Source: an uncultured Eubacteriales bacterium (lineage in GTDB: Bacteria > Bacillota > Clostridia > Christensenellales > Aristaeellaceae). Taken from it: a DNA stretch of 36,536 bases. The stretch is taken from the NCBI GenBank assembly GCA_902765305.1, contig CACWZI010000053.1:1-36536 (forward strand), given 5' to 3'. The position numbers and the translations under genes are program-made. Shown here one piece after another: positions 1 through 36,536 of this stretch. The first letter of the stretch is position 1, and every line of letters starts with the position of its first letter. The notes below the pieces were generated by a model that saw nothing but the letters and a program-made list of their open reading frames with translations, was not told where the DNA came from and made no database searches.

Positions 1-71
1 AATTGTATTATAACAAATACAGCGCTGGAAATCAACATATGGAACGCGGCGGATTGCGGGCAAAACAGGCG

Positions 72-100
72 TTGCGCAGATGCGAGCGGGATGATATAAT
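72..100 (+). promoter_or_regulatory. Sigma-A-type promoter of msrA
   Basis: TTGCGC (72-77) and TATAAT (95-100) are separated by 17 bases. The expected transcription start lies about 20 bases before the msrA ribosome site. The -10 box is perfect and the -35 box matches the consensus in part. Confidence 0.6.
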
Positions 101-131
101 ACTGTATGAAACTGTCAGGGGAGGAATGTTC

Positions 132-632
132 ATGAGCAACAGTGCGATCTATCTGGCGGGCGGCTGCTTCTGGGGCCTGCAAAAGTTCTTCGACCAGTTT
201 GAGGGCGTCGTGGGCACCGAGGTGGGCTACGCCAACGGCCCGGAGGTGGCCCCGACCTACCAGGACGTCTGCCATGACAGCGGCCATGCCGAGACCGTGC
301 GCGTCGACTACGACCCGTCGGCGATCTCCCTGACGGCGCTGTTGGAGAAGTACTTCCTGGTCATCGACCCGCTGTCCGTGAACCAACAGGGCCACGACAG
401 GGGCATACAGTACCGCACCGGCATCTACTACACCGACCCGGCCCAGCTGCCCCAGATCGAGGCGGTGTACAGGGCCCAGGAGGCAAAGGCCGGAAGCAAG
501 CTGGCGGTGGAGCTGATGCCGCTTCAAAACTTCTTCACCGCCGAGGAATACCACCAGAAATACCTGGACAAGAACCCTGGCGGATATTGCCATATCCCCA
601 GTAAGATGCTGAGGCTGGGGAAGGGGGAATAG
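132..632 (+). CDS. msrA: Peptide methionine sulfoxide reductase MsrA
   Basis: Cytoplasmic repair enzyme that reduces methionine-S-sulfoxide in proteins, using a catalytic cysteine that is recycled by thioredoxin. The family signature GGCFWG sits at residues 10-15, with Cys12 as the expected nucleophile. The usual downstream blocks are present (GYANG, the VCHDSGHAE stretch, QYRTGIYY and the C-terminal GYCHIPSK). At 166 residues it has the normal size for a single-domain MsrA, and no MsrB domain is fused. ATG 132 is chosen because GGAGG (120-124) lies 7 bases upstream; the in-frame ATG at 126 is too close to that site, and the reading frame continues upstream without family similarity. It has its own promoter and no operon partner in view. 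Confidence 0.95.
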   Translation: MSNSAIYLAGGCFWGLQKFFDQFEGVVGTEVGYANGPEVAPTYQDVCHDSGHAETVRVDYDPSAISLTALLEKYFLVIDPLSVNQQGHDRGIQYRTGIYYTDPAQLPQIEAVYRAQEAKAGSKLAVELMPLQNFFTAEEYHQKYLDKNPGGYCHIPSKMLRLGKGE

Positions 633-727
633 GGGAATGGTAAACTTTTTCTTTTTTAAAGGAAAACAGGGCAAGGGGAGTGAATTTTCAAAGAATACTG
701 AATTATTATGGTAGGAAGATGAATCGA

Positions 728-2209
728 ATGAAAACCTCACATTCCAATTCAAAGCGACAAATGATCGCCGTCCGTATCATCATGATTTGCATGTGCTTTG
801 CGCTCTTTGTCGAAGGTGCGCTGGCCCAGTCGCCAAGCGACAGTCGGGCGCCGATGGACAGGGAAGCGGAGCTGGTTCGGATGATGAATCTGAATCTGCG
901 CTATATTCTTAATACATGGTGGCCCGCGGAGAAGGATTTTGTCTACGCCGCAGCGACCAATATGAACAGCGATCAGCAGTTGACACCGGAGCGGCGGCTT
1001 GCCATCCAGAACAGCGCCCGGGCTTTCGCCAACTGGCGGGACGCGGATGATCTTCCGATACTGTATCTGAGCAGGGAACAGGCGGAGAACGGAATTCGCC
1101 CCGTCTCCCATGCCATCTACTGCATTGGCCTGTCGTTGCATTATGGCTATTACGACGAGGAAATCGTCGGTGTGCCCCGGGAGGACGCGCGGGCCATGTG
1201 CGAAAAGCTGATCCGCTCGGTGGCCGGGGAGCATCGGTCGAACCATCCGGAATCCACGGATGACCGCTACTGGGGCGACAGCTGGCAGAGCCCGCTTTGG
1301 GCCGAGAATATCGCTCTGGGCGCATGGCTGCTTTGGGATGACATGGCGCCGCAGACGTGTGAAAAAGTGGAGCGCATGGTAATCGACGAAGCGGACCGGC
1401 TGACCTATGACTTTGAGATTCCATATTACAGGGATGCGGCCGGGGAGATCGTCTATCCAGGGGATACCAAGGGCGAGGAGCTCGCGTGGGACGCCAAGAT
1501 CCTCGCGCTGGCGTGCGTCATGTTCCCGGATTCCCAGAAAGCGCCTGACTGGGGCGACAAGCTGAGGCGCATGCTGGTTTCCGCGACGGCCATGCCGGAG
1601 GACGTCGGAAGCGAGAGAATCGTGGACGGGGAAAAAGTCGGGGAGATGATCGACGGCTCGAACGTGAACGAGGATGGTACCGTGGTCAATCACGATCTCG
1701 TTCACATCGATTACATGGCGACTATCCTGGAGGAGATGGGCGATACGATTGCGGTGTACAGGATCGCGGGCGCGCCTGTGCCGGCGGCGGCGGCTTTCAA
1801 TCTGGATCGAATCTACCAGGGACTGATCTGCACGGATCTGGGAAAATTCGATGAAAAGCTGGCGGGACGCAACTTCTATCTCCGGGACGGGGACGGACAG
1901 CCGACGGGCGATGTGACGATGCCCGGGGAAAACGACTGGGGCAAGCCGGGGTACGCGATCTACTATCTGTGCGATGTGCTGGCGGACACCCTGGCGCTGG
2001 ACACGGACATCGAGGAAAGTTGCAAGGCTCGCGTGTGGGAAGAGCGGCATTTTGAAAAGATGAGCGCCCAGCTCAGTCGGGAGACGGACGGCGAGATCAC
2101 GGGTCAGTATTTCCAGACGGGAGAGAATGGCTTTGTCTCCGGTGAGCTGTTCATGATGCACAACCTGGCGGAAGCCTATGTGCTGCGCTATGGCGATACC
2201 GCCAAATGA
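728..2209 (+). CDS. Secreted protein, probably an all-helical toroid (glycan-active?)
   Basis: Function not recognised. With the ATG at 728 the protein has about 493 residues and starts with a basic segment and a hydrophobic core ending ALA-Q, a typical Sec signal peptide with no lipobox cysteine. The mature part is rich in Trp, Tyr, Asp and Glu, with helical stretches such as WAENIALGAWLLWDDM and a DGTVVNHDLVHIDYMA segment. This layout resembles (alpha/alpha)6-toroid glycoside hydrolases and polysaccharide lyases, but no catalytic signature can be named. Starts are ambiguous: AGGAAG (713-718) lies 9 bases before ATG 728, while ATG 719 and GTG 680 are also in frame. It heads a run of four genes with gaps of 65, 27 and 40 bases, so it may be co-expressed with the acyltransferase and ligase genes downstream. 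Confidence 0.65.
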   Translation: MKTSHSNSKRQMIAVRIIMICMCFALFVEGALAQSPSDSRAPMDREAELVRMMNLNLRYILNTWWPAEKDFVYAAATNMNSDQQLTPERRLAIQNSARAFANWRDADDLPILYLSREQAENGIRPVSHAIYCIGLSLHYGYYDEEIVGVPREDARAMCEKLIRSVAGEHRSNHPESTDDRYWGDSWQSPLWAENIALGAWLLWDDMAPQTCEKVERMVIDEADRLTYDFEIPYYRDAAGEIVYPGDTKGEELAWDAKILALACVMFPDSQKAPDWGDKLRRMLVSATAMPEDVGSERIVDGEKVGEMIDGSNVNEDGTVVNHDLVHIDYMATILEEMGDTIAVYRIAGAPVPAAAAFNLDRIYQGLICTDLGKFDEKLAGRNFYLRDGDGQPTGDVTMPGENDWGKPGYAIYYLCDVLADTLALDTDIEESCKARVWEERHFEKMSAQLSRETDGEITGQYFQTGENGFVSGELFMMHNLAEAYVLRYGDTAK

Positions 2210-2273
2210 CGCAGATGGCCGATTGAATGCAACGGGCATACTCTGGATGACCTGAAAGGGAGTTGACGGGTTC

Positions 2274-3071
2274 ATGGGGGACAGGGAAGCTCTGAAGTCA
2301 GTTTTCCTGAACTACGCGGAGCGATACGATACGAAGAATGGGATGATCCGGCACAAGATTGAGCACACATTCCGCGTGGCGGCGCTCTCGGAGCGCTATG
2401 CCGACGCGCTGGGCATGGTTTCTGAGGACGTGGCGTGGGCGTGGTTTTTCGGGCTTCTGCACGATATCGGACGGTTTGAACAGGTTCGCCGCTTCGGCAC
2501 CTTTGTGGATTCCCAATCGGTCGATCACGCCGAGCTCGGCGCGGATATCCTCTTTAAGGACGGGCTCATCGAGTCGTTTTCTGTGGAGGAACCGGCCCAG
2601 ACGTGGATGGCGATGGCGGAGCAGGTCATCCGCCTGCACAACAAGCTGGCCCTCCCGGAGGCGCTGGACGAACGGACGCGGCGGTTTGCGGAGATTCTTC
2701 GGGACGCAGACAAGACGGACATCTTCCGCGTGATCGCCGACATACCGTTCGAGGCGCGCATCGGAAGCAGCAAGGCCAGCTTCGCGGAGGCCGGGGAGGC
2801 GAACCCCGAAGTGATGGCCTGCGTCACGGAGCATCGCTGTGTGCCCCGGCAGCTTCGACATTCGCGCTTTGACGGGCTTATCGCGCATGGCTGCATGGCT
2901 TTTGAACTGGTGTTTGATGTCAGCCGCCGGACGGTGAAGGAGGAGGGCTGGCTTCGGAAGCTGCTGTCGGACGCGGATCCGTCGGGAAAGCCCGTCTGGA
3001 CAGGCCGCGAGGCGGAGCAGCTGGCGGTTTTACGCAATGAGATCGAAAAAGCATGGGGGATGACCCTTTAG
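2274..3071 (+). CDS. HD-domain metal-dependent phosphohydrolase
   Basis: A 265-residue cytoplasmic protein with the HD superfamily pattern: His31 in the first helix, His63-Asp64 in the LLHDIGRF motif, and a later Asp in the LRDADKTDIF segment near residue 150. HD proteins of this type are usually metal-dependent phosphatases or nucleotidases; the substrate cannot be read from sequence. The ATG at 2274 follows AAAGGGAG (2255-2262) by 11 bases. It is the second gene of the run, and the next gene starts 27 bases after its stop. Its link to the acyltransferase and ligase may be functional or only positional. Confidence 0.8.
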   Translation: MGDREALKSVFLNYAERYDTKNGMIRHKIEHTFRVAALSERYADALGMVSEDVAWAWFFGLLHDIGRFEQVRRFGTFVDSQSVDHAELGADILFKDGLIESFSVEEPAQTWMAMAEQVIRLHNKLALPEALDERTRRFAEILRDADKTDIFRVIADIPFEARIGSSKASFAEAGEANPEVMACVTEHRCVPRQLRHSRFDGLIAHGCMAFELVFDVSRRTVKEEGWLRKLLSDADPSGKPVWTGREAEQLAVLRNEIEKAWGMTL

Positions 3072-3098
3072 AGGGGTGTCGCCGAAGGAGGAACAACC

Positions 3099-4058
3099 GT
3101 GATACTTGCGCTTTACGGTGCCGGCGCCATGGGCCGGGAATTCAAATACATCGCAGATGAGAGCGGCGCGTGGTCAGAGATCGTATTCATCGACGATCAC
3201 ACGTCCGCCACGCAGCTGCTGGGCTGTCCCGTCTGCGGCTTCCACGCTTTTCGCAAGCGCTATAATCCGGAAGATGTGCGCTTTGCCATCACCATCGGCG
3301 AACCGAAGTTCCGCCGTGAGGCCTTCGCCCGCTTGACGGAGGCGGGCTATCGGGGCGCGTTGGTCGTCCATCCGTCGGCCGTCATCAGCCCGGACGCCGA
3401 GGTGGGCGAAGGCGCCGTGATTGCTCACGGTGCCTTCATCGGCTCCCAGGCCCGGATCGGGAGGAATTTTTACGGCGCGAAGGGCGCGTCGATTGGCCAC
3501 GACGCGGTCATCGGCGATCATGTGCGCGTCGGCGTGGGGGCGTTCGTTGGCGGGCACACCGTGATCGGCGAGAACGCGTTCATCGGCAGCGGCGCGATGC
3601 TGAAGGATCGGATTCACATCGGCGAATACAGCGTCGTCGGCATCGGCAGCGCGGTGTTCAGCGACGTCGAGGCCAATACCACAGTGATGGGCAACCCGGC
3701 ACGAATCACCAACGAAGGCGCGCAGGGGCTGCTCTATGCCCCGAGCAAACAGCTGGAATCGCGGCAGGAAGCGCCCCAGCAGGAAGCCCCCCGGCAGGAG
3801 GCGGAAGCCTTCACCCCGGATCGCGTCGCGGCGCTGTACTGGAATGCATTCTCCGGCAACTTCCCGAACGTGGACTTCAACCCGGTCACCTTCCGCTTTC
3901 ACGACGCGGGCTGGGATTCCATCGCCCAGATGAGCCTGATCTGCGCGCTGGAGGAGACTTTCCACATTTCCTTCAAGGGCAGGGAAACCATGAAAATCAA
4001 CTCCTATCGGGCGGGCCTGGAGCTGGTGCGGAAAAAACTGGAAAACGCGAAGAAGTGA
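3099..4058 (+). CDS. NeuD/PglD-like acyltransferase fused to an acyl-carrier-protein domain
   Basis: The N-terminal part (about residues 1-205) looks like the NeuD/PglD sugar O- or N-acetyltransferases: a Rossmann-like start (ILALYGAGAMGREF), then hexapeptide repeats of a left-handed beta helix with the GHDAVIGDHVRVG segment containing the expected catalytic-base His. A Gln/Glu/Pro-rich linker (about residues 213-232) follows. The C-terminal 80 residues resemble a phosphopantetheine carrier domain: GWDSIAQMSLICALEE places Ser274 in the D-S-(I/L) attachment motif. The start is GTG, with AAGGAGGA 6 bases upstream. NeuD proteins normally end after the beta helix, so the carrier domain is unusual. 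The next gene is an adenylating enzyme, which suggests acyl or aminoacyl loading of Ser274 followed by transfer to a sugar. This route is inferred. Confidence 0.78.
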   Translation: MILALYGAGAMGREFKYIADESGAWSEIVFIDDHTSATQLLGCPVCGFHAFRKRYNPEDVRFAITIGEPKFRREAFARLTEAGYRGALVVHPSAVISPDAEVGEGAVIAHGAFIGSQARIGRNFYGAKGASIGHDAVIGDHVRVGVGAFVGGHTVIGENAFIGSGAMLKDRIHIGEYSVVGIGSAVFSDVEANTTVMGNPARITNEGAQGLLYAPSKQLESRQEAPQQEAPRQEAEAFTPDRVAALYWNAFSGNFPNVDFNPVTFRFHDAGWDSIAQMSLICALEETFHISFKGRETMKINSYRAGLELVRKKLENAKK

Positions 4059-4098
4059 GCCCCGCTCAGCGTGAATCATGGAAGAGAGGACGATACAC

Positions 4099-5529
4099 AT
4101 GGGAAAGCTGTGGAATTTTGAAGCGTTTTCAGAAAGACCTGCGCTGATCGGAGATACCGGCGCCGAGCTGACCTACGGCGATTTGGCGGCGCTTTCCGCC
4201 GAGCTGGAGAAGGCCATCGAGCCAGGAGGCGAACGTCCGCTGGTGATGTTCGTCTGTCGTAACACCCTTGGGGGGCTCTGCGGCTACGCGGCGCTGATGA
4301 ATCTGGGCTATCCCGTGCTGCCCGCCTCCGAGGGGCTTCCGACAGAGATGTGGAAGGCGATCATGAACCTCTATCGCCCGGGCCTTCTCCTCCTGCCGAA
4401 GGAGAAGAAAGGCGCCTGCCCCGCCATGCGGGAGGTTTTTGAATTCCGGGATTACGTCCTCTTGAGGACCAATTTCGCCCAGCGCTATCCCGTGAACGAG
4501 CGACTGGGCCTGTTGATCACCACCTCCGGCTCTACCGGCTCGGCGAAGTACGTGCGGCAGAGCTGGGACAACCTGCGCTTCAACGCGGCCGCGATCGCCG
4601 ATTTCCTGGATATCGGCCCTTCGGACAAATCCATCACCTGCCTGCCGCCGCAATACACCTATGCGCTCTCGATGCTTCACGCGAACCTGCTTCGGGGCGC
4701 GTCCGTCGTGACGACCCAGAGTGGGGTGATGGATTCGGAATTCTGGGACCTGCTTGAGTCGGAGGAGGTGACGCAGTTCCACGCCGTACCCAACACCTAC
4801 GACATGCTGCGCCGCATCGGGATGTTCGAGGACGACTTTCCCGATCTGCGCCTCCTGACCCAGGCGGGCGGCAAGCTCAGCCGCGAGCTGCAGGCTTACT
4901 ACGCCGACTATGCCGCGGAGAACGGGAAGCGCTTTGTCATCATGTACGGGCAGAGCGAGGCCACGGCGGACATCACCTGGCTGCCCCCGGAGGACGCGCT
5001 GCACAAGCCCGGCTCGGTGGGCGTTGTCGTTCCGGGCGGTCGCCTCGCGATCGTGGACGAGGCCGGGAACGAGATCACCGAGCCCCACGTCCGGGGCGAG
5101 CTGTGCTATCAGGGGCCAAATGTGGCGATGGGATACGCCCAGCGCGGCGAGGACCTGTCCGCGGGCGACGAATGGAACGGAAAACTTCGCACCGGCGATA
5201 TCGCCGAGTTCGACGAGGACGGCTATTTCAGCATCACCGGGAGGCTGAAGCGCTACATCAAGCTGGCGGGGCACCGGGTGAGCCTGGACGAGGTCGACGG
5301 TTTGATCATGGACGCGCTGAACATCCTGAGCGTCAGCGTGGGGACGGACGATCACCTTACGATCTTTGTGACAGAGGAAAAATACAGGGACATCCTGCTG
5401 GATTTCATCCGGGACAGGCTCAACGCCGCTCGAACCGGCCTCCGGGTCATGGTCATCGACGAATTCCCCATGAACGAAGGCGGGAAGGTGCTCTATTCCA
5501 GGTTGCAGGAAATCGCCGAAAAGGATTAA
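4099..5529 (+). CDS. AMP-binding adenylate-forming ligase (acyl/aminoacyl activation)
   Basis: A member of the ANL superfamily (acyl-CoA synthetases, NRPS A-domains, DltA). The phosphate-binding loop TTSGSTGSAKYV lies at about residues 140-151, YGQSEAT (A5-like) at about 283, the GD..EFDEDGYFSITGR hinge block at about 368-385, and the C-terminal catalytic lysine in NEGGKVLYSRL at about 464. It activates a carboxylate as acyl-AMP and passes it to CoA or to a carrier. The neighbouring carrier-like domain in the preceding gene is the obvious acceptor. The ATG at 4099 is preferred over ATG 4078 because GAGAGGA (4084-4090) lies 8 bases before it. Length (476) is normal. The last four bases overlap the stop end of the convergent permease gene. 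The substrate is unknown. Confidence 0.88.
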   Translation: MGKLWNFEAFSERPALIGDTGAELTYGDLAALSAELEKAIEPGGERPLVMFVCRNTLGGLCGYAALMNLGYPVLPASEGLPTEMWKAIMNLYRPGLLLLPKEKKGACPAMREVFEFRDYVLLRTNFAQRYPVNERLGLLITTSGSTGSAKYVRQSWDNLRFNAAAIADFLDIGPSDKSITCLPPQYTYALSMLHANLLRGASVVTTQSGVMDSEFWDLLESEEVTQFHAVPNTYDMLRRIGMFEDDFPDLRLLTQAGGKLSRELQAYYADYAAENGKRFVIMYGQSEATADITWLPPEDALHKPGSVGVVVPGGRLAIVDEAGNEITEPHVRGELCYQGPNVAMGYAQRGEDLSAGDEWNGKLRTGDIAEFDEDGYFSITGRLKRYIKLAGHRVSLDEVDGLIMDALNILSVSVGTDDHLTIFVTEEKYRDILLDFIRDRLNAARTGLRVMVIDEFPMNEGGKVLYSRLQEIAEKD

Positions 5530-6842
5530 AAAACGGGCATGACGCTCATGATCCAGCCGACGCAGACGACGCAGCCCAGGACGACGAACAGCCAGCCGCC
5601 CCTGAACAGATCCCGCTGGTCATAGCCGCCGTAGGCCATCATGTAGGGAACAGCGGCGGTGGGCAGGGGCGTCATGAAGGCGGCGAGCACGCCGGTTTCG
5701 ATCAGGAGCAGCAAGCCGCGGGGGTCGCCGCCGATCCGGTGGCAGACCGCGATGGCGATGGGAAAGAAGATCAGCATCGCGCCGCGGTTGGACATGAATT
5801 GCGCGCACAGGAAGGGAAACAGGAAGAATACGAGGCCGATGACATAGTTGTTGTTGAACCTCGCGGCTATGTCGGCGATAAAGCCGCCGATCAGATTGCC
5901 CGCACCGGTGGCAGAGAGGGCGCCGGACATGGCCAGTGCGCCGACGATGAGCAGCAGCATGCTCAACGGGATCGACCGCGCAGCCTCGTCGGGCTTGAGG
6001 ACACCGCAGATCACCATCAGCACCGCGCTGGTCAGGCAGATTTGCCAGATGGCGACACCCTTCATAACGCTGGCCTGCAGCATGAGGGCCAGGGCTGTGC
6101 CGAAGAAGATGACGATGCCCGCGATTTCGGAGAAGGCAGACAGCGGTATCTGATTGGCGCAGCCGTCCGTGGCCCGCACCACCTGGTCGCCAGTCCGATT
6201 GGGGCAGAAGCGCGGCATGACAAAGGCGCAGTAGAGCACCGTGAAGATCAGCATGGGCAGGCGGGCGATCATCGGATCCAGGAAGCCCATCGCCGGAATG
6301 GCGCCGGTGAAGCGCTCGAGCTTTTCGTAGTACGCGCTGATGTAGCCGCTGAGTTCGGCGGCCTGGGTCGCGCCAGTGCCGATGGGCAATGTGGAACAGG
6401 TGGCGATGGCGACAACTCCGAGGGGAAGCGCGATCTTCGACCTGGGAATGCCCATCGAATCGGCGGTGGTCATACAGAATGGCGCGACAATGCCATAGAC
6501 GATGACGGGGCTCTGCACGACCTGGCTCAGCACCATGACCAGCATGCAGTAGAGCAGCAGAAGACTGTTGCGATTCCCCTTGACGATGCGCGTGATACCG
6601 GCGGCGAGCCTGGAGCAGAATTTTGTCTTGTTGAAGCCGACGGCCACTACGCTCATCGCTCCGATCATGATGACGATGTCGTTGGCGAAGCAGGCGAGGA
6701 TCTCCTTCTGTGGGAGGCAGCCTGTGAGCGAAAGCGCCGCGACGGAGGCCATGGCGACCGTGGCGAGACTCCAGATATTCGCAATGTAGCCCGCACAGGT
6801 CAGAACGAACAGGACCAGGCAGATGCTCAGGTGATCGGACAT
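5526..6842 (-). CDS. SLC13/DASS-like anion permease
   Basis: A 438-residue integral membrane protein made almost entirely of hydrophobic segments (roughly ten to twelve), with polar Ser/Thr/Asn/Pro loops such as SQVVQSPVIVYG, LPIGTGATQAAE and TPLPTAAVPYMMAYGG. The two related Pro/Thr-rich loops, one per half, fit the ion-transporter superfamily that includes sodium:dicarboxylate and citrate carriers. Likely role: uptake of a di- or tricarboxylate or another organic anion across the cytoplasmic membrane; the substrate is not deducible. An AAGGG ribosome site precedes the ATG. It is transcribed alone from a near-consensus promoter about 140 bases upstream, leaving a long leader, and it ends tail-to-tail inside the ligase stop region. 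Confidence 0.82.
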   Translation of the reverse strand: MSDHLSICLVLFVLTCAGYIANIWSLATVAMASVAALSLTGCLPQKEILACFANDIVIMIGAMSVVAVGFNKTKFCSRLAAGITRIVKGNRNSLLLLYCMLVMVLSQVVQSPVIVYGIVAPFCMTTADSMGIPRSKIALPLGVVAIATCSTLPIGTGATQAAELSGYISAYYEKLERFTGAIPAMGFLDPMIARLPMLIFTVLYCAFVMPRFCPNRTGDQVVRATDGCANQIPLSAFSEIAGIVIFFGTALALMLQASVMKGVAIWQICLTSAVLMVICGVLKPDEAARSIPLSMLLLIVGALAMSGALSATGAGNLIGGFIADIAARFNNNYVIGLVFFLFPFLCAQFMSNRGAMLIFFPIAIAVCHRIGGDPRGLLLLIETGVLAAFMTPLPTAAVPYMMAYGGYDQRDLFRGGWLFVVLGCVVCVGWIMSVMPVF

Positions 6843-6972
6843 TGTCTTTTCCCTTCTTGATGAATCTGATCAGGGTGTGTTTACAAGAGCCTGTCTCAAA
6901 ATCAGTGTAAACAGCGACAAGGCAGTGCATAACGCAAGCAGTTAAGAGAGCGGGCAGCGGAGCCATCCGATG
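6843..6972 (-). other. Untranslated leader of the permease gene
   Basis: About 130 bases without a gene separate the predicted promoter from the permease start. It contains an inverted repeat GTTTACA (6879-6885) / TGTAAAC (6906-6912), which could form a hairpin in the leader. The stretch GAGCCTGTCTCAAAA between the arms looks like an insertion-sequence end, but no matching second end or transposase is present. No known riboswitch motif was recognised. Confidence 0.35.
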
Positions 6973-7014
6973 TCCGCTTGATTACATCATAGCATGCCGG
7001 ACAAGCGGAGTCAA
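6973..7014 (-). promoter_or_regulatory. Promoter of the permease gene with flanking inverted repeat
   Basis: On the minus strand TTGACT (7009-7014) and TATGAT (6986-6991) are 17 bases apart. An 8-bp inverted repeat, TCCGCTTG (6973-6980) and CAAGCGGA (7002-7009), brackets the -10 box and touches the -35 box, so it is a plausible repressor operator. Confidence 0.6.
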
Positions 7015-7085
7015 GGGCGGCGCAAAGCGATGTTCATCGCAGCCCAGGCAGGACGCGAAGATTCTTGACACCGGCTGGCCGATAT

Positions 7086-7193
7086 GGGACAGAGGGACGA
7101 TTCCTCTGTCCCGTTCTACTCACGATCCTCCGAAGATTTCAGGTGGTAATTCCGGTTGGAAAGCGGGACAAGAGAACTGTCCCCGTTTTCCAA
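7086..7193. repeat. Two GGGACA-type palindromes
   Basis: The first hairpin has perfect 10-bp arms, GGGACAGAGG (7086-7095) and CCTCTGTCCC (7103-7112). The second spans about 7156-7193 with arms reading TTGGAAAGCGGGACA and TGTCCCCGTTTTCCAA, paired with one bulge and one wobble. Both share the GGGACA...TGTCCC core, so they look like two diverged members of a small dispersed palindrome family. Neither lies in a gene. They differ from the REP units at 22-23 kb. Confidence 0.6.
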
Positions 7194-7195
7194 TC

Positions 7196-7224
7196 TTGCA
7201 ATCCCTGCCTTTATGTGGTATTCT
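7196..7224 (+). promoter_or_regulatory. Promoter of the toxin-antitoxin pair
   Basis: TTGCAA (7196-7201) and TATTCT (7219-7224) are 17 bases apart, about 60 bases before the antitoxin start. A second -10-like TACAAT lies near 7250. Confidence 0.45.
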
Positions 7225-7281
7225 GTAGGCGAAGGCTGGGTACAATGACTCAAAAGACTGGTTGCAATGGGAGGTGGAACG

Positions 7282-7536
7282 ATGTGTGAACTGGCGATAA
7301 AGATACCGGATGCGGTGCTTTACGATACTCGAATGACGAAAGAACAAGCGCTCTGCTTTGCCAAGCGGGCGATAGCGTTGAGTTATTATACACAGAATGG
7401 TGTTTCCATAGGGTATTGCGCGCAGATCGCAGGTATGACGGAGGAAGATTTCATCAAATACCTTGGCGAGAATCACGTCTCCATATTCCATTTCGATGAT
7501 GAGGCGGAGTTTTTGGAGGAAATGAAGAATGCTTAG
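7282..7536 (+). CDS. UPF0175-family antitoxin
   Basis: An 84-residue protein with the UPF0175 look: a short beta start (ELAIKIPD), an alanine-rich helix (KEQALCFAKRAIALSYYTQ), then GVSIGYCAQIAGMTEEDFIKYLGENHVSIFHF, the helix-turn-helix-like block in which many members read G-(K/Y)-AAE-AG. These proteins pair with PIN/DUF3368 toxins and are thought to neutralise them and repress the operon. The ATG at 7282 follows GGAGGTG (7270-7276) by 5 bases; the upstream in-frame ATG at 7267 overlaps that ribosome site. It overlaps the toxin gene by 8 bases, which suggests translational coupling. Confidence 0.8.
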   Translation: MCELAIKIPDAVLYDTRMTKEQALCFAKRAIALSYYTQNGVSIGYCAQIAGMTEEDFIKYLGENHVSIFHFDDEAEFLEEMKNA

Positions 7537-8020
7537 GGTGATTGTCAACTCAACGCCGCTGATCGCCCTGTGCAATATAGGCAGACTGGATTTGCTCCAG
7601 AAGGTATACGGTAGAATCATCATCCCGCAGGCGGTCTTTGATGAAGTGACGGAAAAGGATGATTCTGCCTGTCGACAGATCAAGCAGCGTCCTGACTGGA
7701 TTGAGATCGAACAGATTTCGGATAAGTCACAGAAACAGATGTATCGGGCCAAGCTGCACGACGGAGAGGTTGAAGTGATGATACTGGCTCAGGAAACGCC
7801 CACCTCTGACTTGGTGATCATAGACGATAATGCCGCTAAGAAGACGGCCAAATTCTTGGGACTGCATGTGACGGGGACGCTGGGTGTGTTGCTGAGAGCA
7901 AAAAGGATGGGGTTGTTCGAGGAAATCGCGCCGGTCATTGATGATTTGTGCAAAAACGGCTTCTATGTAGATGATACGGTCAGAGCGATAGCACTCAGAC
8001 AAGCCGGGGAGAATCAATAA
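7529..8020 (+). CDS. DUF3368 PIN-like toxin
   Basis: A 163-residue PIN-fold protein of the DUF3368 type. The N-terminus (VIVNSTPLIALCNIGRLDLL) has Asn-Ser where classical VapC proteins have an acidic residue, as is common in this family. Further acidic positions are in FDEV (about residue 37), LHDGEVEVMIL (about 80) and VIIDDNAAKKTA (about 105). The expected activity is metal-dependent RNA cleavage, held in check by the partner encoded just upstream. The ATG at 7529 lies inside the last codons of the antitoxin gene with GGAGGA 8 bases upstream. Whether it is an active toxin cannot be told from sequence. Confidence 0.8.
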   Translation: MLRVIVNSTPLIALCNIGRLDLLQKVYGRIIIPQAVFDEVTEKDDSACRQIKQRPDWIEIEQISDKSQKQMYRAKLHDGEVEVMILAQETPTSDLVIIDDNAAKKTAKFLGLHVTGTLGVLLRAKRMGLFEEIAPVIDDLCKNGFYVDDTVRAIALRQAGENQ

Positions 8021-8062
8021 GGATTCTGGCCGGAACAACAAGCGCGGACGGAAGCGGAATGG

Positions 8063-8068
8063 TATAAT
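8063..8068 (+). promoter_or_regulatory. Probable -10 box of the phosphatase operon
   Basis: A perfect TATAAT lies about 36 bases before the phosphatase start. No good -35 box is visible 16-18 bases upstream, so this is a partial promoter call. Confidence 0.4.
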
Positions 8069-8103
8069 AAATACCGGAGAATACGAGCGACAGGTGCAAA
8101 GCC

Positions 8104-8793
8104 ATGCGAATCATATTTGTGCGACACGGGGAACCGGACTACGTGAACGACTGCCTGACCCGCGAGGGCCGGGCGCAGGCCGCGGCGGCGGCCGAGCGGC
8201 TGGCGGGGGAGGGGATCTCCGCGATCTACGCCTCGCCCTGCGGGCGGGCGGCGGAGACAGCCGCCTACACGGCGGCGCGACTGGGGCTGCCGGTGACCAC
8301 GCTGGATTACATGCACGAGATCGGCTGGGGCGGGGCGGGAATTGACTGCGAGGGCCACCCCTGGACGCTGGGCGATAAGATGCTGGCGGAGGGCTTTGAC
8401 TTTCTTGGGGAGGACTGGCGGGCTCACCCGTACTTCGACGGGAACGCGGCGACAGTGTACTACGGGGCTATCGCGGTGGAGTTCGATGCTTTCCTGGCTG
8501 GGCGCGGGTACCGGCACGAGGGCCGGCGCTTCTTCTGCGACGGCGGTACGGACGAGACCGTTGCCCTGTTCAGCCACGGCGGCTCGGGGGCGTGCGTGCT
8601 GGCGCACCTCTTGAATTTGCCGTTTCCGTATGTGGCGTCGGTTCTGCCCTATGACTTCACCTCGATCATCATACTGGATTTTCCGGTGAACCCCGGCGCA
8701 TGCGTCTTCCCCCGGGTGGAGCTGTTCAACGACTGCGCCCACATCCGCCGCCACGCCGGCGGGCCGAGGCTTCAACAGGAATCAGAGCGATAA
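8104..8793 (+). CDS. Histidine phosphatase family protein (phosphoglycerate-mutase-like)
   Basis: A 229-residue cytoplasmic enzyme with the RHGEPDY catalytic motif at residues 7-13, where His8 would form the phosphohistidine. SPCGRAAETA follows near residue 43, and the second catalytic His is in the FSHGGSG segment near residue 160. Such enzymes remove phosphate from small molecules; the substrate is open. It is the first gene of a three-gene run, with the NUDIX gene beginning 15 bases after its stop. Confidence 0.88.
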   Translation: MRIIFVRHGEPDYVNDCLTREGRAQAAAAAERLAGEGISAIYASPCGRAAETAAYTAARLGLPVTTLDYMHEIGWGGAGIDCEGHPWTLGDKMLAEGFDFLGEDWRAHPYFDGNAATVYYGAIAVEFDAFLAGRGYRHEGRRFFCDGGTDETVALFSHGGSGACVLAHLLNLPFPYVASVLPYDFTSIIILDFPVNPGACVFPRVELFNDCAHIRRHAGGPRLQQESER

Positions 8794-8808
8794 AGGAGCT
8801 GGAACACC

Positions 8809-9375
8809 ATGAAATACCAGGGCATCCGAAAGATCCACGAGGGAAAATTCATCACCCGCTACGACGTGGACTATGTGACCGAGGAGGGGCACCCGAAGAC
8901 CTACGAGATCATCAGCAGAAACAGGGACCTTCATACGCTGGAGGAATTGCAGAACAAGGCGCCGGATTCGGTGATCCTGATCCTGACGGACGAGAGCGGC
9001 GAACGGATGCTGGTCAGCCGGGAGTACCGCATGGCGATCGCCCAGTGGATCTACAACTTCCCGGCGGGGCTGATCGATCCCGGCGAGACCCCGGAGCAGA
9101 GCGCGAAGCGGGAGCTGTGGGAGGAGACCGGCCTGACGCTGACGCGCATCGACGACGTGCTGGACAACAGCTACAACGCCGTGGGCTTCGCCAACGAGCG
9201 GAGCATCTGCGTCTTCGGCACGGCGACCGGGGAGTTCAGGAAGAGCACCTCCGACGCCGAGGAGATCGTGCCCGGCTGGTACACCAGGGAGCAGATGTGC
9301 GCCCTGCTGCGCACCGAGCCCTTCGCGGCGAGAACCCAGGCCTATTGCTATGCCTGGGCTTATAATACAATTTGA
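8809..9375 (+). CDS. NUDIX hydrolase (ADP-ribose pyrophosphatase-like)
   Basis: A 188-residue protein with a complete NUDIX box: G-L-I-D-P-G-E then R-E-L-W-E-E-T-G-L, near residues 87-109. The preceding YNFPAGLID segment is typical of ADP-sugar pyrophosphatases (NudF-like). It hydrolyses a nucleoside diphosphate linked to another moiety, probably ADP-ribose, with a divalent metal. AAGGAG precedes the ATG. Its position between the phosphatase and the metallo-beta-lactamase gene suggests a small nucleotide or metabolite clean-up operon; this grouping is an inference. Confidence 0.9.
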
Positions 9376-9397
9376 ACAGAAAAAGGAGGACATGCGT

Positions 9398-10342
9398 ATG
9401 ATGACCATCAAGGCAATCACCTTCAGGAAGGACGGCTTCTACGGCCAGCCCTTCGCCTTCGGCGGCGAGGACGGCCCCGAAAAATTCGACCCCAACGTGC
9501 GCTATCGCGGCGCGCTGACCAACTACCTGATCGATACCGGCGACGAGGTGATCCTGGTGGACACCGGCCTGCCGGCGGGCACCCCGGAGGAGGCCCCGGA
9601 CGAGAAGAGCCCCGCCTTCACCGGTAGGGACGTGGGCACCTATATGTCCCAATTCGCCGCGCTGGGCTACAAGCCCGAGCAGGTGACGAAGATCCTGCTG
9701 ACCCACAAGCACGCCGACCACTCCGGCGAGCTGAAGTCCTTCCCCAACGCGAAGATCTACGTGAACGCCGACGAGGTCTCCGCCGACGAGCTGAAGGGCC
9801 TGGGCAACCTCGTGCCCGTCACCTTCACCGATGGCCCGTACTACAATTTCCCCGCCAGCCAGAAGATCCGTGACGGCATCTATTACATCAAGGCCAAGGG
9901 CCACACCAACGGCAACAGCATCGTCATCGTGGAGCTGGACGGCCTGTTCTACATGATCCACGGCGACATCACCTATGTGGACGAGGCGCTGTACGCCAAC
10001 AAGCTGTCGGTGGTGTACGACGACAAAGCCGCCGCCCGCGAGACGCTGGACCGGGTGCGGGAATTCATTCGCAACCATCCCACGGTGTACGTCTCCACCC
10101 ACACCCCCCAGGGCTACGAGAACCTGGAGGCGAAGCGGGTGATGGACCTGGACCATCCCGTGGAGACCATCTTCGAGGAATACGACTTTGGCGGCATGAC
10201 GGCCTCCGGCAAGTACGTCTGTTCCGTCTGCGGCTACGTGTACGACCCCGCCGAGCACGACGGCGTGGCATTCGACGACCTGCCCGAGGACTGGAAGTGT
10301 CCCCGCTGCAAGCAGCCGAAGGGGAGGTTTAATCGGGCGTAA
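9398..10342 (+). CDS. Metallo-beta-lactamase-fold hydrolase fused to rubredoxin
   Basis: The first 260 residues or so form an MBL-fold domain: [13 protein letters not shown]-like HxHxDH motif (here [13 protein letters not shown], near residues 104-116), then [16 protein letters not shown] and STHTPQG, which supply the other metal ligands. The overall layout is like lactonase-type MBL proteins. The last 45 residues are a rubredoxin: [10 protein letters not shown] and CPRC, with the [11 protein letters not shown] block. Iron-sulfur-like electron transfer is therefore joined to a metal hydrolase or oxidoreductase fold. The ATG at 9398 is chosen because AAGGAGGA (9383-9390) lies 7 bases upstream; ATG 9392 is too close. 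The gene follows the NUDIX gene by 22 bases and ends just before a strong hairpin. Confidence 0.85.
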
Positions 10343-10348
10343 AGAAAT

Positions 10349-10396
10349 GGATATGCGACAGGGGCCGCCTTTTCGGGCGGCCCCTGTCGCATATCC
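10349..10396. terminator. Perfect 21-bp hairpin between convergent genes
   Basis: Arms at 10349-10369 and 10376-10396 are exactly complementary around a six-base TTTTCG loop. It sits between the ends of two convergent genes, so it probably acts as a bidirectional transcription stop or mRNA 3'-end protector. There is no strong T-run on either side. Confidence 0.6.
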
Positions 10397-10409
10397 AATT
10401 AATATCCCG

Positions 10410-11219
10410 TCAGTCCTTCTTCGGGCCGAACAGGCCCTCGCGGTAGGCGGAGATGTACTCCATGCAGTAGTCGTCCAGGCCCAGCAGCGCCTCGGTGGCG
10501 TAGATGACGCCCATCATGTCCCGGTTGGTGGGATCGAGGATCGCGCTGTCCAGGCCGGCCTTCATGGCCAGCACGGTGAAGCCCAGGTTGACCATCTTGC
10601 GCACAGGCAGGTTGAAGGAGATGTTGGAGATGGCGGCGGTGATGTGGATGTCGTCGTACCGCTGGCGGATGGTGGAGATGACCTCCTCGTTGGTCTCGAT
10701 GCCGTTCTCGCTGGTGCAGAGCATCTCCACCAGGGGGTCGATGTGCAGGCGGGAGGGGCGGATGCCGTACTCCTTCGCCTTGGCCATGATCTTGTCGAAC
10801 ACCTTCAGGCGGTCGGCGGCGTTCTTCGGGATGCCGGTGTCGTCAGAGCACAGCGCGATGCACTCCCAGCCCTTGTTTTCGGCCATCAGGGGGAAGATGA
10901 TGTCCATCTTGTCGCCCTCGCCGGAGACGGAGTTGAACAGTCCGGGCCGCTTGCAGAACTTGTAGGCCTCGGCCAGCACCTTGGCGCTGGGGCTGTCGAC
11001 GGAGATGGGCAGGTCGGTGACCTCCTGGATGCAGTCGATCATCCACTTGAGGGTCTCGACCTCCTCGGCCTCCGGCACGGAGGCGCAGCAGTCGATGAAG
11101 GTCGCGCCGGCCTCGTCCTGGATGCGGGCGCGCTGCTTGATGAACTCCGCGTCCCGCTTGGCGATGGCCTCGGCCACGCTGGGGATGGAACCGTTGATCT
11201 TTTCGCCGATGATAATCAT
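10410..11219 (-). CDS. Methyl-tetrahydrofolate:corrinoid methyltransferase (AcsE/MetH pterin-binding family)
   Basis: A 269-residue TIM-barrel protein that should move a methyl group between a corrinoid protein and tetrahydrofolate. It starts IIIGEKINGSIP, and the pterin-site residues fall where I recall them in Moorella AcsE: Asp75 in ISVDSPS, Asn96 in LFNSVSGE, and Asp161 in LHIDPLV. Its length also matches AcsE (about 262), and it lacks the other domains of MetH. It is the last gene of the deoxysugar cluster, behind rhamnose mutarotase and the UroD-family methyltransferase. No corrinoid-protein gene is in the window, so that partner must be elsewhere. The catabolic direction (methyl group to tetrahydrofolate) is inferred. 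Confidence 0.85.
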   Translation of the reverse strand: MIIIGEKINGSIPSVAEAIAKRDAEFIKQRARIQDEAGATFIDCCASVPEAEEVETLKWMIDCIQEVTDLPISVDSPSAKVLAEAYKFCKRPGLFNSVSGEGDKMDIIFPLMAENKGWECIALCSDDTGIPKNAADRLKVFDKIMAKAKEYGIRPSRLHIDPLVEMLCTSENGIETNEEVISTIRQRYDDIHITAAISNISFNLPVRKMVNLGFTVLAMKAGLDSAILDPTNRDMMGVIYATEALLGLDDYCMEYISAYREGLFGPKKD

Positions 11220-11236
11220 TGGGCAATCTCCTTCCC

Positions 11237-11288
11237 TTAGGAACTGTAACGAAATAAGATGCGTAAGTTATTTCGTGAAGGTTCCTTA
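11237..11288 (-). other. Intercistronic hairpin between mutarotase and methyltransferase genes
   Basis: Two nested inverted repeats share a centre: AGGAAC (11239-11244) with GTTCCT (11281-11286), and ACGAAATAA (11249-11257) with TTATTTCGT (11268-11276). The structure fills the 70-base gap between the two genes. It may partly stop transcription or protect an mRNA end. Confidence 0.5.
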
Positions 11289-11289
11289 A

Positions 11290-11613
11290 TTAATCGAGGT
11301 GGTATATTTCCTCCATGTCCGACCAGAATTCCCCTTCCTTGCGATCCGGCAGGGGCTGCATCAGGGGCTTGACCACGTCCCACCACGCCTGGGTGTTGGG
11401 GTCGGCGGCCATCTTGGCCATGTCGGCGTCGAAGTCGTCGCCGTCGTACTCAAAGTAGGCGAACAGCCAGTCGCCCCGGCTGTAGATGGAATAGTTCTTC
11501 AGGTGGCATTCCTTGATCATCTCGTTGACGCCGGGCATCGGGTTGGCGTGCCACTTCTTGTAGGCCTCCAGCCCCTCCGGCTTCACGTTGATCATCTGTC
11601 CGAAACGAAGCAT
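11290..11613 (-). CDS. rhaM: L-rhamnose mutarotase
   Basis: A 107-residue protein of the RhaM family, which interconverts the alpha and beta anomers of L-rhamnose. The N-terminus (RFGQMINVKPEGLEAYKKWH) places Tyr18 and His22 at the positions of the E. coli catalytic residues, as I recall them. The NYSIY, LFAYFEY and QAWWDVVKPLM segments are the usual conserved blocks. Length is normal. The gene lies between the UroD-family gene and the pterin-binding methyltransferase gene, and downstream of a RhaS/LsrB-type importer. It is the best clue that the transported sugar is a rhamnose-like deoxysugar. Rhamnose isomerase, kinase and aldolase genes are not in the window. Confidence 0.9.
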   Translation of the reverse strand: MLRFGQMINVKPEGLEAYKKWHANPMPGVNEMIKECHLKNYSIYSRGDWLFAYFEYDGDDFDADMAKMAADPNTQAWWDVVKPLMQPLPDRKEGEFWSDMEEIYHLD

Positions 11614-11655
11614 GGTTGGTAAACCTCCGTTGGTATTCTTTTGGGTACCGGTTGA

Positions 11656-11725
11656 GGGAACAGGGAACAGGGAACAGGGAACAGGGAACAGGGAACAGGG
11701 AACAGGGAACAGGGAACAGGGAACA
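11656..11725. repeat. Tandem heptamer array, ten GGGAACA units
   Basis: Ten uninterrupted copies of GGGAACA lie between the rhaM start and the UroD-family stop. The copies are identical, which suggests recent expansion by replication slippage. Confidence 0.95.
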
Positions 11726-11750
11726 GGAATAGCCTGTGCCGTGCCATTTC

Positions 11751-11792
11751 ATTCCTAATTCCTCATTCCTAATTCCTAATTCCTCATTCCTC
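11751..11792. repeat. Tandem heptamer array, six ATTCCT(A/C) units
   Basis: Six units of ATTCCTA or ATTCCTC run into the stop codon of the UroD-family gene. On the other strand the unit reads GAGGAAT or TAGGAAT, the same heptamer type found near 24.6, 29.4-29.6, 30.8 and 34.4 kb. Confidence 0.9.
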
Positions 11793-12837
11793 AATATATC
11801 TTCCCGGCCTCTTCAAACAATGCTTTGACGTTGGCGGGGGGCACGTCGGCCTGCAGGGCCTCGTGGCTGGGGGAGATGATCAGGCCGGTGGGGAAGATGG
11901 TGCGCAGCTCCTTCACCTTGGCGGCCACCTCCTCGGGGGTGCCGAAGGGCAGCAGGTCCTGGGTGTCCACGCCGCCGCAGAAGGCCACCTTGCCGTAGAA
12001 CTTCTCCTTCAGGTTGTCCGGCTGCATGCCCGCGGCCTTGGCCTGGATGGGATGGATGGCGTCCACGCCCGCCTCGATCAGCAGCGGGATGGCGTCCACG
12101 ATGCTGCCGCAGGAGTGGTAGACGATCTTTACGCCGTAGCTGTGGGCGATGTCGATCAGCTTCTTCGCGCCGGGGATCACGAACTCGGAGACCAGCTTCG
12201 GGGAGATCATCAGCCCGCGCTGGCTGCCCACGTCGTCGCCGATCAGTATGGCGTGCACCTTGCCCTTGGTGGCCTCCAGGAAGATCCTCAGCGCCTTCTC
12301 ATAGAAGGCCACGATGTGGTCGTCCACGTAGTGCACCATCTCGGGGTCGGCCACCATGTTCATCAGGGCCGTCTGCATGCCGAAGGCGGCGCAGGTGTCC
12401 TGGAAGTGGCAGGCCCACAGCATGCCCATGACCGTCTTGCCCTCGGGGGCCTCGGCCACCAGCTTCTTGCACAGCTCGGGGTCGATGTACTTCTCCGGGT
12501 CGGGCCAGGGGAAGTTCACCGCCTCCACCTCGTCCAGGTCCTCGCAGTTGGCGAAGCAGCCGTCGGCGGTGAGGGTGCGGTGCTCGGTATCCACGTTGCT
12601 GCCGTTCATGTACCAGTCAAAGGCGGCGAAGATGGCGTTGCAGGTGGGGGAATGATAGGGGATCTCCACGGCATAGAAGTCGTCGCCGACGACCTTCTTC
12701 AGCTCGCTGGTGTTCTTGACGCCGTAGTATTCGCACAGCTTGGCCGCTTCCTCGGGGGTGGGGTCGCCCATCCAGCAGGCGGGGCGGTCGACGGGCTCGT
12801 AGGCGATGGTCTTGTAGAATCTCTCAAGGCTGTTCAT
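11791..12837 (-). CDS. UroD-family corrinoid methyltransferase (MtaA/MtbA/MtvB-like)
   Basis: A 348-residue TIM-barrel protein of the uroporphyrinogen-decarboxylase superfamily, but of the methyltransferase branch. It has the zinc-type H-x-C...C pattern: His241-Ser-Cys243 in YHSCGS and Cys287 in FCGGVD. True heme-pathway UroD enzymes lack this thiolate site. Members move methyl groups between a substrate or thiol and a corrinoid protein in methanol, methylamine and aryl-ether demethylation. It follows the permease genes after a 151-base gap that holds its own promoter and a copy of the operator also found before the binding-protein gene. The substrate is unknown; with the rhamnose-type importer and mutarotase, an O-methylated deoxysugar is the leading guess. 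Confidence 0.85.
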   Translation of the reverse strand: MNSLERFYKTIAYEPVDRPACWMGDPTPEEAAKLCEYYGVKNTSELKKVVGDDFYAVEIPYHSPTCNAIFAAFDWYMNGSNVDTEHRTLTADGCFANCEDLDEVEAVNFPWPDPEKYIDPELCKKLVAEAPEGKTVMGMLWACHFQDTCAAFGMQTALMNMVADPEMVHYVDDHIVAFYEKALRIFLEATKGKVHAILIGDDVGSQRGLMISPKLVSEFVIPGAKKLIDIAHSYGVKIVYHSCGSIVDAIPLLIEAGVDAIHPIQAKAAGMQPDNLKEKFYGKVAFCGGVDTQDLLPFGTPEEVAAKVKELRTIFPTGLIISPSHEALQADVPPANVKALFEEAGKIY

Positions 12838-12869
12838 AGCGCAGGCTCCCTTCGATATAAGTTAACATT

Positions 12870-12926
12870 ATCATAGCAAACCCGATTTGTCAATACCATA
12901 TACAAATTCAAGCTGAAATTGTATAT
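12870..12926 (-). promoter_or_regulatory. Promoter and operator of the UroD-family gene
   Basis: A near-palindrome at 12898-12926 has arms ATATACAAATTCA and TGAAATTGTATAT around AGC, with one mismatch. On the minus strand it lies 26 bases upstream of TATGAT (12870-12875, preceded by TTTGC). The same arrangement occurs before the binding-protein gene. TTGACA (12888-12893) overlaps the spacer, so a second -10 choice (GATAAT, 12867-12872) is possible. The layout fits activation or repression by the AraC-type regulator at 17.9 kb. Confidence 0.7.
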
Positions 12927-12988
12927 TCTTTGGGTGTTTCGAAAATTTACATGCTAATATCCCACGGAAATATAATTTTTAAAAGTCG

Positions 12989-13999
12989 TCACGCCTTCAG
13001 GCGCTTCTTCCCACCGAGCTTCAGCCCGAACAGACCGCCCTCGCCCACCTTGGTGGACATGATCAGCACGACGATCAGCAGGCCGCCCCAGATCAGGCTG
13101 GCGTAGTAGGTGTTCAGCGTGGGGAACATGTTGACGCCGGTGGCGATGATCTGTATGGTGACGATGGCGATCAGCACGTTGCCGATCTTGCCCATGCCGC
13201 CGTCGGGCAGCACGCCCGCCAGCACCAGTATGAGGATGCAGCGCATCACGTAGCTGGTGCCGTAATCGGCCTTGGCGCTGGCCATGGTGTTCACCATCAG
13301 CAGGCAACCGATGCAGCAGATCACGTCGCAGAGGATGTAGGTGCCCACCACCATGCGCTTGGTGTTGATGGCGGAGAACTCTGCGGCCTTGATGTTGGTG
13401 CCCACCATGTACAGCTTCTCGCCGTAAACGGTGTGGTTCAGCAGGAACCAGCACAGCGCGAAGATCATCAGGAAGATCAGCAGCGGCACCGGCAGGAAGC
13501 CCAGCAGGTACTTGTGCCCGATCTCGGTGTACAGCGCCGGCAGGCCCTTGACGGTGTTGCCGCTGGTCAGGGCGACTGACAGGCCCGTCCAAACCAGCTG
13601 CATGGCGATGGTGGCCATCACCGGGGGGATGTCCAGCTGGCTGACCAGCAGGCCGTTGATCAGCCCGCCGAAGGCCGCGATGGCCAGGGCGATCAGTATG
13701 CCCACCAGGATCACGCCGCCGGCGGGGCTGTCGGCGTGACCTGCCATGTACTGCACGGCCATGATGGTAGCGAAGTCGCCCAGGGCCATAAAGGACATGT
13801 CCATCTTGCCGCAGATGAAGCAGAACATCAGGCCCAGCGTGACCACGCCGTATTCCGGAAACTGCATGGCGATGCCCAGCCACACGTCACCCTTCCAGAG
13901 CATCGTGCCCTTCAGGACGGTGAAGAACAGCAGCACCACGGCCATCAGGCCCAGCAGCATGAAGGTATAGCTGTGTTTTTGAAGCGTACTCGATTTCAT
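12989..13999 (-). CDS. Sugar ABC transporter permease (RbsC-like)
   Basis: A 336-residue membrane protein of the BPD_transp_2 family with about eight to ten hydrophobic segments. Conserved family blocks are visible: CFICGKMDMSFMALGDFATI, GLINGLLVSQLDIPPVMATI, GEKLYMVGTNIKAAEFSAINTK and a glycine-rich C-terminal part. It forms the membrane channel with the other permease 16 bases upstream and couples to the two-domain ATPase. A strong GGAGGAGGAG-type ribosome site precedes the ATG. It ends the transporter block; the next gene downstream has its own promoter. Confidence 0.9.
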   Translation of the reverse strand: MKSSTLQKHSYTFMLLGLMAVVLLFFTVLKGTMLWKGDVWLGIAMQFPEYGVVTLGLMFCFICGKMDMSFMALGDFATIMAVQYMAGHADSPAGGVILVGILIALAIAAFGGLINGLLVSQLDIPPVMATIAMQLVWTGLSVALTSGNTVKGLPALYTEIGHKYLLGFLPVPLLIFLMIFALCWFLLNHTVYGEKLYMVGTNIKAAEFSAINTKRMVVGTYILCDVICCIGCLLMVNTMASAKADYGTSYVMRCILILVLAGVLPDGGMGKIGNVLIAIVTIQIIATGVNMFPTLNTYYASLIWGGLLIVVLIMSTKVGEGGLFGLKLGGKKRLKA

Positions 14000-14015
14000 T
14001 GCCTTCTCCTCCTCC

Positions 14016-15035
14016 TTACTGCTTCTGGCGCTTGGCCTGCAGGGCCGACACGGTGACGCCGACCAGTATGACCAGGCCGTTGAAGAACTGCTGCCAGTAG
14101 GTGTCGATGCCCAATATCAGCATCGAGTTGGAAACCAGCGAGATGATGCCCACGGCCACCACCGTGCCGAACACGGTGCCCTCGCCGCCGTAGATCGACG
14201 CGCCGCCCAGTATGACGGCGGGGATGATGGTCATCTCCTTGCCGATCATGGCCTTGGGGATGGACTGGCTCTCCATGCACACGCGGATCATGCCGATAAA
14301 GCCTGCCAGCGCGCCTACCGCCGAGTACAGCAGGAACTTGGTCTTCTTCACGTTGTAGCCGGCGCGCTCGGCGGAGACCTCGTTTCCGCCGATGGCGTAC
14401 AGCGCCCGGCCGAACATCGTCTTGTTCAGCATGAATGAGACGATGGCGCACAGCGCGATCAGGAACAGCACCATGGCCGACAGCGTAAACCGTATGCCGG
14501 TGACCGGGTCGGCGCTTTCAAAGATGTACAGCTTGCCGAAGGCCTTCATGCCGTCCGGCAGGGTGGAGGTGATCTCCTTCAGCTTCAGAAGGCCCATGGA
14601 GATGCCGGTGAAGAAGGTCTGGGTGCCCAAGGTGACGATCATGGTGTTCAGCTTGAAGTTGGAGATGATCCAGCCGTTCAGCATGCCCAGCACCCAGCCG
14701 ATGGCCACGGCCAGCGCGAAGCCCGCCAGCGGGTTCGTGGCGCACCAACCGTTGTTCAGGCAGATCGTGGTCGAAAGCGAGTAGGCCAGCGCCGCGATGG
14801 CCGGGAAGGAGAGGTCGAAGCCGCCGGAGATCATGACCACCAGCGAGCACATGGCGAACATGCCGTCCACCACCATCGTTCGCAGCACCGTGACGTTCAG
14901 GCGGGTGAAGATTCCCGGGAAGGTGATCAGCTGTCCGCTGGACTTGATCTGCACCAGCACGCACAGCAGGATCAGCACGATAAACATGTAAAATTCGGTC
15001 TTGCGCGTCATGCGCTTCAGCTTTGCGTTGTTCAT
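14016..15035 (-). CDS. Sugar ABC transporter permease (RbsC-like)
   Basis: A 339-residue partner permease. Visible blocks are MISGGFDLSFPAIAALAYSL, GMLNGWIISNFKLNTMIVTLG, GRALYAIGGNEVSAERAGYN and ILGGASIYGGEGTVFGT. Having two different permeases, each about 340 residues, is typical of the rhamnose (RhaP/RhaQ) and AI-2 (LsrC/LsrD) importers, whereas ribose importers use one. It begins 12 bases after the ATPase stop. Confidence 0.9.
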   Translation of the reverse strand: MNNAKLKRMTRKTEFYMFIVLILLCVLVQIKSSGQLITFPGIFTRLNVTVLRTMVVDGMFAMCSLVVMISGGFDLSFPAIAALAYSLSTTICLNNGWCATNPLAGFALAVAIGWVLGMLNGWIISNFKLNTMIVTLGTQTFFTGISMGLLKLKEITSTLPDGMKAFGKLYIFESADPVTGIRFTLSAMVLFLIALCAIVSFMLNKTMFGRALYAIGGNEVSAERAGYNVKKTKFLLYSAVGALAGFIGMIRVCMESQSIPKAMIGKEMTIIPAVILGGASIYGGEGTVFGTVVAVGIISLVSNSMLILGIDTYWQQFFNGLVILVGVTVSALQAKRQKQ

Positions 15036-15047
15036 GCCCGCGCCTCC

Positions 15048-16532
15048 TTATCGTATGATGTTCAGTATGTTCTCTTCGGTGATCCGGTCGCCGGTCATCT
15101 CGCCCACGATGGCGCCGTCCTTCATGACGATGACGCGGTTGCAGTTGACCACGACCTCGGCCAGGTCGTCGGAGATGATGATGACCGCCAGGCCCTGGTT
15201 GGCCAGGTCGTGCACCAGCGCGTGGATGTCCTGCTTTGCGCCGACGTCCACGCCCACGGTGGGGCCGTTCAGGATCAGCACGTCCAGGTCGTTGTTCAGC
15301 CACTTGCTCAGCACGATCTTTTGCTGGTTGCCGCCGGACAGCGTGCTGGCGTGCTTGTGGGCGTCGTCGGTGGCGATGGAGAACTTTTTGACCCACTCGT
15401 TGGATTTTTCAAACAGCTCGTCGTGCTTCAGCGTGCCCAGCGCGTGGGTCAGCTGCTTCAGTGATGAGAGCATGATGTTGTCGGCGATGGGCTGGCGCAG
15501 GCACAGGCCCTCGGTCAGCCGGTCCTCGGGCACGTAGCCGATGCGCTTCTTCTGGGCGTCGATGGGCGATGTGATCTTCACCTGCTGGCCATTCAGGGTG
15601 ATGGTGCCGGAATGGACCTTACCCAGCCCGAACAGGCTGAGGGCCAGTTCGGTGCGGCCCGAGCCCAGCAGGCCGGTGATGCCCAGGATCTCGCCCTTGC
15701 GAAGGTCGAAGCTGACGTCGTGGAACTTGCCGTTCCAGGTCAGGTGGTCCACCTTCAGCACCGGCTCCTTGGAGATGTTGGTGGGCACGAAGTAGTCGTC
15801 CTCCAGCTCGCGACCGGTCATGTAATAGGTGAAATCCTTCTTGGTCAGCTCGGCGGTGGGGCCGGAGTACACGTTTTTGCCGTTGCGCATGATGCACACG
15901 TCGTCTGAGATTTCGAAAATCTCCTCGGTCTTGTGGCTGATGAACATGATGGCGATGCCCGAATCCCGCAGCTGGCGCACCGTCTTGAACAGCGCGTCCA
16001 CCTCCTTCTTGGTCAGGGCGGTGGTGGGCTCGTCCATGATGATCAGCTTGGCGTTGAACAGCAGCGCCCGGCAGATGGCCACCAGCTGCTTGTCCGCCAC
16101 CGACAGATCGCCCATCTTGGCGTACAGATCGATCTCGTAGCCGATCTTCGAGAGGGCCTCCTTTGCGGTCTGCTCCCAGCGCTTGCGGTTCACGATCTTT
16201 CGGTTGGCCGTGATCTCGCTGTTGATGGCCAGGTTTTCCATGACCGTCAGGTTGGGGAAGATGGACAGATCCTGGTAGATGACCTGTATGCCCAGGCGTG
16301 TGGCCTCCGCGGGGGTGATGTGCTGTATGGGCTTGCCCTCGAACAGCACCTCGCCCTCGTCGCGGGTGTACACGCCGGAGATGATCTTCACCAGCGTGGA
16401 TTTGCCGCACCCGTTTTCGCCGGCCAGGCACATGACCTTGCCGGGCCTGACCGCGAAATTGACGTGGTCCAGGGCGTGGACGCCGCCGAAGCGCTTGTCA
16501 ATACCGGTCATTTGAAGCAGGTATTCAGACAT
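15048..16532 (-). CDS. Sugar ABC transporter ATP-binding protein (RbsA/RhaT-like)
   Basis: A 494-residue protein with two fused ABC domains. Domain one has Walker A GENGCGKST, signature LSVADKQLV and Walker B LIIMDEPTTAL. Domain two has the degenerate Walker A typical of the family (GLLGSGRTE) and the signature LSGGNQQK, then VLILNGPTVGVDVGA with Asn-Gly in place of Asp-Glu. The start at 16532 (MSEYLLQM) is chosen because it matches the family N-terminus and has AAGGAG 9-10 bases upstream; the frame runs on upstream without similarity. It energises import with the two permeases that follow within 16 bases. Confidence 0.92.
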   Translation of the reverse strand: MSEYLLQMTGIDKRFGGVHALDHVNFAVRPGKVMCLAGENGCGKSTLVKIISGVYTRDEGEVLFEGKPIQHITPAEATRLGIQVIYQDLSIFPNLTVMENLAINSEITANRKIVNRKRWEQTAKEALSKIGYEIDLYAKMGDLSVADKQLVAICRALLFNAKLIIMDEPTTALTKKEVDALFKTVRQLRDSGIAIMFISHKTEEIFEISDDVCIMRNGKNVYSGPTAELTKKDFTYYMTGRELEDDYFVPTNISKEPVLKVDHLTWNGKFHDVSFDLRKGEILGITGLLGSGRTELALSLFGLGKVHSGTITLNGQQVKITSPIDAQKKRIGYVPEDRLTEGLCLRQPIADNIMLSSLKQLTHALGTLKHDELFEKSNEWVKKFSIATDDAHKHASTLSGGNQQKIVLSKWLNNDLDVLILNGPTVGVDVGAKQDIHALVHDLANQGLAVIIISDDLAEVVVNCNRVIVMKDGAIVGEMTGDRITEENILNIIR

Positions 16533-16625
16533 GATGCATTGCTCCTTGTCTTTTTGGATTCGTAACCGCTGATGGCGGCACGGCGTAGGCCGCTGTGCTC
16601 CCATCAACGGTCATGATGTTGTGAA

Positions 16626-16656
16626 CGAGGCAGGGAAGAATGCCTTCCCTGCCTCG
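16626..16656 (-). other. Perfect 13-bp hairpin between binding-protein and ATPase genes
   Basis: CGAGGCAGGGAAG (16626-16638) pairs exactly with CTTCCCTGCCTCG (16644-16656) around a five-base loop. It lies 35 bases past the binding-protein stop, inside a 158-base gap. A second, looser inverted repeat (ACCG..GATGG / CCATC..CGGT) fills 16564-16612. Such structures commonly leave the binding-protein mRNA more abundant than the membrane-component mRNA. Confidence 0.6.
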
Positions 16657-16690
16657 CAAGGTATTGGGGTTCGAGGCTCAAATCGATCGA

Positions 16691-17686
16691 TTAGAAGCCG
16701 AAGGACTCCCAGTTGTCCACGGTGACGGCCAGGTAGCCATCGCCAAAGATGAAGTTCTTGCCCTTGCCGTTGTCGGCGATGTGCACGGAGTGATAGCCCT
16801 CCTCGCCCAGGTCGGAGCCCTCGCCGACTTCCTCGCCGGCGAACAGCTTCATGGCGGTGTTCAGCTGCACCTTGGCGGTGACGGAAGCATCCCACAGGGC
16901 GACGGACTTCAGGGTGCCGCTCTTCAGATAGTCGGAGACCTCAGCGGGCATGGCCACGGAGATTGCGAACATCTGGCCGGTCAGGCCCATCTCCTCGATG
17001 GCGCGGGCGGCGCCGGGGGCGTCGAAGGAGCCGGTGCCGAGGATGCCCTTCAGGTTCGGATACTTCTGCTTCAGCTGCATGGTCAGGTTGTAGGCTTCCT
17101 GGGCGTCGGAGTTGTCCTCGACGCGCTTGTCGTCCACCAGCACCAGGTTAGGATAGGCGGCCTCGGCGCGGGCCACGGCGGCGTCAGCCCAGTTGTTCTG
17201 GGATTCCATCGTCATGGAGCCGACCATGGTGATGTACTCGCCCTCTTCACCCATCTGCGCGGCCAGCTCGTCCATCAGGAAGGCGCCCAGGCCGGCCTCG
17301 TCGAAGGCCTCGATGTCGAAGTCGACGTTTTCCATGCCGGAGGCCTCGGTGGCGATCACGATGATGCCCTTTTCACGGGCGGTCTTGCAGATCTCCTCGC
17401 AGGCGTCGGGATCGTTTGGGGAGAAGCACAGGATGTCGATGCCCTGGTTGACCAGATCGGTCATGATGCCCACCTGCTCGGCGGCGTCGACGGTGGTGCC
17501 ACCCTTGTAGATGACGTCGATGCCGTTGTCGGCAGCCCACTGCTCAACGCCCTGCTGCACGTGATCCCACCAGGGCTGGCCGATGACCTTCGGCACGTAG
17601 GCGATCGTGGGGGTCTTCTCGGCGAAAGCGGCGGTCAGAGACATGAGCATCATGACAGCCAGAATCAGTGCGACGAGTTTCTTCAT
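16691..17686 (-). CDS. Sugar-binding protein of an ABC importer (LsrB/RhaS type)
   Basis: A 331-residue exported periplasmic-binding-protein-fold protein. The signal peptide MKKLVALILAVMMLMSLTAAFA ends before EKTP and has no lipobox Cys, so membrane attachment is not evident. The mature part starts TIAYVPKVIGQPWW and includes NQGIDILCFSPNDPDA, MESQNNWADAA and SGTLKSVALWDASVTAKV; the last block resembles LsrB (GTVKEFGLWD). Ligand: likely rhamnose, a methylated deoxysugar, or AI-2. The ATG at 17686 is supported by GGAGGA 8 bases upstream. It is the first gene of the transporter cluster and faces the AraC regulator gene. Confidence 0.88.
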   Translation of the reverse strand: MKKLVALILAVMMLMSLTAAFAEKTPTIAYVPKVIGQPWWDHVQQGVEQWAADNGIDVIYKGGTTVDAAEQVGIMTDLVNQGIDILCFSPNDPDACEEICKTAREKGIIVIATEASGMENVDFDIEAFDEAGLGAFLMDELAAQMGEEGEYITMVGSMTMESQNNWADAAVARAEAAYPNLVLVDDKRVEDNSDAQEAYNLTMQLKQKYPNLKGILGTGSFDAPGAARAIEEMGLTGQMFAISVAMPAEVSDYLKSGTLKSVALWDASVTAKVQLNTAMKLFAGEEVGEGSDLGEEGYHSVHIADNGKGKNFIFGDGYLAVTVDNWESFGF

Positions 17687-17792
17687 AGTGATATTCCTCC
17701 TTGTTTTTTTATAACCTCCGCCCTCGGCGGAAATCATCGCTCCGGGACAGGGGACATAGCATCCCCATTACCATTGTTAACTTTCAACTACA

Positions 17793-17849
17793 ACTATAGC
17801 AAAAGGGGACATAAAACACAATTAACAATTTAAGTATGAAGTTGTATAT
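17793..17849 (-). promoter_or_regulatory. Promoter and operator of the binding-protein operon
   Basis: On the minus strand the -10 box TATAGT (17793-17798, preceded by TTTTGC) has a weak -35 TTGTGT (17816-17821) at 17 bases. Directly upstream, 17825-17849 repeats the operator found before the UroD-family gene: 19 of 25 positions are identical, and the 26-base distance to the -10 box is the same. The position next to a poor -35 box fits an AraC-type activator. Confidence 0.72.
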
Positions 17850-17876
17850 TTTTAAGGTAATAATGGGTGAGTTCGG

Positions 17877-17905
17877 TGGACAAATGGCCGGAGATGTTGT
17901 ATAAT
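17877..17905 (+). promoter_or_regulatory. Promoter of the first AraC regulator gene
   Basis: TGGACA (17877-17882) and TATAAT (17900-17905) are 17 bases apart, and the start codon lies 24 bases downstream. The operator at 17825-17849 lies just upstream, so the regulator may also control itself. Confidence 0.7.
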
Positions 17906-17929
17906 TTTGATGTAAGGCGGTGAGAACCC

Positions 17930-18835
17930 ATGCGCAGCAACTATTACGCGGACGACCTGGAGCACGACATCGTGGGCAGCGTGCCCCACGACGTGTACTA
18001 TCTGGCGCCCCGGGCGGTAGACCCGAACAGCCTGTACATCCAGGTGAACCGGGCGGGCATCGTGCTGAAAACGCCCACGGACTTCCTGATCAGCCGGGAC
18101 GACGCCTATCCCTACAGCATGATCCACTGCGTGATGTACGGCAAGGGCACGGTGTCCACCCGGGGGCACACCTTCGGCGTGCACGCCGGGCAGCTGTTCG
18201 TGATGGCCAGCAACGAGGGCCACATGTATTCCACCGACCCCAAGGACCCGCTGGGGCTGGTGTGGGTGGAGTACGCCGGGGGCAACAGCGCCCAGCTGAC
18301 CCGCCACATACTGGACCTGGGCGGCCCGATCTACGAGGGCGGGGCCTTCACCGACGTGATGAACCTGTGCACCTCGTTTCTCTACCAGGCGCACCAGGAG
18401 GGCCCGGGCATCAGCATGCTGCTTTACAACATACTGATGACGCTGTGCAAGCGGGTGGAGATCGAAAACAACGGCCATCCGGTGAATCATAAGATACTGA
18501 AGTACATCGACGAGAACATCGACCACCGCCTGACGCTGACGGAGATCGCCCAGACCTTCGGCTACCATCCGGCCTACTTCTCGAACCTGTTCTCCAGGAC
18601 CGTGGGCACCACCTTTTCCAAGTATGTGATGAGCCGCAAGATCAGCCACGCCTGCTACCTGCTGGAGACCACGTCCTGGCCCGTGGAGCGCATCGCCCAG
18701 GAGCTGGGCTTCTGCGATACCAGCCACTTCATACAGCGCTTCAAGGCCATCCAGCAGGTGACCCCCATCGCCTACCGAAACGGCAGCGTGCTGTACCAGA
18801 AGAAGCACGGCGGCGCGGGGGCGAGAAGGATATAG
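17930..18835 (+). CDS. AraC-family transcriptional regulator of the deoxysugar operon
   Basis: A 301-residue regulator with an N-terminal cupin-like sensor half (MIHCVMYGKGTVSTRGHTFGV and HAGQLFVMASNEGHMY are sugar-binding jelly-roll blocks) and a C-terminal double helix-turn-helix from about residue 190. The first HTH is LTEIAQTFGYHPAYFSNLFSR and the second is PVERIAQELGFCDTSHFIQRF, the AraC signature. AAGGCGGTGAG precedes the ATG. It is divergent from the binding-protein gene and is separated from it only by the shared operator and two promoters, so it most likely controls the transporter, the UroD-family gene and itself in response to the imported sugar. Confidence 0.9.
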   Translation: MRSNYYADDLEHDIVGSVPHDVYYLAPRAVDPNSLYIQVNRAGIVLKTPTDFLISRDDAYPYSMIHCVMYGKGTVSTRGHTFGVHAGQLFVMASNEGHMYSTDPKDPLGLVWVEYAGGNSAQLTRHILDLGGPIYEGGAFTDVMNLCTSFLYQAHQEGPGISMLLYNILMTLCKRVEIENNGHPVNHKILKYIDENIDHRLTLTEIAQTFGYHPAYFSNLFSRTVGTTFSKYVMSRKISHACYLLETTSWPVERIAQELGFCDTSHFIQRFKAIQQVTPIAYRNGSVLYQKKHGGAGARRI

Positions 18836-18843
18836 GAATATGA

Positions 18844-18884
18844 CAGTGAACAGGGGAACGGCAAAGCCGTTCCCCTGTTCACTG
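18844..18884. terminator. Perfect 19-bp hairpin between convergent genes
   Basis: Arms at 18844-18862 and 18866-18884 are exactly complementary around an AAA loop. The hairpin fills the 59-base gap between the AraC gene and the FucU-like gene, which end toward each other. It is a likely bidirectional terminator, although no long T-run follows. Confidence 0.65.
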
Positions 18885-18894
18885 CTATATTGTA

Positions 18895-19275
18895 TTACTT
18901 CACGACACCCTTCTGCAAAATCACGTTGGCGTACAGCGCCGCTTCGCTGGTGGCGATGATGACATAGGCCTTCTTCGCTTCCTCATAGAACGCAAAACGC
19001 TCGATGTGGCCGATCTTCGTGCCGGGCTCGTACTTCTCGACGATCTTCGCGTATTCGTCCCAGATGGGGGTCTCCACCGGGTCGCCGGGCACGACCTCCA
19101 TCAGGCTGACAGGCGCTTCCACGTAGGGGTCCAGCGGGAAGAACTTCAGTATGGCGTCCAGGATCTCGGGCACGCCGTGGCCGTCCAGGCGCACCAGCTT
19201 GCAGTCCTTCGCCATGGCCGCCGCCGGGAAGTTGCCGTCGCCGATCACCAGCGTGTCGCCGTGGCCCATCTCCAT
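18895..19275 (-). CDS. fucU: FucU/RbsD-family sugar mutarotase, short N-terminus
   Basis: Catalyses anomer interconversion of L-fucose. EMGHGDTLVIGDGNFPAA is the FucU/RbsD signature with the catalytic His, and the C-terminal YANVILQKGVV matches the family. From the first ATG it has 126 residues against about 140 in E. coli FucU. The missing piece is the N-terminal helix. The frame is open upstream and encodes ...KKGCVPLKIL before MEMGHGD, so part of the helix sequence is present but without an ATG, GTG or TTG. No clear ribosome site stands before ATG 19275. A rare ATT start (19311) or a small deletion could explain this. It follows fucI by 92 bases, with a hairpin in the gap. Confidence 0.82.
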   Translation of the reverse strand: MEMGHGDTLVIGDGNFPAAAMAKDCKLVRLDGHGVPEILDAILKFFPLDPYVEAPVSLMEVVPGDPVETPIWDEYAKIVEKYEPGTKIGHIERFAFYEEAKKAYVIIATSEAALYANVILQKGVVK

Positions 19276-19313
19276 CAGGATCTTCAGAGGAACACAACCT
19301 TTCTTGTAAATGC

Positions 19314-19355
19314 TTGGCCCTTTTCCCTGAAATGTATTTCAGGGAAAAAGGCCAA
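19314..19355 (-). other. Hairpin between fucI and the fucU-like gene
   Basis: Arms at 19314-19333 and 19336-19355 are complementary with one mismatch and a tight apex. The structure starts 12 bases past the fucI stop. It is a partial terminator or mRNA-stabilising element, and it abuts the unusual start region of the fucU-like gene. Confidence 0.55.
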
Positions 19356-19367
19356 CTATTTATTGAA

Positions 19368-21170
19368 TTACTTCTTGTAGAACGGGCCGTAGTTGGCGCA
19401 GGCGCGATAGTCGGCGCCCTCCTTGTCCATGCCGAAGGCGTTCCAGGCCGCGGGCCGGAAGATCTTCGAGACGGGCACGTTGTGCATGGCCACGGGGATG
19501 CGCAGCATGGAGCAGAAGGTGATCAGGTCGGCGCCGATGTGGCCGTAGCTGATCGCGCCGTGGTTGGCGCCCCAGTTGTTCATCACGTCGTAGGCGGTCT
19601 TGAAGGGGCTGCCCTCGACGCCGTCGCAGCGGGGGGTGAACCAGGTGCAGGGCCAGGTGTAGTCGGTGCGCTTCCACAGGGTGTCGGTCACCTCGTCGGG
19701 CAGGGCCACGGTCCAGCCCTCGGCGATCTGCAGCATCGGGCCCAGGCCGTCCACCAGGTTCAGGCGGATCATCGTGGCGGGCATCTCGCAGTCGGTCACG
19801 AAGCGGCTGGAGTATCCGCCGCCGCGGAAGTAGCCCAGGTCGGCGTAGTTCCAGGTGGTGTTCTTCATGATGGCTTCCTGGTCTTCCTCGGTGACCTCGT
19901 ACCAGGGCTTCATGACGCGGTTGCCGTCCTTGTCGCGGGCCTGGCCGTTGGCGTCCAGGCAGCACGCGCCGGAGTTGATCAGGTGGATGAAGCCGCCGTT
20001 CTCCTTGGCCTTGCCCTCCAGCTCATAGCCGGTGCAGCGCTTGACGGCCTCGGGGCTCCAATAGGTGCGCACGTCGGCGAACATCTGGGCGCGGTTGGTC
20101 AGCAGCTTCATGAACAGCATGCCCAGGCCGTTCAGCACGTCGTTCTCGGTGGCGAACACATAGGGCTCGCGGGCGCCGTTGTGGTCGAAGGACGTGTTCA
20201 GCATGGCCTCGGGATAGTCGCAGTTCGGATAGAAGTCGGTCCACTGGCGCTGGCCCTGGAAGCCGCCGGCGATGGCGTTGTGGCCCACGGCCTCTTCCTC
20301 GTTGCCCTTGGGCAGGTTGGGGTTGCCGTTGAGCAGGTCCTTGATGATCAGGTACATCTTCAGGGTGAACTCCCAATCCTTGTCCTTGTCCTCGCGGCTC
20401 TTCTGCAGGGATTCGGGGTTCTTGTCGAAGCCCTCGATGACGTTCTTCTCGGCCCACTTCTTCAGCTTCTTGTATTCCTTCTCGTCGTAGATGCCCAGCG
20501 TCATGCGGCGGATGACCTCGACCTCGTCGACGCTCTCAACGCGCATGCCCAGGTATTCCTCGATGAACTTGGAATCGATGATGGAGCCGCCGATGCCCAT
20601 CGTGATGGCGCCGATCTGCAAATAGCTCTTGCCCCGCATGGTGGCGGCGGCGACGGCCGCGCGGCCGAACCGGAGCAGCTTTTCCTTCACGTCCTCGGGG
20701 ATGGAGGTGTCGTCGGCCTCCTGGACCTCATGGCCGTAGATGCCGAAGGCGGGCAGGCCCTTCTGGGCGTGGGTGGCCAGCACGGAGGCCAGGTATACCG
20801 CGCCGGGGCGCTCGGTGCCGTTGAAGCCCCAGACGGCCTTGATGGTGTTGCGGTCCATGTCCATGGTCTCGGAGCCGTAGCACCAGCAGGGGGTCACGGT
20901 CAGGGTGATGGCGACGCCTTCGTGGCGGAACTTCTCCTCGCAGGCGGCGGCCTCGGCCACGCGGCCGATGGTGGTGTCGGCGATGACCACCTTCACGGGC
21001 TCGCCGTTGGAGTAGCGCAGGTTCTCCTCAAACAGCTTCGCGGCGGACTTGGCCATGTTCATGGTCTGGTCCTCCAGGCTCTCGCGCACCTTCAGCGCGC
21101 CGCGGCGGCCGTCGATGGTGGGCCGGATGCCGATGACCGGGTAGCTGCCCAGGTATCTGTTCTTTGCCAT
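19368..21170 (-). CDS. fucI: L-fucose isomerase
   Basis: Manganese-dependent cytoplasmic isomerase that converts L-fucose to L-fuculose; it often also acts on D-arabinose. The 600 residues match the family size (E. coli 591). The N-terminus [20 protein letters not shown], the central [11 protein letters not shown]...[16 protein letters not shown]...ATENDVLNG blocks that hold the metal ligands, and [20 protein letters not shown] near the C-terminus are all conserved. The ATG at 21170 has AAGGAGGA 9 bases upstream; an in-frame TTG nine bases earlier touches that site. It is transcribed with the fucU-like gene and is divergent from an AraC regulator. Fuculokinase and fuculose-phosphate aldolase are not in the window. 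Confidence 0.95.
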
Positions 21171-21247
21171 GTGAATCAATCCTCCTTAAAATAACTGTCA
21201 AATCGGACAATAGAATTGCCGACACTGCGGTTAATTCCAATATAACA

Positions 21248-21277
21248 TTGATTTCCGGTCCTGTATTGTGCTATAAT
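21248..21277 (+). promoter_or_regulatory. Promoter of the second AraC regulator gene
   Basis: TTGATT (21248-21253) and TATAAT (21272-21277) are 18 bases apart. In the same 151-base divergent region, the stretch 21210-21245 has loose dyad symmetry around GAATT and AATTC and is a candidate operator for fucI control. No confident fucI promoter was found. Confidence 0.6.
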
Positions 21278-21321
21278 GGCAAAAAATAGGACGATATTCA
21301 CCATTTTGGTATGGAGGCAGT

Positions 21322-22167
21322 ATGCATTACCTGGACTACAACGAACAGATACAGCACCGTACCGGGGATTTCCCGCTGGCCTGGTATCCGGTGGATGTTC
21401 ACCACGAGCGCTACCGCATGCCGATGCACTGGCACCGGGAGACGGAGCTGATCTGGGTGCGCAGCGGACGTCTGAGCCTGTACATCGACGACCGGGAGGT
21501 CCTGGCCGAGCCGGGGGACCTGATGCTGATCGCCGGGGGCGTGGTCCACGGCGGCGAGCCGGAGGACTGTGTCTACGAGTGCGCGGTGTTCGACGCGGGC
21601 CTGATGCTGGGGCAGGACGCCTGCGCCCGGCGGCTGAAGGGGGTGCTGAACCACAGCATATTCCTGAAGGCGGCGGACATCGACGCCGACGAGGCCCTCA
21701 GAGGCGCGACGGTAGGGCTGTTCGGGCGCTGCCGGGACGGGGTGGATGAAAACGTGCTGGAGATCACCGGCAGCCTGTACGCGCTGTTCGGCGCGCTGAT
21801 GCGCTGCCGGGACAGGGCCGTGCTGGACACCCCCTCCGCCCGCTTCGGGCAGAAGGCCGAGCAGCTGAAGCCGGCGCTGGAGTACATCGAGACCCACTAC
21901 GGCCAGGGCATCACCCTGGAGGAGCTGGCGCGGCTGACGGGCATGTCGCCCAAGTACTTCTGCCGCTTCTTCAAGACGATCGTCCACCGCTCGCCCATCG
22001 ACTACGTGAACTACTACCGGGTGGAGTGCGCCAGCCACTTTTTGACCAGCGGCGACATGACCGTGGCCGAGATCGCCCAGCACTGCGGCTACAACGATTC
22101 CAGCTTCTTCATCAAGCAGTTCAGGAAATACAAGGGCACCACGCCGAAGAAGTACCGGATGGTATGA
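21322..22167 (+). CDS. AraC-family regulator, probably of fucI-fucU
   Basis: A 281-residue regulator. The N-terminal cupin half has PMHWHRETELIWVRSGRLSL and EPGDLMLIAGGVVHGG, typical of sugar-sensing AraC proteins. The C-terminal half carries the two HTH motifs: LEELARLTGMSPKYFCRFFK and VAEIAQHCGYNDSSFFIKQF, followed by KGTTPKKYR. GGAGGCAG precedes the ATG. It is divergent from fucI, so regulation of the fucose genes is the simplest reading. Its 3' end runs into the REP array 27 bases later. Confidence 0.9.
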   Translation: MHYLDYNEQIQHRTGDFPLAWYPVDVHHERYRMPMHWHRETELIWVRSGRLSLYIDDREVLAEPGDLMLIAGGVVHGGEPEDCVYECAVFDAGLMLGQDACARRLKGVLNHSIFLKAADIDADEALRGATVGLFGRCRDGVDENVLEITGSLYALFGALMRCRDRAVLDTPSARFGQKAEQLKPALEYIETHYGQGITLEELARLTGMSPKYFCRFFKTIVHRSPIDYVNYYRVECASHFLTSGDMTVAEIAQHCGYNDSSFFIKQFRKYKGTTPKKYRMV

Positions 22168-22193
22168 GACCTGCGGCAACCATGTAGCGGCCA

Positions 22194-22639
22194 TGTAGCG
22201 GCGACTATCAGTCGCCATGGTAACTCAACGCAAGGGGTGACGAGTGGCGGCAGATTGCCGCCGCTACGAAAAACACCCCGTGTAGCGGCGACTATCAGTC
22301 GCCACAGCAACCCAGCGGGAGGGGGTAACGGTGGCGGCAGATTGCCGCCGCTACGAAGAACACCCCGTGTAGAGGCGACTATCAGTCGCCACAGCAACCC
22401 AACGGGAGGGGGTAACGGTGGCGGCAGATTGCCGCCGCTACGAAAAACACCCCGTGTAGCGGCGACTATCAGTCGCCACAGCAACCCAGCGCAAGGGGTG
22501 ACGGCAGCGGCAGGTTGCCGCCGCTACGAAGAACAACCCCATGTAGAGGCGACTATCAGTCGCCACAGCAACCCAGCGGAAGAGGGTAACGGTGGCGGCA
22601 GATTGCGACACTAAGTTAGTCCTTCAGGGCCGCCGCTAC
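22194..22639. repeat. REP-type palindromic array, left half (five units plus variant end)
   Basis: Five copies of the palindrome GGCGACTATCAGTCGCC start at 22200, 22287, 22374, 22461 and 22548, an exact 87-base period. Each alternates with a second palindrome, GGCGGCAGATTGCCGCC or a close variant, joined by GCTACGAARAACA and CAGCAACCCA-type spacers. The last unit (22592-22639) is different: its second palindrome is split by a 20-odd-base insert containing GTCCTTCAGGG. Long equal spacing and inner palindromes mark it as a BIME-like array rather than a CRISPR. Open frames across it are chance products. Confidence 0.93.
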
Positions 22640-23079
22640 GGGGTATAATACCTGTCTTCAATCCATTTTGCCGGATTGTTTTCCATATATTCCCATATGT
22701 GCTGATAATCTGCCTCGCTACGAACGACATGATCATAAAATGACTTCTGCCATACGGATTCGCCTGCACGGCGGGTAACATATCGCTTGTATTGGCTTAC
22801 AATCGTTGATACAGTTGCATTGGAACAATGCAGGCTTATCAGGATATGTACATGATTTGGCATGATTACATATTTCTCTATGTGTACGCCGGTATATATG
22901 ATGTCGATTTGACAAAGCGCATCTTTCACTATTTCGCCGATTTCACTGATTGCCATTGTTTGAGAATTGGCAAACAGACAGAGTCTGTCACGAGCGCAGA
23001 GGGTCAAAAAATAAATACCATTGGAAGCATAATCATATGTTTGCATGCGGTTTGTTTTTCGGCGGAACCCTTTATCCAT
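22636..23079 (-). CDS. REP-associated tyrosine transposase (IS200-like, RAYT)
   Basis: A 147-residue Y1 transposase of the IS200/TnpA-REP kind. The metal-binding HUH motif is NHVHIL (His76, His78), and the likely nucleophile is Tyr115 in SFYDHVVRSEADY, the position I recall for E. coli TnpA-REP. These single-strand nucleases cut at REP palindromes. The gene lies between two REP arrays that share repeat sequence, as expected for a RAYT. AGGAGG lies 7 bases before the ATG. Its stop codon is the TAG of the repeat's GTAGCGGC end, so the coding sequence runs directly into the left array. It looks intact. Confidence 0.92.
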   Translation of the reverse strand: MDKGFRRKTNRMQTYDYASNGIYFLTLCARDRLCLFANSQTMAISEIGEIVKDALCQIDIIYTGVHIEKYVIMPNHVHILISLHCSNATVSTIVSQYKRYVTRRAGESVWQKSFYDHVVRSEADYQHIWEYMENNPAKWIEDRYYTP

Positions 23080-23103
23080 ACGAAAGCCTCCTGTTCTGCG
23101 ATT

Positions 23104-23411
23104 TGTGGCGGCAGATTGCCGCCGCTACGGAGGAACAACCCCGTGTAGCGGCGACTATCAGTCGCCACAGTACCCAACACAAGGGGTAACGGTGGCGGCA
23201 GATTGCCGCCGCTACGGAGAACAACCCCGTGTAGCGGCGACTATCAGTCGCCATGGCAACCCAGCGCAGGGTAACGATGCCGGCAGATTGCCGCCGCTAC
23301 GGAGAACAACCCCGTGTAGCGGCGACGATCAGTCGCCAGGGCAAACCAACGCAGGATGAACCCGTGGCGGCAGATAGCGACACGAAGTCAGTCCTTCAGG
23401 GCCGCCGCTAC
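23104..23411. repeat. REP-type palindromic array, right half (three units plus variant end)
   Basis: The same two palindromes as the left array, in the same orientation. The GGCGAC(T/G)ATCAGTCGCC element starts at 23150, 23236 and 23321 (periods 86 and 85). The array ends in the same variant unit (23364-23411), which is identical to the left variant at 45 of 48 positions. The remainder of the gap to 23445 shows nothing further. Confidence 0.93.
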
Positions 23412-23444
23412 AGGCGATGCGCAGATCCAATGAGGGGAAAGCAA

Positions 23445-23469
23445 CCCCGCGACCATAATGGTCGCGGGG
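23445..23469 (-). terminator. Terminator-like hairpin after the second binding-protein gene
   Basis: CCCCGCGACCAT (23445-23456) pairs exactly with ATGGTCGCGGGG (23458-23469). On the minus strand it is followed by TTGCTTT, a weak T-run. It lies 45 bases past the binding-protein stop and closes that operon. Confidence 0.65.
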
Positions 23470-23513
23470 CTGCCCCTGTCAATCACTGATCGACTGTGCG
23501 TCGTTCAGTGGGA

Positions 23514-24560
23514 TCAGTCGTACAGGTTGATGGCGATGTCGTCGTCATTCATGTTCTCGGCGGTGTACCACTGGCAGCCGGTGTCGATGTCCTCGACGGC
23601 CTCGCCGTTGGCAGCCTTGACCATGGTGTCGACCAGCGCCTCGCCCATGGCGAAGGGGGCCTGGGTGATGGCGCCCAGGAAGGTGCCGTCGGCGACGGCG
23701 GCCTTGATGACAGCGCCGGAGTCGAAGCCCGCGCCGATGACCTGGCCTTCGCCGGTGCCCAGCTTCTGCAGGTTCTCGTTGGCGGTGACCATGGCCTCAG
23801 CGGAGTGCTGGTTGGAGCCATACAGGGCGATGATGTCGCTCTTGTTCAGCAGGTTCTGGCAGTCGATGGCGGACAGCTCAGCGGTGACCTGGGAGGGCAC
23901 CAGGGTCTCGATGACGATCTTGCCGTCGTCCACGGACTCGACCTTGGCGTCGTTGACATACTTCTCGTTGCCTTCCAGCTTCACGGTGTAGCCGTCGGCG
24001 GCGGCCAGCTCACCGATCTTGTCGATGAAGCCCAGGCCGCGCTGGGTGACGGACTCGGAAACGGCGTCCTGCGCGGACACGCCGATGCGCACGGTGCCTT
24101 CGGCGGCAGCGATGCGATCCTTGATCGCGGCATAGACCATCTCGCCGGCCAGGGCGCCAGCGTTGTAGTTGTTGGTGGCGCAGTTGGCCAGGATCGCGCC
24201 TTCGGGAGCGCCGGGCACGCCGGAGTCAAAGCCGATGATCGGGATGCCGGACTCCTGGGCGGTCTTGATGGCGTCCAGGCAGGTCTCGGTGGACAGGGCG
24301 GCCAGGCCGATAGCCTTGGGCGCCGCGTTGATGGCGGAGTTCAGCTGGGACAGCTGCTCGTCGTAGGCGGACTCGTTGGCGGGGCCGACGAAGTTGATCT
24401 CGACGCCGAGCTCAGCAGCCTTGGCCTGGGCGCCGGCCAGCACGGCCTGCCAGTACTGGTGCTGGAAGCCCTTGGACACGATCTCGTAATCCGCGGCGAA
24501 AGCAGCGGTGGCGCTGAAGACCAGCATCAGAGCCAGGACGATAGCCAACATTTTCTTCAT
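23514..24560 (-). CDS. Sugar-binding protein of a second ABC importer (RbsB-like)
   Basis: A 348-residue exported binding protein. The signal peptide MKKMLAIVLALMLVFSATAAFA is followed by ADYEIVSKGFQHQYWQAV. Family blocks include FVGPANESAYDEQLSQLNSAI, IPIIGFDSGVPG and VIGAGFDSGAVIKAAVADGTFLGAITQAPFAMG, the periplasmic-binding-protein-4 pattern for pentoses and hexoses. No lipobox cysteine is seen. GGAGG lies upstream of the ATG. Unlike the first importer, the binding protein is encoded last, 126 bases after the second permease, with a hairpin in the gap. The ligand cannot be named. Confidence 0.88.
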   Translation of the reverse strand: MKKMLAIVLALMLVFSATAAFAADYEIVSKGFQHQYWQAVLAGAQAKAAELGVEINFVGPANESAYDEQLSQLNSAINAAPKAIGLAALSTETCLDAIKTAQESGIPIIGFDSGVPGAPEGAILANCATNNYNAGALAGEMVYAAIKDRIAAAEGTVRIGVSAQDAVSESVTQRGLGFIDKIGELAAADGYTVKLEGNEKYVNDAKVESVDDGKIVIETLVPSQVTAELSAIDCQNLLNKSDIIALYGSNQHSAEAMVTANENLQKLGTGEGQVIGAGFDSGAVIKAAVADGTFLGAITQAPFAMGEALVDTMVKAANGEAVEDIDTGCQWYTAENMNDDDIAINLYD

Positions 24561-24618
24561 GGGGATACCTCCTAAAATGATATTATGTCAACCGCTTTGC
24601 GGTCAAACATCGTGGTAG

Positions 24619-24668
24619 GGATTAGGAATTAGGGGAATCGGCTGACACCATCTCCCGCAGGGGAGATG
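24619..24668. repeat. Short repeat: TTAGG heptamers and a CATCTCCC hairpin
   Basis: ATTAGGAATTAGG (from about 24621) is a short member of the heptamer family. It is followed by an 8-bp hairpin, CATCTCCC (24649-24656) / GGGAGATG (24661-24668), in the gap between permease and binding-protein genes. The hairpin resembles the CCTTCCCC/GGGGAAGG element at the window's right end. Confidence 0.5.
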
Positions 24669-24686
24669 CCGCGCCTCGTGCCGTTC

Positions 24687-25694
24687 TTACGCCGTCTTCT
24701 TGTTCTTCAGAACGTCGATGTAGATGGCCACGATCAGCACGATACCGGTGATGATCTGCTGCCAGTTGGCCTGCAGGCCCACGTAGGGAAGGCCGGTCTT
24801 GAGCAGCGACATCACGAACACGCCCAGCAGCGTGCCGATGATGCTGCCCTGGCCGCCGGTCATCGAAGTGCCGCCGATGATCGCGCCGCCGATGGCGTCC
24901 AGCTCCAGGCCGGCGCCGGTGCCGGGAGCCACGGAGGAGGAGAAGGTGGCCGAGTAGGCGATGCCCGCCAGGCCGGCGAAGAAGCCGGAGATGATGTAGG
25001 CCAGCATCTGGTACTTGACCACGTTCACGCCGGACAGGCGCGCGGCCTCCTTGTTGGAGCCGATGGCGATGATGTAGCGGCCCACCCGGGTCTTGTTCAG
25101 CACGATGGACATCAGTATGATGCTGACGATGACAATGGCGAAGCCCACAGGGATGATCTTGCCGTTGTTGATGATCTTGAACAAGCTGCGGAACCAGCCG
25201 CCCGCGCTGTTGCGGGAGGGCCAGGAAACGGCCATGCCGCCGGTGAGTATCGAGCCCAGGCCGCGGGTGATCAGCATCGTGCACAGCGTGGCGATGAAGG
25301 GGGGCAGGTTCATAATGGCCACCATCGCGCCGTTCAGCACGCCGAAGCACAGGCCGATGGCGATGGTTACCAGCATGCCGCCCCACACCGGCCAGCCCAT
25401 GTGCTGCACCAGGTAGCCGCCGGCCAGCGCGTAGCAGATCATGCCCGTGCCCACGGACAGGTCGTTGCCGCCGGAGATCAGGCAGAAGGTGACGCCGATG
25501 GCCATGAAGGTGATGTAGTAGGAGTAGTCAAGTATGCTGACCACGGTGGCGTACTGGCGGAAAGCGGGGCTGAGGATCGAGAACAGCACCGCCTCCAGTA
25601 TGACCGCCAGCACCACGACGATGCGCTGCAGGCCGATGGCCTTGACGATGGGGTTGTTGGCAAAGCCGCGCTTTTCATTAAGCTGTTTCTGCAT
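24687..25694 (-). CDS. Sugar ABC transporter permease (RbsC-like)
   Basis: A 335-residue membrane protein with the BPD_transp_2 blocks: CLISGGNDLSVGTGMI, GVLNGAMVAIMNLPPFIATL, GRYIIAIGSNKEAARLSGVNV and AIGGAIIGGTSMTGGQGSIIGT. It begins 12 bases after the stop of the other permease. The pair forms the channel of the second sugar importer. Confidence 0.9.
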   Translation of the reverse strand: MQKQLNEKRGFANNPIVKAIGLQRIVVVLAVILEAVLFSILSPAFRQYATVVSILDYSYYITFMAIGVTFCLISGGNDLSVGTGMICYALAGGYLVQHMGWPVWGGMLVTIAIGLCFGVLNGAMVAIMNLPPFIATLCTMLITRGLGSILTGGMAVSWPSRNSAGGWFRSLFKIINNGKIIPVGFAIVIVSIILMSIVLNKTRVGRYIIAIGSNKEAARLSGVNVVKYQMLAYIISGFFAGLAGIAYSATFSSSVAPGTGAGLELDAIGGAIIGGTSMTGGQGSIIGTLLGVFVMSLLKTGLPYVGLQANWQQIITGIVLIVAIYIDVLKNKKTA

Positions 25695-25706
25695 ACTCGC
25701 GCCTCC

Positions 25707-26678
25707 TCACTTCTTGCGGCTGCTGGAGCGGATGTCCGAGAACACGGCCAGCGCCACGATGATGCCGGTGATGATGTACTGGTAGTCCGGCCTGAAGCCC
25801 ATGGCCTGTATGCCCACGCGCAGCAGGGAGATGATGAAAACGCCGATGACGGTGCCGCCGATGGAGGCGATGCCGCCGGCCATCGAGGTGCCGCCCATCA
25901 CGCAGCTTGCGATGGCGTTGTTGTTGAATTCGTCGCCGAGGCCCGGCTGCACCTGGGTGATGACGCCCACGTAGGTGATGGCGGCGATGCCGGCCAGCGT
26001 GCCGCAGATGACGTAGGCCAGAGCCTCCCACTTGCGGGTGTCCACGCCGGACAGGCGCACCGCCTCGCGGTTGGAGCCGATGCACAGGATGTAGCGGCCG
26101 ATCTTGGTCTTGTTCATGATGATGGCGCAGACGATGGCCACCACCAGCAAGAACAGCAGGCCCGTGGGGAAGCCGTTATAGTTGACGAAGTACTTGTACC
26201 AGCTGTTGGGCTCGCCGCTGGCGGGCCAGTTGGAGTTCTGCACATGGGTGAAAACCGAGCCGACGCCCTTGGCCAGCATCATCGAGGCCATCGACGAAAT
26301 GAACGAGGGCAGGCCCATGTAGGCCACCAGTATGCCGTTGAACACGCCGAAGACCATGCCCACGATTACGCACATGACCAGCGCCAGCCACAGCGGCCAC
26401 CCGAAGGTGACCAGCAGCCTGCCGCCGATCAGGCCCGCGCACACCATAACCGGGCCGATGGAAAAGTCGATGCCGCCGGTGGCGATGACGAAGGTGACGC
26501 CCAGAGCCAGGAAGCCCAGGTAATCCACCATGTTCAGGGCGTTGTTGATGTCGCCGCTGCCCAGCATGCGCCCGCTGCCCAGGGAGAACACGAAGTACAT
26601 CAGGATCAGCACGCCAACCAGCACGATTCTGTTGAAGCCCAATTTCTTGATAATTGGCAGGTTCTTGAAATTCTCCAT
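25707..26678 (-). CDS. Sugar ABC transporter permease (RbsC-like)
   Basis: A 323-residue partner permease. Conserved blocks are FVIATGGIDFSIGPVMVCA, GVFNGILVAYMGLPSFISSM, GRYILCIGSNREAVRLSGVDT and CVMGGTSMAGGIASIGGTVIG. About eight to ten hydrophobic segments are visible. It lies 14 bases after the ATPase stop, so it is translated from the same transcript. Confidence 0.9.
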   Translation of the reverse strand: MENFKNLPIIKKLGFNRIVLVGVLILMYFVFSLGSGRMLGSGDINNALNMVDYLGFLALGVTFVIATGGIDFSIGPVMVCAGLIGGRLLVTFGWPLWLALVMCVIVGMVFGVFNGILVAYMGLPSFISSMASMMLAKGVGSVFTHVQNSNWPASGEPNSWYKYFVNYNGFPTGLLFLLVVAIVCAIIMNKTKIGRYILCIGSNREAVRLSGVDTRKWEALAYVICGTLAGIAAITYVGVITQVQPGLGDEFNNNAIASCVMGGTSMAGGIASIGGTVIGVFIISLLRVGIQAMGFRPDYQYIITGIIVALAVFSDIRSSSRKK

Positions 26679-26692
26679 GCGTCACCCTCCTG

Positions 26693-28183
26693 TCACCTGA
26701 GCGTCGCGGCGTGCATGATCTTCTCCTGCGTCGCCTCGGCGATATCAATTTCAGCGGTCTTGCGGCCCTCGCACATGACCACGATGCGGTCGGACATGCG
26801 CAGGATCTCGGTCATTTCAGAGGAGATCATGATGATGGATTTGCCCTCGGCGGCCAGCTCGTTCATCAGGTGGTAGATTTCGCTCTTCGCGCCGACGTCG
26901 ATGCCGCGGGTGGGCTCGTCAAAAATCAGTATGTCGCAGTTGCGCACCAGCCACTTGGCCACGACCACCTTCTGCTGGTTGCCGCCGGACAGGTTCACTA
27001 CCAGCTGGTCCACGCTGGGCGTCTTGGTCTTGAGCCGGTCGATGTACTTCTGTGTAGCCTCGTTTTCCTTCTTTTTGTCGATGAACAGGCCCTTCAGGAA
27101 GTCCTTCAGCGAGGCCATCGTGGAGTTTTCCGCAATGGTCTTGCCCACCACGATGCCGTAGCGCTTGCGGTCCTCGGAGAGGTAGCCGATGCCGCATTTG
27201 ACGGCGTCCTGGGGGGAGTGGATTTCGACCTTTTGCCCGTTGATCCAGATGTCGCCGGATTCCTTGGGGTCCGCGCCGAACAGGGCCCGGGCGGTCTCGG
27301 TGCGGCCCGCGCCCATCAGGCCCGAAAAGCCGAGGATCTCGCCCTTGTGCAGCTCGAAGCTGACGTCCTTGACCATCTTGCCGGCGTTCAGGTGCTCCAC
27401 CTTCAAAACCACCGGCGCGCCGGGCTTGACCATGCTGTGGGTCTTCGGGTCCTCGTAGATCACACGGCCCACCATCATGTTGATGATGTCGTTCTTGGTG
27501 CAGTCGGCGGTGATCAGCGTGCCCACATAGCCGCCGTCGCGCATGACGGTGACCCGGTCGGTGATGACCTTGATCTCGTCCATGCGGTGGGAGATGTACA
27601 CGATGCCCAGCTGCTTTGCGCGCAGGTCGCGGATGATCTTGAACAGCTCCTCGATCTCCGCCTCCGTCAGCGCGGCGGAGGGCTCGTCGAATATGATGAC
27701 CTTGGCCTCGTGGGAGATGGCCTTGGCGATCTCGCACATTTGCTGCTTGCCGACGGTCAGGTTGCCCATCTTCTCAGCGGGGTTGATGTCGATGCCCAGC
27801 TGGCTGAACAGCTTGCGGGCCTCGTCGTTCATTTTGCCGTCGTCGATCAGGCCGCCCTTCATGAATTCGCGGCCGATGAATATGTTCTGGGCCACCGTCA
27901 GGTGGTTCATCATGTTCAGCTCCTGGTGAACGATGACGATGCCCGCGTCCTGGGCTTCCTTGGGGTTGTGGAATTCCACCTCGCGCCCCTCGTAGGTGAT
28001 GGTGCCGGAATCCTTGGTGTAGATGCCGGTCAGCACCTTCATCAGCGTGGATTTGCCCGCGCCGTTTTCACCCATCAGCGCGTGCACCTCGCCCTTGCGC
28101 ACCTCCAGATCGACGTGATCCAGGGCGTGCACGCCGGGGAACGATTTGTCGATGCCCTTCATCGTCAATATGACTTCTCCCAC
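26693..28183 (-). CDS. Sugar ABC transporter ATP-binding protein (RbsA/MglA-like)
   Basis: A 496-residue protein with two ABC domains. Domain one has GENGAGKST, signature LTVGKQQM and Walker B VIIFDEPSAAL. Domain two has GLMGAGRTE, LSGGNQQK and ILIFDEPTRGIDVGA, so its Walker B is complete. The GTG start at 28183 is chosen because GGAGGT lies 6 bases upstream and the N-terminus VGEVILTMKGIDKSFPGVHAL then matches the family; the open frame upstream is spurious. It is the first gene of its operon, behind a consensus promoter with a palindromic operator. Confidence 0.92.
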   Translation of the reverse strand: MGEVILTMKGIDKSFPGVHALDHVDLEVRKGEVHALMGENGAGKSTLMKVLTGIYTKDSGTITYEGREVEFHNPKEAQDAGIVIVHQELNMMNHLTVAQNIFIGREFMKGGLIDDGKMNDEARKLFSQLGIDINPAEKMGNLTVGKQQMCEIAKAISHEAKVIIFDEPSAALTEAEIEELFKIIRDLRAKQLGIVYISHRMDEIKVITDRVTVMRDGGYVGTLITADCTKNDIINMMVGRVIYEDPKTHSMVKPGAPVVLKVEHLNAGKMVKDVSFELHKGEILGFSGLMGAGRTETARALFGADPKESGDIWINGQKVEIHSPQDAVKCGIGYLSEDRKRYGIVVGKTIAENSTMASLKDFLKGLFIDKKKENEATQKYIDRLKTKTPSVDQLVVNLSGGNQQKVVVAKWLVRNCDILIFDEPTRGIDVGAKSEIYHLMNELAAEGKSIIMISSEMTEILRMSDRIVVMCEGRKTAEIDIAEATQEKIMHAATLR

Positions 28184-28290
28184 GACACTACCTCCGTTTC
28201 GTTCGTTGTGGGGTTGCCTTCGCCGGTCCCCTGGTCCTGCGCCGGGCGCGGCCGCGGACAGAATTGTCGCCAACGATGGTCGATGTGTTT

Positions 28291-28326
28291 TGCGCCGGAT
28301 CAATGGTCGTTGGTTGATCCGGCGCA
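28291..28326 (-). other. Leader hairpin of the second importer operon
   Basis: TGCGCCGGATCAA (28291-28303) pairs perfectly with TTGATCCGGCGCA (28314-28326) around a ten-base loop. It lies just downstream of the promoter, about 110 bases before the ATPase start. CCAACGA (from about 28270) could pair with TCGTTGG in the loop region (28307-28313), giving an alternative fold, so an attenuator is possible. Confidence 0.5.
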
Positions 28327-28338
28327 ATGAACGGTTAC

Positions 28339-28367
28339 ATTATATACATTTCGCAACGAAATGTCAA
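28339..28367 (-). promoter_or_regulatory. Consensus promoter with palindromic operator (second importer operon)
   Basis: On the minus strand TTGACA (28362-28367) and TATAAT (28339-28344) are perfect and 17 bases apart. Inside them is a 19-bp palindrome, ACATTTCG (28346-28353) CAA CGAAATGT (28357-28364), which overlaps the -35 box and spacer. A strong promoter with an operator in the spacer is a classic repressor-controlled design. No LacI-type gene is in view. Confidence 0.82.
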
Positions 28368-28400
28368 TCTGATTTTAGCAATCTGTGCAATTGTCAAAAA

Positions 28401-29405
28401 TCAGCAATCCGTGCAGCTGACGATCACGCCGTCCTCGTCCCACAGGTCGTGCCAGTCGTTGGCGCCGGGCCACAGGAACACCTGGCCCTTCACCAGGCGG
28501 TTGTTCCGCTCCAGGGTGGCGATGGTGGCCATCTCTTCGTCGGTCAGCTTCTCGGTGACGGCGGCGCGCAGGTTGGCCTCGTAGTTGTGCACCGAGAAGG
28601 GGATCGGCAGCTGGCCCCGCTGCAGCGCCCACTTCAGGCAGATGATGGCGGGGTGGCAGCCGTGGGCCTTCGCGATCTCAACCAGCTCGGGCATCTGCAT
28701 GTCGGCGATGTCCTCGGGCAGTATGTCGCGCTCGGGGCGGCGGGGGGAGCCCAGGGGCATGTAGCCCACGTTCAGTATGTCCCGCGCCTTCAGGTAGTCG
28801 AACAGCGCCTGCTGCTGGAAGCAGGGGTGCAGCTCCGATTCGCAGGCAGCGGGTTTGATGCGCAGCTTGTCCAGCACGGCGTCCAGCTTCGGGATGGTCA
28901 TGTTGGAAATGCCGATGTGCTTCACCAGGCCCTCGTCCACCAGCGCTTCGATCTGGCGGTAGGTGTCCAGGAACTCCGCCACCGAGAAGGGCTTTGAGTC
29001 GGGGTTGCGGGAATCCACGTCGCAGAAGGGGGCGTGGTAGTTCGGGAAGGGCCAGTGGATGAACAGCATGTCCAGGTAATCGCACTGCAGGTCCGCGATG
29101 GTCTTTTTGCAGGACTCGGCCACATGCCGGTGCATGTCGTTCCAAACCTTGGACATGATGAACAGGTCCTCGCGCTTCACTACGCCCTCGTCAAAGGCCC
29201 GCTTGAATTCGACGCCGATCTTGTCCTCGTTGCCGTAGCAGGCGGCGCAGTCGAACAGCCGGTAGCCCGCGCGGATGCCCCCGGCCACGGCCTGGGCCAC
29301 CTCGTCGGGGGTCACCCGGTCCGAGCCGAAGGTGCCCATGCCGATGCAGGGGATGACGCCGCCGTCGTTAAGCGTAAATACCGGTACAATCTTGGGATCG
29401 ATCAT
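28401..29405 (-). CDS. Aldo/keto reductase
   Basis: A 334-residue NAD(P)H-dependent oxidoreductase of the AKR family, acting in the cytoplasm on an aldehyde, ketone or sugar. The catalytic tetrad is visible: Asp52 and Tyr57 (FDCAACYGNE), Lys86 (IMSKVWND) and His117 (LFIHWPF). The start IDPKIVPVFTLNDGGVIPCIGMGTFG is the normal family N-terminus. ATG 29405 is chosen because GGAGGG lies 9 bases upstream; the frame upstream runs through heptamer repeats. It follows the alcohol dehydrogenase gene by 196 bases and probably works on the same sugar or polyol. The protein ends in SCTDC, and the cysteines' role is unclear. Confidence 0.88.
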   Translation of the reverse strand: MIDPKIVPVFTLNDGGVIPCIGMGTFGSDRVTPDEVAQAVAGGIRAGYRLFDCAACYGNEDKIGVEFKRAFDEGVVKREDLFIMSKVWNDMHRHVAESCKKTIADLQCDYLDMLFIHWPFPNYHAPFCDVDSRNPDSKPFSVAEFLDTYRQIEALVDEGLVKHIGISNMTIPKLDAVLDKLRIKPAACESELHPCFQQQALFDYLKARDILNVGYMPLGSPRRPERDILPEDIADMQMPELVEIAKAHGCHPAIICLKWALQRGQLPIPFSVHNYEANLRAAVTEKLTDEEMATIATLERNNRLVKGQVFLWPGANDWHDLWDEDGVIVSCTDC

Positions 29406-29433
29406 TATTTTTCCCTCCGATTGGTCGTCAGTT

Positions 29434-29578
29434 AATGAGGAATGAGGAATGAGGAATGGCGGTACAAATCCTGACGGATTTGTTTTTATTGAAGTTGGAA
29501 ACTTCATTATTTCAATATCTGAAATCCGAAGGATTTCCACATTAATTCCTAATTCCTCATTCCTCATTCCTAATTCCT
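29434..29578. repeat. Composite repeat: inverted heptamer arrays around three hairpins
   Basis: Three AATGAGG units (29434-29454) and five (A/C)ATTCCT units (29544-29578) face each other in opposite orientation. Between them are three short perfect hairpins: ACAAATCC/GGATTTGT (29464-29483), TGAAGTT/AACTTCA (29490-29506) and GAAATCC/GGATTTC (29521-29537). The element fills the gap between the dehydrogenase and reductase genes and looks like one mobile or amplified unit. Confidence 0.75.
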
Positions 29579-29601
29579 AATTCAAATCCTCCAAGGGATG
29601 T

Positions 29602-30663
29602 TTAGTCGGGGTACACGATCGCGACCTTGCCGCACTGGCCGCTGGCCATCAGGCGGTAGGCCTCGGCCACGTCCTTCAGCTCGAAGCGGTGGGTGATCAG
29701 CTTGTCGGGATGGATGCCCCAGCGCACCAGGTGCTCCACCAGCTCCTCCATGCGCCACAGCGACGTGACCCAGCTGCCGTAGATGCTCTTCTGGCCGTGC
29801 ATGATGTCGGGGGAGGGGTTGAAGGTCACGTCGTTGCCCTCGCCGACCATGGCCATCTTGCCCCATTCGCGGGTGCAGCGGATCGCCATGGCGCGGGCGG
29901 AGTTGTTGGCGGAGCAGTCGATGGCCCGCTCGCAGCCGTAGCCCTGGGTGACCTCCATGATCTTCTTCTCGCACTCTTCCACGTTGGCGCTGTTGAACAC
30001 GTAGTCCGCAAGGCCCAGGTCCTTGGCCAGCTTCATGCGGTCCTCGTTCACGTCGCAGCCGATGGTGGTGTCGCAGCCCATGGCCTTCGCCAGCATCAGC
30101 GTGGCCAGGCCCACCGGGCCCAGGCCGGTGACCAGCACCCGGTCGTTGCCGGAGACGCCGATCTTCATCAGGGCCTCGTAGCAGGTGCCGAAGCCGCAGG
30201 CCACCTGCGCGCCGTCCTCATAGCTCAGCTCGTCGGGCAGGGCGATCAGGTCCTTCTCGTCGCAGAGCATGTAGGGGGCCATGCCGCCGTTGCGCTGCCA
30301 GCCGTAGGCCGCGCGGTAGGGGCTCTTGCAGGAGATGTAGTAGCCGCGCCGGCAGTCGTAGCACACGCCGCAGCCGGAGATGTGGTACACGATGACCCTG
30401 TCGCCCTTCTTGAAGCGCTTCAGGCCCTCGCCCTCTTCCACGATGATGCCGCAGGGCTCGTGGCCGGCGATCATGCCGGGCTGGTAGCCCTCGGGGCCCT
30501 TGCCCACGTGGGCGCGATAGATGCAGCGGATGTCGGAGCCGCAGATGGTGGAAGCCTTGGTCTTCACCAGAACCTGGCCGTGGCCCGGCTTGGGAATCTC
30601 AAACTCCTTCAGCTCGACGGTGCTGTTGCCCGGAAGAATGGCGCCAAGAATCTTTTTATCCAT
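29602..30663 (-). CDS. Zinc-dependent alcohol dehydrogenase (MDR family)
   Basis: A 353-residue medium-chain dehydrogenase. Catalytic zinc ligands are Cys41 (TICGSD) and His68-Glu69 (GHEPCG). The structural zinc site has four cysteines at 98, 101, 104 and 112 (CGVCYDCRRGYYISC). The Rossmann motif GLGPVGL is near residue 175. It oxidises a secondary alcohol, polyol or sugar with NAD(P); the substrate is unknown. The ATG at 30663 has GGGAGG 9 bases upstream. The gene is divergent from an AraC regulator, and a palindrome lies where its -35 box would be. Confidence 0.9.
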   Translation of the reverse strand: MDKKILGAILPGNSTVELKEFEIPKPGHGQVLVKTKASTICGSDIRCIYRAHVGKGPEGYQPGMIAGHEPCGIIVEEGEGLKRFKKGDRVIVYHISGCGVCYDCRRGYYISCKSPYRAAYGWQRNGGMAPYMLCDEKDLIALPDELSYEDGAQVACGFGTCYEALMKIGVSGNDRVLVTGLGPVGLATLMLAKAMGCDTTIGCDVNEDRMKLAKDLGLADYVFNSANVEECEKKIMEVTQGYGCERAIDCSANNSARAMAIRCTREWGKMAMVGEGNDVTFNPSPDIMHGQKSIYGSWVTSLWRMEELVEHLVRWGIHPDKLITHRFELKDVAEAYRLMASGQCGKVAIVYPD

Positions 30664-30701
30664 GATGAAAGCCTCCCTGTGTATTTTATCTCGATAATAA
30701 G

Positions 30702-30743
30702 AGTATAACAAATTCCACGCCCTCGGGTTAGAGAAAAACCCGA
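30702..30743 (-). promoter_or_regulatory. Dehydrogenase promoter with a TCGGGTT palindrome
   Basis: On the minus strand TATACT (30702-30707) is a -10 candidate. The -35 position, 17 bases upstream, falls in a 21-bp dyad with arms TCGGGTT (30723-30729) and AACCCGA (30737-30743). This suggests an operator for the adjacent AraC regulator or a repressor. Confidence 0.5.
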
Positions 30744-30804
30744 CGTTTTTATGTTAAATATGTCGTTTTGGCGAAGGTGGATGTCCGTTTGGTGTAAATA
30801 GGAG

Positions 30805-30838
30805 TATAATGGAATGAGGAATGAGGAATGAGGAATGG
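30805..30838 (+). promoter_or_regulatory. -10 box of the third AraC gene followed by heptamer repeat
   Basis: TATAAT (30805-30810) has no good -35 box. It is followed at once by three GGAATGA units and a partial fourth (30811-30838), so the heptamers would lie at the very start of the transcript, upstream of the ribosome site AGGAAGGA. Confidence 0.5.
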
Positions 30839-30863
30839 GGCCGGCCCAGAGGAAGGAATGAAT

Positions 30864-31715
30864 ATGGAAACCTACGAATTCTCCTTCGGCTTTGAACTGG
30901 GGTGCCTGCACGTCGCGCCGGTGCACGTGCGCATCGAGCAGCTGTCGGCGGTCATCGCGGCGCACAGGCATTCGAACACAAGCTATGAGATCCACTATAC
31001 CCGCAGCGGGCAGGGCGACGTGACCATCGACGGCAGGACCCGGGGCGTGGGGCCGGATACGCTGTACGTCACCGGGCCGGGGGTGGAGCACGCCCAGCGC
31101 TCGGACCCCCGCAGCCCCATCGTCGAATACTGCCTCTACCTGAACTGCGAGCTGGCGGCACGGGCGACGGAGGACCCCTTCCTCCGCTTTGCCCGGACCC
31201 ACTTCTGGATGGGCGAGGACGGCGGGCGGGTGTACCCGCTGCTGGAGAAGCTGGTGGAGGAGGGCCGCGATCCCCGGCCGGGGGCGCGGGAGATGGCTGA
31301 GGCGCTGCTCAGGCAGATCATCGTGCTGCTGATGCGCATGTACCGCATGGAGACCGGGCCCTCGCCCGTGCGGGTTCGCGTGCCGGCGCTGACCCGGGCG
31401 GGGTTGATGCCCATCGTCGAGGACGCCTTCTTCTACCGCCACCGCACGCTGACGCTTTCGGATCTGGCCAGCCTTTTGAACCTGAGCCAGCGCCAGACCC
31501 AGCGGCTGCTGCGGGACAACTTCGGCAAGACCTTCTCCCAGAAGCTGACCGACGCCCGGATGGCCGCGGCCTCCCAGCTGCTCGCCGGCACCGACCTGTC
31601 CGTCACAGAGATCGCCGAGCGCTCCGGCTATTCCTCCATCGAGCACTTCTCCGCCGCGTTCCATCGCCATATGGGGTGTTCGCCAAGGGAATACAGGAAG
31701 GGGCAGAGAATGTAG
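30864..31715 (+). CDS. AraC-family regulator, probably of the dehydrogenase/reductase genes
   Basis: A 283-residue regulator. The cupin half has the HRHSNTSYEIHYTRSGQGDVTI-type block (here AAHRHSNTSYEIHYTRSG) and GPDTLYVTGPGVEHAQ. The C-terminal half has two HTH motifs: LSDLASLLNLSQRQTQRLLR and VTEIAERSGYSSIEHFSAAF, followed by GCSPREYR. The ATG at 30864 has AGGAAGGA 6 bases upstream; an in-frame ATG at 30828 lies inside the heptamer repeat and is unlikely. It is divergent from the alcohol dehydrogenase gene. Its TAG stop coincides with the start of a solitary REP unit. Confidence 0.88.
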   Translation: METYEFSFGFELGCLHVAPVHVRIEQLSAVIAAHRHSNTSYEIHYTRSGQGDVTIDGRTRGVGPDTLYVTGPGVEHAQRSDPRSPIVEYCLYLNCELAARATEDPFLRFARTHFWMGEDGGRVYPLLEKLVEEGRDPRPGAREMAEALLRQIIVLLMRMYRMETGPSPVRVRVPALTRAGLMPIVEDAFFYRHRTLTLSDLASLLNLSQRQTQRLLRDNFGKTFSQKLTDARMAAASQLLAGTDLSVTEIAERSGYSSIEHFSAAFHRHMGCSPREYRKGQRM

Positions 31716-31776
31716 AGGCGACGATCAGCCGCCACGGCTACCCCGGAGGCGGGTGGCGGCAGGTTGCCGCCGCTAC
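31711..31776. repeat. Solitary REP unit
   Basis: One unit of the family seen at 22-23 kb: TGTAGAGGCGAC...GCCGCC (31711-31733) and GGCGGCAGGTTGCCGCC (31755-31771), ending GCTAC. A further inverted pair, GGCGGCAG/CTGCCACCGCC-like, follows to about 31829. The unit supplies the stop codon of the upstream AraC gene. Confidence 0.85.
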
Positions 31777-31862
31777 AACCATCGGTGTGGCATCCTTCTT
31801 TCTGGGCTGGCGGCAGTCTGCCACCGCCCACAGCGCCGAACGAAAATGACGCTAGGGCAGAG

Positions 31863-31924
31863 GGGGCAGGTTTATATATACCCCTATAGAGAGATATATA
31901 TAAGGGTAAATATAAAGCTGCCCC
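31863..31924. repeat. 62-base AT-rich palindrome with GC-rich ends
   Basis: Arms of 21 bases (31863-31883 and 31904-31924) are complementary with two mismatches around a 20-base loop made of TATA and GAGA runs. The outer part is GGGGCAG/CTGCCCC and the inner part is TTTATA-rich. It lies in the 303-base gap between the third AraC gene and the helicase gene, with no similarity to the REP units. It may be a small miniature element or a structured RNA. Confidence 0.65.
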
Positions 31925-32018
31925 ATCTGCCATGGATCGGCGGGGCGGTTCCCTTTTTTGGGCATTTATGGTACAATAAAGCTTGGCGCGCGTTCGCGCC
32001 GGGAAGGCGGTACGGCAT

Positions 32019-34403
32019 ATGGACAGAGAGGCGGCGCTGCGGGCGTACATCCAGGCGATCCTGCCGGAGCGGGAGGACTACCTGTACCAGCGCGCGCTGA
32101 ACAAGGTGCGGGGGATCACCCGGGGCATGAGCGCGGAGGAGGCGGAGGCCTACTACCGGGGCAAGGCCTTCGGCAACGCGCTGTACCACGTCCGCAAGGG
32201 GGACGAGGTCTACCAGGCGCTGCTGCGGGGCGAGCTGGGGCAGGAGCGCTATGCGGCGGAGTTCGAGCGCCTCGCCCCGATGATCGCCCAGGAGCTGCAG
32301 GCCGGCAACCCCGTGGACCTGGCCTTCCTGCGGTCTGTTGAGCGCAGCCGTGTGAACCTGAAGAAGGCCCGCACGGTCCTGCGCCTTGTGAAGCAGCGGG
32401 CCCCCGGCAGGCTGTTGGAGGGCCAGGTGAAGCGCCTGGCGGACCAGTCCAGCGACAGGGTGGAGCGCTACCTTTTAAAGGCGGACCTGTCCCGCATGGT
32501 CACAGACCCCGGGGTGGCGGACGTGGTGCCCTGGCTGATGGACACGGCGTTCAAGAAGGGCCTGAGCGTGGACGTGCTGGAGCGGGCCTGGCGGCCGAAG
32601 TCGCTGACCGGGGCGCTGCGTGGCGCGCTGTACCGCGACCACCCCGAGCTGGCGGCCTGCGGGCAGCTGCGCCTGCCGGACGGCGGCACGGTGTCCGAGG
32701 CGCTGAAGCGGGATATCCAGCAGGCGAAGGCCGCCATCTGCGCCCGCATGCGCCAGCGCTGGCCCCGGGAGCGCATCCAGCGGCTGCTGTCGGCCAATCC
32801 CTCGGTGCGCCAGCTGCAAAGGCAGGCGGACGCCACCTTTGGCAAGGCGAAGAAGCTGCGCTCGGCGCTCTTGAACGCCGTGCCGGAGCACTACCGGGAC
32901 CTGTACCCACTGGCTCGCCAGATGCGCCGCAAATTCATACTGCACCTGGGCCCCACCAACTCCGGCAAGACCTACGAAGGGGTTGAGCGGCTGCGCTACG
33001 CCCGCAACGGCATCTACCTGGGGCCCCTGCGTCTGCTGGCGGCGGAGCAGTTCGAGACCCTGAACCGGGACGGCACGCCCTGCTCGCTGGTGACCGGCGA
33101 GGAGCAGATCCGGGTGCCCGGCAGCCGGGTGCAGTCGTCCACGGTGGAGATGGCCGACCTGAAGGCGCGCTACGACGTGGCGGTGATCGACGAATGCCAG
33201 ATGATCGCCGACCGGGACCGGGGCGGCGCGTGGACCGCGGCAATACTGGGCCTGTGTGCCGACGAGATCCACGCCTGCGCCTCGCCGGACGCCGAGGGGC
33301 TGCTGAAGCGGATCATCGAGGAATGCGGCGACGAATTGGAAATCGTGCGCCACCGGCGCATGGTGCCGCTGGTGGCGGAGAAGGAGGGCTTTCGCTTCCC
33401 GGCGTCGGTACGCAAGGGGGACGCGCTGATCGTGTTCTCGAAGGCGCGGGTCCACGCCGTGGCGGCGGAGCTGAAGCGCCAGGGCTGGCGGGTGTCGCTG
33501 ATCTACGGCGCGCTGCCGCCGGACGTGCGCCGTGACCAGGCCGAGCGCTTTCACGAGGGCGACTCCCAGGTGGTGGTGTCCACCGATGCCATCGCCATGG
33601 GCATGAACCTGCCCATCCAGCGGGTGGTGTTCCTGGAATCGGAGAAGTTCGACGGCGACATCACCCGGCCCCTGACCGACGCCGAGATCAAGCAGATCGC
33701 CGGCCGCGCCGGCCGCTACGGCCAGTACGACGTGGGCTATGTGAACGCCTACGGCTTCAAGGGCATCGTGGCCCAGGCGCTGAACAAGCCGCTGTACGCG
33801 CTGACCGAGGCGGTCATCAGTTTCCCGGAATCGCTGCTGGGCCTGCCGCTGCCGCTGAGCCAGATCATCAACCAGTGGCTGGCCATGAAGGACAAGAGCT
33901 GCTTCTCCAAGGCGTCCACCGAGCGCATGGCGGCGCTGGCGGCCATGATGGAGACGCCGAAGACCGACAAGGCGCTGCTGTACCGCTTCCTGTGCATCCC
34001 CTTCGACGAGGAGGACCCCGACCTGCTGAATCGCTGGAAGGCCATGTACCGCGCCGAGTGCAATCGCGAGCACATCGAGGTGGAATCGGAGCTGCCGTGG
34101 CCGCCGGAGCCGGAGGACTGCACCACCGCCATGCTGGACGGCCTCGAGGCCGACTATCGGCGCTGCGACCTCTACTACAACTATGCCCGGCTGTTCCTGG
34201 AGGACCCGGACGACGTGCTGGAGGAGATCCAGCGTCGCAAAGGGCTGATCTCCGAGGGCATCATCCACATCCTCTCCACCCAGAAGCTCCAGCAGCGCAC
34301 CTGCCCCTCCTGCAAGGCGCCGCTGCCCTGGAACTGGCCCTATCGCGTCTGCGACGTGTGTCACGAACGGCAGCGGGGAAGGCGCAGGGGGAACGGGGAA
34401 TGA
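32019..34403 (+). CDS. Suv3-like DExH-box RNA helicase
   Basis: A 794-residue protein. The helicase core resembles mitochondrial Suv3 more than bacterial DEAD-box enzymes: LHLGPTNSGKTYEGVERL (motif I, Lys near 317), GIYLGPLRLLAAEQFE, CSLVTGEEQ, VIDECQMI (motif II, near 391), VVSTDAIAMGMNLPI and QIAGRAGRYG (motif VI, near 560). It should unwind RNA with ATP, possibly for degradation. About 300 N-terminal residues are charged, helical and unassigned. The C-terminus has a CPSC...CDVC zinc-ribbon-like motif (CPSCKAPLPWNWPYRVCDVC). ATG 32019 is preceded by GGAAGGCGG; in-frame codons upstream look non-coding. TACAAT (31972-31977) is a possible -10 box. It is transcribed alone. Confidence 0.85.
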   Translation: MDREAALRAYIQAILPEREDYLYQRALNKVRGITRGMSAEEAEAYYRGKAFGNALYHVRKGDEVYQALLRGELGQERYAAEFERLAPMIAQELQAGNPVDLAFLRSVERSRVNLKKARTVLRLVKQRAPGRLLEGQVKRLADQSSDRVERYLLKADLSRMVTDPGVADVVPWLMDTAFKKGLSVDVLERAWRPKSLTGALRGALYRDHPELAACGQLRLPDGGTVSEALKRDIQQAKAAICARMRQRWPRERIQRLLSANPSVRQLQRQADATFGKAKKLRSALLNAVPEHYRDLYPLARQMRRKFILHLGPTNSGKTYEGVERLRYARNGIYLGPLRLLAAEQFETLNRDGTPCSLVTGEEQIRVPGSRVQSSTVEMADLKARYDVAVIDECQMIADRDRGGAWTAAILGLCADEIHACASPDAEGLLKRIIEECGDELEIVRHRRMVPLVAEKEGFRFPASVRKGDALIVFSKARVHAVAAELKRQGWRVSLIYGALPPDVRRDQAERFHEGDSQVVVSTDAIAMGMNLPIQRVVFLESEKFDGDITRPLTDAEIKQIAGRAGRYGQYDVGYVNAYGFKGIVAQALNKPLYALTEAVISFPESLLGLPLPLSQIINQWLAMKDKSCFSKASTERMAALAAMMETPKTDKALLYRFLCIPFDEEDPDLLNRWKAMYRAECNREHIEVESELPWPPEPEDCTTAMLDGLEADYRRCDLYYNYARLFLEDPDDVLEEIQRRKGLISEGIIHILSTQKLQQRTCPSCKAPLPWNWPYRVCDVCHERQRGRRRGNGE

Positions 34404-34631
34404 GGAATGGATGAGGAATATTGAACGATACCGACGTTGTAAAAACTTTATAAAATTTGACAAAAATGCGACAGAGTTGTAACATATTTTCCAGTTTTTT
34501 GCTGTATAATATTACCAACAGCCATAATCCGGGCGGGCAGCGCATATAAGAAAGGGAAATGCCTGCGACCCGTTGGCGAAGGTCAACGAAGGCGCTCCGG
34601 ACGCGGCAAGAATTTAGGGGAGGATATCAAC
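34404..34631 (+). promoter_or_regulatory. Promoter and structured leader of the SH3b gene
   Basis: A strong -10 box TATAAT lies at 34505-34510, with no good -35 box at the right distance. The leader then folds into a bulged stem: CGGG (530-533), GCAG (537-540) and GCAT (542-545) pair with ATGC (559-562), CTGC (563-566) and CCCG (569-572), all plus 34000. A small GTTG/CAAC hairpin (34572-34587) follows. I could not match it to a known riboswitch. GGGGAGGA is the ribosome site. GGAATGA heptamer remnants lie at 34398-34421. Confidence 0.5.
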
Positions 34632-35135
34632 ATGAAAAGAATTCTCGCGGTTCTTCTGGCGGTGATGCTGCTTGTGGCGGCGATTCCCGCGGTGTCCATG
34701 GCGGAGGAAGTCACCTCCAATTCCTGTGATTGCGACTATGCGAAGGTTTACCGGGTCCACACCTATGGCGGACGCCTGAACATTCGCTCGGGCCCCGGCA
34801 CCGGTTACAGGATCATCACCTCGCTGAGCAACGGCAAGCCCCTCAAGCTGGTTCGCAAGTCCGGCAGCTGGTACAAGGTAAGGACCTTCGGCGGCACCAC
34901 CGGATGGGTCTCCAAGAAGTACGTCAAGGCCGGCGCCTACGCCAACGTGGACACTCAGTCCTCCGGCCTGAACATTCGCAAGGGCCCCGGCACCTGCTAC
35001 GGCATCAAGGGCAGCTTCGCACACGGCACCCGGCACCTGCTGGTGACCAAGGTTTCCGGCAACTGGGCCTATGTGTCCAAGAACTGCAAGTCTGGCTGGT
35101 GCAGCATGAACTATCTGGACTGGTGCCATTGCTGA
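34632..35135 (+). CDS. Small secreted protein with two bacterial SH3 domains
   Basis: A 167-residue exported protein. The signal peptide MKRILAVLLAVMLLVAAIPAVSMA ends before EEVTS. Two SH3b domains follow: RLNIRSGPGTGYRII...GGTTGWVSKKYV (about residues 49-96) and LNIRKGPGTCYGIKG...SGWCSMNYL (about 109-163). SH3b domains bind cell-wall peptides or glycans. No catalytic domain (NlpC/P60 or amidase) is attached, so it may be a wall-binding or enzyme-inhibiting factor. Several cysteines (CDCDY near the start, CHC at the end) could form disulfides. It has its own promoter and a good terminator. Confidence 0.87.
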   Translation: MKRILAVLLAVMLLVAAIPAVSMAEEVTSNSCDCDYAKVYRVHTYGGRLNIRSGPGTGYRIITSLSNGKPLKLVRKSGSWYKVRTFGGTTGWVSKKYVKAGAYANVDTQSSGLNIRKGPGTCYGIKGSFAHGTRHLLVTKVSGNWAYVSKNCKSGWCSMNYLDWCHC

Positions 35136-35154
35136 TCTGAATGAAAGCCAAGCA

Positions 35155-35185
35155 AAAGAGCGGACGCGAATCGCGTCCGCTTTTT
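35155..35185 (+). terminator. Rho-independent terminator of the SH3b gene
   Basis: GCGGACGCG (35160-35168) pairs with CGCGTCCGC (35172-35180) around AAT and is followed by five T (35181-35185). The A-rich left flank means it can also act for the convergent reductase gene. Confidence 0.9.
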
Positions 35186-35204
35186 GATTGGCATTATATC
35201 TGTT

Positions 35205-36350
35205 TCAGCACCCGAACAACGCCGCGGCCTTCTCCATCCGCTCGGCGATCTTCACTTCGAAGGGGCAGCGCGCCTCGCAGCTTTGGCAGCCGACGCAGTC
35301 GGCGGCGGTGGGGCCGAGGGCGCGGTAGTGCTCCCGCAGGCTCTCCGGCAGGCAGTCCTGCTGGATGGCCAGGTCGTAGAGCTTGTTGACCATGGCGATG
35401 TCGATCTCCATCGGACAGGGCTTGCAGTGGCCGCAGTAGGTGCACTGGCCCTTGTAGCTGTGCAGCGGCGCGGCGGCGATGACGGAGGCGTAATCCCGTT
35501 CGTCGGGCGAGGCGGTCTCGTAGGCCACGGCCTGGTCGATCTGCTCCACGGTGTCGTAGCCGCACAGTATCGAGGCCACCGCGGGCCGGGTCAGCGCGTA
35601 GTGGATCAACTGGGCGGGGGTGAATACGGCGCCGAAGGGCGAGCGGTTTTCGTCGAACAGCGCGCCGCCGAAGAAGCCCTTCATCACGGTGATGCCCACG
35701 TCCCTTTCCTCGCACAGCCGGTAAAGCTCGGAGCGCTGGGGGTCGATGCCGCTGAGGGACGGGTCGAAATTCCCGGAGAGCAGATCCTCCAGGTTCTCCG
35801 TGGCCGGGTGCATGTCGAAGGCGGGGTTGATGCTGAAGAGCAGCATCTCCACGAAGCCGGTCTCCACCGCCCGTTTGGCCATGACGGGGTTGTGGGTGCT
35901 CAGGCCGATGTGGCGGATGATGCCGTCCCTGTGCAGGGAATGGACGTATTCGATGAAGGGGCCGCTCATGGCGTTCTGCCAGTCGGCCTCGGTATCCACG
36001 TAGTGGATCATGCCCAGGTCGATATATCCGCCGCCGATGCGCTTCAGCAGGTCCTCAAAGGCGGGCACGACGTGCTCCATGTCACGGGTGCGCACGTACT
36101 GGCCGCCCTGCCAGGTGGAACCGATGTGCCCCTGCACGAACCACTGGTCCCGGCAATCGGCGATGCCCTGGCCGATGATGTCCCGGGACTTGGGGTCCGG
36201 CATCCAGCAGTCGATGATGTTGATGCCCTTTTCGTGGGCATGGCGGATGAGGTTTACCGAGTGGTCGACGTCGTGGCGCTCCAGCCATTCGCCGCCGAAG
36301 CCCACCTCGCTGACCAGAAGGCCAGTCTTGCCGAGTTTGCGGTAATTCAT
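35205..36350 (-). CDS. Aldo/keto reductase with C-terminal 4Fe-4S ferredoxin domain
   Basis: A 381-residue oxidoreductase. The AKR barrel (YRKLGKTGLLVSEVGFGGEW, LGMIHYVDTE, IRHIGLSTHNP, GITVMKGF) covers about residues 1-285. The C-terminus carries two cysteine clusters: CTYCGHCKPCP near residue 297 and CVGCQSCEARCP near residue 352, enough for two 4Fe-4S clusters. The usual AKR Tyr position in the first part is changed (INIIDCWMPDPKS), as is common in this subfamily. It probably couples electron transfer to reduction of an unknown carbonyl compound in an anaerobe. AAAGGAG precedes the ATG. Confidence 0.9.
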   Translation of the reverse strand: MNYRKLGKTGLLVSEVGFGGEWLERHDVDHSVNLIRHAHEKGINIIDCWMPDPKSRDIIGQGIADCRDQWFVQGHIGSTWQGGQYVRTRDMEHVVPAFEDLLKRIGGGYIDLGMIHYVDTEADWQNAMSGPFIEYVHSLHRDGIIRHIGLSTHNPVMAKRAVETGFVEMLLFSINPAFDMHPATENLEDLLSGNFDPSLSGIDPQRSELYRLCEERDVGITVMKGFFGGALFDENRSPFGAVFTPAQLIHYALTRPAVASILCGYDTVEQIDQAVAYETASPDERDYASVIAAAPLHSYKGQCTYCGHCKPCPMEIDIAMVNKLYDLAIQQDCLPESLREHYRALGPTAADCVGCQSCEARCPFEVKIAERMEKAAALFGC

Positions 36351-36372
36351 AACACATATACTCCTTTCGGTA

Positions 36373-36411
36373 AATACTGATTTGTCGAGCTTTGCTCGAT
36401 AAATCAGTATT
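36373..36411. repeat. 18-bp hairpin upstream of the ferredoxin-reductase gene
   Basis: Arms at 36373-36390 (AATACTGATTTGTCGAGC) and 36394-36411 pair around TTT with one G-T wobble. It lies 22 bases before the start codon on the minus strand, in the expected leader, so it may affect translation or be an upstream terminator. Confidence 0.65.
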
Positions 36412-36413
36412 CA

Positions 36414-36448
36414 GGGGTTAGGTTTTAGGGGTTAGGGGTTAGGGGTTA
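36414..36448. repeat. Tandem heptamer array, GGGGTTA type
   Basis: Five 7-base units: GGGGTTA, the variant GGTTTTA, then three more GGGGTTA. It has the same unit length as the GGGAACA and AATGAGG arrays elsewhere in the window. Confidence 0.92.
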
Positions 36449-36472
36449 GGGAAAACAGCGGCGTATCCAAAG

Positions 36473-36530
36473 CCTTCCCCAGCGACCGAAGGGAGCGGTT
36501 CAGGGGAAGGTGGGCCGCCGCTTGCGGCGG
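36473..36530. repeat. CCTTCCCC palindromic repeat at the window edge
   Basis: CCTTCCCC (36473-36480) pairs with GGGGAAGG (36503-36510), and CCGCCGC (36515-36521) pairs with GCGGCGG (36524-36530), giving two successive hairpins. It resembles short palindromic repeats I recall from many gut Clostridia. The element may continue past the window. Confidence 0.6.
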
Positions 36531-36536
36531 GTCGGA

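Follow-up and report, generated by a model that had tools for sequence, protein, structure and literature searches.

A putative corrinoid-dependent demethylation operon for a methylated 6-deoxysugar, most likely O-methyl-L-fucose, in an uncultured Clostridia bacterium

Analysis of a 36,536-nucleotide stretch of DNA from an uncultured Eubacteriales bacterium of the gut (contig CACWZI010000053.1, the whole of which we call the window) points to an operon that probably demethylates a methylated 6-deoxysugar, with O-methyl-L-fucose, presumably of plant cell-wall origin, as its most likely substrate. This reading draws on gene content, conservation and co-occurrence as they appear in the sequences, and favors fucose over rhamnose because of a FucM-like mutarotase, the FucI and FucU genes, and the GH29/GH95 fucosidases found at related loci.

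Results

The operon and its neighbors

The cluster occupies window positions 10410-17737 on the minus strand, with GC3 values of 0.88-0.97 across its genes. A first-pass annotation had described here a single cluster holding an importer, a mutarotase, a UroD-family protein and an AcsE-like pterin-binding protein; these genes were recovered at the coordinates given in Table 1, with Pfam support. The L-fucose isomerase that it placed next door was likewise confirmed, with a score well above the family cut-off of 775 bits. No matches were found in an Rfam scan of the window, and no tRNA was found by a tRNA search of the same stretch.

Table 1. Features of the window, with positions, strands and supporting matches
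Feature	Position	Strand	Support
Pterin-binding methyl-THF:corrinoid methyltransferase (MT2), AcsE paralog	10410..11219	-	PF00809 2.6e-16; PRK07535 334 bits
RhaM-family mutarotase; closest solved relative is an L-fucose mutarotase	11290..11613	-	PF05336 1.7e-29
UroD-family methyltransferase; proposed sugar-ether:corrinoid methyltransferase (MT1)	11791..12837	-	PF01208 6.8e-22
ABC importer permease 2 (CUT2 type)	12989..13999	-	PF02653 2.1e-22
ABC importer permease 1 (CUT2 type)	14016..15035	-	PF02653 1.4e-33
ABC importer ATPase (CUT2 type)	15048..16607	-	PF00005 1.2e-53, two domains
Importer sugar-binding protein (SBP)	16691..17737	-	Peripla_BP_4, PF13407 5.2e-50
AraC-family regulator, divergent	17930..18835	+	PF00165 3.3e-25, PF02311 8.1e-08
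FucU/RbsD-type mutarotase	18895..19275	-	PF05025 1.3e-37
L-fucose isomerase FucI	19368..21179	-	NF008220 1018 bits; PDB 4c21 836 bits
Second AraC-family regulator	21322..22167	+	PF12833 8.1e-22
Second CUT2 importer (SBP2, two permeases, ATPase2)	23514..28327	-	Pfam; probable L-fucose importer, from sequence
Aldo/keto reductase (AKR) and zinc alcohol dehydrogenase, second operon	28401..30711	-	PF00248 3.2e-47, PF00107 1.6e-26

The enzymes

The putative MT1 clearly belongs to the UroD superfamily (PF01208, 78.4 bits against a gathering cut-off of 23.9), and it scores below every methyltransferase equivalog cut-off and below that of the MtaA/CmuA family (TIGR01463, 37.4 bits against a curated 235.4). 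Its AlphaFold model (pLDDT 89.7) has the methyltransferase MtaA as best PDB fold match (4ay8, TM 0.73), and a profile search of solved structures with the UroD alignment returned no matches at 0.01 and 12 chance-level ones at 10. A zinc site of His241, Cys243 and Cys287 had been proposed at first. All three residues are present, and His241 and Cys243, together with H325 and E326, are invariant over 39 aligned orthologs, but Cys287 is kept in only 34 of the 39 and is not a canonical ligand. In H-x-C paralogs that carry a C-terminal Cys, this residue falls opposite Ser324/His325 of the window protein in the alignment. We therefore rejected Cys287 as the third metal ligand; the MtaA-type H-x-C...C site, with its C-terminal Cys ligand, was not found in this protein, and by the alignment it is His325 that is the invariant ligand of the predicted metal site.

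The pterin-binding protein scores above the cut-off of 259 bits for methyl-THF:corrinoid methyltransferases (PRK07535) and carries the pterin-site residues, with the Asp75, Asn96 and Asp161 named earlier being kept in all 13 other aligned proteins. It scores below the cut-off for the AcsE of the CODH/ACS complex (NF040758, CODH_ACS_meth; 117 bits, cut-off 370). That it might be the only AcsE of the genome was considered and rejected, since a second AcsE-type fragment (319 bits, covering 181 of 261 positions; 31% identical to the window protein) lies at the end of contig C36, after genes that we labeled acsC/acsD-type from sequence and not from a model.

The RhaM-family mutarotase scores 100.7 bits against the L-fucose mutarotase 7byu (47 of 105 positions identical, 45%) and 28.2 bits against the L-rhamnose mutarotase 6hhn, and it falls below the equivalog cut-off for L-rhamnose mutarotases (TIGR02625, 43.4 bits against 99.6). 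Tyr18 and His22, as first noted, are both present; 7byu shares them, and they are conserved in 95% or more of the 44 aligned rows. The "rhamnose" mutarotase thus looks FucM-like, which favors fucose over rhamnose.

The importers

The importer had been called LsrB/RhaS-type. It is indeed present, but its binding protein is an equivalog of neither family, with RhaS (145 bits, cut-off 342) and LsrB (116 bits, cut-off 384) being its best NCBIfam matches. AI-2 import as the leading reading was rejected on the LsrB score and on the neighboring fucose genes. The closest solved chain is 5bra (205.5 bits), and the most similar proteins of solved structure are not fucose-binding proteins, which counts against the fucose reading. 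The second importer resembles one that lies between FucI and FucU in locus L019 (88% identity for ATPase2, 59-61% for the permeases, 65% for SBP2), while its ATPase2 and the aldo/keto reductase are 64% and 54% identical, respectively, to genes beside UroD in locus L105. From these sequences it is probably an L-fucose importer.

Gene neighborhoods in relatives

Altogether 62 loci were compared, comprising 53 of 53 UroD loci and 9 of the stretches taken from whole genomes; they were divided at 72% identity, a threshold of our own choice, into 45 close loci and 17 distant ones that do not form one clade, and the counts include one repeat (L089 of L013) and one pair of near copies (L023 and L047). 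A RhaM gene accompanies UroD in 41 of the 45 close loci and is adjacent to it in 40, so the pairing is not due to chance. A CUT2 ATPase is found near UroD in 26/45. Of the adjacency of UroD, pterin and rhaM genes that had been put forward for checking, the UroD-RhaM part therefore stands, whereas the pterin gene is near UroD in only 12/45 close loci and in none of the 17 distant ones. UroD, RhaM, the pterin gene and a small corrinoid protein gene occur together in three Blautia loci (L023, L047 and L049, the last from Blautia schinkii DSM 10518), and in L012 a corrinoid protein gene follows RhaM.

In the window FucI lies close to the cluster, and FucI/FucU do so in 5/45 close loci. Alpha-L-fucosidases (GH29 or GH95) are near none of the 45 close loci and flank 10 of the 17 distant orthologs. 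These ten come from four GTDB-type families (f1, f10, f38 and a group of records named Lachnospiraceae, the last of which may be the same as f10); the density of GH29 was determined for the family of the window alone. SASA esterases (in 7) and GH42 proteins (in 4) also occur at the distant loci, and the protein starts of GH29 and SASA there show no signal peptide. The mutarotase is missing in loci with an intracellular fucosidase, which suggests that the putative demethylating enzyme may take the anomer that a fucosidase releases.

UroD of L091, a distant locus with a fucosidase, has a BT1020-like protein as its neighbor; no such protein was found in the window's genome. The PDB name for the match is Beta-L-arabinobiosidase; we take BT1020 to be an enzyme of rhamnogalacturonan II (RG-II) breakdown (GH142/GH143). 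No GH139 was identified at UroD loci, in a search made without a GH139 model. The GH106-like identity of a fragment in L090 (3035-3907) derives from its 69% identity to L108:4414-7467, which itself scores 18.5 bits against PF17132, below the cut-off of 29. Neither L090:3035-3907 nor L093:6807-8912 had matches among solved structures, and the DUF4432 protein beside UroD in L104/L105 had chance-level ones.

These neighborhoods also bear on the identity of the sugar. The same B12-dependent O-demethylation could act on O-methyl-rhamnose, 2-O-methyl-xylose or another methylated monosaccharide, an unlikely alternative that would nevertheless fit the RhaM family name, the RhaS-like binding protein, a kinase near FucI in L037 that scores higher as rhamnulokinase (446 bits, below the cut-off of 528) than as fuculokinase (136), and, in L050, the alpha-L-rhamnosidase domain of the ORF that follows UroD. 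RG-II also contains 2-O-methyl-xylose, and the RG-II of lycophytes and pteridophytes 3-O-methyl-rhamnose, as stated in an excerpt of PMC12168206. However, the mutarotase is far nearer to the L-fucose enzyme than to rhamnose mutarotases, the neighbor of the cluster is FucI and not RhaA, and the annotated distant loci are dominated by fucosidases rather than xylosidases.

Corrinoid machinery in the genome

The first-pass annotation had named as its weak point that the window holds no corrinoid protein or activator. Other contigs of the genome encode both. C81 has a complete gene for a small corrinoid protein, the only complete one, and fragments of further such genes were seen where C105, C113 and C60 end; a RACo activator on C67 is 75.5% identical to the RACo that two relatives (L007/L008) carry directly after the pterin gene, on its downstream side. 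Together with MT1 and MT2 of the window, the C81 and C67 genes complete a corrinoid-dependent O-demethylase gene set, in which the partner of the UroD-family enzyme is presumably one of these corrinoid proteins. AcsV, acetyl-CoA synthase and the separate AcsE fragment are present as well.

Among 120 genomes of the family, this UroD was found in 13 (in one of which, G072, a stop lies inside the match) and was absent from five genomes of the same genus. RACo occurs in 13/13 UroD genomes as compared to 48/120 overall (p = 2e-6), and a small corrinoid protein, counted as open frames no longer than 400 aa, in 13/13 as compared to 41/120 (p = 2e-7); these p values, like all Poisson and Fisher values of the analysis, ignore relatedness. 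Acetyl-CoA synthase was found in only 2/13 (p = 0.17). Separately, PF24067 was seen in 6/13 UroD genomes and 9/107 others (p = 0.0014), a difference carried by four genomes from a single genus and two with weaker UroD matches.

Two further explanations can be weighed against these data. The methyl donor might be a non-sugar, such as an aryl methyl ether, methylamine or methylthiol, with the sugar genes as chance neighbors. Known UroD-superfamily methyltransferases use aryl ethers or halomethanes (excerpt of PMC13222342), and the corrinoid proteins of the genome score nearest to glycine-betaine/pyrrolysine-type families; still, the recurrence of RhaM, the CUT2 ATPase and the fucosidases around UroD leaves this explanation only a slim chance. 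We regard as very improbable that the UroD protein is no methyltransferase at all, with the operon doing no more than transport a deoxysugar and other systems accounting for the co-occurrence of the corrinoid genes. Only 20/45 close and 0/17 distant loci have a corrinoid protein, RACo or pterin gene nearby, and the equivalog scores described above would agree with such a protein, but the MtaA fold match, the Blautia gene sets and the presence of RACo and a corrinoid protein in all 13 UroD genomes speak against it.

Discussion

Demethylation of a sugar ether, as first put forward, is partly supported: the corrinoid protein and RACo of the genome, the joining of corrinoid protein, MT2 and RACo genes to UroD-RhaM in relatives, and the co-occurrence across 120 genomes all add to it, and the deoxysugar can be narrowed to the fucose type. 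Weighing against this reading, besides the relatives of the binding protein, are the scarcity of pterin genes near UroD, the lack of fucosidases at the close loci, the rhamnulokinase-like kinase in L037, the small share of UroD genomes with acetyl-CoA synthase, the five same-genus genomes without UroD, and the absence of a BT1020-like protein from the window's genome. In the proposed mechanism, the importer would take up the free methyl sugar and the FucM-like mutarotase would give the right anomer. The UroD-family enzyme would then take the methyl group off the ether and place it on Co(I) of a small corrinoid protein whose gene lies outside the window, and the pterin-binding enzyme would pass the methyl group on to tetrahydrofolate, with RACo repairing oxidised corrinoid. 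Methyl-THF could enter the Wood-Ljungdahl pathway, and L-fucose, once released, could proceed through FucU/FucI.

The leading natural candidate is perhaps 2-O-methyl-L-fucose of RG-II, with both the substrate and the methyl position suggested by the surrounding genes. More tentatively, we can imagine a widespread, dedicated B12 pathway by which gut Clostridia strip sugar methyl ethers, this RG-II sugar being the natural substrate, so that the free methyl sugars that plant-wall degraders set loose feed both fucose fermentation and C1/acetate metabolism; we hold this to be possible, with the odds somewhat against it.

Corrinoid O-demethylases are known that act on aryl ethers, methanol, methylamines and halomethanes, and a sugar methyl ether donor, if true, would extend this chemistry to carbohydrates. 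Our literature search, which covered open-licence papers, found no B12-dependent sugar demethylation. Such a pathway would account for what becomes of methylated plant-pectin sugars in the gut, would give the bacterium a usable sugar plus a one-carbon unit from a methylated sugar, and would connect the breakdown of pectin with one-carbon metabolism and, in some hosts, with acetogenesis. Since cultured Blautia strains have the gene set, the idea is directly testable.

Among known systems, the aryl-methyl-ether O-demethylases (MtvABC, OdmABCD, VdmABCD, MtoABCD) are alike in having a UroD-superfamily MT1, a small corrinoid protein, a methyl-pterin MT2 and a RACo-type activator, according to excerpts of PMC13222342 and PMC8630106. 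The window differs from them in that a sugar importer, a mutarotase and fucose genes stand where those systems have aromatic genes, and in that the corrinoid protein and activator are located outside its operon. The CdmBCA chloromethane system, reported from Blautia, likewise combines a UroD-superfamily MT1 with a corrinoid protein but differs in substrate, and the same excerpt of PMC13222342 describes CdmB as zinc-free and its site as hydrophobic; the window protein, in contrast, keeps His241, Cys243 and His325. The methylcobamide:CoM methyltransferases MtaA/MtbA offer the closest solved fold (4ay8/4ay7) and a common H-x-C motif, yet the window protein is only 17% identical, scores 37 bits against a cut-off of 235 and is without the C-terminal ligand Cys. 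FucM, the L-fucose mutarotase of the non-phosphorylating pathway (PDB 7byu/7byw), is the relative of the window mutarotase, which sits beside a putative methyltransferase and FucI rather than a fucose dehydrogenase pathway. Finally, in RG-II degradation by Bacteroides, the GH139 alpha-2-O-methyl-L-fucosidase BT0984 would release the proposed substrate (excerpt of PMC10154630). That system (BT0984, BT1020) consists of glycosidases, with no demethylation, and its likeness to the loci studied here lies in the BT1020-like protein beside UroD.

Genomic context

The window (36.5 kb, 61% GC; contig C53) comes from a genome of 3.88 Mb in 177 contigs with a completeness of 93%, and the collection's closely related genomes are Clostridia, several of them, by record titles, from ruminant guts. 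The features discussed here are collected in the table; the L-fucose isomerase noted next to the cluster was confirmed, with FucU beside a true FucI.

Features of the window and of related loci (L-numbers)
Feature	Position	Strand	Basis
Importer (binding protein, ATPase, two permeases), UroD-family, RhaM-family and pterin-binding methyltransferase genes	10410-17737	minus	family models
AraC regulator, divergent to the importer-UroD-RhaM-pterin genes			family models
FucU and L-fucose isomerase	18895-21179		family models
Second CUT2 importer, aldo/keto reductase, alcohol dehydrogenase	23514-30711		family models
DUF3368/PIN-type protein	7529-8020		
Rubredoxin domain fused to a metallo-beta-lactamase fold	9350-10342		
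IS200-like transposase match, weak	22636-23079		24.9 bits
Cluster c6 regulator, ~750 aa	L022:7377-9632		
DUF4432 protein right after UroD, in place of RhaM	L104:7740-8846; L105:10806-11912		
L094, several UroD-type genes	G096:C74:12000-31000		

Conservation of the gene neighbourhood

With the UroD protein as query, a scan across 84,980 species genomes retrieved 53 loci at 58-98% identity. Our close set comprises 45 loci with UroD identity of at least 72% (44 of the 53, plus L089, which repeats L013); 17 distant loci fall below this value, a split of our own choosing. The first-pass annotation had asked whether UroD, pterin and RhaM genes stay adjacent across species; a RhaM gene is present in 41/45 close loci, the pterin gene in only 12/45. 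Two of the four close loci without RhaM (L040 and L054) stop in or just after UroD. CUT2 ATPase genes occur in 26/45 close loci, corrinoid-protein genes in 11/45, genes for the corrinoid activator RACo in 8/45 and FucI in 5/45, with 20/45 carrying a pterin, corrinoid-protein or RACo gene. UroD, RhaM, pterin and corrinoid genes lie side by side in Blautia (L023, L047, L049), and the row in L037 reads FucI, FucU, corrinoid gene, UroD, RhaM, importer.

Further UroD-family paralogs reside in the same loci (c17 in L023, L017, L029 and others; c28 in L012, L025, L032 and L037), often accompanied by importers of their own, by corrinoid proteins or by a GDSL hydrolase, and are probably further demethylases for other substrates. 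Locus L094 combines at least four UroD-type genes with a corrinoid protein, a RACo and the c30 gene, which elsewhere follows RACo. Genes of the creatininase and prolidase/creatinase families lie near corrinoid and RACo genes in L014 and L032. The c6 regulator of L022 and 16 further loci is often divergent to UroD; in the one member scanned, a LacI helix-turn-helix and a Peripla_BP domain are joined by an additional SBP_bac_1 domain, an unusual architecture in which a repressor carries a second binding-protein module.

Corrinoid machinery

A small corrinoid protein and a candidate activator, both of which the first-pass annotation had missed in the window, turned up elsewhere in the genome. The complete corrinoid protein (C81; 227 aa, containing a GDLHDIGKNL stretch) adjoins another UroD-type gene. 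Corrinoid-gene fragments lie at the ends of contigs C60, C105 and C113, where the assembly breaks inside these genes at a stretch common to the copies, and the genome therefore has more than one such protein. RACo is encoded twice, as AcsV on C41 (954 bits, cut-off 800) and as a distinct protein on C67. The C67 protein shares 75.5% identity with the RACo whose gene comes just after the pterin gene in L007 and L008, an order shared by L009 and L010. Acetyl-CoA synthase is present as well (C39 copy, 1012 bits, cut-off 800). Since a separate AcsE fragment exists on C36, to which the window's pterin enzyme is 31% identical, the latter represents a second, distinct methyltransferase.

UroD was present at E <= 1e-60 in 13 of 120 genomes from the window's family; at this threshold it was not found in five genomes of the same genus. 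With p values that ignore relatedness, RACo occurred in 13/13 UroD genomes versus 48/120 overall (p 2e-6), the small corrinoid protein in 13/13 versus 41/120 (p 2e-7), and acetyl-CoA synthase in only 2/13 versus 7/120 (p 0.17). These results therefore tie the demethylation to corrinoid machinery and not to acetogenesis. B12-dependent methyl transfer is very probably what the operon performs, a reading well supported by genomics.

The UroD enzyme

The best fold match of the AlphaFold model (31 sequences, pLDDT 89.7) is Methanosarcina mazei MtaA (TM 0.73, 17% identity), followed by UroD proteins. Of the zinc site first proposed, H-x-C...C (His241, Cys243, Cys287), the first two residues are invariant in 39 orthologs, as are His325 and Glu326, but Cys287 appears in only 34/39. 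In the C22 and c28 paralogs, the C-terminal Cys aligns at the Ser-His of this ortholog family. Any metal site here probably combines His-x-Cys with His325, as a variant of that in MtaA. In the tree, the close loci group together with support (99/98), and since fucosidase-linked orthologs fall in several lineages outside this group (midpoint root only), association with fucosides may be ancestral.

Clues to the substrate

The mutarotase, initially annotated as acting on L-rhamnose, is closest among solved structures to the L-fucose mutarotases 7byu/7byw (100.7 bits, 47/105 positions identical), versus 28 bits for the L-rhamnose mutarotase 6hhn. The cluster has FucI/FucU genes close by in the window and in L004, L005, L019, L024 and L037. 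The window's second importer is related to the one that L019 carries between its FucI and FucU genes (ATPase 88%), and relatives of its ATPase and of the aldo/keto reductase adjoin UroD in L105.

GH29 or GH95 alpha-L-fucosidases were found in 10/17 distant loci and 0/45 close loci; distant loci also carry a SASA esterase (7/17) or a GH42 beta-galactosidase immediately upstream of UroD (4/17), and the order SASA-GH29-UroD recurs in L039, L043, L044, L046 and L103. The 10 GH29 genes in 254 kb compare with an expectation of 0.2 to 1.3 at the densities measured for the window's family. RhaM genes (45/62 locus rows) and fucosidases (10/62) never share a locus, and GH29 and SASA protein starts, judged by eye, have no signal peptide. 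Loci importing free sugar would need a mutarotase, while those cutting an oligosaccharide inside the cell would obtain the right anomer directly.

In L091, the protein beside UroD matches residues 39-539 of Bacteroides BT1020 (PDB 5mqr, 348 bits; PF24067, 1.7e-72). BT1020 is an enzyme of rhamnogalacturonan II (RG-II) degradation. PF24067 occurs in 6/13 UroD genomes versus 9/107 others, and was not found in the window's own genome. A methylated sugar is the likely methyl donor; methylated L-fucose is somewhat favoured within that class, and 2-O-methyl-L-fucose of RG-II is a tentative candidate.

Comparison with known systems

The UroD-superfamily MT1 enzymes MtvB, OdmB, VdmB, MtoB and CdmB are described as acting on aryl ethers or halomethanes, in a superfamily with many uncharacterised clades (PMC13222342). 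A term search of the main text of a 2026 review of gut O-demethylation (PMC13418474) gave no match for sugar, fucose or carbohydrate. Searches of open-licence literature listed no B12-dependent demethylation of a sugar, and we therefore rate the proposed substrate class as new. The four-part machine is the same as in known UroD-superfamily O-demethylase systems, and what differs is the proposed substrate class, here a sugar.
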